Origin: Anaerolineaceae bacterium
GTDB taxonomy: Bacteria > Chloroflexota > Anaerolineae > Anaerolineales > Anaerolineaceae
Reading direction: 5' to 3'
Length of the DNA: 64,000 nt
Assembly (NCBI GenBank): GCA_016841365.1
Contig: JAENZI010000004.1
Coordinates: forward strand, 62,001-126,000
The translations under genes and the position numbers were made by a program. Each line of letters starts with the position of its first letter. Position 1 is the first letter of the stretch. The notes under the pieces were generated by a model. That model worked only from the letters and a program-made list of their open reading frames with translations. It had not been told where the DNA came from and did no database searches. Positions 1-64,000 of this stretch are shown here, piece after piece.

Positions 1-25
1 CGACCGCAATTCCTTTTCTTTCCAT
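1..25 (-). CDS. Start of an unidentified gene, cut by the window edge
   Basis: Reading leftwards, an ATG is preceded by a GAGGAG ribosome-binding site about 11 bases away, and the frame stays open to the window edge (first residues MERKGIAV). It lies just downstream of the carbamoyltransferase gene in the same direction, so it is probably the next gene of that operon. Eight residues do not identify it. Confidence 0.5.
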
Positions 26-62
26 ACTGTTAAAAACTCCTCATTTTTTATTGTGATTAAAT

Positions 63-1043
63 TTACGCCATTGTCAGCGCCATGACGGCTTTCTGTGCAT
101 GCAGCCGGTTTTCTGCTTCATCATAAACGACTGACTGCGGCCCGGTGATAACGCCATCGGTGACTTCGATGTTGCGGTCTGCTGGCAGAGGGTGCATATA
201 GATGGCATCTTCTTTAGCCAGTGCCATTTTCTGTTCGTCGGTGATCCAGCTTTCATACTTATTGGTCACCTTGGTGATCTCATCTGGGTCGCTGGTGGTG
301 ACAAGCGGTCCCCAGGATTTAGCATAGACGATATCGGCATCTTTGAAGCCCTCTTCCATGTTATCTACAACTTCAAAGCCGGTCTTATACTTGCGTGCTT
401 GTTCACGCGCCTGGTCCATAATTTCGGGCATCAATTCAAACTCCGGCGGGTGTGCCAGGGTGACGTCCAGCCCAAAGCGCGGCATTTGTAAGATCAGCGA
501 TTGCGGAACGGAGATCGGTTTGGCATAAGATGACGCATAAGCCCAGGAGACAACGATCTTCTTGCCTCGCAAGTCACGGCCTTTCTTCTCCCAAATGGTC
601 ATCAGGTCTGCCAGGCATTGGTGTGGGTGATAGACATCACATTGCATATTCAGGATGGGTGAACGGGATGCTTCGGCGACAAGGTTGAGATAGCGGTTGC
701 CGATGCCCCAGTCGCAGTGGCGGATGGCGATGCCGTCGAAATAACGGCCGAGGATCTCACCAATTTCTTTTTCAGTGTCGCCGTGAGAAATCTGTGTAGT
801 CTTTGATTCAATGAAGGCAGCATGCCCGCCTAATTGCGCCATGCCGGCTTCAAAGCTGCAGCGTGTGCGTGTGCTGGAAAAGAAGAACAACATACCGAGA
901 ACCTTATCACGCAGGTAGGCGTGCGGTTGCCCCAGGGCACGTTTCATTTTCAGGTCAAAAGCCACATCAAGGACGGTTTCAACTTCTTCTTTGCTAAAAT
1001 CCAGGTCACTGATCAGGTCTCGACCGCGTAAGTTTGTGATCAT
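63..1043 (-). CDS. ygeW: YgeW-type carbamoyltransferase (aspartate/ornithine carbamoyltransferase superfamily)
   Basis: The 326-residue protein has both halves of the superfamily. The carbamoyl-phosphate motif STRTR lies at about residues 57-61 and an HCD/CDVYHPHQ region follows in the middle. The C-terminal signature is HPLP followed by DEAENRLHAQKA. The family norm for ornithine carbamoyltransferase is HCLP in that loop. The change to HPLP, and KSWG in place of the usual SMG loop, place it with YgeW-like enzymes whose amine substrate is not settled. Its neighbours fit: genes of this type commonly travel with YgeY hydrolases and SsnA-like deaminases in anaerobic purine-degradation clusters. 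A role in forming or splitting a carbamoylated intermediate to yield carbamoyl phosphate is inference. It could also be an unusual ornithine carbamoyltransferase. Confidence 0.8.
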   Translation of the reverse strand: MITNLRGRDLISDLDFSKEEVETVLDVAFDLKMKRALGQPHAYLRDKVLGMLFFFSSTRTRCSFEAGMAQLGGHAAFIESKTTQISHGDTEKEIGEILGRYFDGIAIRHCDWGIGNRYLNLVAEASRSPILNMQCDVYHPHQCLADLMTIWEKKGRDLRGKKIVVSWAYASSYAKPISVPQSLILQMPRFGLDVTLAHPPEFELMPEIMDQAREQARKYKTGFEVVDNMEEGFKDADIVYAKSWGPLVTTSDPDEITKVTNKYESWITDEQKMALAKEDAIYMHPLPADRNIEVTDGVITGPQSVVYDEAENRLHAQKAVMALTMA

Positions 1044-1102
1044 AAAATTTCTCCTTGTTGACTAAATATGTGAATATGTTTTTTGGTTAACTTTCCAGTT
1101 TG

Positions 1103-1834
1103 TTACTGGTTAATACCGCCAATTTTACGGATGATGTGCAACCGGAAATACCCCGGAAGAAAATAACTGTAAGAAAGATCAACCGGGTGTCCATCAATAT
1201 CGAAGAGCAGACCGAATAACAGCAGCAACGTGTCGCCGCGTTGAATATCCAATGCTTTCGCAACATCGGCGTGGGCATGAACAGCACTGATTTCGGTTTT
1301 TGAGACAGATAGATTGGGTTTGCCATTCTGGAGCATCAGGTCGAGCACAGACCCTGTAAATTGTTGGGAGATGACTTGCGGGTCCAATATCCCTTCAGGC
1401 AGGATATCGATCAGGTAGGCTGCTGGTGCGTTTTCTGTTAAAATGACCCGTCGAATTTCAACCAGGCTATCCCCTACATTCAGATCTAATTTTTCCGCTT
1501 GTTTTTCGTCTGCCTGAATATGATTGATCTCAGAGTGCCCCATGGTGACATTCAACCCAATCTTTTCCGCCTGAGTTTCGATGCTTTCTAATACTTCAAG
1601 ACCAGTTTCAATGACCTGGGTGGGTCCGACCACAAACGTGCCCAAACCCTGCCTCCGGCGCAGTAAGCCCTGACTTTCAAAGGTGCGCATGGCTTCACGC
1701 AACGTTGCCCGTGAGACGTTCAGCGCCTCAGCGAGATCCGGTTCAGAAGGCAGCTTAGTGCCTTTGGGTGAGCTTTCGATGAGTTGGCTGAGCTCGTTTT
1801 GCAAGCGCTGATAAATTGAAAGTTCTTCGGTCAT
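1103..1834 (-). CDS. GntR/HutC-family regulator with UTRA domain
   Basis: An N-terminal winged helix-turn-helix (about residues 5-70, including LPSEPDLAEALNVSRATLREA) is followed by a C-terminal UTRA ligand-binding domain (about 95-240) typical of the HutC branch. The start is set at the inner ATG because AAGGGA stands at normal spacing before it; the 17 upstream codons have no such site. It sits inside the deaminase-hydrolase-carbamoyltransferase run, so it is the likely local regulator. The two TGTC-N-GACA palindromes upstream of the deaminase gene are plausible operators, since GntR proteins favour short TGT...ACA dyads. The effector is unknown; a purine breakdown product is a guess from context. 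Confidence 0.85.
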   Translation of the reverse strand: MTEELSIYQRLQNELSQLIESSPKGTKLPSEPDLAEALNVSRATLREAMRTFESQGLLRRRQGLGTFVVGPTQVIETGLEVLESIETQAEKIGLNVTMGHSEINHIQADEKQAEKLDLNVGDSLVEIRRVILTENAPAAYLIDILPEGILDPQVISQQFTGSVLDLMLQNGKPNLSVSKTEISAVHAHADVAKALDIQRGDTLLLLFGLLFDIDGHPVDLSYSYFLPGYFRLHIIRKIGGINQ

Positions 1835-1900
1835 AAAATAGTCCCTTAGCGGGTGATCGCTCCGGTTAATGCCACTTATGGGCACGGCAAATCGTATTGG

Positions 1901-3115
1901 TCATGAAGCCTGATCGATCAAATGACTGATGATCGCATAAAATCCAGTTGATTTAACAACATCATCCAGGTTGACGCTATCCAAATTCGTATGGGCAGTC
2001 TCTTCATCACCGGGGCCAAAACCAATCGATGGTATCCCTGCTTTGCCTGCCCAATAGATCCCGTTAGTAGAAAAATTCCACTTACCAGCAGGTGCTTCTT
2101 GCAACCCGATGATCTCTCGTGCTTTCAAGCCGGCTTTCACTAACGGGTGGTCTGCTTCCAACGCCCAGGCAGGGAAGTATTTATCCACAGGGAAAACGAA
2201 ACCGGTATAAGAAGGTTCGTCATAGAAAAGCGCTTCAAGTGTGATCAGGTCGGCATGCTCGGGCGGGATCAGCGATTGCACCTGGACAAGGGCATCTTCC
2301 TTGGTTTCGCCAAAGGTCAAACGCCGGTCGATGTAGATCACAGCCTCATCCGGCACGGCATTAATCGAGGGTGTTTTGACTTGCATGTCAGAAACGGTGA
2401 TCTTGCCATGGCCTAAAAATGGATGGTCGCCTAATTCTGGTTCCAAATCTCTGATACCTGCGATCACCGGTAAGAGAAGGTAGATGGCGTTTATGCCGAG
2501 ATGGTTAGAAGCAGCATGGGCAGAGCGGCCTTTTGCTGTGATCTTGAATTCAATCCTGCCCTTATGCCCGCGATAAACATTCATTTTGGTGGGTTCACCA
2601 ATCACAACATAGTCAGGGCGAACGCCGGGGTCAACTTCGACAAAACTGTTGGGTGCAATGCCGTCACACCACTCTTCCATGTTGCCGAAGTAGTAAGCCG
2701 TCCAGTCATCTAACAAACCCAGGTCCCTGGCGATTGCCAACCCGTACACCATGCCGGGTGTTGAGCCTTTTTCATCACAGGCACCTCTGCCATACAGAAC
2801 GTTATCCTCAACTTTCCCTTCAAAGGGGTCCCATTCCCAGGAGGCTGGGTCGCCGACTCCGACGGTGTCGATGTGCGAATCAAAGACGATCACACGCTCT
2901 CCGTCACCGATGCGGCCTAAAATGTTGCCCATCTTATCAAATCGGACTTCGTCATAAGCCAGTTTGTTCATTTCGAGGGCGATGCGTTCTCCAACAGGGC
3001 CAATTTGTGAGTCTATACTTGGGATGGCGACAATATCTCGGAGAAATTGAATGATCTCTGATTGATGTGAGGCGACTCTTTTCTGGATTAAATTTGCGAT
3101 TGTTTCGATTTCCAT
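1901..3115 (-). CDS. ygeY: YgeY-like M20 family metallohydrolase
   Basis: The 404-residue protein has the M20 di-zinc layout. His81 and Asp83 lie in DSHIDTV, Asp114 in GACDEKG is the bridging ligand, and Glu147-Glu148 in MEEWCDG supply the general base and a ligand. An IGEPT segment and a C-terminal ETAHTNLDSV histidine follow. A small dimerisation domain lies between the catalytic halves. It resembles the YgeY branch, annotated as selenium-metabolism-linked or putative deacetylase/desuccinylase-like. The companions YgeW and an SsnA-like deaminase support that branch. The substrate cannot be read from sequence; a ureido or amide intermediate of purine breakdown is inferred. Other possibilities are an acetylornithine deacetylase or succinyl-diaminopimelate desuccinylase. 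Confidence 0.83.
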   Translation of the reverse strand: MEIETIANLIQKRVASHQSEIIQFLRDIVAIPSIDSQIGPVGERIALEMNKLAYDEVRFDKMGNILGRIGDGERVIVFDSHIDTVGVGDPASWEWDPFEGKVEDNVLYGRGACDEKGSTPGMVYGLAIARDLGLLDDWTAYYFGNMEEWCDGIAPNSFVEVDPGVRPDYVVIGEPTKMNVYRGHKGRIEFKITAKGRSAHAASNHLGINAIYLLLPVIAGIRDLEPELGDHPFLGHGKITVSDMQVKTPSINAVPDEAVIYIDRRLTFGETKEDALVQVQSLIPPEHADLITLEALFYDEPSYTGFVFPVDKYFPAWALEADHPLVKAGLKAREIIGLQEAPAGKWNFSTNGIYWAGKAGIPSIGFGPGDEETAHTNLDSVNLDDVVKSTGFYAIISHLIDQAS

Positions 3116-3174
3116 GTCTATCCTTCAGGCTTTTCCTTTTGTTGATTTGCTGGGTCTGATCGGCGTGACAGTGC

Positions 3175-4560
3175 TCATCCATTCACAAGCCGGTGTGCGG
3201 CCTGGTTATGCTGCTGCACGAGGGTTGGTACATCCACAGTGGTCATGTGTCCGTCTTTGACGATGATCTTGCCGCCGACGATGTTGACATCCACCGTTTG
3301 AGGGGCACAGAACAGGGCAGCCGCAACCGGGTCGTGTAAACCGCCGGCATAGTCCAACCGGTTGAGGTTGATGGCGAACAGGTCAGCGCATTTGCCGATT
3401 TCTAAGGAACCAATATCTTCCCTGCCAAGCACTGCTGCGCCGCCGCGGGTGGCCATTTCGAGCACCTTCCGGGCGCTCATCAGGGGAGGTGCATCCTCAC
3501 CAGAGCGGGAGGCGCCCTGCACACCGGCACCAACCCTTGAGAGGAGCATGGCTAATCGCGCTTCGCAGAGCAAGTGAGAGCTGTCGTTGCTGGCAGAACC
3601 ATCCACACCGATGCCGACCTTGACGCCCATGGTGAGCATCTTCAAGATCGGGGCGATGCCGGATGCCAGGCGCATGTTTGAACCGGGGCAGTGTGCCACA
3701 CCGCAGCCTGTATGTGCATAAAGCTTGATCTCATCACCATTGACGTGCACGCTGTGGGCGAACCACACGTCATTCCCGATCCAATTGACTTCTTGCATGT
3801 AGGCTACCGGGCGGTGACCAAATTTTTCAATGCAGAAGTCTTCCTCGTCTTCGGTCTCTGCCAGGTGGGTGTGCAGGTGCACGCCGTATTCCCGGGCTAA
3901 AACAGCGGATTGGCGCATCAACTCAGTTGTGACAGAAAAAGGTGAGCAGGGCGCAAGCACGATCTGCACCATTGAACCGGGATTGGGGTTGTGATAGGTT
4001 TCGATCAGCCGCTGGCTGTCTTTGAGGATATGATCTTCAGTGTCCACAACGCTGTCCGGCGGCAAACCACCCTGGGATTCTCCCAAACTCATTGAGCCGC
4101 GCGAAGCATGCAGGCGCAAGCCAACTTCTGCAGCGGATTGTATTTCGTCATCCAGTTTTGAGCCATTGGGGAAGAGGTAGAGATGATCAGAGGCGGTGGT
4201 GCAGCCCGAAAGCGCTAATTCAGTGAGTGCAGTGCGGGTTGAGATGCGGATATCTTCCGGGGTGAGTCTTGCCCAGATCGGGTAATGGGTCACCAGCCAG
4301 TTGAAGAGATTGGCATCCTGTGCTGCCGGCACAGCGCGGGTGAGGGTTTGATAAAAATGATGATGGGTGTTGACAAAACCCGGGAAGACGATGTGCCCTC
4401 TGAGATCCAATATCTCATCCGCTTCTTGTGGCAGGTCCTGCAGATCCCCAATCCCCTGGATAAACCCATCCTTGATGAACAAGTTGGTGTGCTTGAGTTC
4501 ACGTCGCTGGCCGTCCATGGTGACCAATGTGTCGATATTCTTAAGTAATAAGGTGGTCAT
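3175..4560 (-). CDS. 8-oxoguanine deaminase / SsnA-like amidohydrolase
   Basis: This 461-residue amidohydrolase has the N-terminal metal site HHH at residues 66-68, a LHTHLAE histidine near 235, the FAHSVHV histidine and the GVDGSASND aspartate. These are the ligands of the ATZ/TRZ (guanine deaminase-like) subgroup, which has one metal. The length and the motif CPGSNMRLASG fit the 8-oxoguanine deaminase family, which converts 8-oxoguanine to urate; SsnA is a close relative. It is the first gene of the purine-like cluster, with GGAG five bases before the ATG, and the next gene follows after about 60 bases. The exact base deaminated is not proven. Confidence 0.82.
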   Translation of the reverse strand: MTTLLLKNIDTLVTMDGQRRELKHTNLFIKDGFIQGIGDLQDLPQEADEILDLRGHIVFPGFVNTHHHFYQTLTRAVPAAQDANLFNWLVTHYPIWARLTPEDIRISTRTALTELALSGCTTASDHLYLFPNGSKLDDEIQSAAEVGLRLHASRGSMSLGESQGGLPPDSVVDTEDHILKDSQRLIETYHNPNPGSMVQIVLAPCSPFSVTTELMRQSAVLAREYGVHLHTHLAETEDEEDFCIEKFGHRPVAYMQEVNWIGNDVWFAHSVHVNGDEIKLYAHTGCGVAHCPGSNMRLASGIAPILKMLTMGVKVGIGVDGSASNDSSHLLCEARLAMLLSRVGAGVQGASRSGEDAPPLMSARKVLEMATRGGAAVLGREDIGSLEIGKCADLFAINLNRLDYAGGLHDPVAAALFCAPQTVDVNIVGGKIIVKDGHMTTVDVPTLVQQHNQAAHRLVNG

Positions 4561-4583
4561 AGTTCTCCGTCTGAATTGGTGAG

Positions 4584-4646
4584 TTTGTCAGACATTTGCG
4601 TATTTTAGTTTAACGAGATTCTGCCATTCTGTCAATTGTCTGACAA
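4584..4646. promoter_or_regulatory. Pair of TGTC-N-GACA palindromes, candidate GntR operators
   Basis: Two short perfect dyads lie in the intergenic region ahead of the deaminase gene: TGTCAGACA at 4586-4594 and TTGTCTGACAA at 4636-4646. Their centres are about 51 bases apart, close to five helical turns. That spacing suits cooperative binding by a dimeric regulator of the GntR type encoded in the same cluster. Assignment to that protein is inference. Confidence 0.6.
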
Positions 4647-4673
4647 ATAATTTCATTAGGAGTTGTAACGTAT

Positions 4674-5465
4674 TTACTCTAAAGTTGGGAATAGCGATCT
4701 TTGATCCACACTCCATAAGGCGTGATCTAAGCCTACAGCCATCGCACCTGCCTTGAGCATCGCATCTGACTGCCAAGTTTCACTGACGCCGCCGCTGACG
4801 ATCAGCCGCAATCCCCTGGCAGCGAGAGTCTGCAGCGCCCGGAGTTGGATCGGGAACATCGCCGAGCCGTAAAGCCTGCCAGAAACCGTCTCATCGCCTT
4901 CAACGGGCAGCGATCCGCGCGGCGGTAGGAGGTGTACTGCAGCGGGGTGCTGTGCGATCAGCGTTTCCTGCAGCACAGGAATTTGATCTGCCTGCAGGCA
5001 GGGGATAATGGGCAATTCACCGAAAGCCGCTTCCATGAGATCTTCGAGTTGCGCTGCGTCACAATCGAGGGGCAACCCCAGTTCAATGGCGATGAGGTTT
5101 TCCAAGCCCTCAAGCATGCGCACCATATCAGCCAGTGTATTTGGGGAATCAATCAGCAAGTGGGCGATGACTGGCAGTGGCGCATTTGCCCAGCGGCGGC
5201 GGTGATGTTTGATTACGTTCCGGATCCCCGGGTTCGGCCAGCCCGTGTGTAACAAAAAGCCACCTTCGAAGGGCAGGCAGCAGCGGTTATTGGCAGGCTG
5301 GCGCGGCCTGCGGCTGATCGGGTTGGTGATGAAAGCACCTAAGGAGGTAATGAAAGGCGTTGTGCGTATATCCGGAGAAAAACCAAGTGAACCCGGGGTG
5401 TTTACATAAGGCGCAGTCATCTGCAGGTCCTGTTTGCGAAGGGGGGGGTCATCATCCAGCCACAT
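4674..5465 (-). CDS. Divergent dihydroorotate dehydrogenase-like flavoprotein (PyrD-like)
   Basis: The 263-residue TIM-barrel-type protein aligns with class 1 dihydroorotate dehydrogenases. GAFITNPISRRPR matches the flavin-site loop after strand 2, HTGWPNPGIRNV matches the following glycine-rich loop, and LIVSGGVSETWQSDAMLKAG matches the C-terminal phosphate-binding GG region. It is about 40 residues shorter than usual, and the NxNxPN catalytic region is replaced by IELGLP, so normal dihydroorotate oxidation is doubtful. The start is strongly supported by GGAGGTGATC five bases upstream, a near-perfect match to the 16S tail. The reading frame overlaps the preceding PyrK-like gene by 14 bases, implying translational coupling. 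A run of eight G (C in the coding sense) at 5441-5448 lies in the fifth to seventh codons and could cause slippage or assembly error. Confidence 0.7.
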   Translation of the reverse strand: MWLDDDPPLRKQDLQMTAPYVNTPGSLGFSPDIRTTPFITSLGAFITNPISRRPRQPANNRCCLPFEGGFLLHTGWPNPGIRNVIKHHRRRWANAPLPVIAHLLIDSPNTLADMVRMLEGLENLIAIELGLPLDCDAAQLEDLMEAAFGELPIIPCLQADQIPVLQETLIAQHPAAVHLLPPRGSLPVEGDETVSGRLYGSAMFPIQLRALQTLAARGLRLIVSGGVSETWQSDAMLKAGAMAVGLDHALWSVDQRSLFPTLE

Positions 5466-6153
5466 TGATCACCTCCGCTAACGGGAAGACCGGCCCGTCC
5501 TTGCAGATAAACCGCCAACCATGCTGCGTTTTGACCGAGCACACACCGCACTCACCCACACCGTGGCAGGGCATGGCGGTTCTCAGCAGAACCTGGCCAG
5601 AGAATGTTAATTTGGTATCACCAAGGATTGCTGAAAGAGCATTTAATCTCTCAAGGGGCAGGTCGACCGCAAGATAGTCCAACCAAGATAAATTCTCGGC
5701 AAATGCTGATAATGGAACGATTTCAACAATTGAGGGTATCCAGTTGAGAATGTCCTTATCCTTATGCGGGTCAATAAACAAGGTGAGGGAGGCGTTCTGT
5801 GCCAAAGCTGGTTTGATCAGCGGCAGCAATCGCAGCGGCGGAACTTCAAAAGCCAGCAAACCAACCCGACGGGCTGATTCAGGGATAATAAACCCATTTC
5901 CATGCGGAGGAAGCAGATTTAGTTGATCCCCGGGTAACCAGTTTTCAGGTAAGGGACTGACGCTCAAGCCGCTTTCTGGACCAATCACTCGAAATAAATT
6001 GATGGGCAGGGGTTGTATTATGCTATCGTCATCCCTCTGGCAGGGGAGATATTGCCCGGCTTGCGGCCATTGACTGCCTGGCAGGTCCAGAACACCGGAC
6101 CTTTCCTGCCCTGATTGGAAGACTTCAATGAGTTTAGCAGTAGTAGCTGCCAT
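5452..6153 (-). CDS. PyrK-like iron-sulfur flavoprotein subunit
   Basis: This 233-residue protein ends with CHGVGECGVCSV and ICKDGPVF, giving the Cys-x4-Cys-x2-Cys-x11-Cys pattern that binds the [2Fe-2S] cluster in PyrK, the electron-transfer subunit of type 1B dihydroorotate dehydrogenase. The ferredoxin-reductase-like FAD and NAD domains upstream are weakly conserved and the protein is a little short. It overlaps the PyrD-like gene downstream, as expected for a heterodimer. Both subunits are divergent, so the pair may serve a different oxidation than pyrimidine synthesis. Confidence 0.75.
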   Translation of the reverse strand: MAATTAKLIEVFQSGQERSGVLDLPGSQWPQAGQYLPCQRDDDSIIQPLPINLFRVIGPESGLSVSPLPENWLPGDQLNLLPPHGNGFIIPESARRVGLLAFEVPPLRLLPLIKPALAQNASLTLFIDPHKDKDILNWIPSIVEIVPLSAFAENLSWLDYLAVDLPLERLNALSAILGDTKLTFSGQVLLRTAMPCHGVGECGVCSVKTQHGWRFICKDGPVFPLAEVINVAG

Positions 6154-6181
6154 CTGCCCTCTCTGTACGTGTCCCTAGTAA

Positions 6182-7951
6182 TTATTCGAATCGAGCCGTA
6201 ATTTCCTGATGGAGCGTTTTCATTATTTCTTTGATTGCTTGCACAGCTTGATCTTGAGGGACAATCCAGCGTTCTTCCTGGTCGCGGCGTTTGAATTCAA
6301 AGCCGCCGTTTTGCAGGGCACGCGCGGAAACGGTGACCCGCAGCGGCAACCCGATCAGATCGGCATCGTTGAACTTCACCCCGGCGCGTTCATCACGGTC
6401 GTCAAATAAGGGTTCAATGCCTTCCTCATGCAATGCCTGATAGAGTTGTTCTGCGGCTTGTTCGGATGAGCCGTCTTTGGAAGGCAGCAGTACCAGGTGC
6501 ACCGGGTAAGGGGCAATGGTGACCGGCCAGATCAACCCGTGCTCATCATGATATTCTTCGGCGACGCAAGCCAGTAAGCGGCCTACACCAATTCCGTAGG
6601 ACCCCATGATGATGGGTTGGGCTTTCCCATCCTCATCTAAAAAAGTAGCCCCGAGCGCTTCTGTATAACGGGTGCCAAGCTTAAAGATGTTGCCGACCTC
6701 CACACCGCGTCGGGCGGAAAGAGTCCCTTCACACCGGGGGCAGACGTTGCCGTCCTCCGACAGGGCGATATCGGCGACGATATCCGGCTCATAATCCCGC
6801 CCCAGATTGGTGTTGCGCAGGTGATAGCCGGTTTGATTGGCACCGGCTACCAGGTTCTTACAGCTTGGGAGCAGATCATCCGCGACCACCAGCACGTTTT
6901 TCCGTTGGATGCCGATGGGAGAGGCATATCCCGGCATTGCCCCAACCGCCATGATCTCATCATCGGTGGCGGGGCGCAGGTTCTTAATGCTGCCTTTGCC
7001 CGCTGTGCCGACGACATTGACCAGTTTTGTCTCGTTGAGCGCCATATCGCCCCGCAGGACGGCAAAGATCAGCAAGGGTGATTGTTCGTCAGACATTTCT
7101 GCTGTAAAGAAGACCGCTTTTGCTGTGCGCGAGGCGGGAACATCCAGGAAGGCTGCCAGGTCTTTGATGGTTGAAACCTCAGGTGTGGCGACTTTTTCAA
7201 GGGGCAGCAGCGGTTCATCCGGAGGATCCGGTTTGTGAAAATCTGCCACCTGGCGGTTGGCGGCATAATCGCAGGTTTCGCAAAACATGAGTGTGTCTTC
7301 ACCCACTGGCGTCAGGTACATATATTCATGGGCTTCTTTGCCGCCCATCATGCCGGTATCTGAACCCACTGCCCTGACGGGCAGACCGCAGCGGTTGAAG
7401 ATGCGAAAGTATGCTTGGTAATGTGCCTGATATTGCTGATCCAACCCCTCCCAATCACGGTCGAGGCTGTAACTGTCGAGCATGGTGAACTCGCGCACTC
7501 GAATCAAGCCCGCCCTTGGGCGCGGGTCATCGCGGAATTTGGTCTGGACGTGGTAGATCAACTGGGGTAACTGGCGATAGGATTGGATCTCACGTCTCGC
7601 CAGGTCTGTGACGACTTCCTCATGGGTCATCGCTAAAACCATGTCGTGCTGGGTGCGGTCTTTGAAACGTGCCATTTCATCGCCGATTTGAGACCAGCGG
7701 CCTGTTTCCTGCCAGACATCTGCTGGGTGGACGACCGGCATGGTCAGTTCTTGCCCGCCGATGGCATTGATCTCTTCACGCATGATGTTTTCTATTTTGG
7801 TCATGGCACGGCGTGCCAGGGGCAGATAGGAAAAAATTCCCGCGCCTAATTGGCGGATAAAACCCGCCCTGAGCAGGAGTTTGTGGCTGGAAATTTCAGC
7901 TTCCGTCGGGTCTTCGCGCAGTGTGGTGCTGAACAGGCATGTCATCCGCAT
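6182..7951 (-). CDS. proS: Prolyl-tRNA synthetase
   Basis: The 589-residue protein is a bacterial-type ProRS. It begins with the class II motif 1 region (LLRAGFIRQLGAGIFSYLPL), carries motif 2 with FRDDPRPRAGLIRVREF, contains the long inserted editing domain between motifs 2 and 3 (about residues 230-400), and has motif 3 GSYGIGVGRLL followed by the anticodon-binding domain. It charges tRNA-Pro and clears misacylated alanine. It starts only three bases after the bactofilin gene, so the two are cotranscribed. Confidence 0.97.
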   Translation of the reverse strand: MRMTCLFSTTLREDPTEAEISSHKLLLRAGFIRQLGAGIFSYLPLARRAMTKIENIMREEINAIGGQELTMPVVHPADVWQETGRWSQIGDEMARFKDRTQHDMVLAMTHEEVVTDLARREIQSYRQLPQLIYHVQTKFRDDPRPRAGLIRVREFTMLDSYSLDRDWEGLDQQYQAHYQAYFRIFNRCGLPVRAVGSDTGMMGGKEAHEYMYLTPVGEDTLMFCETCDYAANRQVADFHKPDPPDEPLLPLEKVATPEVSTIKDLAAFLDVPASRTAKAVFFTAEMSDEQSPLLIFAVLRGDMALNETKLVNVVGTAGKGSIKNLRPATDDEIMAVGAMPGYASPIGIQRKNVLVVADDLLPSCKNLVAGANQTGYHLRNTNLGRDYEPDIVADIALSEDGNVCPRCEGTLSARRGVEVGNIFKLGTRYTEALGATFLDEDGKAQPIIMGSYGIGVGRLLACVAEEYHDEHGLIWPVTIAPYPVHLVLLPSKDGSSEQAAEQLYQALHEEGIEPLFDDRDERAGVKFNDADLIGLPLRVTVSARALQNGGFEFKRRDQEERWIVPQDQAVQAIKEIMKTLHQEITARFE

Positions 7952-7954
7952 CGG

Positions 7955-8416
7955 TCAGCCTTCCTCTTGTTGTGTTTCGGCTTCATCGGTGAGGGGTTCT
8001 TCCTCCGCAATCGTCTCAGCTGGCAGGTCCGAGAGGTCAATTTTTTCTTCCATCGTGATCTTGCCGCGCAAAAACGCGCCTTCATCGGTAGCAAAGGAAT
8101 GGGTGGTGACATCGCCATATACCCGGCCGGTGGCGCGAATTTCGAGTTTTTCTGCCTTGATTTGGCCATTCACGGAACCGGCAACGATGACTGTATCTGC
8201 CTGTAATTTTTCGCAGGTCACGCGCCCGGTTTCACCAACAATGACCATCCCGCGGATGGCGATTTCACCTTCCAACGCGCCCTCGATGCGCACACCGCCT
8301 TTGCCGCGCAGGTCGCCCTTCCAGTTGATGCCGGGGCCCAACACAGTTGTGACACGCTCAACAGGAGCGGTACCGGGAGAGAATGTGGGTTCGGGTTTCT
8401 TCTTGCCAAATAACAT
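7955..8416 (-). CDS. Bactofilin (polymer-forming cytoskeletal protein)
   Basis: The 153-residue protein has a short charged N-terminal tail and a core of repeating beta turns (about residues 28-118). The core includes GDLRGKGGVRIEGALEGEIA and repeated G-x-V-x-G spacings, the right-handed beta-helix pattern of DUF583 bactofilins. The C-terminal tail is rich in glutamate. Bactofilins self-assemble into filaments that localise cell-wall or envelope enzymes. It lies between the E2-like acyltransferase gene and proS on the same strand. Confidence 0.92.
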   Translation of the reverse strand: MLFGKKKPEPTFSPGTAPVERVTTVLGPGINWKGDLRGKGGVRIEGALEGEIAIRGMVIVGETGRVTCEKLQADTVIVAGSVNGQIKAEKLEIRATGRVYGDVTTHSFATDEGAFLRGKITMEEKIDLSDLPAETIAEEEPLTDEAETQQEEG

Positions 8417-8468
8417 TCGCTTGGCCTTTCTTTATAAATTGGTTAGATAAGTTCTTTTGGTAGATGTT

Positions 8469-9575
8469 TCACTTACGGGGCGGCCAGATCGTCCCTGCTG
8501 GGACCACGCCACCATCCGGGACATCGGCTTTGACGGTTGCGCCATTACCGACACGCGCACCTGCGCCAATCTTCACATACAGGTTCACCGTCGCCCGCAT
8601 ACCAATCAGGGCGCGTTCACCTACTATCACGCCGCCTGCCAGGGTTGCGCCCGGTGAGAGGTTGACATAGTTACCGAGGACACAGTCATGCGAGACGATT
8701 GCGCCCGTGTTGACGATGCCTCCAAATTGAACTTCTACTTGTGTGCCGATGTAGGCAAAGGGGAAGACCTGGACACCGTCTGCCAGTTGAGCGCTGTCTT
8801 CTATGAAGGCAGTGGGGTGGATGACCGTCGGGATATGGAATCCAGTCCGTCTCAGGATATTGAATGCCGATAGACGGGATTGCAGGTCGCTGATCCCGCC
8901 AATGCCATTGAGTGCCATCCTGACGCCGTCCTTAGCCAGCGTGTGCAGATCAGCGCCCCCGCCCAGCACGGGTAAGCCGAGGACTGTTTCACCAACGGGG
9001 ATGCCGTCATCAATGAACCCGAGGATGTCGTAAGTTCCCAACTTCTGAACAAGGGCTGCCAGTGACCGTCCATGGCCGCCTGCGCCGTAGATCACAAGGC
9101 GGTTTTCACCTTCCGGGATGCTGATTTGTTGCTGTTCAACCTTGAGTTGTGCTTCAACCATCTCTCGTGTCACCAGGGGGCCTTGCGGCAGGATAGACAG
9201 GTCAATGCCGTGAGCCAGCGCCAGCTCTCGGGCAGGTGCTGTGATCCGGAGACCGCTGGGTTCTGACTTTGTTTTTGGTTCCTCGGCTGGTAGGGGTGTC
9301 CAGGGCGGCAGGGCAGGGTCGTGTGCGTCGGGGGTCTCACCGATGTAAGCCAGCACATCTCCAGCTTGCAGGGTATCGCCCGGGGTAAAGCGGACCCCAA
9401 CCAGGTATCCTGAAGATTCGGCTTGCAGTTCGCCGGTGGATTTGGTGGTTTCAATCACCGCAATCACCTGGCCTTCTTTGATTGATTCGCCTTCTGCAAT
9501 TTCAAGTGACACCAGCAAGGCTTCGGTTTCATTGGGGTTGAGCAAAGGGATTTTGATGGGGGTCAGATGATTCAT
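8469..9575 (-). CDS. Lipoyl-E3BD-NeuD/PglD fusion: E2-like protein with a hexapeptide acyltransferase core
   Basis: Three modules are visible in 368 residues. Residues 1-80 are a lipoyl domain with the attachment lysine Lys45 in ETTKS. Residues 111-145 match the peripheral subunit-binding domain of E2 proteins (ITAPARELALAHGIDLS, then a VTREMVEAQL helix). From about 158 the sequence is a NeuD/PglD-type sugar acyltransferase: an N-terminal Rossmann fold with VIYGAGGHGR, then left-handed beta-helix hexapeptides with the likely catalytic His296 in SHDCVLGN. The usual chloramphenicol-acetyltransferase-like E2 core (HxxxDG) is absent. The gene directly follows E1-beta and E1-alpha with almost no spacing. 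The inferred role is transfer of an acyl group, made by E1 and held on lipoyl-lysine, to a sugar or small amine. Confidence 0.85.
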   Translation of the reverse strand: MNHLTPIKIPLLNPNETEALLVSLEIAEGESIKEGQVIAVIETTKSTGELQAESSGYLVGVRFTPGDTLQAGDVLAYIGETPDAHDPALPPWTPLPAEEPKTKSEPSGLRITAPARELALAHGIDLSILPQGPLVTREMVEAQLKVEQQQISIPEGENRLVIYGAGGHGRSLAALVQKLGTYDILGFIDDGIPVGETVLGLPVLGGGADLHTLAKDGVRMALNGIGGISDLQSRLSAFNILRRTGFHIPTVIHPTAFIEDSAQLADGVQVFPFAYIGTQVEVQFGGIVNTGAIVSHDCVLGNYVNLSPGATLAGGVIVGERALIGMRATVNLYVKIGAGARVGNGATVKADVPDGGVVPAGTIWPPRK

Positions 9576-9578
9576 ATT

Positions 9579-10619
9579 TCACACCATTTCTTGCACGCAG
9601 GCAATGATATCTGCTGTATCAGGCAGGCAATCCGCTTCAAGTTGTGGCGATGCCGGCACGACCACACCTTTTGCCCCCAGGCGTATCGCACGGCTGAGAC
9701 CACCACCCAGGGTTTCAGTTGTCCGTGCCAGCACTTCAGCCCCCCAGCCTGATGATGGGGTTCCTTCTTCAATGGTCAGCAGGCGGTGGGTTTTGCCCAC
9801 GGAAGAAAACAGCGGCGAAAGTTCGAAGGGGGCCAGTTGTGTGGGCACCAGCAGTTCGCAGAAGATCTCTTGTTCGTAGGCAAGCGCGGTCATAGCATCC
9901 ATGGCTAGTTTTGCCATGTAGCCGTATGCTGCCAGCGTCACCTGCGGTGCAGGCGCACTGCGCAGCGAGAGCTGATAGAAGGGGTAGGGCAATCCGCTGC
10001 CTTTGCTGGCGTCACGCACATCAAATTCCGTCAAGTCTGCAGGGGTTGCTAACTTCAGCAAATATTGCAGTTTGTTTTCAACAAATAATACCGGGGAGGT
10101 CGTGGTGGTGATGGCATGATCGAGCAGCCATCCGGGCAAGCCTAAGGGATGATCGCCCATCAGGTGGAAGGGCGCCAGCACCGTCAGCCCGGGGACGCCC
10201 AGGAAATATTTTTCCAGGGACTGGCTGTGGGTGGGGCCGTAGCCGCGCCGTCCGCCCATTGGTGTGCGGATTATAACCGGGGCATCTCCCTGCCCGTGAT
10301 ACATGGCGTTGAACTTGGTGAGGTGGTTGATGACCTGATCCGCGATCAGGGTGGTGAAATCGCCGAACATGATCTCGACCACCGGGCGCAGGCTACGCAG
10401 CGCCATGCCGCCGGCGATGCCCGTGATGCCCGCTTCAGAGATGGGCGTGGTCATGACTCGCTCGGGGAACTTGCTTGATAGGCCGCGGGTCACTTTGAAA
10501 GAACCGCCGTAGGGATCAAGCAGGTCCTCACCCAGCAAAATGACGCGTTGATCATCCTCCAAGGCTTGTTCCAGACCCATATTCAGCGATTGCAGAACAG
10601 TCGCAGGTTGTTGAGTCAT
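9579..10619 (-). CDS. 2-oxoacid dehydrogenase E1 component, beta subunit
   Basis: The 346-residue protein has the transketolase-like pyrimidine-binding domain (VILLGEDLLDPYGGSFKVTRGL, then a GITGIAGGMAL segment and a GGRRGYGPTHSQS loop with the conserved substrate-side histidine) and a C-terminal transketolase domain that includes LLTIEEGTPSSGWGAEV. This is the PdhB/AcoB/BkdB layout. It pairs with the alpha subunit, whose stop codon overlaps its start by four bases (ATGA). The oxo acid used (pyruvate, branched-chain, or acetoin-type cleavage) cannot be told from sequence. Confidence 0.93.
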   Translation of the reverse strand: MTQQPATVLQSLNMGLEQALEDDQRVILLGEDLLDPYGGSFKVTRGLSSKFPERVMTTPISEAGITGIAGGMALRSLRPVVEIMFGDFTTLIADQVINHLTKFNAMYHGQGDAPVIIRTPMGGRRGYGPTHSQSLEKYFLGVPGLTVLAPFHLMGDHPLGLPGWLLDHAITTTTSPVLFVENKLQYLLKLATPADLTEFDVRDASKGSGLPYPFYQLSLRSAPAPQVTLAAYGYMAKLAMDAMTALAYEQEIFCELLVPTQLAPFELSPLFSSVGKTHRLLTIEEGTPSSGWGAEVLARTTETLGGGLSRAIRLGAKGVVVPASPQLEADCLPDTADIIACVQEMV

Positions 10620-11503
10620 GCCTGCCCCCCTTCCATTGCCAGTGCTTCATCAAAGGCGGCTCGAATCTCTGCTGCAACCTGCTGGTCGATCGCAGAGCGT
10701 TCAACTTCAGGCAGGCGTGCCGCCTGGATGGCAACGGGATCGCGAGTTTGCCATAGTTCTGCCAGCGCATCAGCCGAGCGGGTGTCGTCACCTTTAGAGT
10801 GCGTCCCCAACCGGGCGGTTTCGATGACCAGCGCCTGCGGGGTGCGCTGAGATCTGACTTTGTGGACCAATTCGCCTGCCAGAGGCAAGATCTCGAGGAT
10901 ATCACTGGAATCGATGTGCGTGGTGGGGATGCCGAAAGCCTCAAAACGTTCAGGGATGGAACCGGCAACCGCCAGATGGGCGGGGGTGGTCTGGGCGATG
11001 TGGTTGTTCTCGAGCACAAGCAAAATGGGGGCTTGCCATAAAGAGATCATGTTAAGGCACTCATAGACGATGCCTTCGCCGAGGGTGCCGTCGCCCAAGA
11101 AGTCGACCACGATTGCGCCGCTGTCCAGCCGGGCTTCGGCCATTGCCATACCGGCTGCCATCGCAACCGTGCCGCCTTGCACACCGCTGGAGTAAAAATT
11201 ACGCCAGTGCAGATGCTGGGAGCCGCCCACACCCCCGCACACGCCGCCGGGTTTACCCATCAACTCGGCGTATAGCGCGGTTGGGTCGCCGCCGTAAGCC
11301 AAAAAATGCCCGTGGCAGCGGTGGTTGCTGACCACGACATCGTTCTCTGCCAGGTGGGAGAGGACCCCGACCGCGTTAGCTTCCTGCCCCAAGCTGGTGT
11401 GGGTCGTGCCGGAGAAGATACCGGTGGAGAACTGATTCAGCAGCAGGCTTTCAAATTGCCGGATGTGAACCATCTGCTGATAGAGGCGGGCGTTTTTATC
11501 CAC
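10616..11503 (-). CDS. 2-oxoacid dehydrogenase E1 component, alpha subunit
   Basis: The thiamine diphosphate motif runs from GDG at residues 137-139 to NN at 166-167. An N-terminal HTSLGQEANAVGV region and the SNHRCHGHFLAYGG histidine loop fit PdhA/AcoA-type subunits. At 295 residues it is shorter than typical E1-alpha (about 320-400), lacking part of the C-terminus and the phosphorylation-loop extension. It overlaps the upstream glycosylase gene by eight bases and the downstream beta subunit by four, so the three are translationally coupled. No E3 gene is in the window; E3 would be needed to reoxidise the lipoyl arm. Confidence 0.92.
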   Translation of the reverse strand: MDKNARLYQQMVHIRQFESLLLNQFSTGIFSGTTHTSLGQEANAVGVLSHLAENDVVVSNHRCHGHFLAYGGDPTALYAELMGKPGGVCGGVGGSQHLHWRNFYSSGVQGGTVAMAAGMAMAEARLDSGAIVVDFLGDGTLGEGIVYECLNMISLWQAPILLVLENNHIAQTTPAHLAVAGSIPERFEAFGIPTTHIDSSDILEILPLAGELVHKVRSQRTPQALVIETARLGTHSKGDDTRSADALAELWQTRDPVAIQAARLPEVERSAIDQQVAAEIRAAFDEALAMEGGQA

Positions 11504-12089
11504 GGAACGCCTCCGGATCGGCCATAAAACGCCAGGGGATTGAGCGCCAGGGTTCGGGGACGCTGTTCAGCCCCACGCGGGGTGTTCGGGTAATTAGCTC
11601 GTCTTCGATAGTCTCGCCGGATTCGATCCACAGAGGAGTTTTTTCAGAACATAGATCGGCGTAATTCAGGCCACCATCGATTTTGAGCGCCTGGGTTAAT
11701 TTGGCTGGGCCGTCCGTCCAGCCCCTGCGACCGGCATTGCGCGGGCGGTTGCTCGTCATCTCCTCTTCCCCCTCGACTGGTTGAATAGCACGGATCAGAA
11801 CCGCTGCCGGCGTGCCCTCGCTATCGGTAACGGCATTCAGCAGCCAGTGCATCCCATAGGTGAAATAGATATAGGCATAACCGGGCGGGCCATACATCAC
11901 AGCGGTGCGCGGTGTTTTGCCTGCCGAGGCATGGCAACCCAGGTCTTCTTCGCCCTGGTAAGCTTCGGTTTCTGTGATCAGCCCTGCCAGGCGCCTGCCG
12001 GATTGAATCCGCACCAGGCGGCAGCCCAACAGCTCGCGGGCAACTGTCAGCGCTGGCCGATCGTAGAAGTCGCGTTTTAAGATTGGCAT
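11496..12089 (-). CDS. mpg: 3-methyladenine DNA glycosylase (AAG/MPG family)
   Basis: This 197-residue protein matches the AAG fold. Features are ARELLGCRLV near the start, the catalytic region TETEAYQGEEDLGCHA, the intercalating-loop segment GPPGYAYIYFTYGMHWLLNAV, and the C-terminal RTPRVGL...PWRF. It excises alkylated purines and hypoxanthine in base excision repair. Length is normal for bacterial family members. Its position ahead of E1-alpha with overlapping codons looks like operon packing rather than a functional link. Confidence 0.94.
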   Translation of the reverse strand: MPILKRDFYDRPALTVARELLGCRLVRIQSGRRLAGLITETEAYQGEEDLGCHASAGKTPRTAVMYGPPGYAYIYFTYGMHWLLNAVTDSEGTPAAVLIRAIQPVEGEEEMTSNRPRNAGRRGWTDGPAKLTQALKIDGGLNYADLCSEKTPLWIESGETIEDELITRTPRVGLNSVPEPWRSIPWRFMADPEAFRG

Positions 12090-12185
12090 GTTGTTATTTT
12101 ACTTGATTATCAGATGGCTGATGAACACAAACACGCCCCCTTGTTTGCAATGTAATTCGTATGTAGGATTATCTGCGTCGGTGGA

Positions 12186-13118
12186 TCAGGTGCCGTTCTT
12201 ATATTGCGGATCGCGCTCAACCGTCAGGCGCAGGCCCATTTCAAGCGGAATCAGCGGGACGTAATTGAGAATATCCTTGGCACGAGTGAGATCAGCCTGC
12301 ATGCGCGATACCCCACCGCTAACACGTGGGTTGTAGATCTCTTCAGGGTTGCCCTTGGTGATGTCAATGATCATCCGCGCCAGGTCGCGCACGCTGGTCT
12401 CCGTGCCGCTGCCGACATTGATCACCTGGTGTTTAAGACCCTGAACTGTTGCCGCTGACACAAGTGCATTGACCACATCGTCCACATACACATAATCCCG
12501 AGTTTGGTTGCCGTCGCCGTGGAAGACGAGGGTGCCGTTTTGCCTGGATTGGCGGATAAAGTTGGGGATAATGGGTGGATGGGAGGGGGGGATGCGCTGG
12601 CCGGGGCCGTAGGCGTTGAAGATTCTCAGGCAGATGGTCTGGATGCCGGATAGATCGCCGATCGTGCGCACATACCATTCGGAAGCGAGCTTGGAGGCTG
12701 CGTAAGGCGAAAGGGGGTGTGGCTGCATCGTTTCGGACATGGTCGGCCCCTGCTGGTCGCCATAGACCGCGCCAGAGGAAGTCAAGATCACACGTTGGGT
12801 GCCGGCATCGCGCACGGCTTCCATCAATGTGGCGGTGCCGCCCACGTTCACTTCGTTGTAGTCACGCGGGAACAGGATCGATTCAGGCACGGATACCCGC
12901 GCTGCAAGGTGGTAGACGCAGTCGATCTCTTGTAAAAGGGTCCATAATTTGGGGCGGTCGTTGATGTCGCCGCGCGTGAAGTGCACATCGGGGTCAAGCG
13001 CATCCGGGTTGCCTGTGGAAAGATCGTCCAACACACGCACGTGATGCCCCTGCCTTGCCAATCGGTTGCTTAATGCAGCGCCCAAAAAGCCTGCGCCGCC
13101 TGTAATCAGAAAATTCAT
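12186..13118 (-). CDS. NAD-dependent epimerase/dehydratase, UDP-glucose 4-epimerase-like
   Basis: The 310-residue short-chain dehydrogenase of the extended type has the NAD motif GGAGFLG at the N-terminus, the TSSGAVYG serine and the YAASK catalytic pair. NAYGPGQ and a GDGNQTRDYVYVDDVV segment are typical of nucleotide-sugar epimerases. It probably acts on a UDP- or dTDP-sugar for envelope polysaccharide. Its strand and position put it upstream of the E1/lipoyl-acyltransferase set, which makes a nucleotide sugar a possible acceptor for that enzyme; this link is inference. Confidence 0.88.
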   Translation of the reverse strand: MNFLITGGAGFLGAALSNRLARQGHHVRVLDDLSTGNPDALDPDVHFTRGDINDRPKLWTLLQEIDCVYHLAARVSVPESILFPRDYNEVNVGGTATLMEAVRDAGTQRVILTSSGAVYGDQQGPTMSETMQPHPLSPYAASKLASEWYVRTIGDLSGIQTICLRIFNAYGPGQRIPPSHPPIIPNFIRQSRQNGTLVFHGDGNQTRDYVYVDDVVNALVSAATVQGLKHQVINVGSGTETSVRDLARMIIDITKGNPEEIYNPRVSGGVSRMQADLTRAKDILNYVPLIPLEMGLRLTVERDPQYKNGT

Positions 13119-13185
13119 GGTTATCTCTTTGTCTCCAAAACGTCAGACATCATAGCACACTCTTGGTGTAGATGGAAGTGCGTCA

Positions 13186-14109
13186 TCAGATCGTGGTGAC
13201 CGATGGGAGTTGGGTGGCTAACTTGCGGGGGGTATCGGTTGTCAGGTCGTCAATGCCATGTTCAACCAGGAAGCGCGCCAGCATGATGTCTTCCGGCTTG
13301 TTGACGTCGATCGTCCACCCATCCACTCGTGACCCCTGCCGGTGGAGGTATTGGATCCAGTCGAAACCGGCATCGAAAGCCATCTTCAAGAGGTCTCCGC
13401 GGATGAACCATTGACACCCCTTTGGTACCTGCACCAGCAGCGCACCGGCGCGGGCGGCAAAATAGTCGCCCAGGGCGCCCCATTGATAGGCAGAAAGGGG
13501 ATGGTCATCCAGCAGGCCATAGGCACCCACCCGGAAGGGTGGGATATCTTCGGGGCGCGGCTCGTCATCTGGAATATCGAGATACAGCAAGGGATCAAAC
13601 CCCAATGAAAGTTCAGGAGAGAATTGTGCCAGGGCGCGCACAGCCCAGTCAGAGACTGAGGTGACCTGGATGCGGTCCAGAACCGGCTCGAGCAGGTCTA
13701 AAAATTCACGCAGCACGCCACGGGTGAGGGGTGAGTAAGGCTTCAGATCCAATTGCAAGCGCTGGGTTTTGGGATAAGCCTTGAGCAGATCAATTGCCCC
13801 CTCGAGAAAGCTGACTTTCTCCTCGGTGACGGCGCCATCCATCGTGTAAAACAGGTTTTCAACCTGCTCGCGCTTCATTTGGGGCGCTTTGCCCTGCCCG
13901 TTGGTGTCGGATTCGAGGTTCTGGTCATGCAGCAGCGCAAAGCTGCCATCCGCCAGCGGGATCACATCAATTTCGATGGCGACTGCGCCAGCGCTCAGGC
14001 ATTTTTCGAGGGCGGTCAATGAGCTGGGCGGGGCAGTATGCTGGCAGTTGGCCGCATGATGGATCAGCGTGACGGGTCTTTGCCTTAGTTCGTGGGTTTC
14101 TTTGAGCAT
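13186..14109 (-). CDS. Glycerophosphodiester phosphodiesterase family protein
   Basis: The 307-residue TIM-barrel protein shows the GDPD signatures HHAANCQHTAP (the HRG...E region, here HHA and without the usual Glu-Asn-Thr), AIEIDVIPLADGSFALLHD (acidic metal ligands and catalytic His), QLDLKP, and the C-terminal GWTIDVNKPEDI segment. It would hydrolyse deacylated phospholipids or related diesters. The N-terminal changes make the exact substrate uncertain. It is the first gene of the long minus-strand run and diverges from the aldolase gene. Confidence 0.8.
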   Translation of the reverse strand: MLKETHELRQRPVTLIHHAANCQHTAPPSSLTALEKCLSAGAVAIEIDVIPLADGSFALLHDQNLESDTNGQGKAPQMKREQVENLFYTMDGAVTEEKVSFLEGAIDLLKAYPKTQRLQLDLKPYSPLTRGVLREFLDLLEPVLDRIQVTSVSDWAVRALAQFSPELSLGFDPLLYLDIPDDEPRPEDIPPFRVGAYGLLDDHPLSAYQWGALGDYFAARAGALLVQVPKGCQWFIRGDLLKMAFDAGFDWIQYLHRQGSRVDGWTIDVNKPEDIMLARFLVEHGIDDLTTDTPRKLATQLPSVTTI

Positions 14110-14220
14110 GTGTTCTCCGGGAGTTGTTGATGAAAAACTGATTAATTCATTTTAACAGCAAAGTGACAAAAGATAAAGAAAAAAGATCGCTTTTTTACAC
14201 CACGGCGGGTGCTGGGTGGT

Positions 14221-14247
14221 TTGAGCCGGATGATTTGTGGGTATAAT
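14221..14247 (+). promoter_or_regulatory. Promoter of the aldolase-flavodiiron operon
   Basis: A perfect TATAAT lies at 14242-14247 with a TTGAGC 15 bases upstream, a slightly short spacer. Transcription would begin about 70 bases before the aldolase start codon. Confidence 0.6.
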
Positions 14248-14323
14248 AAAATGTTGAAGACTTTATTCACAAATTTTGTTCTTATTCTCACATAAGACAT
14301 AAACATTTAGAAATGAGGAGACA

Positions 14324-15274
14324 ATGATCGTAACGACCAAGAAGTTATTTGAAGCTGCCTACGGAAAGTACGCCATCGGCGCTTACAACATCAACAATCT
14401 CGAGCAGATTGTGGGTTTATTCCGCGGTAATTTGCAATCCAAAGCGCCCTTTATCATCCAGATCAGCAAGGGCGCCCGCTCCTACACCGACAAGATCCTG
14501 CTGGAAGGTCTGATTCGCAGCGCGGACGAAGTCTATCCGGATGCGATCTTTGCCGTGCATCTCGACCATGGCGATGAAGCCGCCGCAATGGACTGCATTG
14601 AATCCGGCTTCTACAGCTCGGTGATGATCGACGCCAGCCATGAGGATTTTGATACCAACATCGCCATCACCCGCCGCGTGGTTGAAGCCGCGCACGCCAA
14701 AGGCATTGTGGTGGAGGCGGAATTAGGGCAACTGGGCGGTGTGGAAGAGCATGTGCAGGTGGATGAAGCCGATGCCAAGCTAACCGACCCCAAGCAGGCC
14801 AGGGAATTTGTGGAACGCTCAGGCTGCGATTCGCTGGCGGTCGCCATCGGCACCAGCCACGGCGCATTCAAGTTCTCAGGCTCGCAGTCGCTGCACTTTG
14901 ACGTGTTGGAACAGATCCAAAAAGAGCTGCCGGGCTTCCCCCTGGTGATGCATGGCTCTAGCTCGGTGCCGCAGGACGAGGTCAGACGCATCAACGCGGC
15001 TGGCGGCAAGATCGAAGGCGCCAAAGGCGTGGATGCCACCCAATTTAGGCACGCAGCAGAGCTGGGTGTGACCAAGATCAACATCGACACGGACGGACGC
15101 CTGGTGTGGACGCGTGTGCACCGGGAGGTCTTCCGTGATAAACCCGAAGTCTTCGACCTGCGCTACCCGGGCAAGATCTTCATGCAGGAATATGCCAACT
15201 TCATCGCAGAGAAGAATGAATACCTCGGCAGCGCCGGCCACCTTGATGAGGTGCGCGAGATCGTTTCAAAATAA
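14324..15274 (+). CDS. fba: Class II fructose-bisphosphate aldolase
   Basis: The 316-residue protein has the zinc-binding FAVHLDHGDE motif, VMIDASHEDFD, the VVEAELGQLGG glutamate region, a GTSHGAFK potassium/phosphate loop, LVMHGSSS and the C-terminal KINIDTDGR. These define class II ketose-bisphosphate aldolases, which cleave fructose 1,6-bisphosphate in glycolysis or run in reverse. GAGGAG precedes the ATG. The flavodiiron gene follows after 11 bases and shares the transcript. Confidence 0.95.
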   Translation: MIVTTKKLFEAAYGKYAIGAYNINNLEQIVGLFRGNLQSKAPFIIQISKGARSYTDKILLEGLIRSADEVYPDAIFAVHLDHGDEAAAMDCIESGFYSSVMIDASHEDFDTNIAITRRVVEAAHAKGIVVEAELGQLGGVEEHVQVDEADAKLTDPKQAREFVERSGCDSLAVAIGTSHGAFKFSGSQSLHFDVLEQIQKELPGFPLVMHGSSSVPQDEVRRINAAGGKIEGAKGVDATQFRHAAELGVTKINIDTDGRLVWTRVHREVFRDKPEVFDLRYPGKIFMQEYANFIAEKNEYLGSAGHLDEVREIVSK

Positions 15275-15285
15275 TTGGAGGATCT

Positions 15286-16488
15286 ATGAAACCCGTTCAA
15301 ATCCGGCCGGATGTGTTTTGGGTTGGCGTGAATGACCGCGTCACCGAGCTGTTTGAAGGCTTGTGGCCGATCAGCCAGGAGGGGATTTCGTATAATTCCT
15401 ACCTGATCCGGGATGAAAAATCGGCGCTGATCGACCTCTCGAAAGAGATGTTGAGCGATGATTACCTGGCGATGCTGGCGGAGGTCTTCGACATCAGCAC
15501 CCTGGACTACATCATCATCAACCACATGGAACCGGACCATAGCGGCGCCCTGCTGCGCCTGAAAGCGCTGGCGCCGGATGCGGTGATCATGGGCATGCCC
15601 AAAACCGTGATCATGCTGAAAGATTTTTATGGCATCACTGAAAATGTGGAGCGGCTGAGCAACGGGCAGGAGCTCTCTTTGGGGGAGAACACCCTGCGCT
15701 TTGTCTACACACCCTTTGTGCACTGGCCTGAAACGATGATGACCTACATGGTGGAGCAGAAAGTTCTGTTCCCCTGTGATGGCTTTGGCGGCTATGGCAC
15801 ACTGGACGGCGCGATCTTTGACGATACCTGCACTGACCTCGATTATTACGAGGTGGAAGCCTTGCGTTATTTCACCAACATCGTGGCAGCTTTCAGCAAG
15901 CATGTGTTGGGCGCCATTAATAAATTCGCCGAGATGCCGATCGAGATGGTTGCCCCATCCCACGGCCTGATCTGGCGCGAGAACCCGGGACGGATCCTCG
16001 AGCTGTATCAGACCTGGTCGGACTACTATCACAACCCGGCGCAGGTCGGTGTGACAGCATTGTTGGGCACCATGTACCGCAACACCGAGCACGCCTTGAG
16101 CGCGGCGCTGGAAGGCATTGCCTCTGAAGGCGTGCCTGTCAAGGTGCACGACGTGCGCAAGACGCATATCAGCTACATTCTGCCCGATCTGTGGACCCAA
16201 CGCGGCGTGCTGGTGGCAGCGCCCACCTACGAAGGCGGGATGTTCCCGGCGATGATGGACGCGTTGATGATGGCTGACCGCAAACGGGTGACCCATAAAA
16301 CCGCAGCCTACATGGGCAGCTATGCCTGGAGCGGCGGTGCCCAGGCGGAGTTTGAGCGTATGGCGGAAAAGATGGACTGGACCGTACTGAATGCGATGGG
16401 CTTTTTGGGCGGCCCGGCACCGACCGACCTGGACCGCGCCCGAGAGATCGGCGTGCAACTGGCGCGTGCGGTGAAAGAAAACAGCTAA
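15286..16488 (+). CDS. Flavodiiron protein (FprA-type O2/NO reductase)
   Basis: The 400-residue protein has an N-terminal metallo-beta-lactamase-like domain with the di-iron motif His80-Met-Glu82-Pro-Asp84-His85 and a later FVHWPETMMTY histidine. A C-terminal flavodoxin domain follows (from about 250) with LVAAPTYEGGMFPAMM. There is no rubredoxin extension, so electrons would come from separate rubredoxin or F420-type donors. Such proteins reduce oxygen or nitric oxide in the cytoplasm of anaerobes. GGAGG lies five bases before the start. Confidence 0.94.
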   Translation: MKPVQIRPDVFWVGVNDRVTELFEGLWPISQEGISYNSYLIRDEKSALIDLSKEMLSDDYLAMLAEVFDISTLDYIIINHMEPDHSGALLRLKALAPDAVIMGMPKTVIMLKDFYGITENVERLSNGQELSLGENTLRFVYTPFVHWPETMMTYMVEQKVLFPCDGFGGYGTLDGAIFDDTCTDLDYYEVEALRYFTNIVAAFSKHVLGAINKFAEMPIEMVAPSHGLIWRENPGRILELYQTWSDYYHNPAQVGVTALLGTMYRNTEHALSAALEGIASEGVPVKVHDVRKTHISYILPDLWTQRGVLVAAPTYEGGMFPAMMDALMMADRKRVTHKTAAYMGSYAWSGGAQAEFERMAEKMDWTVLNAMGFLGGPAPTDLDRAREIGVQLARAVKENS

Positions 16489-16512
16489 GTTTACGATCAT
16501 TTATCGATGACC

Positions 16513-16547
16513 AAACAGCCCCTGATTTACAAGGGGCTGTTTTTTTT
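16513..16547 (+). terminator. Rho-independent terminator after the flavodiiron gene
   Basis: An 8-bp perfect stem (CAGCCCCT/AGGGGCTG) has an eight-base loop, is extended by A-T pairs, and is followed by eight T. It closes the aldolase-flavodiiron operon. Confidence 0.93.
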
Positions 16548-16656
16548 ATGTTCTTTACGATCGGCAACAAATCACAAGTTGACCGAGTTATGCGCTGTTA
16601 CGGTAACCTGGCCGGTGAGGATAGACAGTGAGAAGGATCCCTCCTCCTGCCCGTGA

Positions 16657-17133
16657 TTATTCAGCAATTGGCATATAAAGATCCAGCACAAATTCTGTAT
16701 CCGGCAGTTGAAGGGGCAAGGTTTCTTCCAGCCATTGATGGACCCCATACCTGTAGCGGCTGTCTTCGCGCCAGGCGACAAGCTTCTGCCAGGTGGCACC
16801 GATCACTTCAAATTGCCCTTTGGGGACAATGCATTGGGTCACTGCATACAGGCCGCCGGGGAAATCTTTGACTTCCAGCTCACCCTCTGATTGAATCTCG
16901 TCGGAATCGATCACAATCCACACTTCATAGCCATAATTCGGGCTGCCAGCTGAGGGATCAGGGTTGTTGAATCCAAATATCCGGTGTTTTTCAGGGTTTT
17001 CAAGCAGGCCTTTTTCTTTTGCCCAGGGCAGAAGTTTTGACCAAGCTAATTCTTCAGGGCTTTCGCCAAAACCAAGGAAGCTTGCCACCCGGAAGGGTTC
17101 CAACCTTACGATACGAACATCGAACGTACTCAT
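16657..17133 (-). CDS. GyrI-like / effector-binding domain protein
   Basis: The 158-residue protein begins with the VRIVRLEPFRVASFLGFG strand typical of GyrI-like (AraC effector-binding) domains. It has a central FGFNNPDP...YGYEVWIVID region and ends with LDLYMPIAE, the standard closing strand. Stand-alone members bind small hydrophobic molecules or act as hydrolases; the ligand here is unknown. It is divergent from a WYL regulator about 130 bases away, an arrangement common where the regulator controls the binding protein. Confidence 0.82.
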   Translation of the reverse strand: MSTFDVRIVRLEPFRVASFLGFGESPEELAWSKLLPWAKEKGLLENPEKHRIFGFNNPDPSAGSPNYGYEVWIVIDSDEIQSEGELEVKDFPGGLYAVTQCIVPKGQFEVIGATWQKLVAWREDSRYRYGVHQWLEETLPLQLPDTEFVLDLYMPIAE

Positions 17134-17267
17134 CTTTTTTTCTCCTTTAACCAGTTGTAAATTTTATCCTCGTATTTTCTTGACATTCATACTGTAGCAT
17201 TGATTCACTGACATCTATTGTCAGTGAATTGTGTTATAGTTTCACTTAACAAGTGGAAGGAGGGAGG

Positions 17268-18239
17268 ATGCGGGCTGATAGGTTGCTTTCAATCCTGCTG
17301 CTCTTGCAGGGGCGCGGGAAGATGACCGCAAAAGATCTGGCGGATGAACTGGAAGTTTCTGAACGGACGATTTACCGGGATATTGATGCCCTGTGTATTG
17401 CAGGCGTGCCCATCTACAGTGAATCCGGCCATGATGGCGGTTATGCGTTGGTGGACGACTATCGCACCAACCTGACAGGGCTTAACCGGGAGGAGCTGCG
17501 TGCCTTGTTTATGCTTGGCAGCCTGGCACCCCTCTCAGACCTGGGGGTGCGCCAGGAATTACGCTCTGCCCTGCTGAAAATCTCGGCATCGTTACCCGAA
17601 TCGCGCGGTTGGGATGATGATAAGATCCGGCAGAGTTTTTACTTTGATGCGGCCTGGTGGCAAGGGCAGGAGTCGCATGTTCCACTGCTGCAGGTGGTGC
17701 AGGAAGCCATCTGGCGGGGGTGCGAGCTTAACATTGTCTATCGCACGCCGCATGCCTTTAAGGTCGAACAAACGGTTTCGCCATATGGGCTGGTGGTGAA
17801 GGCAGGACGCTGGTATTTGGTATGTGCGCGGCAATCGGCGACGCATGTGCATCTTGTTTCCGATCTGCTGGACGCACATCTGACAGAGACCCCGTTTGAA
17901 AGGCCGGCAAGTTTTGACCTGGAGGCTTTCTGGCGCCAATGGTGTTCTGAACGCGAGCGTTTTTTGGTCCATTTCAATGCCAGGGTGCGGGCTGCGCCGA
18001 ATGTTATCCCCTTGCTGCCGATGTATTTTGGCGGTTGGATCAAGCGCAATCTCGCCCAGGCAGGTCCGCCGGATGCGGATGGCTGGGTCACGCTGGATTT
18101 GCCCTTTGAATCCTTTGAGGCCGCAAGAAAGACGATCCTTGGTTTTGGGCGCGGGATGGAAGTGTTATCGCCCCGAGCCCTGAAACTGAGTGTGCTGGAC
18201 TATGCCGAACAGATCGTCAGCCTGTATCAGGGCGTATGA
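17268..18239 (+). CDS. WYL-domain transcriptional regulator (DeoR-like HTH)
   Basis: The 323-residue protein has an N-terminal HTH_11 domain (MRADRLLSILLLLQGRGKMT, then ELEVSERTIYRDIDALC) and a WYL domain in the middle, visible as YGLVVKAGRWYLVCARQ. A WCX C-terminal domain completes it. The ATG at 17268 is preferred over the GTG 15 bases earlier because AAGGAGG stands just before it. A TGACA...TGTCA dyad lies in the upstream intergenic region (about 17207-17224) and may be the operator for both this gene and the divergent GyrI-like gene. Confidence 0.9.
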   Translation: MRADRLLSILLLLQGRGKMTAKDLADELEVSERTIYRDIDALCIAGVPIYSESGHDGGYALVDDYRTNLTGLNREELRALFMLGSLAPLSDLGVRQELRSALLKISASLPESRGWDDDKIRQSFYFDAAWWQGQESHVPLLQVVQEAIWRGCELNIVYRTPHAFKVEQTVSPYGLVVKAGRWYLVCARQSATHVHLVSDLLDAHLTETPFERPASFDLEAFWRQWCSERERFLVHFNARVRAAPNVIPLLPMYFGGWIKRNLAQAGPPDADGWVTLDLPFESFEAARKTILGFGRGMEVLSPRALKLSVLDYAEQIVSLYQGV

Positions 18240-18308
18240 AAAGCACTTGATGATTACCCCGGTGTGAATGCGTAAAAAAAAAGTGAAATTGCTTTCAGCA
18301 ACGAAGAA

Positions 18309-18338
18309 TTGCGAAGCATAAACCAAATGTAATATAAT
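18309..18338 (+). promoter_or_regulatory. Promoter of glnS
   Basis: TTGCGA and TATAAT (18333-18338) are separated by 18 bases, with the start codon about 64 bases downstream. No T-box-like element is visible. Confidence 0.6.
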
Positions 18339-18401
18339 AAAAACGCTTAAGCTCGAAATGCAAATAACCAACCAATCACATCCGGATTTTGGAGTATCAC
18401 C

Positions 18402-20084
18402 ATGAGTGAAGAAAACAGCGCAACCCGCTCGAACTTTATCACCGACATCATTGACGAACACCTTGAAAATGGCCGCTTTGACCACGTGCACACCCGCTTC
18501 CCCCCTGAACCGAACGGCTACCTGCACATCGGCCATGCCAAGTCGATCTGCCTGAATTTCGGCATCGCCGAAGCCTATGGCGGCAAGACCAACCTGCGTT
18601 TTGATGACACCAACCCCACCAAGGAAGAGGTGGAATATGTCGAATCGATCCAGGAGGATATCCGCTGGCTGGGCTTTGACTGGGAAGACCGCTTGTTTTT
18701 TGCCTCAGATTATTTCGATGCGTTTTACGAGTATGCCATCCAGTTGATCAAGCAAGACGCGGCTTACGTGTGCGACCTCTCGGCGGATGAACTGCGACAA
18801 TACCGCGGTACGCTGACCGAACCGGGCAAAAACAGCCCCTACCGCGACCGTTCGGTGGAAGAGAACCTGGACCTGTTCGAGCGCATGAAGAACGGCGAGT
18901 TCCCGGATGGCAGCAAGACCTTGCGCGCCAGGATCGACATGAGCTCGCCCAACCTGAACATGCGCGACCCGGTGCTCTACCGCATTTTGCACGCCGATCA
19001 TCACAACACTGGCGATAAGTGGTGCATCTACCCCATGTATGACTATGCCCACGGCCTTTCGGATTCGCTGGAGCACATCACCCACTCGATTTGCACCCTG
19101 GAGTTTGAAGACCACCGCCCGCTGTATGACTGGATTTTGGATCAACTGGACGTCTTTCATCCGCAGCAGATCGAATTTGCCCGCCTGAACCTGACTCACA
19201 CCGTGATGAGCAAGCGCAAGCTGCTGCAGCTGGTGCGCGAGGGTTTTGTTTCCGGCTGGGATGACCCGCGCATGCCCACCCTTTCGGGGATGCGCCGCCG
19301 GGGATATACGCCCCAGGCGATCAGGAACTTTGTGGACGTGGTCGGGGTTTCGAAAGCCAACAGCATTGTGGATGTGGAACTGCTGGAGCACGTCTTGCGG
19401 GACGACCTGAACGAGCGCGCCCGGCGTGTGATGGCGGTGCTGGAACCGCTGCGTGTGATCATCGACAACTACCCGGAGGAGCAGGAAGAGGCGTTTGAGA
19501 TCCCCTATTTCCCATACCAGGACGACAGCCCCATCCGGCAGGTACCCTTCAGCAAAGAGATCTTCATCGAGCGCACCGACTTCATGGAAGACCCGCCCAA
19601 GAAGTTCTACCGGCTGGCACCCGGGCGCGAGGTGCGTTTGATGAACGCCTATTACATCACCTGCACCGAGGTGGTCAAGGATGATGACGGAAACGTGGTT
19701 GAACTGCACGCCGAATATGACCCCGAGTCGCGCGGTGGCATGTCGCCCGACGGGCGCAAGGTGCGCGGCACTCTGCACTGGGTCAGCGCCCGGCACGCGC
19801 TGTCGGCTGAACTGCGCCTATATGACTACCTGTTCAGCAAAGCCGACCCCTACGAGGTGCCCGAAGGCGGGGACTTCACCGACAATGTCAACCCCGAGTC
19901 ATTACAGGTGCTGAGCGATGCCAAACTGGAGCCCAGCTTGAAGGAGGCAGGGGTTTACGAACCCTTCCAGTTCATGCGCCAGGGCTACTTCTGCGCCGAT
20001 GCGGATTCAGCGCCCGGCGCGCTGATCTTCAACCGCACCATCTCGCTGGTGGATACCTGGGCGAAGATGCAACGAGGTAATTAA
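18402..20084 (+). CDS. glnS: Glutaminyl-tRNA synthetase
   Basis: The 560-residue class I synthetase has [15 protein letters not shown] (HIGH motif), LRFDDTNP, and VMSKRK (KMSKS equivalent). The two-lobed beta-barrel anticodon-binding domain is C-terminal. It charges tRNA-Gln directly, so the cell does not depend solely on the GluRS/amidotransferase route. GGAG lies before the ATG. Many bacteria outside the proteobacteria lack GlnRS, so its presence suggests an old lateral gain, a point the window alone cannot date. Confidence 0.96.
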
Positions 20085-20088
20085 TTGG

Positions 20089-20116
20089 GTAGGGGCGACG
20101 CATGCGTCGCCCCTAC
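20089..20116. repeat. 28-base perfect palindrome downstream of glnS
   Basis: The sequence GTAGGGGCGACGCA is followed directly by its exact reverse complement. There is no T run, so it is a weak intrinsic terminator at best. A perfect GC-rich palindrome of this kind between genes resembles a dispersed REP-like element. No second copy was seen in this window. Confidence 0.8.
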
Positions 20117-20142
20117 ATATATTCTCCCACCCCGCCATATGG

Positions 20143-20148
20143 TATAAT
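20143..20148 (+). promoter_or_regulatory. TATAAT box of the tRNA-Met gene
   Basis: A perfect -10 hexamer lies 17 bases before the mature tRNA 5' end. No convincing -35 is seen. Confidence 0.55.
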
Positions 20149-20165
20149 TTGGGTCTAAAAAATGG

Positions 20166-20237
20166 GGGCCCGTAGCTCAGCGGCAGAGCAGGCGGCTCAT
20201 AACCGCTCGGTCGTAGGTTCGAATCCTACCGGGCCCA
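20166..20237 (+). tRNA. tRNA with CAT anticodon (tRNA-Met type)
   Basis: A full cloverleaf is present. The 7-bp acceptor GGGCCCG pairs with CGGGCCC; the D arm is GCTC...GAGC; the anticodon stem GGCGG/CCGCT encloses the loop CTCATAA (anticodon CAT); the T arm is GTAGG-TTCGAAT-CCTAC. The discriminator is A and the genomic CCA is incomplete (CCT follows). CAT could be elongator Met, initiator or lysidine-modified Ile; the acceptor pairs first, so initiator is unlikely. The 3' half is the attachment site of the island. Confidence 0.95.
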
Positions 20238-20248
20238 CCTTTTAAGCA
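20203..20248 (+). repeat. attL: tRNA 3' end used as integration site (copy 0)
   Basis: A 46-base core runs from the anticodon stem through the tRNA 3' end plus CTTTTAAGCA. It is repeated exactly at 25669 and 26506 and in decayed form at 29052, 30506 and 33683. A related tail (GCAGTTAACAATT) follows and is also seen as GCAATTAACAATT after copies 1 and 2. This copy keeps the functional tRNA sequence TAACCGC, while every downstream copy except copy 3 (TATCCAC) reads TATCCGC. Confidence 0.9.
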
Positions 20249-20390
20249 TTTTTGCTGGTGCAGTTAACAATTATTCGCGTTTATAGGTCAAAGAATTGGC
20301 GTGAGGGCTTTACTATATAATAACTATTTCTAATTGAAAAATACCAATAACTGCATTTCGGACTTATAGATTTGTTCTTTAGGGAGTTAG

Positions 20391-21008
20391 ATGAAGAAAA
20401 TCACTCAATTGCTTAAGTGGATTTTAAAAGCTTGGCCTATACTTGGAATTGCTGCATTCTTTTTTATTCATAAATTTTTTCTGATGATATTATCTTATTT
20501 TACCTACGAAGTAAATTCGATTTTTTCTTCATTGTCACAATTTCTGGGAGGGCTTATCATAATTATCATAATCGGTAAGAATATTTCAGAGTTTCGTCAT
20601 ATGAATTTACTATCGTATGTCAAGGAATATTTCAAATCATTCCCATTACTAAAACATCATCATAAAATTACTGGTAAGGCTTCGTTTCCCGCTTCATCAT
20701 CTTTAGACGCATATGCATTTACAGAAGGTAAATGGGAGACGGTAGAGCAAGGGATACAAGAATTAGAAAAAAGAATAAGGAACTTGCGAACGGAAATGAA
20801 TAATAAGTATGATAATATAAACAAGAGGTTTACAGAAATTAAAGATGAATTGAACGCCTCAATAAATATGAATACTCGAGAAATTCACGAAGTACAAAAA
20901 AGCCTTGAAAGAACCGTTTTGGATGATCTTAAAATTCAATTTTTTGGGATATTGCTTGTGGTCTATGGTTTTATAGTAGATCTTTTGATTATTTTTCCCC
21001 TTCAATAA
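20391..21008 (+). CDS. Unrecognised coiled-coil membrane protein, island cargo
   Basis: The family is not recognised. The 205 residues show two hydrophobic segments near the N-terminus (about 12-35 and 50-62), a long charged coiled coil (about 110-175, ELEKRIRNLRTEMNNKYDNI) and a hydrophobic C-terminal segment (about 183-203). An ATG with TAGGGAG upstream fits the start. It lies between attL and the integrase gene on the opposite strand. It resembles in layout the other membrane coiled-coil protein at the far end of the same element, although sequence similarity is not evident. Low GC marks it as acquired. Confidence 0.65.
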   Translation: MKKITQLLKWILKAWPILGIAAFFFIHKFFLMILSYFTYEVNSIFSSLSQFLGGLIIIIIIGKNISEFRHMNLLSYVKEYFKSFPLLKHHHKITGKASFPASSSLDAYAFTEGKWETVEQGIQELEKRIRNLRTEMNNKYDNINKRFTEIKDELNASINMNTREIHEVQKSLERTVLDDLKIQFFGILLVVYGFIVDLLIIFPLQ

Positions 21009-21119
21009 TCATTAACTACTTTAACTTTTTAGATACTATTACTCTAACCGATAATTTTTCACATACCTAGAATTTATGGTTATTTAATGATTAATAGTGA
21101 ATTGATAGAAACAAAAACA

Positions 21120-22187
21120 TTAAGGTAATTTCTTCTCTAGCTTACTAATAATTTCTTGATTTTTTCTCAATAATTCCATCAGTGTTTCTTGATCATCTGG
21201 TAAAGTTTTTTCAGTTAGAGAAGTTATTTGCTCTTTGATATCTGCATCCGATAATCCCCCATAAATTCCATCCGTGATACTAATATTTGTATGCATGAGG
21301 TTTTGACTTATTGCTTTTAGCTGGCTGATATCTTTAGCATGTTTTAGAGAGTAAACAGCGAATCCATGCCGAAATTTATGCGGTGAATGATAAGGTAATC
21401 CAACTTTATCAAGCCATTCTTTCAAGTCTTTCCTGGCCCCCGCATGCCGATTTACACCAATAAAGGAATTATCCTTATCTAATTCTCCAGTTTCCGGAGA
21501 GATATTAGCAAACCAGGGATGATCTTTACTCAAATTTGATCTTACAAAATCATCCCATTCTTTTACAATTTCTAAAAGTTCTGGAATATTTAGCAGATAC
21601 GTTGTTGCATGTTTTCCAAATTTTGTATGTACCCCTAGCTTCGGCCATTGTTTTATTTCTCGCTTTTCAAGATCAAGACCTTTAATAGGTAATGTCACAA
21701 ATGCACCAATCCTTATTCCAGATAGAAACCATAGAATGGCAGCTGCCCTTATCCTTTTTTCTCTCAATGTTTGGACCGGTGCTTTAGCAATTGTCCTAAT
21801 CTCTTCAATGGTTACCGCTTCATGCTCTTTGTGTTCGATGGTCATTCTTGGAGGTTTCAATGTATCCAGCCATGCTTGATCAATTGAACTTAATCCCCTT
21901 TTGTGTGTTCTAAGCCATTGGAAGAAGTTGTAAGATGATCTAATTATCTTCTTCACGTAAACAGACGAGAAAGGCTCTCTAGAACCGTCTAAACGGGCAT
22001 CTAACAGATATTCGGGTAATGTTGGGCGTATTTTATTCACTTTATCAAAAGGTTTCTCTTGTGCCCATTCTAATAAATGACGCAGCCAGGTTTCTTCTAA
22101 GCGCAGGGAATTTTTTGAAAGCAGATCCACTTCTTTCCGATACTTCAGATATTCCTGAACGAATTTCCAATTCCCCCGATTGATCAT
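21120..22187 (-). CDS. int: Tyrosine recombinase / integrase
   Basis: The 355-residue protein has an N-terminal SAM-like core-binding domain (about 10-110) and a catalytic domain with all expected residues: Arg159 in SGIRIGA, His270 and Arg273 in SPHKFRHG, His299 in LMHTN and nucleophile Tyr309 in DGIYGGL. The C-terminus (about 325-355) forms a short coiled coil. It would integrate and excise the element at the tRNA-Met 3' end. Its start overlaps the stop of the HTH/zinc-ribbon gene by four bases. A decayed relative is found in the third segment of the island. Confidence 0.95.
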   Translation of the reverse strand: MINRGNWKFVQEYLKYRKEVDLLSKNSLRLEETWLRHLLEWAQEKPFDKVNKIRPTLPEYLLDARLDGSREPFSSVYVKKIIRSSYNFFQWLRTHKRGLSSIDQAWLDTLKPPRMTIEHKEHEAVTIEEIRTIAKAPVQTLREKRIRAAAILWFLSGIRIGAFVTLPIKGLDLEKREIKQWPKLGVHTKFGKHATTYLLNIPELLEIVKEWDDFVRSNLSKDHPWFANISPETGELDKDNSFIGVNRHAGARKDLKEWLDKVGLPYHSPHKFRHGFAVYSLKHAKDISQLKAISQNLMHTNISITDGIYGGLSDADIKEQITSLTEKTLPDDQETLMELLRKNQEIISKLEKKLP

Positions 22188-22588
22188 TTATGAAGCTTGT
22201 CCTTTTTCGTTATCCTGGCCAACTTGCGACCGCATTTAGGGCAAAATGAAATGAGATAATGCAACCGCCCTTTATTCTCTATTTTGGGATTAATTATCTT
22301 GACAGGTTTTTTACAGGTTAAGCAAAAGGTTTCGTCCTGACCGAGAGAAACCCTGGGGTAAGTTTCTTCATACCATTCTCTAAACGCTTTACCATTAATC
22401 CAGATATACCTTTTTTCATCTCTAGTGTGAGGACATCCAGCAGGTATATAAACTCGGTAAACCTGACGCCTTGTGAACCCCACTTCTTCAGCTAATTCAC
22501 TTGGTTTGTAAAGCATTTCTAAAAGCTTGATCAATCGCATTCTTTGTGACCCATTCAGTCGCCCTTTAATATACATTTCTTTTGCCAT
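22184..22588 (-). CDS. HTH plus zinc-ribbon protein, possible excisionase/accessory factor
   Basis: The 134-residue protein has an N-terminal helix-turn-helix-like part (about 22-65: LYKPSELAEEVGFTRRQVYR), similar to MerR/excisionase-type domains. A C-terminal four-cysteine zinc ribbon follows (CLTCKKP ... CPKCGRK, about 88-122). It is coupled to both neighbours: four bases shared with the integrase gene and one with the Rep gene. The arrangement suggests control of recombination direction or help for integrase, which is inference. Confidence 0.65.
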   Translation of the reverse strand: MAKEMYIKGRLNGSQRMRLIKLLEMLYKPSELAEEVGFTRRQVYRVYIPAGCPHTRDEKRYIWINGKAFREWYEETYPRVSLGQDETFCLTCKKPVKIINPKIENKGRLHYLISFCPKCGRKLARITKKDKLHK

Positions 22589-23493
22589 TATTTATTTCTC
22601 CCTAATATTAGATCGTAACGGGGACCTCTTCTATACCTACCTCTATCAATCATTTTATTAATGACTTCTGGTGGTTGTGTATCTACAATAGTGCTGAATG
22701 CAGGCGATATTTGTTGATCAAACCAACTTAAGAGATTTTCCATTGATACTTCTTTTGGGTTGGATACCGTGATCCATGCACGACCGATGCTATTTGTAAA
22801 TTTTTCCCACCATGGCAAATCAATATCAATATAATCTCTTAGATGACCTATCATTATTTGAAACCATTCTGAAATGTCATTAGCCCTGAATAAATCACAA
22901 GATACGACATGCGCTCTTTTATCCCGCATCTGAAATTCAAATCTTGTTGGACCTCTTTTGTTATATACCGTGATCATTCTTTGAGAAGTTGAAGAACCAA
23001 ACTCGACGGTATAAGTTCCGATTTCCCCGTTATCTCTTTCTTGAAATGGCGATCCATGCACATGAAGCGTTTCACGCTTAGCAAGTGACCTAACCAGATC
23101 ATTTTTAATTGCAAATTCGACATCTTGTGGAGTAAATGGAATATTATCGAACGCAAAATCTAAGCGTTTATATTTATATTCATCTGCATAATTTGACCGT
23201 AGATAGAGATCCAAACCTTGATAATAATCCCATGTTATATGATCGCATGCATTACCCGGTATCTCATAGTGAAAATACTCATCATTCCTTATTGGATCCA
23301 AATAAATTTTAAATTGAAGAGCGCTTCTTAGAATTGTTTTAAAACCACGTCCCCCATGCCCTAAATTTTCCAATGGGCCAAATAAATCTTTGAAGAATAG
23401 CTCATAGATATCTAAAGCATCTTGTCTTGATGCATGCACCGTAAAGGATAACCAATGCACTCTAAATGTTATTTCTCCATTTTCACCTTTCAT
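22588..23493 (-). CDS. Replication initiation factor-like protein (Rep_trans family)
   Basis: The 301-residue protein starts with FRVHWLSFTVH, has YKRLDFAFDNIPFTP in the middle, and MITVYNKRGPTRFEFQMRDK with a candidate nucleophile tyrosine. This pattern is typical of Rep_trans (PF02486) rolling-circle initiators on small plasmids and integrative elements. It would nick the double-strand origin after excision. GC-rich hairpins and a multi-arm palindrome lie immediately upstream. The length is typical. It might serve instead as a MobT-like relaxase. Confidence 0.8.
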   Translation of the reverse strand: MKGENGEITFRVHWLSFTVHASRQDALDIYELFFKDLFGPLENLGHGGRGFKTILRSALQFKIYLDPIRNDEYFHYEIPGNACDHITWDYYQGLDLYLRSNYADEYKYKRLDFAFDNIPFTPQDVEFAIKNDLVRSLAKRETLHVHGSPFQERDNGEIGTYTVEFGSSTSQRMITVYNKRGPTRFEFQMRDKRAHVVSCDLFRANDISEWFQIMIGHLRDYIDIDLPWWEKFTNSIGRAWITVSNPKEVSMENLLSWFDQQISPAFSTIVDTQPPEVINKMIDRGRYRRGPRYDLILGRNK

Positions 23494-23517
23494 TTATTTA
23501 TCCTTTTCTAAAACTCC

Positions 23518-23615
23518 ACCCACCTATCAGTAGGGGTGGGTTACGAATTCCTAATTCATTCTTTCAGAAAGAGCCAACCGAAACGGCACCTCCCCGCCTT
23601 GGGGAAGCGGGTGCC
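23518..23615. repeat. Two GC-rich hairpins upstream of the Rep-like gene
   Basis: One near-palindrome (23518-23541, ACCCACCTA against TAGGGGTGGGT) and one nested hairpin (23585-23615, GGCACC/GGTGCC around CCCC/GGGG) stand in otherwise AT-rich DNA. They are candidate rolling-circle origin or terminator structures. Confidence 0.5.
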
Positions 23616-23671
23616 CCTCCGTTATCCTGGTTGGTTTTTTCTTTGTATTCATTCATCCAATAAAGCCTTTT

Positions 23672-23938
23672 TTAGTTCCTTTGCGCAAGCAGTCCGTCCT
23701 CGTCACCTGCGGGCGGGCTGTTGCGCAAGTTCATAAAATGATCATCTGATTTTTCTTTAATCCCTAATTGCTCGGCCAACTGGACCGAACCGATCATTAA
23801 CGCAGTTCTGAAGAAGTGCGCTTTTTTCAGTCCTGATTTACTCATCCAGGAAAGCATTGACTGTTTTGCAGAAATAGGTAAAACAATGTTTACCCGTCCA
23901 TAAGTGCCAGTTTTTCTCTTTATAATTTCTTCAGTCAT
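23672..23938 (-). CDS. Small putative DNA-binding protein of the element
   Basis: The family is not firmly recognised. The 88 residues include VNIVLPISAKQSMLSWMSKS followed by LKKAHFFRTALMIGSVQLAEQLG. That strand-helix-helix layout is compatible with ribbon-helix-helix proteins or mobilisation/partition accessory proteins. The last 20 residues are encoded by GC-rich DNA with a repeated TTGCGCAAG, unlike the rest. It lies between the Rep gene and the palindromic region on the same strand as Rep. Confidence 0.55.
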   Translation of the reverse strand: MTEEIIKRKTGTYGRVNIVLPISAKQSMLSWMSKSGLKKAHFFRTALMIGSVQLAEQLGIKEKSDDHFMNLRNSPPAGDEDGLLAQRN

Positions 23939-23965
23939 AAAAACTCCAATTCAACTTTTTTCGCC

Positions 23966-24097
23966 AGCCGCCCGTCCCTCCAGCAGCCTATCACGCTCAC
24001 GCTCCATATCAAGGCTGCCTGGCTTGTGCCGCTTCGCTCAGCAGCCTTGACAAGGAGCCACCGTTCACGTGATTGGAGCGGCTGCGGACGGACGGCT
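23966..24097. repeat. 132-base multi-arm palindrome, candidate replication origin
   Basis: Nested inverted repeats are visible. The outer arms are AGCCGCCCGTCC (23966-23977) and GGACGGACGGCT (24086-24097), with 11 of 12 pairing. The middle arms are ATCACG (23990-23995) and CGTGAT (24068-24073). The inner arms are TCAAGGCTGC (24009-24018) and GCAGCCTTGA (24041-24050), a perfect match. The block is strongly GC-rich in an AT-rich element and separates the leftward Rep-side genes from the rightward XRE gene. A double-strand origin or oriT is the most natural reading. This accounts for most of the gene-free stretch 23939-24236. Confidence 0.65.
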
Positions 24098-24130
24098 AAG
24101 GCTAATGAAGAAGCGAAAAAAGTTTCCTCT

Positions 24131-24150
24131 TGCGTATAACGCTATACGCA
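24131..24150. promoter_or_regulatory. Inverted repeat, candidate operator of the XRE regulator
   Basis: TGCGTATA and TATACGCA form a perfect 8-bp dyad with a four-base spacer. A second, weaker ATATACGTAATAAT motif follows, then TATAAT at 24217-24222 just before the XRE gene. Autoregulation is inferred. Confidence 0.55.
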
Positions 24151-24236
24151 TTTATTATTAGAGTTGTAAAGAATAAATCAATACCGGTTATACCAATAAT
24201 GATATACGTAATAATGTATAATGTCAAGGGTGAAAA

Positions 24237-24728
24237 ATGAGCAATATTTTCAATGATGTTGAAATTGTGCATAGGCATGAAGAATTTATAAAGAAATTAA
24301 TGCAAAATGAATTGACTATTCCCAACGAATTCACTGTTGAAATGGGAAAGTTAATCAGAGCTGCTAGGGAAGAAGCGGGAATTAGCCAAACTGAATTGGC
24401 AGAAAAATTATCAAAACGACAGGCAACAATTTCAGATTTCGAAAATGGGAAAATAGAAATTGGTATCCTAACACTTGTTCAACTGGCGATTGTCTTCGGA
24501 AAACCAATTTCTTACTTTGTTCCTAATATGACTTTCCTGGTCAGCATTAGTGATATACACAACAAAATGGAAGAAGAAGCATTAGCTTTATTTAGAAGTA
24601 TGGAATATCAGGGTGATCCCCAGTTAGCATTGAGATTGCTAAAAACACTTGATGAATATTTTGTAGATACACGAGATCAGGAATGGGGAATTCCTGATGA
24701 GGGTGATGAGAATCAATTTAGTCAATAA
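24237..24728 (+). CDS. XRE-family helix-turn-helix regulator
   Basis: The 163-residue protein has an HTH_3 domain at about residues 35-90 (MGKLIRAAREEAGISQTELA, then LSKRQATISDFENGKIEIG) and a short acidic C-terminal extension without a recognised domain. It is divergent from the Rep-side genes and preceded by a dyad operator. It is the likely switch controlling excision, replication and cargo of the young element. A TATAAT lies 14 bases before the ATG, with AAGGG as ribosome-binding site. Confidence 0.88.
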   Translation: MSNIFNDVEIVHRHEEFIKKLMQNELTIPNEFTVEMGKLIRAAREEAGISQTELAEKLSKRQATISDFENGKIEIGILTLVQLAIVFGKPISYFVPNMTFLVSISDIHNKMEEEALALFRSMEYQGDPQLALRLLKTLDEYFVDTRDQEWGIPDEGDENQFSQ

Positions 24729-24768
24729 TAGACAGTGTTCTTGATTTCTAACACATGGGAGGCTAAAA

Positions 24769-25584
24769 GTGCAAAAAGATAATGAATATATAAATCATCA
24801 AGAAAAAATAAGGCTTATTAATACATGGTTCAAAATTGCAATTGTCTCAGCAATAACTGCTGTGATTCTTTATCGAGTTATTATTGGAACTTTTGATTTC
24901 TCAAGTTTTGATTTTTCTGATCTCCTTTCATTGATATTGGCGATATTTTCTATATGGCTTTCCATTATGTTTTATTTAAAAGCAGAAGAAACCTCGAATA
25001 CGTTCTATGATAATACTTATAAATTTACTCAAGATGTTTCAGTCATTTTGGGTAGAATTGAAGCTGGTTTTGATGAGAGGCTTAAGCATATTGCTGAAAG
25101 TTATGGTCGAATAGAGAACTATTACTTAAATGATAAAACAAATGATAGAGATTTATCTTTGGAAAAACATGAAGAGGAAGTCAAGGAAGTCGAAGAAGAA
25201 AAGCAAGAAATTGAAGATCTAATTAATCAATCGAAGCTTGCTCAGAGAGAAAAACAAGAAATACTCGAAAAACTAAAAAATACTCAAAATCGGCTATCGG
25301 AAGCACTAGCCGAATTAGAGAATTATCGTAAAATGCAACCTGTTTTACGGTCGAGGAATATCGAAAGTTCGGCTATTGAATACTTTATTCGTTATGTTGT
25401 TCCAAATTCAGATTTAATACATATTCCACGTTCTGAGTTTGCGAAGGAATTCCAAAGAATCGCTAAATCAGAACCATCTTCATGGATTAGGGATTTAAAA
25501 AATCTAGGGCTTATTGATGATGATCTGAAACCAACAAATAAGGGATTATTCCACTTCCTTAGAGCGATAAGAGAAAATTTCTAA
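24769..25584 (+). CDS. Membrane-anchored coiled-coil protein, island cargo
   Basis: The protein is not recognised. The GTG start is supported by GGGAGG seven bases upstream. The 271 residues show two transmembrane helices (about 21-40 and 48-70), a long coiled coil (about 75-190, very rich in Glu and Lys), and a C-terminal globular part (about 200-271, VVPNSDLIHIPRSEFAKEF, then WIRDLKNLGLIDD) that looks like a winged helix. It ends about 85 bases before the attachment copy at 25669. The layout of a membrane anchor, coiled coil and DNA- or protein-binding tail would suit a sensor or superinfection-control protein, which is speculation. Confidence 0.7.
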   Translation: MQKDNEYINHQEKIRLINTWFKIAIVSAITAVILYRVIIGTFDFSSFDFSDLLSLILAIFSIWLSIMFYLKAEETSNTFYDNTYKFTQDVSVILGRIEAGFDERLKHIAESYGRIENYYLNDKTNDRDLSLEKHEEEVKEVEEEKQEIEDLINQSKLAQREKQEILEKLKNTQNRLSEALAELENYRKMQPVLRSRNIESSAIEYFIRYVVPNSDLIHIPRSEFAKEFQRIAKSEPSSWIRDLKNLGLIDDDLKPTNKGLFHFLRAIRENF

Positions 25585-25668
25585 TCATATTACTTAGTAT
25601 TATTTATTGATAATTTAAAGTGCCTCTAAACATGCAAATTTGTAACCGAAATGGATTTGATCGTTTAT

Positions 25669-25714
25669 CCGCTCGGTCGTAGGTTCGAATCCTACCGGGC
25701 CCACCTTTTAAGCA
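25669..25714 (+). repeat. att copy 1 (right end of the young element)
   Basis: The 46-base core is identical to the tRNA 3' end and its CTTTTAAGCA extension, and is preceded by TTTAT instead of the tRNA sequence. GCAATTAACAATT follows, matching the arm after the tRNA copy. Confidence 0.92.
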
Positions 25715-25789
25715 ATTTCATTCTCGCAATTAACAATTTAATACCCTATCTAGATATTTATTCTTGATTAATAGAAATAAGGAGAAATT

Positions 25790-26374
25790 GTGATTACAGC
25801 AAAAGCAAAAACCATTACACATAGAAAAACCGCTGTAATAGTAGGAGTATTAATGTTAGTTGCATATAGCGTAATTGGGAGTGGCAATCCAGAAGCAAAG
25901 ACGATAGGAATGCTGCTTGAGGCAATTAGTGGCATTGCAGTTATTGCTATTGCCTTATTAATGTTTCCCATTTTGAAACCTTATAACAAAAAAGCATCTT
26001 TATGGTATTTTATCTTAAGGATTATTGAAGGCGGTCTTTTAGTTGTTACTGGTATTTTATTCTTATCTAACAATCCTTTATTACTGGGGGTTTATGATGG
26101 AATTCATTTGGCGCATGGATACATTTTTGGTATCGCTGCTCTGATCTTCAATTTTCTCTTGTATCAATCAAAACTCGTTCCTCGTTGGCTATCAGTGTTT
26201 GGAGTTATTGCAACTTTATTGTTATTAGTAGTAAATCTGTTAGAAGTAACGGGAATTGTTTCTGAATTAATGATTTTGAAGTTCCCAATATTCTTAAACG
26301 AAATAGTTCTCGCAATATGGCTAATTGCAAAGGGTTTTAATCCATCTGCATTAAATTCAGAGTTTGCCAAATAG
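25790..26374 (+). CDS. DUF4386-like membrane protein
   Basis: The 194-residue protein has about six hydrophobic helices with the pattern of DUF4386 proteins. These include AVIVGVLMLVAYSVIGSG near the N-terminus, YFILRIIEGGLLVVTGIL in the middle, and a C-terminal FLNEIVLAIWLIAKGFNPSA. The family function is unknown. It is the only gene in an 0.8 kb segment bounded by two intact att copies. The GTG or ATG start is preceded by AAGGAG. It may be a passenger of a non-autonomous att-bounded unit. Confidence 0.82.
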   Translation: MITAKAKTITHRKTAVIVGVLMLVAYSVIGSGNPEAKTIGMLLEAISGIAVIAIALLMFPILKPYNKKASLWYFILRIIEGGLLVVTGILFLSNNPLLLGVYDGIHLAHGYIFGIAALIFNFLLYQSKLVPRWLSVFGVIATLLLLVVNLLEVTGIVSELMILKFPIFLNEIVLAIWLIAKGFNPSALNSEFAK

Positions 26375-26505
26375 ACAGTATTTTCCGCTTTTATCTCTTC
26401 TGTTTCCCACTTCACTCTGTGGATAGAAAAAGCAAGGGCCTTTTAAACCACTGTTTGATTAAAATTCTATACCATAGTGTAGCCCTACAGGAATAAAGCC
26501 GTTAT

Positions 26506-26551
26506 CCGCTCGGTCGTAGGTTCGAATCCTACCGGGCCCACCTTTTAAGCA
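26506..26551 (+). repeat. att copy 2
   Basis: The 46-base core is identical to copies 0 and 1, with the same upstream TTAT and downstream GCAATTAACAATT. The stretch from 26552 to about 26730 holds nothing further that I recognise. Confidence 0.92.
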
Positions 26552-26733
26552 TATTCACTTGCGCAATTAACAATTCACGCCCGTGAATTGTTGTGTTTTA
26601 AGCGTAATGAAATTGGATGTTGTGGGAAGTTTCTCACATAATATTTAATGTCGACTATTTATTCTTTTAATGTTTCCTTCTCGTAAACACCATGCGCAAT
26701 TCGTTTGGGAATATTGCGAACATTAGTTGATTG

Positions 26734-26846
26734 GTATTTTCAAATCTGGTACGAACACCCAGCTTTGACCATTGGCTTTTTCTTCGGCTTTCAAGATCAA
26801 GACTGATAAGGGTTAATGTTCCAAAGGCATCAATCCTAATCCTAGA
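26734..26846 (-). pseudogene. Integrase remnant
   Basis: On the minus strand this stretch encodes SRIRIDAFGTLTLISLDLE, then RRKSQWSKLGVRTRFENT. It aligns without gaps with residues 156 onward of the intact island integrase (SGIRIGAFVTLPIKGLDLE, then QWPKLGVHTKF), including the catalytic arginine. The flanking catalytic parts are missing or unreadable. It shows that the third segment once carried its own related recombinase. It sits about 230 bases inside att copy 2, consistent with the left end of an older element. Confidence 0.8.
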
Positions 26847-26929
26847 TTTGTAAACTTCAGAGAAGGAAGCAGGGATTTTTGTGCCTGCAAACCGACCATT
26901 TTCATATGAGCAGATTTTTACAGCAATGG

Positions 26930-27112
26930 TTATAAAGTTTTTTCCACAATCAGTAGAAAGCTAACTTTGGAGGTTGCGCCCATCATTTGGAACGAGGGTT
27001 TCACGTAAGGAATGATCGAAATGGCTTCTCCCTCCAATTTGTTCAAAAAACGCTCTAACTTCTCTTGAACCGAATCAATTTTAACTTCTAGGTGATGAAC
27101 TCGGTATTTTAT
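26930..27112 (-). CDS. 60-codon ORF with an ATA in the start position
   Basis: The frame reads KYRVHHLEVKIDSVQEKLE, later EAISIIPYVKPSFQMMGATS, ending SFLLIVEKTL and a stop. The composition looks like a real small alpha/beta protein. AAGGAG stands seven bases before the ATA codon that takes the initiation place, suggesting a former ATG changed to ATA or a rare non-standard start. No family is recognised. It lies between the integrase remnant and the wHTH gene in the third island segment. Confidence 0.5.
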   Translation of the reverse strand: MKYRVHHLEVKIDSVQEKLERFLNKLEGEAISIIPYVKPSFQMMGATSKVSFLLIVEKTL

Positions 27113-27326
27113 TGTTTTTCTCCTTCTTTCCGTAAAACTACAGAGTTTCTGGTTGGAATTAAATCTCCATCAATCAGACCTTTGTTACATCATTGCCTGG
27201 ATTGTGCTGATCAAATTTATCCGCATCACTCTGAATAACTTGTGTGAGGTTAGCTGTGTGATCTACCAAATATTTTCAATACATTACTTATTCACCGTAT
27301 TATCAGAGATCTCCAGCACGCCTCTT

Positions 27327-27920
27327 TCAGAGGACTTCAATGACTCCAAGCCGAATTAATTCATCTACGATATCTTGGATTTCTGTTGAATAATCTGGTT
27401 CCACCCCAGCTTTCTCCATGATATCGGCAATTGTCATCGCTCTTGCTTTGGGGAAAGGTAAGTGGAAAAGAAATTTCCCCTGGGGAGTGGTCAAGCTGAT
27501 TTTGTGTTCTTTCCGCTCCCGACCTGTGCCTTTCCAGATCGTGACCCCGCTGAAACTATCACCAGACCGGGCAACTGAAAAGTTTGCATCATTGTCGTTT
27601 TTCTCGCGCACCAGGCGGGTTAAACCTTCACCTGGATTATCCTTTTCGAATTCAGTCAGATCCAGTTCGAGATTTATTTTTGGTTTGATCAGTGTAAAGC
27701 GAAAGTAAGGTCTCTTTTTTTCAAAAACTTCAGTCTTCTTAACAATCTCAAGGTTTGTTAAAGCGTCCAGGAAATCCTGGGCTGTCTGGATATGTAAATT
27801 GAGCCTTGAGGCAGCTTCGGAAGCTGAAATATCCTGATAGTTTACCAATAGCTTAAAAAAGTCCTCAGCGTACTCTTTTGAAAGGCAAGCTCCCAATTTT
27901 GCGGCAGTTAGAAAATCCAT
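27327..27920 (-). CDS. Winged-helix protein paired with a membrane protein
   Basis: The 197-residue protein has an N-terminal wHTH (about 15-70: DISASEAASRLNLHIQTAQD, then FLDALTNLEIVKKTEVF) and a second half with a beta-rich region and a C-terminal helix pair (MTIADIMEKAGVEPDYSTEI). The inner ATG is chosen because AGGAG precedes it; the ATG 12 bases upstream overlaps that site. It begins just past the stop of the membrane protein gene, so the two are coupled. The family is not named with confidence. It may be a transcription regulator that senses through the membrane partner. Confidence 0.7.
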   Translation of the reverse strand: MDFLTAAKLGACLSKEYAEDFFKLLVNYQDISASEAASRLNLHIQTAQDFLDALTNLEIVKKTEVFEKKRPYFRFTLIKPKINLELDLTEFEKDNPGEGLTRLVREKNDNDANFSVARSGDSFSGVTIWKGTGRERKEHKISLTTPQGKFLFHLPFPKARAMTIADIMEKAGVEPDYSTEIQDIVDELIRLGVIEVL

Positions 27921-27933
27921 TAAGCTCCTCATG

Positions 27934-28749
27934 TTACATGAAAGGGTTTAAACGCAGGGCATTCATTTTATCGATGATTTGAGATTCCTGCCCATTTTTG
28001 GATAATTCCAGAAATTCACTGATCAGATCTCCCAGTGATTGGCAGAGTTGATCGAAGTCCAGATCCATTTTGAAGCGCAAATAATCTTCTTCAGTGATAT
28101 TTACCGATATATTGCCGTCAAAATCAATTGCGACCCAGGTATCCTCCAAATAATCCTTTTTTAAACCGAGCAAATAAGGGGTTTCCTTTCCGGGTAAAGC
28201 CAACACAAAAATGACTCGGTTGTCTTCGCGAAATGCAAAAGCAAGTAAATTTTTGGTCATAAAATCAACAAACCGGATCATTTCGGTTTTACTGATGGGT
28301 ATCTGTCCGGTTGGGCGGGGCCGGGCAGAGAAGCTATTCCCAATATCCTCTATGGGAAGTGCTGCCAGCTCAAATATCTCCTGTCCTCTCCAGCGGAGTT
28401 TCCTGTTGAAGGTCAGGTAAGCGACCACCATCAAGGAGATATACATACCAACCAGGAAGAGGGGAATTAGACCTGTCTGGCTTTTATCTTTAATGGCAGG
28501 AGGAGCGCTGACACAAACCAGAAACACGAAAATCAAAAATAAGGTCAATGCCAGAAACCCGGCATTCCGTGTCCTCCAGAAGGTGATAAAAGGCATCACT
28601 GACAAAAAAAAGTAAATCACGCCAAGCATATATAAGGCGGGGCCAAATCCAGCCAGCGAGGCTACCGTTAAAAATAAAGCGATCACTCCAATCGGGATCA
28701 AAAAGATCTTTAGCATGCTGGAATCTTTGGTTTTTCTTTCAAAAAACAT
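27934..28749 (-). CDS. Unrecognised four-helix membrane protein with C-terminal soluble domain
   Basis: The 271 residues contain four hydrophobic segments in the first 130 residues (around 14-30, 32-52, 60-78 and 90-115). A soluble part follows, including a MIRFVDFMTKNLLAFAFRED region, and ends with a helical tail. No known domain is identified. It is the first gene of a two-gene unit with the wHTH protein and is preceded by an inverted repeat that may be an operator. Confidence 0.65.
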   Translation of the reverse strand: MFFERKTKDSSMLKIFLIPIGVIALFLTVASLAGFGPALYMLGVIYFFLSVMPFITFWRTRNAGFLALTLFLIFVFLVCVSAPPAIKDKSQTGLIPLFLVGMYISLMVVAYLTFNRKLRWRGQEIFELAALPIEDIGNSFSARPRPTGQIPISKTEMIRFVDFMTKNLLAFAFREDNRVIFVLALPGKETPYLLGLKKDYLEDTWVAIDFDGNISVNITEEDYLRFKMDLDFDQLCQSLGDLISEFLELSKNGQESQIIDKMNALRLNPFM

Positions 28750-28777
28750 GGGTTACCTCTCTCTATTGATATGCTTT

Positions 28778-28839
28778 ACTTCATTATAAATGAAGTATAT
28801 CATAAAAATACTATATATAAATAGTACTTGAGTAGTATT
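28778..28839. promoter_or_regulatory. Inverted repeats upstream of the membrane/wHTH unit
   Basis: ACTTCATT-ATA-AATGAAGT (28778-28796) is a perfect dyad about 30 bases ahead of the start codon. AATACTA (28807-28813) and TAGTATT (28833-28839) form a second dyad beside it. Binding by the wHTH protein of the same unit is plausible. In the rest of the gene-free stretch to 29201 I see only att copy 3. Confidence 0.55.
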
Positions 28840-29051
28840 TTATGAGCTGGTTTCAGGGAAATCCCCATTGTGGGATTTGCTAACCGGTATATGGAAATAA
28901 AGGAATCTGTTACCGATTAATCCAATCCTGAATTCCATGTTAAAATAAAATCATCTATACTACTTGAGGAAATCCTTGAGTTTTTCGATTGTGATTTTTT
29001 AAAAGTAGAACGCGGGTATTGAATAACGGTTCATGGGATTTGAACATTTAT

Positions 29052-29098
29052 CCACTCGGTCGTATGTTCGAATTACCCAACAGGCTTACCGGGCCCAC
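29052..29098 (+). repeat. att copy 3, decayed
   Basis: TCCACTCGGTCGTATGTTCG is followed by a short insertion and then TACCGGGCCCAC. The copy retains both ends of the 46-base core with substitutions and about eleven extra bases. The CTTTTAAGCA tail is lost. Confidence 0.8.
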
Positions 29099-29201
29099 AA
29101 GAAAAAAAGTTTTTTATTGGGGGATAGGTTTACTCGTACTTAGCCGTTGGAACACACGATCACATAACAAGCCCTAATCAATATGTTCTTGAAGGAGAGA
29201 A

Positions 29202-29786
29202 GTGAGTAACAAAAACGGTCAGCCGTATGAAATTATTGCACGGGGTGATCTATTCATGCTGCGACAACATCTGGAAATGGATCGAGACCCTTATAAGCGT
29301 TGGCAAACTCAGGGAATGTGGCGTGAATTCGATGCACCCTGGGATCAAAACCAACCTGATAATATTCAGAAACAAGAGAAGCACAAAGTGCGAAAGCAGA
29401 TCATAGATGATTCAGGACCCAGGAAAATGGCTGTTATCGCAACTTTAGAAAATCAGCCATTAGGCTGGGTGAGCCGGTATAGCTTCAGAAATAATCCAGA
29501 AATCTGGTTTGTAGGCATTGACATCTGTGAGGATGATTATCTCAATCAGGGTATCGGCACAGAAGCATTAAATTTGTGGGTGGATTATTTGTTCGCTAAA
29601 TCCAATTTCCATAAACTATGTTTGGATACCTGGTCTATGAACCCCAGGATGATGCGCGTTGCAGAAAAGATTGGTTTTGCTTATGAGGGCAGCCAGCGCG
29701 AAATGCAATTTTGGCAGGATGAATGGTTAGACCTGGTGCATTACGGTATGTTGCGCAAGGAGTGGGAGGCGAAGCACCAAGACTGA
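29202..29786 (+). CDS. GNAT-family N-acetyltransferase
   Basis: The 194-residue protein has the GNAT pattern: GWVSRYSFRNN and WFVGIDICEDDYLNQGIGTEAL (acetyl-CoA loop, Gln/Arg-x-x-Gly-x-Gly type, here NQGIGTE). MRVAEKIGFAYEGSQREMQF is typical of the RimJ/RimL-like branch. The GTG start is supported by GAAGGAGAG. It could acetylate a ribosomal protein N-terminus or an antibiotic-like amine; the substrate is unknown. The next gene begins within a dozen bases. Confidence 0.88.
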   Translation: MSNKNGQPYEIIARGDLFMLRQHLEMDRDPYKRWQTQGMWREFDAPWDQNQPDNIQKQEKHKVRKQIIDDSGPRKMAVIATLENQPLGWVSRYSFRNNPEIWFVGIDICEDDYLNQGIGTEALNLWVDYLFAKSNFHKLCLDTWSMNPRMMRVAEKIGFAYEGSQREMQFWQDEWLDLVHYGMLRKEWEAKHQD

Positions 29787-29797
29787 GAAAGAATTTA

Positions 29798-30445
29798 TTG
29801 GAGAAAAATATCACAACTTCTGAAAAAAACGCATATCAAGCTTACAAGAAATATTATATCGACCGGGACTATGAACAGGTTGATTTGTTCCGCCTGTTGA
29901 GAAATGAATTTAATATTGCCAGCGCCGTCTATCCCGGCAGTTACATTCATATCTCGCCTTCCTTTATCTTCCCCTATGTGGCCTATATTGACTCCGACAA
30001 GGATGCCATCCGGTTTTTCAAGCAAGGCGGGCTGGAAGAGATAGTTAAGCGACGCAAGGAATATCCCGAAGAACCAGCGCTTGAATTTCACGGCACGGAT
30101 TACACAACATTGATTGATGCGTATCAGGCGAGTTTTGACCTCCTGATTTCTCAGTACGCAGGCTTCGTTTCAGGTGTGTGCAAACCTTATTTGAGGGACG
30201 GGGGATATTTGCTGGTCAACAACAGCCATGGGGATGCCGGCATGGCATCCATTGATCGTGACTATCAATTGGTTGCCACGCTCCATCGCCGCAGCAGGAA
30301 ATATCAGCTTTCAACGGCTTCTCTGGCGGATTACTTCATCCCAAAGAAAGACATCAAAGTAACCAGGGAATTGCTGCTGGAACGCAAAAAAGGGATTGGC
30401 TATACCAAGACCGCAGCGCTTTATCTTTTCCAAAAAGTGAGGTGA
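29798..30445 (+). CDS. Unrecognised protein coupled to the GNAT gene
   Basis: About 215 residues follow a likely TTG start; the open frame extends further upstream into the GNAT gene without a start of good context. Features are SYIHISPSFIFPYVAYIDSD near residue 45 and YLRDGGYLLVNNSHGDAGMA near 135. These look like the central strands of a Rossmann-type or methyltransferase-like fold, though no SAM motif is certain. Base composition is closer to the host than in other island genes. A role alongside the acetyltransferase is possible. Confidence 0.65.
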   Translation: MEKNITTSEKNAYQAYKKYYIDRDYEQVDLFRLLRNEFNIASAVYPGSYIHISPSFIFPYVAYIDSDKDAIRFFKQGGLEEIVKRRKEYPEEPALEFHGTDYTTLIDAYQASFDLLISQYAGFVSGVCKPYLRDGGYLLVNNSHGDAGMASIDRDYQLVATLHRRSRKYQLSTASLADYFIPKKDIKVTRELLLERKKGIGYTKTAALYLFQKVR

Positions 30446-30505
30446 AATTCAGTTTTTTATAAAAAATGTGGTAAAGTTGTAAATATTCCTGACATGCATG
30501 TATAT

Positions 30506-30548
30506 CCGCTCGTGCGCAGGTTGGCACTGCCCTCAGAGCGTACCGGGC
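30506..30548 (+). repeat. att copy 4, strongly decayed
   Basis: ATCCGCTCG at the left and TACCGGGC at the right of a scrambled T-arm region match the core. The adjacent CATATGGTATAA resembles the sequence just ahead of the tRNA gene, possibly by chance. In the rest of the gene-free stretch 30446-30795 I see no further structure. Confidence 0.6.
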
Positions 30549-30795
30549 ATATGGTATAAGTTTGGAAATGAATTTATCGGTGGGAAATTTATTCAGTACT
30601 CTTTCAAGAATAATTTAATTATTACGGTTTAATGGTTGGTAAGCCTTAGAACGATCCAGGATTGCCTAATTATGAAAATCTAATAAAAAAATTAAATTAA
30701 TTGTTCAGTCTATGAATTTTGTTGAGATTCAATTAAAAATATTCAAAATAATTACTCCAGAATAAATCATTTGTTATCACCCGAAAGGAATTGAT

Positions 30796-31881
30796 ATGAG
30801 TAATAAAGTTCTCGTGACTGGTTTAGCTTTGGGTAAAGAGGTTGGAGTATGTTCTGTATGTAACTATGATTTTAGTTGGATATTTAGATATCCTTCAATA
30901 TTATTGTGGGCAGACAAAATATTAATAACGAAAGCAATCTGGGACATTATATTAACAGGAAATTTTCCCCAAGATATGCCTGAAATAGCTAAATCAATGC
31001 AATTAATCTTTCAAATAGCACATAGTGAAGGTTTCTTGGAGATTGTTGACCCGGCCGATGTTATAAGCCAACAAATCAGGGATATGATATTTTCTCAGAT
31101 TAATGAGGATAGACAGCTTCTTGTAAAAAGTTTGCCAGAAACTGTAAAACTAGGTGATGAAATTAATGTTCCTGGCAGTATTCTGATTAATGGAGATGAA
31201 TATTGTTCAGTTTCTTTGTGGGCATCCTATGGGGCATTATTACTTGCCCAATCTTGGGATGCCCATTGCTTATTTGATGAAAGGACCTTCAATTATTATA
31301 AATACTTATTTGGCTTGAAGAATTATCCAAAAGAAGCTGAGCCAGGCAAAGTCGAAGGCTTCCATTCGATTTTTAATCCCTTATTACCTAACATGTCAAT
31401 TATTCCAGAATACGTTTGGTATCGCATTTCCAATGCTGAAAATTGTGTTGAATGTAAAAAATCAAAGTACTGCGAAGATAGATATCTCTTGGAAGTTGAA
31501 GAAAAAGTAAAAGAAATAATTAAATGGCGAAAATATGATGAAATAAACCAAATAAAAAGTGTACTTGATGAAATTGTTCGTCAGCGCAATAATTCTGATG
31601 GGATTATCAACTCATCAGATATTGTTGGCGATTTTCGAAATGAAGAAATTAGAATTGAGAGAATGATGAAAAAATATTTCCCCAAAATTCGCCGATGGGC
31701 AAATATTACTACTATGATTTCTATTCCCGTTTCTCTTATTGGAAAAGTAATTGGCAATGAATTTTCAACTTTAGCAGGACTCGGATTAGCAGGCGCATCA
31801 AAAATTACTGAAGAAGCAATAAAATTAATGACAAGTAAATATAATTGGGTAGGATTTCTTCCCAAAGATGTGAAAATGTAA
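30796..31881 (+). CDS. Unrecognised cysteine-motif protein, first gene of a three-gene island operon
   Basis: The 361-residue protein matches no family I know. It has a CSVC pair at about residues 18-21 and CVECKKSKYC at about 218-227, which could bind zinc or an iron-sulfur cluster. Most of it is helical. A hydrophobic, glycine-rich stretch lies near the C-terminus (about 305-340, FSTLAGLGLAGASKI). GAAAGGAATTGAT precedes the ATG. The PP-loop ATPase gene follows after 38 bases. Together with that gene and a membrane protein it forms a compact operon in the oldest part of the island. Confidence 0.7.
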   Translation: MSNKVLVTGLALGKEVGVCSVCNYDFSWIFRYPSILLWADKILITKAIWDIILTGNFPQDMPEIAKSMQLIFQIAHSEGFLEIVDPADVISQQIRDMIFSQINEDRQLLVKSLPETVKLGDEINVPGSILINGDEYCSVSLWASYGALLLAQSWDAHCLFDERTFNYYKYLFGLKNYPKEAEPGKVEGFHSIFNPLLPNMSIIPEYVWYRISNAENCVECKKSKYCEDRYLLEVEEKVKEIIKWRKYDEINQIKSVLDEIVRQRNNSDGIINSSDIVGDFRNEEIRIERMMKKYFPKIRRWANITTMISIPVSLIGKVIGNEFSTLAGLGLAGASKITEEAIKLMTSKYNWVGFLPKDVKM

Positions 31882-31919
31882 CATATTAATTTATATTACT
31901 TTGCTAAGGAGTGTAATAA

Positions 31920-32669
31920 CTGACTTCCATCAATAAGGTTAAAGTTGTTCTATTTTCTGGAGGCATAGCATCATTTGAAGTCGGTAGATTAGTATTAGAA
32001 AATTACGATAAAGAAGAAGTTAGATTTTGGTTTTTTGATACATTGACTGAAGATGATGGTCTATATCAATTTTTGGATCAAAGTGAAGAATTCTTTGAAA
32101 TAAAAATTGAGAGGTTAACTGACGGAAGAAATATATGGGAAGTATTTCGAGACGAAAGGTTTATTGGGAATTCGAGAGTTCCTTTATGTACTAGAGTATT
32201 AAAACGTGAATTATTAGAAAAAAAATTAAGAATAGAGTTTCCATCGAAAAATGTGATACTTTTTTTAGGTTATGAGTTTACTGAAACTGATAGGATGGAA
32301 AAAGCTAAGAAAAAATGGAACGAGAACGGATATGAGGTTTCATTCCCGCTGGCCGAACAAGCACCTCAAGAAAAAGAATATCTAATTAGCAAACTAACTA
32401 CATATGGTTTAGATATACCAAGGTTGTATGAATTGGGTTTTAAACATAACAATTGTGGTGGTGCATGTGTCCGAGCTGGCATTAAACAGTGGCTTTTATT
32501 ATTAAAATTGTTTCCTGAGAGATTTCTCTGGCATGAAGAGCAAGAACAAAAAACAAGAGAGTATCTTGGAAAAGATGTATCAATACTACGTGATCGAACA
32601 GGTGGCAAAACAAAACCTTTAACATTACGTGATTTACGCATTCGAAGTAACAAGGATAATGAGAAATGA
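31920..32669 (+). CDS. PP-loop ATPase of the PAPS reductase-like family, apparent CTG start
   Basis: The frame is open back to a CTG at 31920, preceded in frame by a stop codon and by AAGGAG eight bases upstream; no ATG, GTG or TTG lies between it and the TTG at 32043. With the CTG start the protein has 249 residues and includes the PP-loop SGGIAS at 13-18, which a TTG start would lose. A HNNCGGACVRAG motif lies at about 176-187, typical of phage and island PAPS reductase/DndC-like proteins. Such enzymes activate a substrate with ATP, sometimes for sulfur transfer. The true substrate is unknown. Confidence 0.8.
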   Translation: MTSINKVKVVLFSGGIASFEVGRLVLENYDKEEVRFWFFDTLTEDDGLYQFLDQSEEFFEIKIERLTDGRNIWEVFRDERFIGNSRVPLCTRVLKRELLEKKLRIEFPSKNVILFLGYEFTETDRMEKAKKKWNENGYEVSFPLAEQAPQEKEYLISKLTTYGLDIPRLYELGFKHNNCGGACVRAGIKQWLLLLKLFPERFLWHEEQEQKTREYLGKDVSILRDRTGGKTKPLTLRDLRIRSNKDNEK

Positions 32670-32684
32670 CCCTGGGAGGAGAAA

Positions 32685-33320
32685 ATGAGTGAGATTGAAA
32701 CAAATAAATATTATGAAAAATGGTTGGAGGAAATTTCAGCTAGGGTTAATGACCAGTTCTCTCTTTCCAGAAACAGCCAACAAAATACACACCAATGGGT
32801 TATCTCCTTATCCTTAGCATTGATCACTGCGGTTCTGACTATTGGCGGAGATGGAAAACCATACCCTAGCGAAAATAATTTTATTGCAATTCTTGTATCA
32901 TTGCCATTGATGTTTAGATTTTTTGTAAGATCTTGTTTAGAGACGTCAATTCAAAATAGGTGGATGAAAATTCGTAATGCTCTTGATGAGTATAAGCAAT
33001 TGCGATCGACTGGTAGCAATAAAGAATCGGAATATAAAATTTACCTTGATGAGGTAATTTTTCTTTACTATTTTCAATGGAAATCCCCAACCAAGTTAGG
33101 GAAAATCATTTGGGATAATCTCCGTCTTGCATATTTATGGCCATTCATTGTGATAATTTCTATGTTAATTTGGGGTTGCTTTTGTCTGCCAATGACAAAA
33201 TTAATTTGTCTATCTTCAATTACAGTCTCGTCATTTATGGTTTATGAACTAATCACCTTCATTACCTATAAACGTTTTAAATATGAAAAAACAAACACAG
33301 AGAAGCCCTCAATTGGTTAA
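32685..33320 (+). CDS. Four-helix membrane protein, last gene of the operon
   Basis: The 211-residue protein has hydrophobic segments at about residues 38-54, 66-84, 150-168 and 175-197, with a charged cytoplasmic-type loop between the pairs. No known domain is identified. GGGAGGAG stands seven bases before the ATG, and the PP-loop gene ends 15 bases upstream. In many defence operons the last gene is a small membrane effector; that role is a guess from layout only. Confidence 0.7.
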   Translation: MSEIETNKYYEKWLEEISARVNDQFSLSRNSQQNTHQWVISLSLALITAVLTIGGDGKPYPSENNFIAILVSLPLMFRFFVRSCLETSIQNRWMKIRNALDEYKQLRSTGSNKESEYKIYLDEVIFLYYFQWKSPTKLGKIIWDNLRLAYLWPFIVIISMLIWGCFCLPMTKLICLSSITVSSFMVYELITFITYKRFKYEKTNTEKPSIG

Positions 33321-33682
33321 TAGGTATATTGCTAATTAAATCGAATGTGTTATTGTATAATGCATCAGAAAGATTGTTTGTCTTACCCGCTAGGCAGCGT
33401 TTCATATTTTGATGATTAATTAGGGGTTCTTATGTGATTTGTAAGTGAATGTAACCTCTCCAAACAAATTTATCTGGCAAAGTACAGAGATATTCTTTTT
33501 GTCAGCGTTCAAGAAACCAAGCATACCCCGATATATTTTTAAGTGATCGACACGTTGGTGATGGTGGGCATCAGTAGATACACTTATGAGTTGGATCGAT
33601 AAAACACTAATGTTATCTGATGATGAAGAGTTATGATAATTTATTTGGATGATTTTTTGCCGAGTTGAAATAAAAACTGTAT

Positions 33683-33717
33683 CCGCATGGTTGTGAGGTC
33701 TAATTCTGTTGGGCTTA
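33683..33717 (+). repeat. att copy 5, most decayed, right edge of the island
   Basis: CCGCATGGTTGTGAGGTCTA followed by ATTCTGTTGGGCTTA aligns with the att core from the anticodon stem to the acceptor end with many transitions. Base composition becomes GC-rich within 30 bases to its right. The rest of 33321-33682 is AT-rich; no gene is supported there. Confidence 0.6.
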
Positions 33718-33735
33718 TGTTTCAACAACCTAGAA

Positions 33736-33843
33736 CTCCATATTGACTTCATCCGGCACCTGCAACAGCACACGGGGGAATTATGCGAACGGCTGGGCGC
33801 GCACGGCGAGATCGATGTCGCCTGGGTGGCGATGACGGGCTGA
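33736..33843 (+). pseudogene. 5'-truncated chromosomal gene at the island border
   Basis: The frame reads DFIRHLQQHTGELCERLGAH, later DVAWVAMTG and stop. It has host-like GC content and good coding character but no start before it meets the island edge. It appears to be the last 35 or so codons of a gene whose beginning was lost when the island entered or was rearranged. The helical HTGEL pattern is reminiscent of DinB-like proteins, without certainty. Confidence 0.55.
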
Positions 33844-33858
33844 CGCGCAGCCGGCCGG

Positions 33859-34584
33859 TCAATATTCCAGCCGGATGAGAGTGTCTTCCGCAAAGGGGGA
33901 TTGAACGTCCAGGCCAAGCGAGGGCGCACCGTAAAGTTCCGGCGGCACGCTGATATCTGCCAAATAGAGTTCGCCCACGCATGCCCTGGCTGCCGGCTGT
34001 ACCAACCCCGCCTTGGGCAGCGCTAGTGCCAACGTGGCGGCTGCGTGGATGCAAGCGGAAGATGGTGCCCCGGTGGTCGTGTTCAATCCAGAGGGGGCGT
34101 CTAGCGCGAGGATCGAGCGTTCGCTGGCATTGGCTTTTTCAATCCAATCCGAGATGGGTGGGCGGGGTGTGCCTTTTAGCCCGTAACCGATCATGGCGTC
34201 TATGATCAGGTCTGCGGTTGTTGGCTGATCTGCTTTTTGGGTCAGACCGAGTGCCTGGAGGATCTGCCACTGCTGGGCGGGAATGGGTTTTAGTTCATCT
34301 ACCGTGCCCGCTAGGAAGACCTGCACCTGCGCCCCCCAATTATGCAGATGCCGGGCAGCCACCATCCCGCCGCCGCCGTTATTCCCCTTGCCGGATAATA
34401 CTAAAATGCGTTTATTGTTCAGGTCGCCGCCTAAAAGGTGTTTTGCGAGGCTCGCCAGGCTTCTCCCGGCATTTTCCATCATCTGGATCAATCCGATGTG
34501 ATATTCCTCGATCATCAGGCGGTCGACTTCGATCATCTGCTCGGTTGTAAGCTGGGGAAGATTTGTCACGGGTTTGCTGATCAT
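33859..34584 (-). CDS. nnrE: NAD(P)H-hydrate epimerase domain protein (YjeF N-terminal type)
   Basis: With the ATG preceded by GGGAG the protein has 241 residues; the longer open frame upstream lacks start context and covers part of the next gene. It shows LPQLTTEQMIEVDRLM, a VLSGKGNNGGGGMVAARHL loop and DAMIGYGLKGTP, the pattern of epimerases that repair hydrated NAD(P)H. The loop usually reads NNGGDG; here the aspartate is glycine, which may reduce activity. The kinase-like dehydratase domain often fused to it is absent. Confidence 0.85.
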   Translation of the reverse strand: MISKPVTNLPQLTTEQMIEVDRLMIEEYHIGLIQMMENAGRSLASLAKHLLGGDLNNKRILVLSGKGNNGGGGMVAARHLHNWGAQVQVFLAGTVDELKPIPAQQWQILQALGLTQKADQPTTADLIIDAMIGYGLKGTPRPPISDWIEKANASERSILALDAPSGLNTTTGAPSSACIHAAATLALALPKAGLVQPAARACVGELYLADISVPPELYGAPSLGLDVQSPFAEDTLIRLEY

Positions 34585-34702
34585 AAAATCACTCCCTGGC
34601 AGGGCTGCTGCCATCCTCAGGTTGTGGTCTATCTCTCTGGGAATTATAACCAAAGAATAATGACTCTTGTCGGGCTGTCTGTGTGTGGTTCTCACTGCTG
34701 AA

Positions 34703-36397
34703 TCACGGTGTCCACTCCACCGCGCCGATGTCGCAGCCACCCCCCTGCGGGCGGGGCGCCCCCCAATAATCCTCTGCGGGGCAGGCGGATGCCAGCCCGG
34801 CATCGATGGCGATGCTGCCGCCCAGCAGGCGGGGGTCAAAGCGGCTCAAGGTCCGTTCGCGCAAGCCTAAATCATCACGGCACAGGTCGTGTGCGCCCGG
34901 GCAGGCGTCGTCTTTGACCTGTGAGATGGCGCTGTAATCCGCGTCAAAGGGGTCGGCCGCGAAGCCTACGGCATACAGCAGGCACACCTGCTCGTCACGC
35001 TGGATGACATCCGGCTGCCCCTGGAAGAGGTTGTTGCGCAGGGTGATGGTGCCTTCCTGGCTGCATTGCCCTCCCGGGGCACATTCGGGCACGATCAGGC
35101 AGTCGCCCTCGCCGGTGAAGGTGTTGTTGGTCAACGCTGCGGTCTGCCCGTTGCTGATCACCATCGAGAGCGCGACGCCGGTCGCCCGGCAGTGATCCAC
35201 AGCGTTGGCAGAGGTGCCGATGCTGGCGGTGAAGGGTTTGCCGTCAAAGAAGCTGCAGTTGCCGATCAGCACCGAGTTGACCAGCGTCAGGGGGCCGCTG
35301 GTTTTGAGCTGGTTGCCGGCGTTGCCCTCAAACCAGGTGCGGTAGATCTCGATCTGGATCTGATCGTTACCATAAAGCAGGTCCAGCCCGTCCTGGGTGT
35401 TGTATTTGAAGGCGGATTCCTCGATCAGCCAGCGGCCGCCCGTCTCGCCCGTCCCCACGCCGTCACCATAGCCGCCGGCAGGCTGCGCCCAGCAGCCCAG
35501 CATCTCGCCAGGGGGGAAGGATTCAACGCAACCATTCCAGCTCACGTCCCAGTGCGAGAAGCGCAGCAGGCCCGCGTTGTGGTCAGCGCCTTCAATGTCA
35601 CCGTCCCAGCCTACCCAGCCATTGCCGGTCAGCGCCAGGTTCTCAACCTCCCAGTCTGTCAGCCTGCCCGCCCACACACCGTGCACCGCCATCCCGTGTA
35701 TGCGGATATCTTTGAGGGTAATCTGGGCGGCATCCTGCGCATACAGCCCGGTGGGAGCCCAATCACCGTAAGGCGCGCTGTCCCTTTGGCACCGCAGTGC
35801 CCGGTCGGGGTGGTCTTCGGCGCAAGCCGCGTGATCGGTGATATCAAGGCAAGCCAGGGTGACAAATTGCCCCCCGCTCAAGTCCAGAATGTGGTTGGCG
35901 CGTGACATGCCCCATAGTTCTGGCGGTTGGGTGCAGCCGGTATCCCAGCCCTCGCCCAGGATGCGGGTGGGATGCGCCGCGTCCAGCCCGGAGGGGATGG
36001 GCGGCATCACGCAGTCCCAGGGATAATCCGGGTTGCAGATGTCCGGGTCGAGTCCTTCGATGGCATCCAGCCCCATCGGGTAGCTGCCGGCGTGGATGAT
36101 GAGGGTGTCACTGCCCTGCAAGCGCGCTGGTCCGCCGGGCGGCAGGGCGCGGAAGGGGTGATCCCAGGCGCAATCCAGGGCGTTTCCCTGCCCGGGGTAA
36201 GGCTGATCTGCCTCGCCGTTGCACTGGGCGGCATCGCCGCCGTCGGGGCGGATATGGAAGGTTTTGAGCATGCCGTCGGGGCGGGGTGTTGGTGGCGGGA
36301 GGGTGGGTGTGTTGGGCTGGTCGGTCGTTTCGGTGGGGCTGCATCCGGCTGAGATCAAAACAGCGATGGCTAAACAAAGGGTGGCCAGTGTTTTCAT
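34703..36397 (-). CDS. Secreted beta-helix lipoprotein
   Basis: The 564-residue protein begins with a lipoprotein signal peptide ending LISAGC (Cys19). A threonine/proline-rich linker follows (about 23-45). The body shows the repeated short-strand pattern of right-handed parallel beta-helix proteins (pectate lyase-like), e.g. GGQFVTLACLDITDHAA and ALTNNTFTGEGDC, and many cysteine pairs. The ending CDIGAVEW is the common end of such choice-of-anchor/polymorphic outer-surface proteins. It is probably a surface protein binding or cleaving polysaccharide; no catalytic residues can be assigned. Confidence 0.85.
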   Translation of the reverse strand: MKTLATLCLAIAVLISAGCSPTETTDQPNTPTLPPPTPRPDGMLKTFHIRPDGGDAAQCNGEADQPYPGQGNALDCAWDHPFRALPPGGPARLQGSDTLIIHAGSYPMGLDAIEGLDPDICNPDYPWDCVMPPIPSGLDAAHPTRILGEGWDTGCTQPPELWGMSRANHILDLSGGQFVTLACLDITDHAACAEDHPDRALRCQRDSAPYGDWAPTGLYAQDAAQITLKDIRIHGMAVHGVWAGRLTDWEVENLALTGNGWVGWDGDIEGADHNAGLLRFSHWDVSWNGCVESFPPGEMLGCWAQPAGGYGDGVGTGETGGRWLIEESAFKYNTQDGLDLLYGNDQIQIEIYRTWFEGNAGNQLKTSGPLTLVNSVLIGNCSFFDGKPFTASIGTSANAVDHCRATGVALSMVISNGQTAALTNNTFTGEGDCLIVPECAPGGQCSQEGTITLRNNLFQGQPDVIQRDEQVCLLYAVGFAADPFDADYSAISQVKDDACPGAHDLCRDDLGLRERTLSRFDPRLLGGSIAIDAGLASACPAEDYWGAPRPQGGGCDIGAVEWTP

Positions 36398-36657
36398 GCG
36401 GTTTTCCTTGCCTTAGGAGGTTAAGTTGATTATAACCCTGAACCGATGCTGCCCCCTCAACCCAGATTGAATACGACTTTTATCCTTGAACCCGGATGGG
36501 TTTCGGGATATCCTCAAGGTGTTGTGTGTTCGTTTTAATGGTTGGAACTGGAGAAACTGTACTGTGATGCCTGTATTTTGTAAGACATTGGATTGATTCC
36601 GCATTTGTTGACAGGCTAATAGCGGTTTGCTTTTTTACATTGTAAAATCATTATTAT

Positions 36658-36676
36658 TGATATATAATATATATCA
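36658..36676. promoter_or_regulatory. Perfect dyad ahead of the wHTH/nucleotidyltransferase pair
   Basis: TGATATAT-AAT-ATATATCA is a perfect 8-bp inverted repeat about 55 bases upstream of the wHTH start, within an AT-rich promoter-like stretch. Autorepression by the wHTH protein is plausible. Nothing else is recognised in the gap 36398-36731. Confidence 0.6.
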
Positions 36677-36731
36677 TATGATCTAATAAATAGATTGTGA
36701 TATTTTGTTTTTTTAAATAAGGACACAAGAA

Positions 36732-37064
36732 ATGCTACTGGAATCATTGTTTGGCTCTAAAAATCGTGAAATGGTGCTGATCTTCCTTCAAGCAAGGGAA
36801 GAGGGCTATGCCCGCGAAATCGCCCGTTTTTATGAGACGGACTACTACCCCATCTACGATCAGCTCAGAAAACTTGAGGAGAGCGGCGTGATCGTTAGCC
36901 GCAAGGTGGGGCGCACCGTCCTCTTTCAGTTCAATCCGAGATATTTCCTCTTGACTGAATTGCGTGTGCTGCTTGAAAAAGCACTCACATTTTATCCAGA
37001 AGATCTACAAGAACGGCTGCTCCGAAATCGGCGCAGGCCAAGGAGGAGGGGAAAACCAGAATGA
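36732..37064 (+). CDS. Small winged-helix regulator, possible antitoxin
   Basis: The 110-residue protein has a wHTH of ArsR-like type. The helix REMVLIFLQAREEGYAREIA is followed by YPIYDQLRKLEESGVIVSRK (recognition helix and wing). The C-terminal tail is highly basic (NRRRPRRRGK). ATGA overlap couples it to the nucleotidyltransferase-like gene. A wHTH followed by a nucleotidyltransferase is the layout of AbiEi/AbiEii-type toxin-antitoxin pairs and of MNT-type modules. A host regulator of unrelated function cannot be excluded. Confidence 0.78.
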   Translation: MLLESLFGSKNREMVLIFLQAREEGYAREIARFYETDYYPIYDQLRKLEESGVIVSRKVGRTVLFQFNPRYFLLTELRVLLEKALTFYPEDLQERLLRNRRRPRRRGKPE

Positions 37065-37591
37065 AACCGATTAGAGAGATGAACCAGGCTGAATTGGCAG
37101 CATTTGTCCAGAATCACCTGGCGTCGCAAGGTGTTGGGGTGGTTCTTTCAGGTGGTGCTGCGGTTGGCATCTATAGTGGCGGTTTGTATATTTCAAGGGA
37201 TATTGATCTGGTCAATGCCCAATTTGCAGAGCGAAAAAGGATTGTATCAGCCATGCAGGAAATTGGGTTCATCGAAGTTGGCCGGCATTTTGAACACCCA
37301 GACACAGAACATATTGTTGAATTCCCTCCCGGGCCGTTGACTCTTGGCGACGAAAAGGTTGATGAACTCAATGAGATCGTGCAGGAAACAGGTATTTTGC
37401 GAGCACTTACGCCTACCGATTGCGTTAAAGATCGGTTGTCGCATTATTTTCATTGGGGTGACAGGCAATGTTTGGCTCAGGCAAAACTCGTGGCTGCCCA
37501 CCAAAAAATTGATATTGAATCTGTTCGCAACTGGGCTTTACGTGAAGGTAAAGGTGATGAGTTCAAGGCATTTTTGGGTGACCTTCAATAG
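37061..37591 (+). CDS. Nucleotidyltransferase-fold protein, possible toxin
   Basis: The 176-residue protein shows the nucleotidyltransferase core VVLSGGAAVGIYSGGLYISR followed by DIDLV (GG...DxD pattern), and a helical C-terminal part with LTPTDCVKDRLSHYFHW. This resembles DUF-type nucleotidyltransferases related to AbiEii toxins, which transfer a nucleotide to tRNA or protein. It shares four bases with the upstream wHTH gene. Whether it is toxic is not shown by sequence. Confidence 0.78.
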   Translation: MKPIREMNQAELAAFVQNHLASQGVGVVLSGGAAVGIYSGGLYISRDIDLVNAQFAERKRIVSAMQEIGFIEVGRHFEHPDTEHIVEFPPGPLTLGDEKVDELNEIVQETGILRALTPTDCVKDRLSHYFHWGDRQCLAQAKLVAAHQKIDIESVRNWALREGKGDEFKAFLGDLQ

Positions 37592-37745
37592 ATGACAGGA
37601 CCTAAGCATGATCAATACTCTTTTTGGTGTGAACAATAATTAGGCACATAAAGCCAATTGCAAGATATGAACTTAAGAATCCCGGATAATTGGGATATTG
37701 CTCTTTTAGCTGAAATCAATTTTACTGGTATGGAGAAGTGATTAG

Positions 37746-39047
37746 ATGAAAACAAATATTTTTCAACACCTGCGCCTGGCAGGTTTCCCGCTGGGGTTGG
37801 GGCTGACCAGCGTTTTGGTCAGCGGCACCCTCAATCGGGTGATGATCGTGGAACTTGGCATCCCGGCTGCAGCGGTGGGCGCGTTCTTCGCGCTGCCCCT
37901 GCTGATCTCGCCTTTGCGCATCTGGCTGGGCTACCAGTCCGATGCCCGTCCGCTGTTTGGCTTGCGGCGTGAGCCGTTCATCATCCTGGGGTCGCTGGCA
38001 GCAGGGTTAGGCGTGGTCGGGGCGACGCTGGCGGTCCTGCGCACGCCTTCGTTGAATGCCGGCGTGGTGGCAGTTGTGGTCGCGGCTTTTCTGTTATACG
38101 GCGCGGGCAAGAACCTTTCCAGCAACACCTTTGAAGCCCTGCTTGCGGATAAATTCACAGGTGAGGCACGCCCCCGGGCAGTGACATTGTTCAAGGTGGC
38201 GATGTTTGTCGGCATCATGCTCGGTGCGCTGCTGTTGGGCAAAGCCCTGACGCCGTTCTCACCCTCCCGTTTACTGGGCATCGCGGCTAGCGCTGTGACT
38301 TTGGCGTTTGTGCTCGCCGTACTGGGCGTGACCCGTCAGGAGCCCCGCAAGGCTTCGGTGCAATCCGAGGTGGCAGCCGCGAAAAAAGTGCCTTTTTGGG
38401 AGACTTTCACGGAACTGGTGTGGGCGGACCCGCAGATCCGGCGATTTTTCATTTTTGTGATGCTGACCGTGGTCGGTACGCTGGGGCAGGACGTGCTCCT
38501 CGAGCCTTACGCCGCGCTGGCGCTGGGTATGTCCGTGGGGGCGACCACCAGCCTGACGGCGGTGTGGGGCGCGGGCACCCTGCTTTCGATGGGGGCAGCG
38601 GGTATGTGGATGGTCAAGAAATTCGGGTATGAGCGCGTCGTCCGGGTCGGATTGATCCTGGGGGTCGGCACCTTTGCCGGGCTGATCCTGACCGGCGCCT
38701 TTGGGCTGACGGCAATTTTCTGGGTGCTGGTGTTCTTGCTGGGCGTCAGCACGGGCCTTTCGGCTTCGGGGATGCTCTCGGCGGTGATCGACTTCACCAC
38801 GCCTGCCCGGGCAGGGTTATTGATGGGGGTGTGGGGGGTGGCGCATAACCTGGGGCAGGCTGTCGGAGGATTGGTAAGCGGCGGGATCGTTGATCTCGTA
38901 CGGTCGCTGCAGGGCGATGTGCTTTTAGCCTACGGGCTGGTGTTCACCTTCGAGGCGGTCTTGCTGCTGCTGGCGCTGCGGCTGTTGAATCGTGTTAATA
39001 TTAGGGAAGCCAAAGTTTTATCGGAAAGTATGGAACCGGCGGATTGA
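37746..39047 (+). CDS. PucC/LhaA-family MFS protein
   Basis: The 433-residue protein has about 12 hydrophobic helices. It carries the PUCC signature near the start (LVSGTLNRVMIVELGIPAAA) and LRIWLGYQSDARPLFGLRRE. PucC-like proteins are best known from photosynthetic bacteria, where they help assemble light-harvesting complexes or handle bacteriochlorophyll. No photosynthesis genes are seen in this window. It may transport another tetrapyrrole or be a relic of a phototrophic ancestor. A ferritin-like/VIT1 gene follows after about 40 bases, hinting at metal or porphyrin traffic. Confidence 0.85.
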   Translation: MKTNIFQHLRLAGFPLGLGLTSVLVSGTLNRVMIVELGIPAAAVGAFFALPLLISPLRIWLGYQSDARPLFGLRREPFIILGSLAAGLGVVGATLAVLRTPSLNAGVVAVVVAAFLLYGAGKNLSSNTFEALLADKFTGEARPRAVTLFKVAMFVGIMLGALLLGKALTPFSPSRLLGIAASAVTLAFVLAVLGVTRQEPRKASVQSEVAAAKKVPFWETFTELVWADPQIRRFFIFVMLTVVGTLGQDVLLEPYAALALGMSVGATTSLTAVWGAGTLLSMGAAGMWMVKKFGYERVVRVGLILGVGTFAGLILTGAFGLTAIFWVLVFLLGVSTGLSASGMLSAVIDFTTPARAGLLMGVWGVAHNLGQAVGGLVSGGIVDLVRSLQGDVLLAYGLVFTFEAVLLLLALRLLNRVNIREAKVLSESMEPAD

Positions 39048-39086
39048 AATGATTGAACAACATCGGCACTTTATAAGGAAGAGGAT

Positions 39087-39959
39087 ATGGAACTGACACC
39101 TGAAATTCGAAACGAATTGCTCAAAGCGCAGCGCACAGAGATCACCGAGTATCACGTGTATAAGAATATTGCCAAAACGCTGCCCGAGGAGGAAAACCGC
39201 AAGATTGTGGAGCAGATCGGCGAGGACGAGAAACGCCATTACGAGATCTGGAAGGGCTATACCGGCAAGAGTGTCAACCCCAACCGGTTGCAGATCTGGT
39301 TCTACACAACGGTCAGCCGCCTTTTCGGTTTCACCTTCGGCTTCAAACTGATGGAGATGGGTGAGGAGAAGGCGCAGGTCAATTATGAGAAGATCGCGGA
39401 CGAGATCCCGGAAGCGCGGGGTGTGATCGAAGACGAGAACAGCCACGAAAATAAGCTGCTGGAGATGCTGGACGAAGAGACGCTGATGTATGCCGGGTCA
39501 GTGGTGCTGGGCTTGAACGACGCCCTGGTCGAGCTGACCGGCGCACTGGCTGGGTTGACATTAGCCTTCAGAGATGTGAATACGATCGCCCTCTCGGGGT
39601 TGGTGACAGGCGTCGCGGCGTCCTTTTCGATGGGCGCATCGGAATATCTATCGACACGGTCTGAGGAGACCGAGAAGAATCCGATCAAGGCGGCGGTGTA
39701 TACCTTCATCGCCTACCTGGTGACGGTGGCTTTGTTGATCTTGCCCTACCTGCTGCTGGATAACAAATTCCTGTGTTTGGGGATTGCGCTCGGCGTTTCG
39801 GTGGTGATCATTGCGTTGTTCAATTTTTACCTGTCAGTCGCCAAAGATCAGCCCTTCGGCCGGCGCTTTTTCGAGATGGCGGGGTTGAGCCTGGGCGTGG
39901 CGGCGTTCAGCTTCTTATTTGGGTTTGTGATCCGCAACTGGCTGGGTGTGGACGCGTAA
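39087..39959 (+). CDS. Ferritin-like/VIT1-family fusion transporter
   Basis: The 290-residue protein joins an N-terminal rubrerythrin-like four-helix domain (about 1-125) to a CCC1/VIT1 membrane domain. The first part has metal-type glutamates, e.g. ITEYHVYKNIAK, GEDEKRHYEIW, then GEEKAQVNYEKIADEIPEA. The second part has VVLGLNDALVELTGALAGL, SFSMGASEYLSTRSEE and about five helices. Such proteins move iron or manganese out of the cytoplasm; the ferritin-like part probably oxidises or senses the metal. AAGGAAGAGG precedes the ATG. Confidence 0.92.
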   Translation: MELTPEIRNELLKAQRTEITEYHVYKNIAKTLPEEENRKIVEQIGEDEKRHYEIWKGYTGKSVNPNRLQIWFYTTVSRLFGFTFGFKLMEMGEEKAQVNYEKIADEIPEARGVIEDENSHENKLLEMLDEETLMYAGSVVLGLNDALVELTGALAGLTLAFRDVNTIALSGLVTGVAASFSMGASEYLSTRSEETEKNPIKAAVYTFIAYLVTVALLILPYLLLDNKFLCLGIALGVSVVIIALFNFYLSVAKDQPFGRRFFEMAGLSLGVAAFSFLFGFVIRNWLGVDA

Positions 39960-40004
39960 CCTCACATCCTTTCGCATTAGACCTGTGGGCATCAGGAAAT
40001 TTTG

Positions 40005-41036
40005 ATGGCGATCGACCGACAAAAATTCATAGAGGCAATCACGCGCTTTTATCGCAACGGGCTCGGCAATACCCTTACGCGGGTTGAGCTGGATTGGGTT
40101 AATCGCGATGGGTGGGAGAGTGAGATCTATGCCTTCACAGCTGTGCCGGATTCTTCCGCAATTCCGCAAAGGATGGTGCTGCGTCTGCTAACCGGTGCCA
40201 GCACAGAAACCGCCAGAGATGAATTTGAGACCCTTTCCCGGCTTCACCGGGCGGGTTACCCGGTGCCTGAGGTGATCGCATTGGGCGGTGCTGAGGATGG
40301 GTTTGACGGTCCGTTCATCATCATGCAGCGGATTGAGGGCGGGAATTTTGCGCGGCGATTCCCGCGTTCCCCCGGTCAAAACCTGGAAGGGCTGCGGGAT
40401 TTTGTCTCCCTGTTTATTCAATTGCACAGCCTGGATGTGCCAACCGTGTGGGGAGAGCCGGATCCGGTTGCGGCAACAGGCAGTCCTTTTGTCCATTTTG
40501 ACCGCGAGATGGCTTTTTATCACACGCAACTGGAAAATTTGAAGATTGATGAATTCTCTGCCTATTTAAACTGGCTGGCGAACCAGCGCAATCGCGCGGG
40601 CTGTGTGCGCAGCAGTATCATCCACCGCGACTTTCATCCTGACAACATCCTTGAAGACGCCGACGGCAAAGCCTATGTGATTGACTGGACCAGCGCGGAG
40701 ATTTCCGATTACCGGTTTGATCTGGCATGGACGCTGACCCTTGCCCTGGCTTACCGGGGGGCGGACATCCGGCAGATGATCCTTGATGAATATCAGGGTC
40801 AACTGGGGCATCCGGTGCCTGAACTGGATGTGTTCGAAGTCGTCTCGCTCATGCGCCGAATTGGGACGGTGATGATCAGCCTCAAGGCAGGTGCGGAGGC
40901 TTTAGGGATGCGCCCGCAAGCGGTTGAGGCGATGCGCCGGGAAAAGCAGCCACTCGCCCGGGTGTATCAGCACCTGGTCAGCCTAACGGGGATTGATCAG
41001 CCCGCAATTGCGGCGTTTATTGACGAATTGGATTGA
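40005..41036 (+). CDS. Aminoglycoside phosphotransferase (APH)-family kinase
   Basis: The 343-residue kinase-fold protein has the catalytic loop IIHRDFHPDNILEDADGKAY and the metal-binding VIDWTSAEISDYRFDLAW. The N-terminal nucleotide-binding lobe shows IMQRIEGGNF at the hinge. Homologues phosphorylate choline, homoserine, sugars or antibiotics; nothing here points to one substrate. The inner ATG is chosen over the TTG one codon earlier. The next gene starts after nine bases. Confidence 0.88.
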   Translation: MAIDRQKFIEAITRFYRNGLGNTLTRVELDWVNRDGWESEIYAFTAVPDSSAIPQRMVLRLLTGASTETARDEFETLSRLHRAGYPVPEVIALGGAEDGFDGPFIIMQRIEGGNFARRFPRSPGQNLEGLRDFVSLFIQLHSLDVPTVWGEPDPVAATGSPFVHFDREMAFYHTQLENLKIDEFSAYLNWLANQRNRAGCVRSSIIHRDFHPDNILEDADGKAYVIDWTSAEISDYRFDLAWTLTLALAYRGADIRQMILDEYQGQLGHPVPELDVFEVVSLMRRIGTVMISLKAGAEALGMRPQAVEAMRREKQPLARVYQHLVSLTGIDQPAIAAFIDELD

Positions 41037-41045
41037 GGATAACTT

Positions 41046-41708
41046 GTGATTGAGACATTGCAGACTCTTCAACTGATCTTTTTTGCCATCCCTGTGGGTG
41101 TGCTGATTGGGCTCGGGGTGGTGATCCTGGTCAGGCCGGTCAGCGTGATTAACCTGCGCTGGTTTCTGGCAGTTTTTCTGCCGATTCTGCTGGCAAACCC
41201 GTTAGCCTTGCTGGAAGATAACCTGCAGGTCGGTGGGCCGGCTGTGTTCGGTTGGCGGTTTTGGGTGATCCTGATCGCAGACCTGGCGATGGTGGCGTGG
41301 ATCGTGTATAGCTTTAGAGGCTTCAGGGTTTACGGGCTGACACAGGAGGAAGTGCTGACGCATCTGACCGCAGTTTTGACCGAACAGGGTAGATCGGTCA
41401 CAACCCGAGAGGGTGAGCGTTCGTCATTGATGGGGAAAGCAAGGGAGGGCAGGGTTCTATCTTTTGAATATGAGGGCGGTGTTGAGGAAATTTGGATCGC
41501 TGAACACTTTTATGAAGTGCATATCAGGGCAGAATCAGCGGCGGGGCGGCGATATCTGCGGGGGGCGTTCGCGTCATTGCGAAAAGTGCAAAAACCCTAC
41601 AACTTCAGCCGGCACGCGATGGGCGTCTTATACATTATCCTGGCGGTGGTGTTTGCCGTCTTTAGCTGGATCTTTTTCTTTGAACCGAGATTAATTCTGA
41701 TAGAATAA
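41046..41708 (+). CDS. Unrecognised membrane protein
   Basis: The 220-residue protein has two to three N-terminal helices (about 10-30, 38-55 and 70-88) and one at the C-terminus (about 193-217). A soluble central domain lies between them (VLTHLTAVLTEQGRSVTTRE, then a beta-rich part). The GTG start has GAGGAT upstream. No family is recognised. It sits tightly between the APH-family kinase and the MFS gene. Confidence 0.7.
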   Translation: MIETLQTLQLIFFAIPVGVLIGLGVVILVRPVSVINLRWFLAVFLPILLANPLALLEDNLQVGGPAVFGWRFWVILIADLAMVAWIVYSFRGFRVYGLTQEEVLTHLTAVLTEQGRSVTTREGERSSLMGKAREGRVLSFEYEGGVEEIWIAEHFYEVHIRAESAAGRRYLRGAFASLRKVQKPYNFSRHAMGVLYIILAVVFAVFSWIFFFEPRLILIE

Positions 41709-41739
41709 CCATAAATCACAGGGCAGATTGGAGGCAGGG

Positions 41740-42975
41740 ATGAAATCAAAGGGATTCTTCAAGAAAGTGCGCGGGTTGCCCCGCAACGTGTGGGCGGTCA
41801 GCATCACCAGCTTCTTTATGGATATCTCCAGCGAAATGGTGATCAATATTTTGCCGCTGTTCCTCTCCAATGTGCTCGGTGTGCAGACGGCGCTGATTGG
41901 TGTGATCGAGGGGGTTGCGGAGGCAACCGCCAGCGTGCTCAAGGTATTTTCCGGATGGCTCTCAGATAAACTGCGCGGGCGCAAGTGGATTGCCGTGGCA
42001 GGTTATGCCATCTCGGCGCTTTCAAAACCGTTTTTCTACATTGCCAACAGCTGGGGGATGGTAGCCGGGGTGCGTTGGGCGGACCGGCTTGGCAAGGGTG
42101 TGCGCACAGCGCCGCGTGATGCCCTGGTGGCGGACTCGATCAAATCTGAACAGCGCGGGCTGGCCTTCGGCTTTCACCGGGCGGCTGATACTGGCGGTGC
42201 GATGATCGGGCTGTTGATCGCCGCACTGGTGGTGTGGCTGGCGCAATCCACGGATCTATCGTTGGGGGAGAACACCTTCCGCACGGTTGTGCTGATCAGC
42301 CTGGTGCCGGCGTTCCTGGCTGTGCTCAGCCTGGCGATCGGGGCGCGTGACATCCCAAGAGGGAAGGAAGCAGAGCGGCCGAAAATCACATTCAAAGGGT
42401 TGGGGAAACCCTTCTTGATCTTCCTGGTCATTGTGGGGATCTTCGACCTGGGAAATTCATCGGATGCCTTCCTGGTGCTGCGTGCCCAGGAGCGGGGCTT
42501 GAGCGTGATCGGCATCTTGCTGATGCTGGCCGCGTTCAACTTGGTTTATACGCTGATCTCAGCGCCGGCAGGGAGCCTTTCGGACAGGATTGGGCGGCGT
42601 AAGGTCATCATCGGCGGCTGGTTCGTGTATGGGCTGATCTACCTGGGCTTTGCGTTGGCGCAGCAGCCCTGGCACATTTGGGTGTTGTATATCAGTTACG
42701 GGTTTTATTATGGGATGGCTTACGGCACCGCTAAGGCGATGGTGGCTGACCTGGTGCCGGAGGATATGCGCGGCACTGCTTACGGCACTTATAACGCCAT
42801 CCTGGGGATCATTGACTTCCCGGCATCGTTGATCGCGGGTCTGTTGTGGCAGGGGCTGGGCGGATGGGATGGCTTTGGCCCGTCGGCGCCCTTCTTCTTT
42901 GGCAGCGCGATGGCTATTTTGGCTGCGGTTTTGATGCTGATCTGGCGCCCGAAGAAGCAGGCTGAGGCTGCATAA
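41740..42975 (+). CDS. MFS transporter
   Basis: The 411-residue protein has about 12 membrane helices and MFS motif A-like loops (GWLSDKLRGRKWIAVAG between helices 2 and 3, and GSLSDRIGRRKVIIGG between 8 and 9). WADRLGKGVRTAPRDALVAD is seen in a branch of uncharacterised MFS exporters. The substrate is unknown. The start follows TTGGAGG; the TTG 12 bases upstream is part of that site rather than a start. Confidence 0.92.
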   Translation: MKSKGFFKKVRGLPRNVWAVSITSFFMDISSEMVINILPLFLSNVLGVQTALIGVIEGVAEATASVLKVFSGWLSDKLRGRKWIAVAGYAISALSKPFFYIANSWGMVAGVRWADRLGKGVRTAPRDALVADSIKSEQRGLAFGFHRAADTGGAMIGLLIAALVVWLAQSTDLSLGENTFRTVVLISLVPAFLAVLSLAIGARDIPRGKEAERPKITFKGLGKPFLIFLVIVGIFDLGNSSDAFLVLRAQERGLSVIGILLMLAAFNLVYTLISAPAGSLSDRIGRRKVIIGGWFVYGLIYLGFALAQQPWHIWVLYISYGFYYGMAYGTAKAMVADLVPEDMRGTAYGTYNAILGIIDFPASLIAGLLWQGLGGWDGFGPSAPFFFGSAMAILAAVLMLIWRPKKQAEAA

Positions 42976-43121
42976 AATCAGACGAGTTTAACCGAAAATT
43001 TAGGCGAATACATATTCCAATCCGTGCTTTCGCAACGGATGATGTGGGCGCGCCCAAGGATTGCATCTATTCCACGATTGCTGGTTGATTGCGGGACTCA
43101 TTCGATTCGCTTATGGTAGGA

Positions 43122-43137
43122 TTAGGATCGATCCTAA
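43122..43137. promoter_or_regulatory. 16-base perfect palindrome ahead of the PfkB gene
   Basis: TTAGGATCGATCCTAA lies 17 bases upstream of the ATG, overlapping the expected 5' leader and just before GGAGGAA. It is a candidate repressor operator; the protein is unknown. Confidence 0.55.
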
Positions 43138-43154
43138 CTTCCGGAGGAAACCCG

Positions 43155-44336
43155 ATGATCACGAAAAAAGCTATCATTGCCGGCAATATTTGCATGGATA
43201 TCACACCCAACCTTTCGTCTGTACCAGAAGGGCAGTTCAGTGCGCTTCTGCAACCCGGGCGGTTGATCCAGGCGGATGGTGTTCGTTTGTCACCGGGTGG
43301 GGCAGTCTCCAACACCGGGCGGGCGCTGCATAAACTGGGTGTGCCCGCGCAATTGATCGGGAAGATCGGCGATGATGCCTTTGGTGAGGTGCTCCGCAGC
43401 TTACTTGAGGTTGACGCACCGCAATTAGCTGAAGACCTGGTAATTGACCTCAGCATGCCGACCAGCTATACGATTGTGCTCAACCCACCGGGCTTTGACC
43501 GGGCTTTCATCCACGCGCCGGGTGCAAATAACACCTTCTACGCCTCAGACCTACCCCGGGCGATCCTGCAAGAAGCCGATCTTCTGCATTTTGGCTATCC
43601 ATCAGTGATGCGCTCAATCTATCGCGGCGACGGCGCTGAACTGGTGTCGATACTACAGCGTGCGCGGCGTGCGGGGCTGACGACTTCCCTCGATTTCACC
43701 CTGCCAGACCCTACCAGCCCGGCCGGGAAGGTAGATTGGCCTTTGATTCTCGAAAATAGTCTGCCCCTGGTTGATTTGTTTCTGCCCAGCGTGGAAGAGC
43801 TGACCTTTTTGTTAGACCGTGACACCTTTAACCGGTTGCAAGCTGACCGTGATGCAGCCTTTGTCGATCAGGTCGAGCCGGCGTTACTGGACCGGCTGAG
43901 TGACATCGTGCTCGGTTATGGCGTGAAGGCGGTGATGATCAAACTGGGGCACCGGGGTGTGTGTCTGCGCACCGGTGGGGCCAAACAGTGGGATAAAGGG
44001 GGACGTGCACTGGATGGCCTGGATGCGGGCTGGCATAACCGGGAGATGTGGGCGCCAGCCTTCAGTGTAGATGAGCAAGGTACAACAGGCGCAGGGGATG
44101 CGGCAGCAGCGGGTTTTATTGCTGGTGTGCTGCGAGAGTCGCAGCCTGAAACGGCATTGCAGATAGCCGCGGCTGCGGGTGCAAACTGTGTGGAGAGCCC
44201 CGAGGGGGTAAGCGGTTTGGATGGTTGGGATGAATTGTCAGCGAGGGTCAACGCGGGATGGGAGACCCTCCCTTTGAATGTGAACGGTGAAGGGTGGCGA
44301 AAGGATAATACCCATGGCATCTGGGAAAAAGCGTAA
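43155..44336 (+). CDS. PfkB-family carbohydrate kinase
   Basis: The 393-residue protein has the PfkB signatures LSPGGAVSNTGRALHKLG near residue 45 and the C-terminal GTTGAGDAAAAGFIAGVL with the catalytic aspartate. The ATG at 43155 has GGAGGAA six bases before it and fits the family N-terminus (AIIAGNICMDITPN). It phosphorylates a sugar or nucleoside; the exact one is not clear. It is longer than ribokinase by about 80 residues, with an insertion in the second half. The next gene starts inside its last codons. Confidence 0.9.
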   Translation: MITKKAIIAGNICMDITPNLSSVPEGQFSALLQPGRLIQADGVRLSPGGAVSNTGRALHKLGVPAQLIGKIGDDAFGEVLRSLLEVDAPQLAEDLVIDLSMPTSYTIVLNPPGFDRAFIHAPGANNTFYASDLPRAILQEADLLHFGYPSVMRSIYRGDGAELVSILQRARRAGLTTSLDFTLPDPTSPAGKVDWPLILENSLPLVDLFLPSVEELTFLLDRDTFNRLQADRDAAFVDQVEPALLDRLSDIVLGYGVKAVMIKLGHRGVCLRTGGAKQWDKGGRALDGLDAGWHNREMWAPAFSVDEQGTTGAGDAAAAGFIAGVLRESQPETALQIAAAAGANCVESPEGVSGLDGWDELSARVNAGWETLPLNVNGEGWRKDNTHGIWEKA

Positions 44337-44685
44337 ACAAACACTCGACCTGTTGACGGATTGGGAGCTGACTGCCCTGAATGTGTTGATCAGCCTGCAC
44401 CCAGAACGAGAAATTGATGTGAATGCGATCAAGGTCAATATGCTGGCGCTGGTCGAAGCGCTGGATGGTGGTGAGTTAGATTTCTTTTTGGGTGAACCGG
44501 GTTTTATGCAGAAGACAGAAGCCTTGTTGCTGGCGGTGCTGCATGGTGAGCGGATTGAAGTGGCTGACCCTAACATCTTCGCAGCGCAAAAAGAGATTTT
44601 TGCCGCGGCACAGGTGATCTATAACCAGGCAGTGGCGCGGGGGTTATGGGAGATCCACCCGGAGATCCACAAAGCCATTGGGTGA
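44314..44685 (+). CDS. Unrecognised small helical protein
   Basis: The 123-residue protein begins after AAAGGAT with a basic run (ASGKKRKQTL) and is otherwise acidic and helical (DLLTDWELTALNVLISLHPE, then VEALDGGELDFFLGEPGF). No domain is recognised. It overlaps the kinase gene by 23 bases and is followed by sfsA after five bases, so it lies in the same transcript. Confidence 0.65.
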   Translation: MASGKKRKQTLDLLTDWELTALNVLISLHPEREIDVNAIKVNMLALVEALDGGELDFFLGEPGFMQKTEALLLAVLHGERIEVADPNIFAAQKEIFAAAQVIYNQAVARGLWEIHPEIHKAIG

Positions 44686-44690
44686 CATTC

Positions 44691-45383
44691 ATGCAATTCC
44701 CAACATTAATTCCTGGAAACTTTATCAGACGGCCAAACCGTTTCACTGCGCAGGTGCAGTTAGAAAGCGGTGAGTGGGTAACAGCCTACGTGCCCACCAC
44801 CGGGCGTTTGACAGGGGCCCTGAGGCCGGACTGTCGTGTTTGGCTGGAATATGTTCCGGGTGAAACCAGAAAGACGCATTACACATTGCTGTTAAGTGAA
44901 CTTATGGATGGGGGTTTGTGCTCCGTCAACGCTGCCCTGGCGAACAAGTTATTTGCCGAGTCCTTTTTCCAGGGTCAGTTGGGGATGTTCCCGTATGACA
45001 CCCTCACTCCTGAGGTCACGGTCAAGCAAAGCCGGCTGGATTTTCAACTATCTGCAGGTGACCGAATTTGTTGGGTGGAGGTGAAATCAGTCACCTATGC
45101 ATCCGGTGGCACGGGTATGTTCCCGGATGCACCAACCGGGCGGGGGCGCAAGCACCTGGTTGAGCTGGCAGACCTGGCTGCAAAGGGCGATCGGGCGTGT
45201 GCGGTATTCATCGCCCAGCGGCCGGATGCTAAATGTTTCAGACCTTTTGAGGAGATCGACCCTGACTTTGCAGAAACATTGCGGCAGGTTCACCTGGCTG
45301 GTGTAGAAGTTTATGCCTTCCGGTGTGATGTGCGTTTGTCGGAGATCAAAATTGCAAAAAGCATCCTGGTAGATTTGAGTTGA
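44691..45383 (+). CDS. sfsA: SfsA family protein
   Basis: The 231-residue (230 coded) protein shows the SfsA pattern: FIRRPNRFTAQVQL, HVPNTGR-type YVPTTGRLTGAL, the nuclease-like SRLDFQL...CWVEVKSVTY with an acidic catalytic set, and FPDAPTGRGRKHLVEL. SfsA proteins carry an OB-like N-terminal part and a PD-(D/E)XK-like fold and have been linked to sugar-fermentation control or DNA binding. The inner ATG fits the family start; the longer frame runs into the preceding gene. The DAPTxRGxKHL motif is intact. Confidence 0.9.
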   Translation: MQFPTLIPGNFIRRPNRFTAQVQLESGEWVTAYVPTTGRLTGALRPDCRVWLEYVPGETRKTHYTLLLSELMDGGLCSVNAALANKLFAESFFQGQLGMFPYDTLTPEVTVKQSRLDFQLSAGDRICWVEVKSVTYASGGTGMFPDAPTGRGRKHLVELADLAAKGDRACAVFIAQRPDAKCFRPFEEIDPDFAETLRQVHLAGVEVYAFRCDVRLSEIKIAKSILVDLS

Positions 45384-45481
45384 ATCTCTGAAAATACCTG
45401 CCGTTTACAGAATTAATCCCATTGAGTAGAATTAGCACGCTTAAATATTCGTAGGTAAATTTGAAATTGAGGAGATACACG

Positions 45482-46507
45482 ATGAAAATCCTGATCATCG
45501 GCGGTACAGGTTTGATCAGCACGTCTATTAGCCGCCAGCTAATTTCAGCAGGGCATGAACTGACCCTTTATAACCGCGGCGAAACAATCCCCCGCTTGCC
45601 GGAGGGTTACCGGTCAATCAAAGGTGACCGCAATGATTTTAAAAACTTTGAAGCCCAAATGGCTAAAGAAGATCATTTTGATTGCGTGATCGATATGGTC
45701 TGCTTCACGCCCGAGCAGGCGCAAAGTGATATCCGCGCCTTTGAAGGCAAAACGGATCATTTTATTTTCTGCAGCACAGTGGATGTTTATACCAAGCCGC
45801 CAGCGACATTCCCGGTGGTCGAGTCAAATGAACGCCAGGCGCTCTCGGATTACGGCCGAGACAAAGCTAAGTGTGAGGACATCTTCATGGACGCTCACAA
45901 TACTGGGCGCTTTCCGGTGACGATCATCCGCCCGGCGAGCACCTATGGTGAGGGCGGTAATATCATCCACACGTTTGGGTGGGAGACCTTCTTCTTGGAC
46001 CGCTTGCGCAAAGGCAAACCGATCATTGTGCATGGCGATGGTGAATCCTTATGGGTCTCCTGCCATGTTGATGATGTGGCACGCGCCTTTGTGAACGCGA
46101 TCGGCAATCAAAAGGCGTTTGGCAAAGCTTACCATGTCACGGGGGAGGAATGGCAGACGTGGGATCAGTATCATGAGCGGCTGGCGGAAGCCATTGGCGC
46201 GCCCAAGCCGACCCTGGTGCACATCCCATCGGATATCCTTGGGCGAGCACTGCCCGAGCACACCATGATCACGTTTTTGAACTTCCAATACACCAACATC
46301 TTCGACAACAGTGCGGCCAAAGAGGATCTGGGTTTTGAATATACAATTGATTGGAAAATGGGTGCGAAACGAACCTATGATTGGCTGGTTGAGCATGATA
46401 AGATTGAGAATTGGCAGACTTTTCCTATCTACGACCGCCTGATCGAGAGTTATAAACAGCAGTGCAACGCCCTGGTCGTGGAATTGGCAAACATCAACAA
46501 ACTTTAG
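45482..46507 (+). CDS. NAD-dependent epimerase/dehydratase family protein
   Basis: The 341-residue protein has an N-terminal Rossmann motif GGTGLISTSISRQLI and a central ICSTVDVY-type strand (FIFCSTVDVYTKPP). The expected YxxxK is represented by YGRDKAKCE. A RPASTYGEGG segment matches extended SDRs of the CSP41/SAM-epimerase-like group. GAGGAGATA precedes the inner ATG. The substrate is probably a nucleotide sugar but is not assigned. Confidence 0.85.
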   Translation: MKILIIGGTGLISTSISRQLISAGHELTLYNRGETIPRLPEGYRSIKGDRNDFKNFEAQMAKEDHFDCVIDMVCFTPEQAQSDIRAFEGKTDHFIFCSTVDVYTKPPATFPVVESNERQALSDYGRDKAKCEDIFMDAHNTGRFPVTIIRPASTYGEGGNIIHTFGWETFFLDRLRKGKPIIVHGDGESLWVSCHVDDVARAFVNAIGNQKAFGKAYHVTGEEWQTWDQYHERLAEAIGAPKPTLVHIPSDILGRALPEHTMITFLNFQYTNIFDNSAAKEDLGFEYTIDWKMGAKRTYDWLVEHDKIENWQTFPIYDRLIESYKQQCNALVVELANINKL

Positions 46508-46603
46508 CATCAGCCTGACCTTGTGAATTCCTGAATGTAATGATTTTGATGGAATTGGATTTAGAAGGCGGATGATGCGAAACAGAACACGAACGGTAAC
46601 AGC

Positions 46604-48997
46604 ATGAACAACAAAGCCTTAGAAACACTTGAATTCCATAAGATCATCAGCCGGTTGGTGGAATTTGCGGATTTCAGCGCGTCTGCTGAACTCGCCCATC
46701 AACTGCGGCCTACTGCCGACCTGGATGAAGCTCACATCCGCCAGCAGGCAACCCGTGAAGCCCGGCATCTGCTGAATGTGGACGCCGACATTTCTTTGCA
46801 AAACGCCCGTGATATCCGCCCGCAGGTCGGGTTGGCGCGCCGCGAAGGTGTTTTGGACCCATCCGATCTATTGGCGGTGAAAAACACGCTGATTGTCTCG
46901 CGTAGTCTGCGCCGCACGCTTGAGAATATGGCACCAGAAACGCCCTATCTTTCAAGCCTGGCTGAAGGCTTACCGGTTGGGTTGGGCCTGGTGGACCTGA
47001 TCAGCAAGACGATTTCAGACCGCGGGGATGTATTGGATTCCGCCTCTGAAAAGCTTTCGGATATTCGGCGGGAAATGAAAATCACCTATGAGCGGATGAT
47101 GTCGCGCATGCAGCGTTACATTTCTGACTCAAACACCGCGCGCATGCTTCAGGAACCGATCATCACTCAGCGCAGCGGCCGTAATGTATTGCCGTTGCGG
47201 GCGGAGTTTAAGGGGCGGATCAAGGGCGTCATTCATGACCAATCTGCTTCCGGCGCGACGTTGTTCGTTGAGCCTTTGGCGGTGGTTGAGTGGAATAATC
47301 GCTATCGTGAGCTTGAATTGCAAGAACGGGATGAGGTCAGGCGGATTCTGGCGGTGTTGACGCATGAAATTGCGGGGCACGCCGACGTCCTGGTTTGGAT
47401 GGTGGAGACCATGGCGGATTTGGACCTGGCATTTATGCGCGCACGTTATGCCGAGACGCTTGAGGCGACCGAACCAAAGTTAGTTCCCTTTCGTGAAACA
47501 GAGGGTAAACACCCGGGCAGCACGATCCGCTTATTTAAAGCCCGTCACCCTTTATTGGACCCAAAGCAAGTTGTGCCGATTGATGTAGACCTCGATGAGG
47601 AGACTTATGCGTTAATCATCACCGGTCCGAACACCGGTGGTAAAACGGTGACGCTGAAAACCATCGGCTTGCTGGCATTGATGGCGCAAGCGGGGATGCA
47701 CATCCCGGCGCAGTCAGGTTCTGTGATTTCAATTTTTGAGGATGTGTTTGCAGATATCGGCGATGAGCAGTCGATTGAGCAGTCTCTTTCCACCTTTTCA
47801 GGGCACGTAACCAATATTGTAGAAATTTTGAAGCATGCGAATCCGCATGCCTTGGTTCTGCTGGATGAGCTTGGGGCAGGGACGGACCCGCAAGAGGGGT
47901 CTGCGCTTGCCCGCGCTGTGATGACGCATCTGCTGGATCGCAGCATCACCTGCATGATTGCGACTCACTATCCTGAACTAAAAGCCTATGCCCACACCAC
48001 CCCGGGCGTGTTGAATGCCAGTGTGGAATTTAACCTCAAGACCCTCAAGCCAACCTATCACCTTACGATTGGTTTGCCGGGGCGGTCGAATGCGCTTGCG
48101 ATTGCTGAACGGCTTGGTCTGCCAGAATCGATCATTGACGCGGCACGTGCCGAGATCAACCCGACGGATTTGCGGGCGGAGGATTTGCTCGATGAAATTC
48201 ACCGGCAGCGAGATATGACCCGCCAGGCGCTTGAATCGGCAGAATTGGCGCAGGCAGAAGCAGAGGCGCTACGCAATGAACTGGCTGACCGTCTGGATAA
48301 AATTGAGGACGAGCGCTATGCCCTCCTTGAAGAAGCCCGTCAGGAGGGAGAAAAGGAACTGGAACGCCTGCGTGAGGCGTTGGAAACGCTCCGCAGACGC
48401 CTGGCGCAAGCCCGTCAACCGCTGGATGCTGTTAACGAAATCGAGGAAGTTGTCGAGTCAATCGAAGAGGAAGTATCTGAACCGATTGTCCGCAAGAAAC
48501 CTGAAAAGCCAGTCCGGAAGCCAAAAGGCCCCTTGCGGTTGGGAGAAAAGGTGCACTTACGCTCGATTGACCAGGATGGAGTCGTCACGGCAATAGGGGA
48601 AGATGAAATCGAAGCGCAAATTGGCATGCTGCGTATCCGTGCCCGACATTCTGATGTCATTCGCAAAGGTGAGGAGACCGATGAGGTTGCCGCAGAAAAG
48701 CCAAAGTCGAAAGAAGGGCGGGTAAAACTACCCACCAGGCAGGAATCACCCGGTGTTGAGTTGGATATCCGCGGGCAACGGGTAGATGAGGGCTTGGATG
48801 CCCTTGAAACATACATCGAGCGTGCCTATTTGGCGCGTCTGCCGTTTGTGCGGATCATTCACGGAAAAGGAACGGGACGCTTGCGGGATTCAGTGCGTGA
48901 ATCACTCTCGAACAATCCCCATGTGGATCACTTTGAGGGCGGGGGACATACAGAAGGCGGCGAAGGCGTCACGGTCGCCAATTTAAAGAAGGATTAA
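46604..48997 (+). CDS. mutS2: MutS2 endonuclease/ATPase
   Basis: The 797-residue protein has the MutS core and clamp, then the ABC-type ATPase with Walker A GPNTGGKTVTLKT, Walker B LVLLDELGAGTDPQEGSALA and a dimer histidine in THYPELK. A long coiled coil follows (about 525-620) and a C-terminal Smr nuclease domain (DIRGQRVDEGLDALETYI, IIHGKGTGRLRDSV). MutS2 suppresses recombination and also splits collided ribosomes in some bacteria. A strong terminator follows directly. Confidence 0.96.
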   Translation: MNNKALETLEFHKIISRLVEFADFSASAELAHQLRPTADLDEAHIRQQATREARHLLNVDADISLQNARDIRPQVGLARREGVLDPSDLLAVKNTLIVSRSLRRTLENMAPETPYLSSLAEGLPVGLGLVDLISKTISDRGDVLDSASEKLSDIRREMKITYERMMSRMQRYISDSNTARMLQEPIITQRSGRNVLPLRAEFKGRIKGVIHDQSASGATLFVEPLAVVEWNNRYRELELQERDEVRRILAVLTHEIAGHADVLVWMVETMADLDLAFMRARYAETLEATEPKLVPFRETEGKHPGSTIRLFKARHPLLDPKQVVPIDVDLDEETYALIITGPNTGGKTVTLKTIGLLALMAQAGMHIPAQSGSVISIFEDVFADIGDEQSIEQSLSTFSGHVTNIVEILKHANPHALVLLDELGAGTDPQEGSALARAVMTHLLDRSITCMIATHYPELKAYAHTTPGVLNASVEFNLKTLKPTYHLTIGLPGRSNALAIAERLGLPESIIDAARAEINPTDLRAEDLLDEIHRQRDMTRQALESAELAQAEAEALRNELADRLDKIEDERYALLEEARQEGEKELERLREALETLRRRLAQARQPLDAVNEIEEVVESIEEEVSEPIVRKKPEKPVRKPKGPLRLGEKVHLRSIDQDGVVTAIGEDEIEAQIGMLRIRARHSDVIRKGEETDEVAAEKPKSKEGRVKLPTRQESPGVELDIRGQRVDEGLDALETYIERAYLARLPFVRIIHGKGTGRLRDSVRESLSNNPHVDHFEGGGHTEGGEGVTVANLKKD

Positions 48998-49006
48998 GTT
49001 TAAAAG

Positions 49007-49057
49007 AAAAGAACCGGCAGTGCTGATATCGTCGCCCTATGCATTGCCGGTTCTTTT
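49007..49057. terminator. Terminator after mutS2
   Basis: AAAAGAACCGGCA (49007-49019) pairs perfectly with TGCCGGTTCTTTT (49045-49057) around a 25-base loop that can pair further. A and T runs flank the stem on both sides, so it may act for both the rightward mutS2 and the leftward regulator gene. Confidence 0.85.
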
Positions 49058-49156
49058 GCACGTGGACCCCTCGGCCACATGCCCATACTCGTTTTGGTTT
49101 CGGACAAGAATAAGAATAACACATAACCGTTACCAAAACGTGGACACGGTCAGACG

Positions 49157-52100
49157 TTATGGAAAATAGAGACCTTGTTCAAAGTTTGACTTCATGGTGA
49201 TGAAATCTTTTTTGAGGGGTTGTGATTGTGAATGGGATTCAAGCAGCGTGAGCAGCGAATCATACAACGCCTGGTAGTTGTTTGGCAGAGAGTCTTCTCC
49301 GCGAGACTGGCATAACTGTTTGTATAGCGCTAAACCATGCAGATTTTGCCAGACCATGTTCAAATTTGTGCCCTCGATTAACAAGCCTCTGATCAGTGAT
49401 TCCGCAATATCAAAATTTCCTCTAAATAGGGCGATGCGTGTCCTCCCAACCATGTTCCATAAAGATTCGGCAAGCAGACCATTCTCTTCAATAATGTCTT
49501 TAGCTTGGATGAATTTATCTTCTGCGCTTGAAAGATCGAGATCAGAATAATCGCATATGCCCGAGATCATCAAGGATTTGGCTTCAAGATGATGCATGGC
49601 ATATTTTCTTGTCTCTTGAATAGTCGGTTCAATGATTTCTTTCGCTTCTGGCAGTTCGTCCATCCAGATCAGAAGCCGCGCCATCTGGATATTATTTTCA
49701 AAACGATGGCTTGAAGGGGTGGAGAAACCTGCTCTAATCTGGGCAACCCTGTAGTGCTTCATTGCTCTTGTGTAATTTTGCATATACCCGAAAACATCAC
49801 CGAGGGTGCGGTTGGCATTCACAATGGTATGCAGATTGTTGCTTTTCTCACCCATTGCAATCGCCTGAACAGCATGGATGTAGGATTCATCCAGATATCC
49901 CTGGAGAAATTCAACCTGGCTTAAGATAACAAGGAAAATTTCGATCGTGAAGTCATTTTCAATGGCATGTGCGATCTCCAATCCCTTTTTGATGTTGTCT
50001 TTGCAAGCCTCATAATTCGACGCAATGAAGTTAGCATTCGCCAGCATGTTGAAGGTGCGCAGGTGGTCAAATGAATTTAGTTTGTGTATATACAGGCGGT
50101 TTGTTTCTTGTGCAAATGGCAGCCCTGCTTTAGCATTCCCCATTGCCACATGTGACATGCAGATCGTCTGCCGGGCATAAAAAGTGGTAGAGATCATTTC
50201 AGGAGATGTGGTGTCCAGTTGTTCGCTGAGGGAAAGCGCTTCCTGTGCGTTTTGCAAGGCATTTTTATAATCCACCAACCACCAGTAGAATGTTGCTTTG
50301 CGCACAAGCGCTTGTACCAATATTTTTGGTTGGTCCGCATCTTTGAGAAGGTTAATTGCCCGGTTGACGATTTCAAGACCGGTTACCATCTTCATCCGTA
50401 AGAAACAGGCGTTTGCCAGGGCAATCTGAGAAACGCCAACCAGAACAGGGTCATTTTCTCTTTCGCCGAAATATTCCAGCTTTACCCCGGTATCTTCCAG
50501 CAATTCAACCTGGTTGGACTGATAGGCAAAGTCGCTCCAGTTTTTGTAGAGATCGAAAACATCTTCGACGCTAAATAGTTCTTTGGGGGCATTTCGATAG
50601 ATCGCTTCTGCCTGCTCATACGCGCTGTTTGCATCCTCCTTGGCACCGAGGGACCAGGCATGTTTGGCAGCGTTCAACAGCCACTGAAATGCTTGACGGC
50701 TTTCACCAGCCCTTCGATAATGCTGAGCAATGATGGCTGCTTCCCAGGCAGCCTGAGGGGTTTGCGCCAGCCGGTTCGCAATGCGCTTGTGAAGGGCTTG
50801 CAGCCTTGTGGCAGTTGCCTCTTTTAACACAACCTCGCGCATTTTTTCATGCGCAAATTGTAAAGCGGTAGGACTGACGCCATTCTTTTTCACCGGGTGA
50901 ATAAAGCCCGATTGAACTAATACATCGATGATTTCCAGATCGGATTGAGAATCGTTACTTGTGATGGATTCTAATAATTCTAACGAAAAGGTGTTTCCGA
51001 TGACTGCCGCGCCGGCTAGAATGTTCTTCGCGTCTTCATCCAAACGGTTTAGCCGGTTTCGGATTAATGCATGAATGCTTTCCGGCAGGGGCAAGTGCGA
51101 TGCCCCTGTAAGTTCTTCGAGATCGCCCTGAAGCTCCAATATGTTGCGTATGATTTCGAGAGCGAGGAAAGGGTTACCGTTTGTCTCTTGATACAGCTTA
51201 TTGATAAACCCAGCTGCAGGCGCGACATCGATGGTTTGCTCAACCAGTTTTCCAATCTCATTCGGGCTGAGACCGCCCAATGTAATGGTTTGGATGGGAC
51301 GGTTGCGGTAGAGGGGGGTGATGATCTCATCAAGGTCGGGATTGGGTTCTTCTGTCCGGCTGGAGATTACCAGCAGACCTTCTTCATCAAAGAATCCCTG
51401 TATGAGCAGGTAGGCTAACGCCTGCAGCGTTTGCTTATCAGACCATTGTGCATCATCGAGGAAGAACAGGACCCTGCCTGTTTTTTGGGCAACATGGCGG
51501 AACACCTGGTGGATTGCATCGAATAAATGCTGTTTTCCAGAGGGGTAATTCGTTATTTCTGAAGGGTCAATGTCGTTTCTGAGTTCTTTCAACTCCGGCA
51601 GCAGCAGGCTCATTTGATTTGCCCAAACAGCTTCAATTTGCAGCCAAAATTGCTGCGGGATATGCCTGCGCATTGCATGGATGATGGGTGAGAATGGTAA
51701 GCTGCTTTCCATCTCGCTGGAAGGTGCATAAAACAGTTTAGGAGTGGGGTTTACCGTGTGGAACAACTCTTCAACCAGCCGGGTTTTCCCGCTGCCTAAC
51801 TCACCTCGGATCATCACCAATCCGCCGCTAAAGAATGCTTGCTGTAATTGGGATAATTCATTCTGCCGCCCGACCAGTGACAACTTCATTGTCAGTGGTG
51901 CAGGCCAATCCTTTGTGCGTTGTTGATGGCTGGCGTTCAACTGAATTTGTGCATATTGGTAGCGAGAGAGGATGATCTCCGGCAGCGGTGCATTGTATTG
52001 GCGCTCAAAAGCAACTTCCAATGAATCGCAATAATCGATGACTTCCTGGTGGCGACCAAGTTTGGTAAGGATTTCAAGGATCGCCAGGTGAATGGAAGTG

Positions 52101-52714
52101 TCCAATAGGTCCATGTGGCTGATCTTTGTAAAATACACCAAGGATTGTTCAAGCTCACCCGTTACCCGATAATGCTCAGCCAGACGTTTGGTGAGGAATC
52201 CTCGATGATGAGTCAACTCTTGCTGATGATGCCGACGCCAGAGTTCAATTTCAGGGTATTTTTCAAGGTGATCGCCATCAATGAGGATGTCTCCTTGCCA
52301 GATATCAAGTGCTTCATGGATTTGTTTTGCAATTTGCGCTGGCAGGGTGCGGTCTTGCTTGTAGGCATTCAGCAGGTTTTTCAGGCTGTGGTAAAGCTGT
52401 TTAAAAACCAGGACATCAACATCACACCATTTGCAGTTTAACCAAACTTGATCCAGCTCTGTAATGAGGATATCGGGGTCGGGCAGGTTATTTCTCAGCC
52501 GAGAGAGCGCTGTGCGCAATGCAGCGCGCGGGTCAACCTGGTCACTGTCGGGCCAAAACAAGTCGATGAGTGTGGTTCGACTGACAGGCCGGTTTTCAAT
52601 TGCCAGGTAATACAGAATGGCGCGCTCCAGCCGCCTTTTGATTTTTAGCGGTTTTTGGTTGTGTAAGATTTCAACTGGTCCTAATAGATGGATCTCTAAC
52701 ATTTTTGTCTTCAT
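49157..52714 (-). CDS. SARP/LAL-type regulator: OmpR-like wHTH, BTAD, AAA ATPase, TPRs
   Basis: The protein has about 1185 residues. An N-terminal winged helix begins MLEIHLLGPVEILHNQKPLK with the RAALRTALSRLRNNL recognition region. A BTAD helical domain follows (about 95-250), then an AAA/STAND-type ATPase with Walker A GELGSGKT near 300. The C-terminal half is made of TPR-like helices (e.g. AWEAAIIAQHYRRAGESRQA). AfsR/MalT-like proteins of this kind sense a signal and activate transcription. The longer open frame upstream is rejected because it reads through a terminator and the tRNA-Leu gene. ATG 52714 or 52702 is the start; AAGGGG gives better spacing to 52702. Confidence 0.9.
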   Translation of the reverse strand: MKTKMLEIHLLGPVEILHNQKPLKIKRRLERAILYYLAIENRPVSRTTLIDLFWPDSDQVDPRAALRTALSRLRNNLPDPDILITELDQVWLNCKWCDVDVLVFKQLYHSLKNLLNAYKQDRTLPAQIAKQIHEALDIWQGDILIDGDHLEKYPEIELWRRHHQQELTHHRGFLTKRLAEHYRVTGELEQSLVYFTKISHMDLLDTSIHLAILEILTKLGRHQEVIDYCDSLEVAFERQYNAPLPEIILSRYQYAQIQLNASHQQRTKDWPAPLTMKLSLVGRQNELSQLQQAFFSGGLVMIRGELGSGKTRLVEELFHTVNPTPKLFYAPSSEMESSLPFSPIIHAMRRHIPQQFWLQIEAVWANQMSLLLPELKELRNDIDPSEITNYPSGKQHLFDAIHQVFRHVAQKTGRVLFFLDDAQWSDKQTLQALAYLLIQGFFDEEGLLVISSRTEEPNPDLDEIITPLYRNRPIQTITLGGLSPNEIGKLVEQTIDVAPAAGFINKLYQETNGNPFLALEIIRNILELQGDLEELTGASHLPLPESIHALIRNRLNRLDEDAKNILAGAAVIGNTFSLELLESITSNDSQSDLEIIDVLVQSGFIHPVKKNGVSPTALQFAHEKMREVVLKEATATRLQALHKRIANRLAQTPQAAWEAAIIAQHYRRAGESRQAFQWLLNAAKHAWSLGAKEDANSAYEQAEAIYRNAPKELFSVEDVFDLYKNWSDFAYQSNQVELLEDTGVKLEYFGERENDPVLVGVSQIALANACFLRMKMVTGLEIVNRAINLLKDADQPKILVQALVRKATFYWWLVDYKNALQNAQEALSLSEQLDTTSPEMISTTFYARQTICMSHVAMGNAKAGLPFAQETNRLYIHKLNSFDHLRTFNMLANANFIASNYEACKDNIKKGLEIAHAIENDFTIEIFLVILSQVEFLQGYLDESYIHAVQAIAMGEKSNNLHTIVNANRTLGDVFGYMQNYTRAMKHYRVAQIRAGFSTPSSHRFENNIQMARLLIWMDELPEAKEIIEPTIQETRKYAMHHLEAKSLMISGICDYSDLDLSSAEDKFIQAKDIIEENGLLAESLWNMVGRTRIALFRGNFDIAESLIRGLLIEGTNLNMVWQNLHGLALYKQLCQSRGEDSLPNNYQALYDSLLTLLESHSQSQPLKKDFITMKSNFEQGLYFP

Positions 52715-52772
52715 CCCCTTTATTATACAATGGCTTGCCTTCTTCCCCCCTTTATTACCGTCGAAAGTTTGT

Positions 52773-52807
52773 AAAAAACAAGAACTCACAAAAAAGGTGA
52801 GTTCTTG
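52773..52807 (-). terminator. Terminator of the tRNA-Leu transcript
   Basis: Read leftwards, CAAGAACTCAC and GTGAGTTCTTG form a perfect 11-bp stem with a short loop, followed by TTTTTT. It lies between the tRNA and the regulator gene, separating their transcripts. Confidence 0.92.
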
Positions 52808-52822
52808 AAAGGAGAGGCCAGG

Positions 52823-52904
52823 TGCCGAAGGTGGGAATCGAACCCACATGCCCGAGGGCACACGAGTTTGAGTCGTGCGCGTCTGCCAGTTCCGCCACTT
52901 CGGC
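52823..52904 (-). tRNA. tRNA-Leu (anticodon CAA)
   Basis: A cloverleaf with a long variable arm is visible. The acceptor GCCGAAG pairs with CTTCGGC; the anticodon stem CACGA/TCGTG encloses CTCAAAC (anticodon CAA); the variable arm has GCCC...GGGC; the T arm is GTGGG-TTCGATT-CCCAC. CCA is not encoded (CCT follows the discriminator A). Confidence 0.96.
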
Positions 52905-53092
52905 TGATAATGTGTAAGTATTTTAACCTTTAGCAGGGTGAAGGTCAAGCAAGAGCCCAAATTTAGTCCTTTTTGATGATATATGCGTATGTGTTCTTTG
53001 ATCAATTCTCGGGTATGATTGTGATGTCATTTTGAGCGCTTTATATCAGCATTTCCGTCAATGATGGCAGGGCTGATTTTTATGGAGATATT

Positions 53093-54166
53093 ATGGAATT
53101 AGGTATCATCGGTTTGCCCCAATCCGGAAAGACGACATTGTTCAATGCCCTGACGCGGGGGGATGTGCCCACAGAAATCAGCGGTGGCCGTGTTGAAGTG
53201 CATACTGCGGTTGTTGATGTGCCAGACATCAGGGTTGACAAACTCACCGAGATTTTTGAGCCGAAGAAGGTCGTGCATGCCAAAGTAACTTATGCGGATA
53301 TCGCCGGGCTTGAGGGCAAAGCCTCTGAAACCGGGATTTCGGGGCAGTTGCTCAATACGCTCTCGCAAATGGATGGGTTCATTCATGTGGTGCGCCAATT
53401 TGAGAACCCCCGTGTGCCGCATATGGCAGGCAGCGTTGATCCCAAACGTGATTTAGCCGATATGGAAGCAGAGCTGATCCTGAATGACCTGATCATCGTT
53501 GAACGGAAATTGCAGCGCCTGGCGGAAGAACGTCAGCGCGGCGGGATCGGGAGGGATAAAGCCATCATTGAGAGAGAAAGGGTCTTGTTTGAACGCCTGC
53601 AAGGACTTCTTTCTGATGAGATCCCTCTCAGAAACGAAACCTTTTCTGAAGAAGAAGAGAAAATGCTTTCGAGTTATGGCTTATTGAGCCGTAAACCACA
53701 ATTGATCGTGATCAACCAATCTGAAGACCAGCCGCCGCTTGAATTGGAAGTTGATGCTGCTAATACCCAGGTGATCTGCATACCTGCAAAATTGGAGATG
53801 GAGATTGCCCAATTGCCGCCGGATGAAGCGCAGATATTCTTAGAAGAGTATCACATCCAGGAGCCCAGCCTGAACCGTTTCATCCGCCTATCGTATGATT
53901 TGTTGGGGCTGATCTCATTCTTTACCGCTGGCGAGAAGGAGGTGCACGCCTGGACGGTCACACGCGGTGCGACGGCCAGGGAGGCAGCAGGCACGATTCA
54001 TTCGGATATGGAAAAGGGTTTCATCAGGGCGGAGGTCGTTTCATACGATGCTCTGGTCGAATTGGGCGGTTTTGCTGAAGCGCGCAATCACGGAAAATTG
54101 CGCCTGGAGGGGAAGAATTATATTGTCCAAAATGGCGATGTGCTGACCATCCGCTTCAATATTTAG
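53093..54166 (+). CDS. ychF: YchF, Obg-like ATPase/GTPase
   Basis: The 357-residue protein has the G1 motif GLPQSGKTTLFNALT (YchF usually GxPNxGKST), VDVPDIRVDKLTEIF, the G3 region DIAGLEGKASE and a C-terminal TGS domain (FFTAGEKEVHAWTVTRGATA, then NYIVQNGDVLTIRFNI). YchF binds ATP, associates with ribosomes and affects oxidative stress responses. GGAG stands before the ATG. Confidence 0.95.
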   Translation: MELGIIGLPQSGKTTLFNALTRGDVPTEISGGRVEVHTAVVDVPDIRVDKLTEIFEPKKVVHAKVTYADIAGLEGKASETGISGQLLNTLSQMDGFIHVVRQFENPRVPHMAGSVDPKRDLADMEAELILNDLIIVERKLQRLAEERQRGGIGRDKAIIERERVLFERLQGLLSDEIPLRNETFSEEEEKMLSSYGLLSRKPQLIVINQSEDQPPLELEVDAANTQVICIPAKLEMEIAQLPPDEAQIFLEEYHIQEPSLNRFIRLSYDLLGLISFFTAGEKEVHAWTVTRGATAREAAGTIHSDMEKGFIRAEVVSYDALVELGGFAEARNHGKLRLEGKNYIVQNGDVLTIRFNI

Positions 54167-54293
54167 GCGTCTTGGCATTCAGATCAACATCCCAAACACA
54201 TCCTAAATTTCGTCCAGACGTACTGTGATACCTTAATTATTAAATTTCATTTCGTTGACGCAACTATTGGGCAACGGTAGAATCGATGGCATC

Positions 54294-56498
54294 ATGGTAG
54301 ATATCCTCAGTGAACTCAATCCGCAACAACAAAAAGCCGTGGGCGCAAAACCAGGGCCTGTGCTGGTCTTGGCTGGCCCCGGCTCGGGGAAGACCCGTGT
54401 TCTCACCTATCGCATTGCTTACCTGATTGCCGCCTTAGGTGTTCCTTCTTACCAGATCATGGCTGTCACATTCACCAATAAGGCTGCACGAGAAATGGGT
54501 AAGCGGGTGGACGGTCTTTTGGGTGGGAAGACGGATGGCTTGTGGTTGGGCACCTTCCACGCAATTTGCGGACGCATTTTGCGGCGGGAGGCATCGTACC
54601 TGCCTATCGACCACAACTATGTGATCTATGACGCAGATGATCAGACAGCTCTGGTTAAGCGGGTGATCCAGGAAAAGGGCTTAAACCATAAAGATTATCG
54701 TCCGAGCCAGGTGCTGGGGAAGATCAGCATGGCGAAAAATGACCTGATGGGGCCGGATGAGTTCCCTGTCGAAAGTTATCGCGATGAAACGATCCAGTCC
54801 ATTTATCGGGCTTATCAGGGCTACCTGGTTGCCAGCAATGCATTGGATTTTGACGATATGCTGCTATATACGGCAAACTTGCTCGAATCAGATCCGAAGA
54901 TTCGAGCGAAATACGCACAACGCTTTCAGCATGTGCTGGTTGACGAATTCCAGGATACCAACAAAGCGCAATATTACCTATTGTATCATCTGGCGTCCTA
55001 TCATCAGAATATTTTTGTGGTGGGCGATGAAGATCAATCCATCTATCGATGGCGGGGTGCGGATTATCATAATATCCAGCGCTTTACGAAAGACTTTTCA
55101 GGCGCAGAGAAGATTTTGCTTGAACAAAATTACCGTTCTACACAGACCATTTTGGATGCCGCTGTTGCTGTAATTGACCGGAACCCTAACCGCACAGTGA
55201 AGAGCTTATTCTCGGACCGTGGTGCGGGTCAGGCGATTGTTGTGCAGGAGGCTGCAGATGATCATGATGAGGCCAGCTATGTCGTCGAAACGATCTCACG
55301 GCAGTTGATGCTGGGGAACGCCACGGAATCGGATTTTGCCATCATGTACCGCACCAACGCCCAATCGCGCCTGCTGGAAGAAGCCTTCAGACGAGCCAAC
55401 ATGAATTACCGTTTGGTTGGTGCGCAGCGTTTTTATGGGCGGCGTGAAGTCAAGGATATGATCGCGTTCTTGAAAGTGATTTATAACCCCAAGGACGAGG
55501 TCAGTTTGGCTCGGGTGATTAACCTGCCACCGCGTGGGATTGGTTCTGTCACATTAGAGAGCCTGCAAAGCGTTGCAACAAAGGCCGGGTTGAGCAGCGG
55601 CGAGGTGCTGCTGGCGCTGGCATCAGGCGATGGCCAGTCTGGTGTCGTGGCTGACCTGGGCCGTTCGGCGGATCGTTTGTTACCTTTTGCACGTTTGCTG
55701 GCAGATTGGCACCAGGATGTGAGTCACAGTCCTTTGACGGATTTGTTCGACCGGGTTTTGCTGGATACGGAATATGAACCCTACATCAAAGCGGACAGCG
55801 ACGAAACGCAGGACCGGTGGGCGAATGTGATGGAACTGCGCCAGGTGCTGCTGGAGTATGAAGACCAGGGTTTGGCTGCGTTTTTAGAGGCCATGGCACT
55901 GGTGGCAGACCAGGATACCCTTCCGGAGTCGCTTGATGCGCCCACAATGATGACCCTTCATACGGCGAAGGGACTGGAATTCCCGCAGGTGTTCATTATC
56001 GGCCTTGATGAAAACATTTTGCCGCACAGCCGCTCCCGTGATGAACCTGAGGAGATGGCGGAGGAGCGCCGGTTATTCTACGTGGGGATGACCCGCGCCA
56101 AGGATCGCTTATATTTGCTGAGGGCGCGCCGGCGGCGCAGTCCTTATGGCAGTTATGAGACCATGCAGCCCTCCCGTTTTTTGAATGACCTACCCGAGGA
56201 ACTCTACAAGGGCAAGATTGGCAATGGCTTCCGTTATGGAAATGACTTTGATGTAAATGCTTATCAATGGGATTCGGTTTACGGCCGGACGGATCGAAGG
56301 AAGGCATCCAAACCGGCAGCGGTGCGGGAACAGCAATTCTTCTCAGATATGCGGGTTGAGCACCCTGTTTATGGCGAAGGCAGGGTGAAGAACAGCCGTT
56401 TGGAGTATGGTGATGAAACGGTTGAGGTGTATTTTGAAGGCTTGGGACTGAAAGCGTTGGTGGCTTCGATCGCCGGGCTAAAGACACTTGATGATTGA
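54294..56498 (+). CDS. pcrA: UvrD/PcrA-type DNA helicase
   Basis: With the ATG at MVDILSELNPQQQKAVGA the protein has 734 residues; the open frame extends 13 codons to a TTG without clear support. Superfamily 1A motifs are all visible: Walker A AGPGSGKTRVLTYRIA, Ia VTFTNKAAREM, II LVDEFQDTNKAQY, III VGDEDQSIYRWRGAD, IV QNYRSTQTIL, V MTLHTAKGLEFPQVFI and VI EERRLFYVGMTRAKD. The C-terminal Tudor-like tail (VYGEGRVKN) fits PcrA. It unwinds DNA in repair and clears proteins from DNA. Confidence 0.94.
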   Translation: MVDILSELNPQQQKAVGAKPGPVLVLAGPGSGKTRVLTYRIAYLIAALGVPSYQIMAVTFTNKAAREMGKRVDGLLGGKTDGLWLGTFHAICGRILRREASYLPIDHNYVIYDADDQTALVKRVIQEKGLNHKDYRPSQVLGKISMAKNDLMGPDEFPVESYRDETIQSIYRAYQGYLVASNALDFDDMLLYTANLLESDPKIRAKYAQRFQHVLVDEFQDTNKAQYYLLYHLASYHQNIFVVGDEDQSIYRWRGADYHNIQRFTKDFSGAEKILLEQNYRSTQTILDAAVAVIDRNPNRTVKSLFSDRGAGQAIVVQEAADDHDEASYVVETISRQLMLGNATESDFAIMYRTNAQSRLLEEAFRRANMNYRLVGAQRFYGRREVKDMIAFLKVIYNPKDEVSLARVINLPPRGIGSVTLESLQSVATKAGLSSGEVLLALASGDGQSGVVADLGRSADRLLPFARLLADWHQDVSHSPLTDLFDRVLLDTEYEPYIKADSDETQDRWANVMELRQVLLEYEDQGLAAFLEAMALVADQDTLPESLDAPTMMTLHTAKGLEFPQVFIIGLDENILPHSRSRDEPEEMAEERRLFYVGMTRAKDRLYLLRARRRRSPYGSYETMQPSRFLNDLPEELYKGKIGNGFRYGNDFDVNAYQWDSVYGRTDRRKASKPAAVREQQFFSDMRVEHPVYGEGRVKNSRLEYGDETVEVYFEGLGLKALVASIAGLKTLDD

Positions 56499-56512
56499 AT
56501 AAGAGATAGATC

Positions 56513-58048
56513 ATGGGCAGAAACTCGAAGGGGCTTGGATGGCTGGTGCTGGTGATGTCGCTGGTGAGCTTTGGTTGCCGGCTGACTTCCCCGACTCCTG
56601 CCTCTTGGTCAGGTACGCCAACTGCTGAGGCTCGTGCTGCAACCAGCACCGCGTTGGCGTTGACTTTCACACGCACTCCCGATAATGAAGACGAAGTCTC
56701 ATATCTGCCAACATTGCCGGAATATGACCGGTCGCCAACCCCAACATTGCAGGAATCAACACCCGAACCTCCGCAGCAAGGGCCTTGGATGGTTTATCTT
56801 GAACCTGATAGCGGGCGTTTAAATATCTATGACGCCAACGCCGGGACGACGCTTGAGGTGAATCTGCCTTTGCAGGTTTACACACCCGATCTTGACCGGG
56901 CGCTCTCTCCCTCACAGAACACACTTGCCCTCAAAGCGGGTTCGCCATTGAACACGGACGAGTTAGCCCTTTACTTGATCGACTTACCTGGTGGAGAGAT
57001 CAATAAAATTTCGCCTTTGTTATCAATCAACCTGCAGCGAGAAATTATCAATGAAGAACGCGAGCGGGCTTTTGAAACCCTCGACATTGTAACCCGCCCC
57101 GATAGCCTGGCCTGGTCGCCCGATGGGCGATTTTTAGCCTTTACGGCCGCATTGGATAATCCATCAAGTGACTTGTATGTTTATGACCGGTTGAATGATC
57201 GCATTGAACGTTTGAATGGATTGTACAGCCACAATGCGTCACCGTTTTGGCCGCCCGGGAGCAACCGTTTGATTTCTCAGGAGCTCAATCTTGTTGACGA
57301 TGGGCAGTGGCGTGCAGAGAGTGTGACCGGCTTGCGGGTTCCCGGGTATGATGACCAGAACACACTTTATTTACCTGCAGCATCCAGCCAGGGGGAGGTT
57401 TCCGTCGGTTGGATCAACGCTCAAAGTTTCATCAGTTATTCCACAACCACAGAAGGCGCAGTAGCGCTCAGAGAAGTCAATCTTGACTCATTGGAATCGA
57501 TCATCTTGTTTGAAGGTGCATTCGACCGGGTTGGGTTTGACCCACAAAGCAGGTCATTGGTTTTGATTTTAGGCGAAACAGCCGCCGAGACGCAGGGGAT
57601 GATGCCCGGGATTTATGCACTAACGCCAGATAGCGCAGTGTTTACTTTGGTGAGGGCCGGGGATTGGAATGACCTTGAGTCGACGCCTGGCGGATTATTT
57701 GTTGTCAACGGTTCACAAGGTGTATTTGTTTTCGACCCACAAGGTGAGGGTTTCTTTCTGGCAAACGAGCAAGATGCGCGGCTTTCGCCAAGCGGCAATT
57801 GGTTGGTTGCTTGGGGCGATGGGGATCTATCATCTGGGGCACGACTTTATCAACCCCCCTCTGGCACACCCCTGCAAACCTTGATTGAGTCGCCTGTTCA
57901 ATCTGTTTCTTGGCAGCCCGATTCAAAAGGGTTTATGGTATTGAGTGAGGGGATGCTTTATCATCTGGTATTTCCGGGTCTGGATCTGGATGTAATTGCG
58001 GATAGTCTTCCGCAGGATTTAACGATCGAAGCGCTGTGGGTTGAATGA
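56513..58048 (+). CDS. Lipoprotein with TolB/PD40-like beta-propeller
   Basis: The 511-residue protein has an N-terminal signal with lipobox VSFGC (Cys22), a low-complexity Ser/Thr/Pro linker (about 25-80) and a body of repeated propeller-like units. LAWSPDGRFLAFTAALDNPS, DARLSPSGNWLVAWGDGDLS and VSWQPDSKGFMVLSEG show the W-SPDG-LAF pattern. It is exported and anchored outside. The function is unknown; a scaffold or sensor at the surface is likely. The gene begins 14 bases after the helicase stop. Confidence 0.85.
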   Translation: MGRNSKGLGWLVLVMSLVSFGCRLTSPTPASWSGTPTAEARAATSTALALTFTRTPDNEDEVSYLPTLPEYDRSPTPTLQESTPEPPQQGPWMVYLEPDSGRLNIYDANAGTTLEVNLPLQVYTPDLDRALSPSQNTLALKAGSPLNTDELALYLIDLPGGEINKISPLLSINLQREIINEERERAFETLDIVTRPDSLAWSPDGRFLAFTAALDNPSSDLYVYDRLNDRIERLNGLYSHNASPFWPPGSNRLISQELNLVDDGQWRAESVTGLRVPGYDDQNTLYLPAASSQGEVSVGWINAQSFISYSTTTEGAVALREVNLDSLESIILFEGAFDRVGFDPQSRSLVLILGETAAETQGMMPGIYALTPDSAVFTLVRAGDWNDLESTPGGLFVVNGSQGVFVFDPQGEGFFLANEQDARLSPSGNWLVAWGDGDLSSGARLYQPPSGTPLQTLIESPVQSVSWQPDSKGFMVLSEGMLYHLVFPGLDLDVIADSLPQDLTIEALWVE

Positions 58049-58093
58049 GGGAAACACCTTACACGGCTGCTTGAGAACGGTTTCAAATGCTAC

Positions 58094-58099
58094 TATAAT
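58094..58099 (+). promoter_or_regulatory. TATAAT close to the NAD kinase start, near-leaderless
   Basis: A perfect -10 hexamer ends only nine bases before the ATG, so the transcript would have a leader of two or three bases at most. No ribosome-binding site is visible. Confidence 0.55.
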
Positions 58100-58108
58100 T
58101 AGGTCCAC

Positions 58109-58984
58109 ATGACACAGCCAATCGTTCCACCTAAAAGTATTGCCATTGCGGCTCATCCAGAAATTCCCAATGCGTTAAATATTGCACAGGAAGTCGGTTC
58201 CTTTTTTGATTTACATGGACTTACAACGCACGTGGGGTCGATCTTTGATGAGGACTTTCGCAGCGCGGTAATAGCGCAGCAATTTGACCTATTGATTGCG
58301 CTCGGTGGTGATGGGACGATACTGCGAGCGGGTCATTTATGTGCGCCGGTGGATGTGCCTGTGTTGGGCATCAACGTTGGTCATTTTGGCTTCCTTGTGG
58401 AGGTGAAGCGGGAAGAATGGCGTCAGGTTCTACCGAAGTTGTTAACCGGCGATTTTCGCTATGAAGAACGGATGATGCTCTCCGCGCATTGTGTTCGCGA
58501 TGGCGTGCAGAGAAAGACCTTTGATGTGATCAACGATGTGGTTGTGGCACGCGGGCGATACGTGCGACCTATTGAAGTTGAAGCGCTGTTGAACGGCTCC
58601 CCCATCATCAGCTATATCGCTGATGGGTTGATCGCTGCAACGGCAACAGGCTCGACAGCCTATGCCTTAGCAGCAGGTGGACCGATCCTCCCACCGGAAC
58701 TCCGAAATATGCTCCTCATGCCAGTTGCGCCCCATCTTTCTGTTGACCGTGCCGTGGTGCTTTCCGAAGGTGCATCGGTGTTTATCAGGGTCAAAACCCA
58801 GCATGACGCGGTGGTGAGCGTGGATGGGCAGGAACCTGTCCCGCTGAAAAGCGGAGATGGTGTGCAAATTAAGGCTCACGAAAAGTCTCTCGTTATGGTC
58901 CGTTTTGAAGACCCTGGTTATTTTTATCGAAATCTTACCCCTCATATGGAACAAAACCCCATATTTACAAAAAGTGCCTCATGA
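58109..58984 (+). CDS. nadK: NAD kinase
   Basis: The 291-residue protein has the GGDGT catalytic motif (LLIALGGDGTILRAG), NVGHFGFLVEV, and the C-terminal INDVVVARG and ADGLIAATATGSTAYALAAGG regions of bacterial NAD kinases. It makes NADP from NAD with ATP or polyphosphate. It shares four bases with the following gene. Confidence 0.96.
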   Translation: MTQPIVPPKSIAIAAHPEIPNALNIAQEVGSFFDLHGLTTHVGSIFDEDFRSAVIAQQFDLLIALGGDGTILRAGHLCAPVDVPVLGINVGHFGFLVEVKREEWRQVLPKLLTGDFRYEERMMLSAHCVRDGVQRKTFDVINDVVVARGRYVRPIEVEALLNGSPIISYIADGLIAATATGSTAYALAAGGPILPPELRNMLLMPVAPHLSVDRAVVLSEGASVFIRVKTQHDAVVSVDGQEPVPLKSGDGVQIKAHEKSLVMVRFEDPGYFYRNLTPHMEQNPIFTKSAS

Positions 58985-59511
58985 CAGATCAACCTAATCC
59001 AACAACACCCGACGACGACCAGAATATCACACTCCGCTGCAATCGCTGCGGCAAGCCCATCACGCCTGAAGAGGCTGTTCTGACCCCCACCGGCTATCGC
59101 TGCCAGGATTGTGTTCGCAGGCAGCAAAAGGTTTTTGACACCGCAAAGCCGCTTGATTTTGTGTGGGCTTTTCTGATTGCGGTGGTCATTTCGCTGGCAG
59201 GGAGTTGGCTGACCCGTTTGATCGGCTTTTTCACGTTTTTATTAGCCCCAGCCGTCGGTGTTGCGGTGGCTGAGGTTGTCAGGTTTGTGATCAAAAAGCG
59301 ACGCAGCCTGAAGCTTTTTCGGATTGTGTCCATGGGCATGATCCTCGGCGGGGTCCCGTTGATATTGTCTGATTTATTATCAATTTTTTTACAGATCAGC
59401 GCAGGCTCGTTCAGCCTGTTACGTTTATTGCCCCTTGGTTACCAGGTGTTATTCCTTGTGCTGGCAGTGCCATCCGCTTATTACCGCCTTTCAGGAACCC
59501 GACGGCGTTGA
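58981..59511 (+). CDS. Zinc-ribbon membrane protein
   Basis: The 176-residue protein starts with a four-cysteine zinc ribbon (CNRCGKPITPEEA ... CQDCVRRQ, about 17-45) followed by three to four membrane helices (about 54-78, 82-98, 113-132 and 150-168). Similar proteins are found in Anaerolineae-like genomes without known function. It is translationally coupled to nadK and lies just upstream of recN. Confidence 0.8.
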   Translation: MTDQPNPTTPDDDQNITLRCNRCGKPITPEEAVLTPTGYRCQDCVRRQQKVFDTAKPLDFVWAFLIAVVISLAGSWLTRLIGFFTFLLAPAVGVAVAEVVRFVIKKRRSLKLFRIVSMGMILGGVPLILSDLLSIFLQISAGSFSLLRLLPLGYQVLFLVLAVPSAYYRLSGTRRR

Positions 59512-59531
59512 GGAGTTTATTCTAAACCGCT

Positions 59532-61262
59532 ATGTTAACCGAACTGCACATCGAAAACTTTGCGATCATTCAGCAATTGCACCTGACCTTTGAGAACGGC
59601 TTGCTGATTTTTACCGGTGAAACCGGAGCGGGCAAGTCTATCATTCTGGATGCGTTAGAGGCGGTGCTTGGCGGCAGGGCGGAAACACTCGCCATCCGGA
59701 CAGGATCAGACCGGGCGCTGATCGAGGCGACCTTCCGGCTTTCACCTGAGACAAAGGCTCCAATCCACGCATTACTTGAGGCGGAAGATCTGCTTGATGA
59801 CCCGGATTATGTCACCCTCGCGAGAGAGATCCGCCTTGAAGGCCGTAATATCGCACGGATCAACGGGCGGACAGTCACGGCAACCTTGCAGCGTGAGGTG
59901 GGCGCTTATCTGGTCGATATTCACGGGCAATCAGAGCATCTCTCGCTGCTTTCTGTGCGCAATCATCTCTATTTGCTGGATAGTTTTGCCGATGTAGATG
60001 AGGCATTAACGGCTTACCAGGCATCATATCAATCACTGAGCGAAGTGAGGAAGGATCTGCGCTCGCTGCGGCAGAGCGAGCAGGACGCTGCCCGAAGATT
60101 GGATATGCTCAATTACCAGATCCAAGAGATCGAGTCGGCAAAGCTGGAATCGGAGGATGAAGAAACATTGCGATTGGAGCGCACCCGGCTGGCAAATGCA
60201 GAGAGCCTTGCCAAACATTCGCAAAATGCGCTGATGCTGATCGAGGAGGGGACACCAGAAACACCCGGGGTCAGCGACCTGTTGGGTGAGGTCGTAGAAG
60301 CCCTTCATAGCCTGAGCCGGATTGACCCCAGCACTGAACCCTTTTTCGAGCGGGCAGATTCGAGCCTGACATCCCTCAGGGAACTGGCTTTGGATTTGCA
60401 AAATTATGCTGAAAATATCGAATTCAACCCGCGTTTGCTGAACCGGATTGAAGAACGGATTGATCTGATCAATAACCTCAAACGCAAGTATGGCAATAGT
60501 ATTGAAGAAATTTTGTCTTTTGTCGCACGAGCCAGGGAAGAGCGTGAATCGATTTCCCATGCCGAAGAGCGTTTGGAGGGTTTGGCGCTGCAGGAAGCAC
60601 AGTTGTTGGAAGAATTGGCGCAAATGGCGCAGTCGCTGAGTGAAAAACGACAAGCAGCAGCAGAAGAACTTGCCAGACTGGTTGAGCACGAACTGAATGA
60701 CCTGCGCATGGCTGAGGCAAAATTTAAGGTGCAATTTACAACCCGACCCGATGAACAGGGGCTGCCGTTGGCGGAGGGGCAGAGGGTGGCATTTGATGCG
60801 CGTGGTTTTGACCAGGTGGCGTTTTTGGTGGAGACGAACCCGGGTGAAGGGTTTAAGTCTTTGGCAAAGGTTGCATCGGGCGGTGAAACATCGCGGTTGA
60901 TGCTGGCGCTGAAAAATGTGCTGTTTATGGCAGACAAGATTCCGACGCTGATCTTCGACGAGATTGACCAGGGGATTGGCGGACGGGTGGGGATGATTGT
61001 GGGTGAGAAGCTCTGGCGGCTTTCCCGCCAGCACCAGGTTTTGTGCATCACCCACCTGCCGCAACTGGCGGGTTTTGGCGATCACCATTTCAAAGTCACC
61101 AAAGGCATCGTTGATGGACGCACGCTTACAGAAGCCCTGTTGCTTGAGGGTGAAGCGCGCCAGCAAGAATTGGCTCAGATGCTCGGCCCGGTCAGCGAAG
61201 GCACGCTCCAATCCGCCGATGATATTTTAGAAGTAGTCCATCAGCACAAGCAAAGTCAATAG
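59532..61262 (+). CDS. recN: DNA repair protein RecN
   Basis: The 576-residue SMC-like protein begins with MLTELHIENFAIIQQLHL and Walker A TGETGAGKSIILDALEAVLG. It carries a long two-part coiled coil (about 155-215 and 320-385) and ends with the signature VASGGETSRLMLALK and Walker B LIFDEIDQGIGG. RecN helps to hold and process DNA double-strand break ends. GAGGAG lies about 16 bases before the ATG. Confidence 0.96.
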   Translation: MLTELHIENFAIIQQLHLTFENGLLIFTGETGAGKSIILDALEAVLGGRAETLAIRTGSDRALIEATFRLSPETKAPIHALLEAEDLLDDPDYVTLAREIRLEGRNIARINGRTVTATLQREVGAYLVDIHGQSEHLSLLSVRNHLYLLDSFADVDEALTAYQASYQSLSEVRKDLRSLRQSEQDAARRLDMLNYQIQEIESAKLESEDEETLRLERTRLANAESLAKHSQNALMLIEEGTPETPGVSDLLGEVVEALHSLSRIDPSTEPFFERADSSLTSLRELALDLQNYAENIEFNPRLLNRIEERIDLINNLKRKYGNSIEEILSFVARAREERESISHAEERLEGLALQEAQLLEELAQMAQSLSEKRQAAAEELARLVEHELNDLRMAEAKFKVQFTTRPDEQGLPLAEGQRVAFDARGFDQVAFLVETNPGEGFKSLAKVASGGETSRLMLALKNVLFMADKIPTLIFDEIDQGIGGRVGMIVGEKLWRLSRQHQVLCITHLPQLAGFGDHHFKVTKGIVDGRTLTEALLLEGEARQQELAQMLGPVSEGTLQSADDILEVVHQHKQSQ

Positions 61263-61364
61263 GAAAAGGAATTATTAGAGAATCAAACCTGAAATATCGA
61301 TTAAAATGGATACAAGTCTCACCGATCAAAAGCGTTTATTAAATAACGGAAAAGGAGAGTTACA

Positions 61365-62627
61365 ATGCCAAATCTGAATGAAGTTCTGGCTGTGATATTA
61401 GGGGGTGGTCAGGGAAATCGCCTTTATCCACTCACCATGATGCGCTCCAAACCGGCAGTGCCGATCGCCGGAAAATATCGCTTAATTGATATCCCTATCA
61501 GCAACTGCATCAATTCAAATATGTACCGCATTGCTGTTCTGACGCAATTTAACTCTGTTTCGCTGCATCGTCATATTACCAGCACATATAATTTCGATTC
61601 ATTCCATCCTGGCTGGGTTCAGATCTGGGCGGCTGAGCAGACCATGGAGCACAAGGAATGGTATCAGGGGACAGCCGACGCCGTCCGAAAACAAATGCTT
61701 GAGATCCAATCAGCCCGGTCGAAGTACGTGTTGATCCTGGCGGGTGACCACCTCTACAGCATGGATTATTCGAAGATGGCGCAATTCCATTGGGATAATA
61801 ACGCGGATGTGACGGTGGCGGTCCAGCCCATCGGGCGTGAAATGGCCTCTCGATTTGGGCTGCTCAAACAAAACGAAAATGGTCAGATTGTTGATTTTGC
61901 CGAAAAACCAAAAGACCCAAAAATTTTAGATGATTTTGTTTCGCGGGATGATCCGGAGAAACCTTTCCTGGCTTCGATGGGCATTTACTTCTTCAACCAG
62001 GAGACCTTGCTTGAAACCTTAGCCTATAAACCTGAGGGAGAAAAGTTTGATGATTTCGGCTACGATATCATCCCCTATTGTGTCAAAAAGCCGCTCAGGG
62101 TCTTCGGCTATGAGTTTTCAGGTTATTGGCGCGATATTGGGACGATCCGCTCTTTTTATGAGGCAAACTTGGAATTATCTCTGCCTAATCCGAGTTTTGA
62201 TATCTACAATAAGGATCAACGGATTTATACTCACGGCAGATTTCTCCCGGGTTCCAAGCTGGCAGATTGCAAATTGGATAACGTGCTGATTGCGGAAGGG
62301 TGCTTAATCGATCAGGCGGAAATCAGCCATTCCGTGGTTGGCTTACGCAGCATGATCAAGAAAGGTGCTCGGATCAAAGATTCCGTCCTGATGGGTGCGG
62401 ATTATTACGATTCATCTGGAAGCATCCCGATTGGGATCGGTGAGAATTGCGATATCGAAGGCGCGATTGTCGATAAGAATGTACGCATGGGGCAGGATGT
62501 GACCATTAAACCCTTCCCGCGCGGGACTGAATTAGCAACGGACTCTTATACCGTCAAGGATGGCATTGTGGTCATCCCGAAGCGCACTATTCTGCCTTCA
62601 GGCACGTACATCGGCCCAGAAAGATAA
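61365..62627 (+). CDS. glgC: Glucose-1-phosphate adenylyltransferase
   Basis: The 420-residue protein has the nucleotidyltransferase signature VILGGGQGNRLYPLTMMRSK. Sugar-phosphate contacts are LAGDHLYSMDY and FAEKPKD. The C-terminal left-handed beta-helix contains VLIAEGCLIDQAEISHSVVG. It makes ADP-glucose for glycogen. Family members are allosterically controlled; the arginine-rich N-terminal activator site is only partly conserved. AAAGGAG precedes the ATG and a strong terminator follows. Confidence 0.95.
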   Translation: MPNLNEVLAVILGGGQGNRLYPLTMMRSKPAVPIAGKYRLIDIPISNCINSNMYRIAVLTQFNSVSLHRHITSTYNFDSFHPGWVQIWAAEQTMEHKEWYQGTADAVRKQMLEIQSARSKYVLILAGDHLYSMDYSKMAQFHWDNNADVTVAVQPIGREMASRFGLLKQNENGQIVDFAEKPKDPKILDDFVSRDDPEKPFLASMGIYFFNQETLLETLAYKPEGEKFDDFGYDIIPYCVKKPLRVFGYEFSGYWRDIGTIRSFYEANLELSLPNPSFDIYNKDQRIYTHGRFLPGSKLADCKLDNVLIAEGCLIDQAEISHSVVGLRSMIKKGARIKDSVLMGADYYDSSGSIPIGIGENCDIEGAIVDKNVRMGQDVTIKPFPRGTELATDSYTVKDGIVVIPKRTILPSGTYIGPER

Positions 62628-62660
62628 ACGGAAAAGATCTTATTGATGACGAGACGTCAG

Positions 62661-62693
62661 ATCTGCGTGGAATATGTTCCACGCAGATTTTTT
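62661..62693 (+). terminator. Terminator after glgC
   Basis: A 12-bp perfect stem (ATCTGCGTGGAA/TTCCACGCAGAT) with a four-base loop is followed by five or more T. Confidence 0.95.
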
Positions 62694-62723
62694 GTGTGTC
62701 CAGAGGGCAGAATCGCTATCGGC

Positions 62724-62729
62724 TATAAT
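62724..62729 (+). promoter_or_regulatory. TATAAT just ahead of the DUF89 gene, leaderless promoter
   Basis: The hexamer ends seven bases before the ATG, the normal distance from a -10 to the first transcribed base. The mRNA would therefore start at or within a base of the initiation codon. Confidence 0.6.
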
Positions 62730-62736
62730 TCAGACT

Positions 62737-63591
62737 ATGCAAACCTACATTGATTGTTATCCGTGTTTTCTACGTCAAGCCATTGAAGCCTCCCGTATGG
62801 CTGGAGGGACTCAAGCCCAGGAGCGGGAAATCGTATTACGAACCCTGCAAATCTTATATGAGCAGCCTGAAGGTGCAACACCACCTGCGATTGGCACCAA
62901 AGTGCACAGCATTGTGCGAGAGGTCACCGGAAATGATGACCCATATTACCAGGTGAAACAAGAATCCACCGCTAAAGCCATAGCGATGCTGCCGAAGTTG
63001 AGAGCATTACGGGATGCATCAAAAGATAAACTGGAAACCAGCGTGCGGATGAGCATTGCCGGCAATATCATGGATTTTGGGCCTAACCCGGAGTATGATC
63101 TGTGGGAGGTTGTCCAACGCATCCTTACCCAGGATTTTGCGATCAATGATATGGACTCATTACGGGAGTCTTTAACCAAAGCCGATGCAATCTTGTTTTT
63201 AGGCGATAACGCAGGCGAAACGGTCTTTGACCTATTGCTGATGGAAGTGCTGGAAAAGCCGGTCACTTATGTGGTGAGGGGCGGGCCAGTGCTGAATGAT
63301 GCCACCCGGGAGGATGCAGCAGCAGCCGGGATTGACTGGATTGCAAAGGTGATTGATAACGGCGCCTGTGTGCCGGGCACGGATCTCTCGCTGTGCAGTC
63401 CGTCTTTTGTGGATCATTTTAACACTGCTGATCTGATCCTTGCCAAAGGGATGGGAAACTATGAAACGCTTTCCACCGTGGATGCGCCGATTTACTTTCT
63501 GTTCCAGGTGAAGTGCCCGATTATTGGACTGGATGTCAATGCCCCAGCTGGCAGTATTGTGGTTATAAAAGGCCGGAAAATCGATTATTAA
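62737..63591 (+). CDS. DUF89/ARMT1-like metal-dependent phosphatase
   Basis: The 284-residue protein begins DCYPCFLRQAIEA with the CxxC of the family. It has the metal-binding FLGDNAGETVFD, VRGGPVLNDATREDA and an AKGMGNYETLS loop. DUF89 proteins dephosphorylate damaged sugar phosphates and similar metabolites. The ATG at 62737 is chosen over an upstream frame because it fits the conserved N-terminus and stands at the expected transcription start. No ribosome-binding site is visible. Confidence 0.9.
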   Translation: MQTYIDCYPCFLRQAIEASRMAGGTQAQEREIVLRTLQILYEQPEGATPPAIGTKVHSIVREVTGNDDPYYQVKQESTAKAIAMLPKLRALRDASKDKLETSVRMSIAGNIMDFGPNPEYDLWEVVQRILTQDFAINDMDSLRESLTKADAILFLGDNAGETVFDLLLMEVLEKPVTYVVRGGPVLNDATREDAAAAGIDWIAKVIDNGACVPGTDLSLCSPSFVDHFNTADLILAKGMGNYETLSTVDAPIYFLFQVKCPIIGLDVNAPAGSIVVIKGRKIDY

Positions 63592-63729
63592 ACCAATCGT
63601 AATAAAATCAGATATAATTATTTGGGTTTTTTATCGCCTGCATTATAGAATTAACCTTAGATTTTCTAAGGTTGAGCGTGAATTTTTTATGTAAAAATTT
63701 TATCGAAATCAATTTTTAAGGAGATTATT

Positions 63730-64000
63730 ATGAGTGACGAAACACAGGCTGCGCAGTCAGACGAAACGAAAAAGGATTTGATTGCCTGGCATACGAAGTC
63801 AGAAACCGATGTCATGCAGGAGTTGCAGATTGAGGTTGATAAGGGTCTCAGCAGTGATGAGGCGGAGGCGCGGCAGGAAAAATATGGCCTGAACGAGCTG
63901 GAAGAACGAGGATTGCGGAGCCCCTGGGTTGTTTTAGCCGGCCAGTTTACTGAGATCATGGTGCTGATTTTGATCGTTGCCGCGGCCATTTCGTTCTTAA
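63730..64000 (+). CDS. Cation-transporting P-type ATPase, N-terminal part, cut by window edge
   Basis: The ATG is preceded by AAGGAG at eight bases. The first 90 residues include a cation ATPase N-terminal domain (VMQELQIEVDKGLSSDEAEA, then KYGLNELEERGLRSPWVVLA) and the start of the first membrane helix (QFTEIMVLILIVAAAISF). This is the P2 type that pumps calcium or sodium/potassium-like ions. The catalytic part lies beyond the window. Confidence 0.9.
   Translation, partial: MSDETQAAQSDETKKDLIAWHTKSETDVMQELQIEVDKGLSSDEAEARQEKYGLNELEERGLRSPWVVLAGQFTEIMVLILIVAAAISFL

Follow-up and report, generated by a model that had tools for sequence, protein, structure and literature searches.

A lipoyl-domain PglD/NeuD-type acyltransferase and its neighbouring E1 in Chloroflexota: a candidate CoA-independent route to N-acylated amino sugars

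The window analyzed here is a whole stretch of 64 kb (positions 62,001 to 126,000 of contig JAENZI010000004.1) from an Anaerolineaceae bacterium (assembly GCA_016841365.1). It contains genes for the two subunits of a thiamine diphosphate (ThDP)-type E1 and for a protein in which a lipoyl domain, a peripheral-subunit-binding-like (PSBD-like) domain and a PglD/NeuD-type acyltransferase are fused (Table 1). In the open reading frame list, E1-beta and E1-alpha overlap by 4 nucleotides, and the fusion starts 3 nucleotides after E1-beta. Open reading frames, Pfam and NCBIfam thus confirmed what a sequence-only reading of this DNA had described, namely, an E1-alpha, an E1-beta and a fusion carrying Lys45 and His296 in overlapping or near-touching genes. 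A chance fusion or an artefact was ruled out, as fusions no more than 68% identical are found with the same gene order in other genomes. The same reading took the nearby epimerase and bactofilin genes as a hint of an envelope product; both are syntenic within the bacterium's own family, but stronger evidence for a sugar comes from beyond the window, and the epimerase, although conserved as a neighbor, is separated from E1-alpha by a DNA glycosylase gene.

Table 1. Features of the locus, in positions of the 64 kb window
Feature	Position	Strand	Basis or remark
Bactofilin	7955..8416	-	Conserved neighbor, outside the enzyme itself
Lipoyl - PSBD-like - PglD/NeuD acyltransferase fusion	8469..9575	-	368 aa
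Left-handed beta-helix acyltransferase domain, residues ~250-368	8472..8828	-	Hexapep (Pfam)
His296 codon, equivalent of PglD catalytic His125	8688..8690	-	Alignment
PglD_N Rossmann domain, residues ~158-245	8841..9104	-	Pfam PglD_N 159-226
PSBD-like domain, residues ~108-147	9135..9254	-	hhalign; E3_binding in some fusions; two predicted helices
Lipoyl domain, residues 1-80	9336..9575	-	Pfam PF00364 Biotin_lipoyl 7-78; fold matches include lipoyl structures
Lys45 codon, predicted lipoylation site in ETTK	9441..9443	-	Invariant in 18 sequences
E1-beta	9579..10619	-	346 aa; transketolase pyrimidine-binding and C-terminal domains
E1-alpha	10616..11503	-	295 aa; GTG start; E1_dh family
3-Methyladenine DNA glycosylase	11496..12089	-	Conserved neighbor; 8 nt overlap with E1-alpha start
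NAD-dependent nucleotide-sugar epimerase/dehydratase	12186..13118	-	Conserved neighbor

The fusion scores above the NCBIfam cut-off for the NeuD/PglB/VioB family (TIGR03570; 179.7 versus 160.8 bits), and three distant fusions (L105-L107) score below it (130.5 to 148.5 bits). In an alignment of 18 fusions, His296, Asp189 and Asp190 are invariant along with Lys45, the residue that is probably lipoylated. The two aspartates correspond to the Asp pair with which PglD binds UDP, residue roles being taken from PMC8040287. The Pfam E3_binding family makes no call in the window fusion and is recognized in 3 of the 18 aligned sequences at E ≤ 0.1 (best, 0.0032). Profile-profile alignment by hhalign, however, matched the region from the lipoyl domain through the PSBD to the two E2 proteins of the same genome (98.9%; E = 2.7e-17), and the predicted model places helices at residues 113 to 121 and 137 to 147. 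The AlphaFold monomer model is of modest quality (mean pLDDT of 70, with beta-helix blocks at 40 to 68); its fold matches are consistent with lipoyl/E2 proteins and with PerB/PglB.

The fusion unit is conserved in Chloroflexota. E1 genes adjoin 21 of 24 fusion loci that have an intact lipoyl lysine but not one of 14 loci in the same PglD clade whose lipoyl domain is absent or a relic. Before counting, we left out L070, L071 and L111 (genomes equal to L001, L003 and L023, respectively), three fragments (L026, L029 and L030), and L008, where an E1-alpha remnant and a PSBD-PglD protein lacking the lipoyl domain reflect a deletion or an assembly error. The two relics (L014 and L112) keep a lipoyl remnant that has lost the lysine, and they have neither a PSBD nor E1 at the locus. 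A whole-genome search found no close E1-alpha in nine genomes with a stand-alone PglD (best identity of 27 to 34% in eight, no match in one); the same search recovered E1-alpha at 56 to 60% identity in two fusion genomes (L012 and L013). Three intact fusions have no E1 in view: two of them (L107 and L147) are on short contigs, and the third (L009) carries Gln in place of His296 and has no close E1-alpha in its genome. Collectively, these data support an E1 that is dedicated to the fusion and a joint loss of E1 and the lipoyl lysine. In the PglD trees, which omit the short or gapped L018 and L028, a single clade of fused proteins was not rejected (AU test, P = 0.285). Tree topology was therefore dropped as proof that the lipoyl domain was lost rather than gained, and the case for loss rests on the relics.

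Searches in other groups did not extend this distribution. Matches at E ≤ 1e-45 in 12 of 386 Acidobacteriota genomes never began before profile position 119, and so none of them is a fusion. None of 73 matching plasmid records spanned 80% of the fusion, phages gave 0 of 10, and five genomes from other phyla led nowhere. A Phyllobacterium match (H5; 76% coverage) was set aside, being annotated as a 213-residue acetyltransferase adjoining a DegT gene.

The surroundings of the relatives point to the acceptor. In 6 of 10 such loci (L007, L010-L013 and L028), a PglC-type phosphoglycosyl transferase (PGT) gene lies immediately upstream of E1-alpha or one gene off, and L013 has an aminotransferase downstream. 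L181 and L146 each have E1 and the fusion in a single run with DegT, a PGT, a Gfo/Idh protein resembling UDP-GlcNAc 3-dehydrogenase, and a Wzz-type protein. The genome of the window has orthologues of the relatives' PglC (57 to 65%) and PglE (59 to 66%), along with two strong PF02719 dehydratases among 12 matches; its PglC, PglE and E3 genes sit on contigs other than that of the window. Since genes of the PglC, PglE, Gfo/Idh and Wzz types surround the relatives' units, a nucleotide amino sugar is the most likely acceptor, and the sugar-type acceptor proposed earlier fits operons in which transferases of the PglC type occur with DegT aminotransferases and Gfo/Idh oxidoreductases.

The nature of the donor turns on the E1. 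E1-alpha has the ThDP motif GDG...NN at residues 137 to 167 and His235 within the loop THSKGDDTR, and E1-beta (Pfam Transket_pyr and Transketolase_C) retains the TPISE and THSQSLE motifs. Both fall well short of the NCBIfam cut-offs for pyruvate dehydrogenase (PDH), with scores of 204.6 versus 393.85 (TIGR03182) and 121.9 versus 411.35 (TIGR03181) for E1-alpha and 172.2 versus 321 (PRK09212) for E1-beta. In both subunit trees, the E1s of the window clade, L106 and L181 form one clade with RenH and the actinomycete loci L183-L185 (100/100), split at 100/100 from the sampled canonical-type E1s. L105 joins this clade in the beta tree, and its members have fixed residues in common. RenH-RenI and L183-L185 also have the order E1-alpha, E1-beta, E2-like, and the lipoyl motif is ETSK in RenI and L183 and ETTK in the window fusion. 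In NapB/NapD- and QncN/QncL-type systems, a glycolyl unit is described as passing from a ketose phosphate via a lipoyl group to an ACP (PMC6335953 and PMC7570522). RenH and L183-L185 were compared with the window E1 by sequence, and Nap, Qnc, Scl and Din by gene content only.

Since the E1s group with RenH-type proteins, whose gene content resembles that of Nap and Qnc, we propose a ketose phosphate as the donor, which the sequence-only reading had taken to be a 2-oxo acid. Kinship with RenH does not by itself prove a ketose substrate, and that the group transferred is glycolyl is, by analogy, plausible but just short of an even prospect. The main alternative keeps the transfer from lipoyl to sugar and has E1 decarboxylate a 2-oxo acid, so that the sugar gains an acetyl or other acyl group. 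The E1_dh and Transket families, the kept catalytic motifs and the closest solved structures by sequence (human PDH E1 subunits, for both proteins) are compatible with it, as is the separate lineage L146, but the 100/100 grouping with RenH and L183-L185, apart from the sampled canonical-type E1s, makes it less likely. L146 has a canonical-like E1, an ETDK motif and a C-terminal GxPA tail, and kinship of its E1-alpha with the other fusion E1s was neither shown nor rejected (AU test, P = 0.412); a lineage of the same plan may therefore work differently.

The fusion has no HxxxDG catalytic core by Pfam, and a search that detected both control operons (L061, HRVIDG; L062, HRVTDG) found no E2 core anywhere in the 64 kb window, at 23 other intact fusion loci or at L014. 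A hidden E2 core near the fusion was thereby rejected for these loci, in line with the sequence-only reading. A weak test for an ACP, using a single L183 query, gave no match at E ≤ 1 in positions 5001 to 15000. It is improbable that the beta-helix domain uses an acyl-CoA donor or a CoA acceptor, with E1 and the lipoyl arm only raising local acyl-CoA. PglD and Pcryo_0637 do use acetyl-CoA (PMC8040287), and stand-alone sisters of the same clade, which have neither lipoyl domain nor E1, exist. Yet no known lipoyl-to-CoA route exists at the fusion loci, because no E2 core was found there, and 21 of 23 ordinary relatives have the C-terminal GxPA motif, against 2 of 22 fusions, the window fusion being among those that lack it. 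This motif presumably holds a proline linked to CoA binding. It is also missing from all 12 stand-alone PglDs of the window's clade and from the relic L014; its loss was dropped as proof of lipoyl use because the stand-alone sisters share it. Still less credible is a lipoyl-E1 part with no direct link to sugar acylation, added for regulation or as a scaffold, or acylating some other protein or small molecule: a PSBD-like domain could be for assembly alone, but Lys45 and His296 are jointly invariant in the 18 aligned sequences, the UDP-binding Asp pair is retained, and placement in amino-sugar operons recurs in separate lineages.

Direct acyl transfer from lipoyl to sugar is the reading we prefer and, from sequence evidence, a probable one. 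In the proposed mechanism, the RenH-type E1-alpha/beta would remove a C2 unit from hydroxypyruvate or from a ketose phosphate, e.g., xylulose 5-phosphate, and load it by reductive glycolylation onto the lipoyl group of Lys45. A flexible linker, together with the PSBD-like domain, would keep the lipoyl domain near E1 and let it swing to the PglD domain. There, with the aid of His296, a UDP-4-amino sugar supplied by the PglE-type aminotransferase would attack the thioester through its amino group, giving an N-glycolyl amino sugar. The dihydrolipoyl group would be re-oxidized by a shared E3, and the PglC-type transferase would then transfer the sugar to undecaprenyl phosphate for use in a glycan of the envelope. 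That the three genes form a CoA-independent sugar N-acyltransferase with RenH-type E1 loading and an N-glycolyl amino sugar product is, in our estimate, evenly balanced. The complete carrier-bound route, from ketose-phosphate C2 unit through glycolyl-S-lipoyl and the beta-helix enzyme to a nucleotide amino sugar, CoA-free throughout, is put forward more tentatively.

The unit shares features with three kinds of known system. Like pyruvate and branched-chain 2-oxo acid dehydrogenase complexes, it has E1-alpha/beta, a lipoyl domain and a putative PSBD-like domain; unlike them, it has no HxxxDG E2 core in the cluster, an E3 encoded elsewhere, and an E1 outside the sampled canonical-type clade. 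With PglD, NeuD, VioB and PerB (TIGR03570), it shares the Rossmann and left-handed beta-helix domains, the catalytic His, the Asp pair and, in its relatives, PglC/PglE-type neighbors, whereas most ordinary PglD/NeuD relatives differ from the window clade in having GxPA. Known members of that family use acetyl-CoA as the donor and are not known to carry a lipoyl domain. NapB/NapC/NapD, QncN/QncL/QncM, SclQ1-4 and DinS/T/U load C2 units for nonribosomal peptide synthetase (NRPS) pathways, and RenH/RenI is grouped with them here. A two-part ThDP E1, a lipoyl protein and, as proposed for the window unit, a non-CoA acyl acceptor are common to the window unit and Nap/Qnc-type systems (PMC6335953 and PMC7570522). 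In place of the E2-like core and ACP of Nap/Qnc/Ren-type systems, however, the window unit has a PglD-type beta-helix and, as its genomic context suggests, a nucleotide amino sugar. The arrangement of lipoyl-PglD with E1 was not described among the best-ranked papers of the open-licence literature; "lipoylation" in PMC4875605 denotes fatty acylation of glycans. Within the literature searched, the earlier statement that no such pathway is described stands for the whole arrangement, but transfer from a lipoyl group to an acceptor other than CoA, namely an ACP, has been described.

What seems new is the joining of two well-known enzyme families, with a lipoyl arm that would hand an acyl group directly to an envelope amino sugar. 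Beta-helix sugar N-acyltransferases are known to draw their acyl groups from acyl-CoA, and LpxA and LpxD from acyl-ACP; we know of no left-handed beta-helix enzyme that accepts a lipoyl thioester. A lipoyl donor, if true, would be a new donor class for these enzymes. With three genes that are short and can be separated, the matter lends itself to an answer in vitro. The proposed route would explain how an N-glycolyl (or other) acyl group could be made with neither a hydroxylase nor free acyl-CoA, and it would link the envelope chemistry of Chloroflexota with the glycolyl-loading machinery of antibiotic clusters, whose E1s, as the E1-beta tree allows, may have arisen from envelope-sugar E1s.

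The E1-alpha, E1-beta and fusion genes of the window are tightly packed. In the fusion, Pfam and NCBIfam identified a lipoyl domain (residues 7 to 78), a PglD N-terminal domain (159 to 226) and hexapeptide repeats, and the protein also passes the NCBIfam profile for NeuD/PglB/VioB. By sequence, the closest solved relatives of residues 156 to 360 are PglB of Neisseria and perosamine N-acetyltransferase, and residues 7 to 107 match E2 proteins. The PSBD-like stretch between the lipoyl and PglD parts is not called by Pfam in the window protein, and PSBD is called in 3 of 18 aligned fusions (E ≤ 0.1); an hhalign alignment of the fusion with the E2 proteins of its own genome spans this stretch (98.9%, E = 2.7e-17). 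The predicted structure model of the fusion is of modest quality. The adjoining E1 proteins (cluster E1) retain the ThDP-site motifs, whose residues we take to have the roles generally assigned to them, partly as in PMC2663715. Lys45 (the predicted lipoylation site), His296, Asp189 and Asp190 are invariant in the 18 aligned fusions, which are 25 to 68% identical to the window protein. In PglD and Pcryo_0637, the residues equivalent to the Asp pair and the His serve in UDP binding and in catalysis, respectively (PMC8040287).

Coordinates of features in the window and at the compared loci (L-numbers)
Feature	Location	Strand	Basis or setting
Three-gene unit	window 8469-11503	-	
E1-alpha	window 10616-11503	-	ORF
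E1-beta	window 9579-10619	-	ORF
Fusion, 368 residues	window 8469-9575	-	ORF, Pfam, NCBIfam
Low-G+C stretch	window 20166-33900		
Tyrosine integrase	window 21120-22187	-	in low-G+C stretch
Rep_trans replication initiator	window 22588-23493	-	in low-G+C stretch
E1-alpha remnant and PSBD-PglD	L008:9634-10843		
Fusion with Gln replacing His296	L009:9983-11092		
TPR-histidine kinase	L028:7147-8988		between E1-alpha and E1-beta
DNA N4/N6-methylase	L012:8968-9873		Pfam
Gene with methylase-like start	L007:14375-15283		near fusion
Wzz-GGDEF protein	L181:4370-5626		envelope-sugar operon
E1-alpha, E1-beta, lipoyl protein	L187:2486-4669		plasmid pSRL1, Sphingobium indicum

Elsewhere in the window, ~13.5 kb of low G+C (0.34-0.41 vs ~0.5-0.6) starts just past a tRNA-Met gene; this stretch, which carries an HTH gene besides the integrase and the replication initiator, is probably an integrated mobile element.

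The comparison covered 24 distinct loci whose lipoyl lysine is intact (the window, L001-L007, L009-L013, L027, L028, L105-L110, L146, L147 and L181). E1-beta, together with E1-alpha unless the contig ends, adjoins the fusion in 21 of them; one unrelated ORF interrupts the set in each of L013 and L028, which in L028 is the histidine kinase gene. The other three are L107 and L147, whose short contigs limit the view of neighbours, and L009, where no E1 was found in 10 kb upstream and no close E1-alpha across its genome. The L009 fusion keeps its lipoyl lysine and has Gln at the catalytic His296 position. Relatives in named genomes are Anaerolineae-type Chloroflexota. Full-length fusions occur in at least 9 of 396 genomes of the window's class, its own included (up to five candidates scored in each genome), and a search of 400 genomes of the phylum (E ≤ 1e-40) added two genomes, G674 and G549. 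At E ≤ 1e-45, they were found in 3 of 158 genomes of the class of G549, in 2 of 46 of the order of G336 and in 0 of 386 from Acidobacteriota.

Other Anaerolineaceae carry the same PglD gene with both the lipoyl domain and E1 absent, and this stand-alone gene often lies at the same place, between DNA glycosylase and bactofilin genes. Within the DNA examined, no E1 was found at any of 14 loci without an intact lipoyl domain (L014-L025, L112 and L113, with little upstream DNA at L018 and L021). Two of these are relics (L014 and L112) in which the lipoyl domain has decayed, the lysine motif is gone (LESRRGS and LISGTEE) and PSBD is absent. Among 14 genomes searched in full, a close E1-alpha (56-60%) was found only in those of L012 and L013, both of which have an intact E1 locus. 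Eight of the nine stand-alone genomes hold distant E1-alphas only (best 27-34%) and one holds none; the best match is 32% in the L014 genome and 30% in that of L009. The lipoyl lysine and E1 thus vanish together. The L008 genome has a canonical-like E1-alpha match of 31%; at the locus itself, a 46-residue E1-alpha remnant (57%) is followed by PSBD-PglD, with the lipoyl domain and E1-beta absent, an arrangement that is either a natural deletion or an assembly chimera. Stand-alone proteins nest within fused ones in the PglD tree, on one branch of 92/74 in one of two trees. Because the AU test leaves a single fused clade standing (not rejected, p = 0.285), the direction rests on the relic sequences, which suggest loss rather than gain.

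For both E1-alpha and E1-beta, the cluster proteins make up a clade of their own (100/100), separate from the canonical-type E1s of the same genome and of relatives. L146, which has a canonical-like E1, an ETDK lipoyl motif and an ordinary C-terminal tail, falls outside this clade, and thus the lipoyl/PglD-type architecture may, by these sequences, have arisen twice; a single E1-alpha clade including L146 was not rejected (AU test, p = 0.412). Among the matches listed from a plasmid collection, those ranked highest for the window E1s were RenH, encoded on the renieramycin plasmid, and three records from actinomycetes (L183-L185). Their E1-alpha identity is 43-51%, versus ≤37.3% in the other matches listed, and their E1-beta matches reach 36-42% and 190-273 bits, versus ≤177 bits. 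L183 is annotated with ACP, E1-alpha, E1-beta and E2 in an NRPS setting, and the unannotated L184 and L185 have the order E1-alpha, E1-beta, E2-like gene. These proteins and the cluster E1s form one clade in both subunit trees (100/100) and share fixed residues (including Q96, G142 and Q171 in alpha and P36, S48, Y127, P129 and E251 in beta) that are seldom seen in the other 16 sequences (15 canonical-type E1s and that of L146). In the E1-beta tree, RenH and L183-L185 nest inside the cluster clade (97/94); the E1-alpha tree does not settle this nesting. The lipoyl motif of RenI and L183, ETSK, closely resembles the ETTK found in the fusions, and both canonical E2s of the window's genome have ETDK. 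On pSRL1, a stand-alone lipoyl protein of 79 residues comes after the two E1 genes, and no E2 is annotated within the 5.9 kb shown.

A PglC-type phosphoglycosyl transferase (PGT) of ~205-211 residues is encoded immediately upstream of E1-alpha, or at one gene's distance, in six of the ten loci of that grade (L007, L010-L013 and L028, truncated by the contig end in L010; the other four are L009 and L108-L110). A DegT aminotransferase lies directly downstream of the L013 fusion, PglC adjoins the stand-alone PglD of L017, and a PglE-like gene is nearby in L025, L112 and L113. Other contigs of the window's genome hold a clear best match to the PglC of these loci (57-65%, versus ≤43% for its other four PGTs) and to their PglE (59-66%, versus ~30% for the other three listed), and two strong PF02719 dehydratases stand among 12 matches in this genome. 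L181 encodes, on one strand, E1-alpha, E1-beta, fusion, DegT, PGT, Gfo/Idh, Wzz-GGDEF and flippase; the L146 order is PGT, Gfo/Idh, lipoyl-NeuD, E1-alpha, E1-beta, DegT, Wzz, Wzy-type ligase and glycosyltransferase. The top profile of both Gfo/Idh proteins is UDP-GlcNAc 3-dehydrogenase, below cut-off (186 and 164 vs 450 bits). In these two loci, the E1 genes are within amino-sugar operons, near the aminotransferase expected to produce the acceptor. The Wzz-GGDEF protein of L181 joins a chain-length protein to a diguanylate cyclase domain. The methylase gene of L012 adjoins or stands near the fusion, and the L007 gene has a start similar to it.

We propose that E1 would load an acyl group, most likely glycolyl, onto lipoyl-Lys45, that the lipoyl arm would swing to the beta-helix active site, and that the amino group of a UDP-4-amino sugar (perhaps a 3-amino sugar in L146 and L181) would accept it, with E3 re-oxidising the arm. 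Elsewhere, the genome carries two canonical E1/E2 operons and encodes an E3 that scores above its cut-off (581.5 bits). The sequence-only reading, in which the acyl group passes from lipoyl-lysine straight to a sugar, leaves no place for an intact E2 core in the operon of relatives, and this was borne out within the DNA examined: no E2 core was found in the 64-kb window, at 23 other intact fusion loci or at L014, and the same search recovered both control operons.

The PglD enzymes known to us use acetyl-CoA, and the kinship of the E1s does not fix the donor; the catalytic steps are a proposal. In Pcryo_0637, a conserved proline changes on CoA binding (PMC8040287). We take the C-terminal GxPA motif, by our own mapping, to hold that proline; 21 of 23 ordinary relatives have the motif, versus 2 of 22 fusions (L146 and L147). 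It is also absent from the stand-alone sisters (0 of 12) and from relic L014. A donor of some kind must serve these sisters; it may be acyl-CoA used without GxPA or a lipoyl arm acting in trans.

Systems that load C2 units have been described: QncN/QncL/QncM and SclQ1-4 move a C2 unit (hydroxyethyl or glycolyl) from a ketose phosphate to an ACP (PMC6335953), and DinS/DinU are assigned the same role by homology to NapB/NapD (PMC7570522). We liken the Nap, Qnc, Scl and Din systems to sets of the RenH/L183-L185 type by gene content only, not by sequence. For ACPs, delivery from lipoyl to an acceptor other than CoA is already described. PglD enzymes are themselves well known; no union of the two was found among the best-ranked papers in searches of the open-licence PMC literature.
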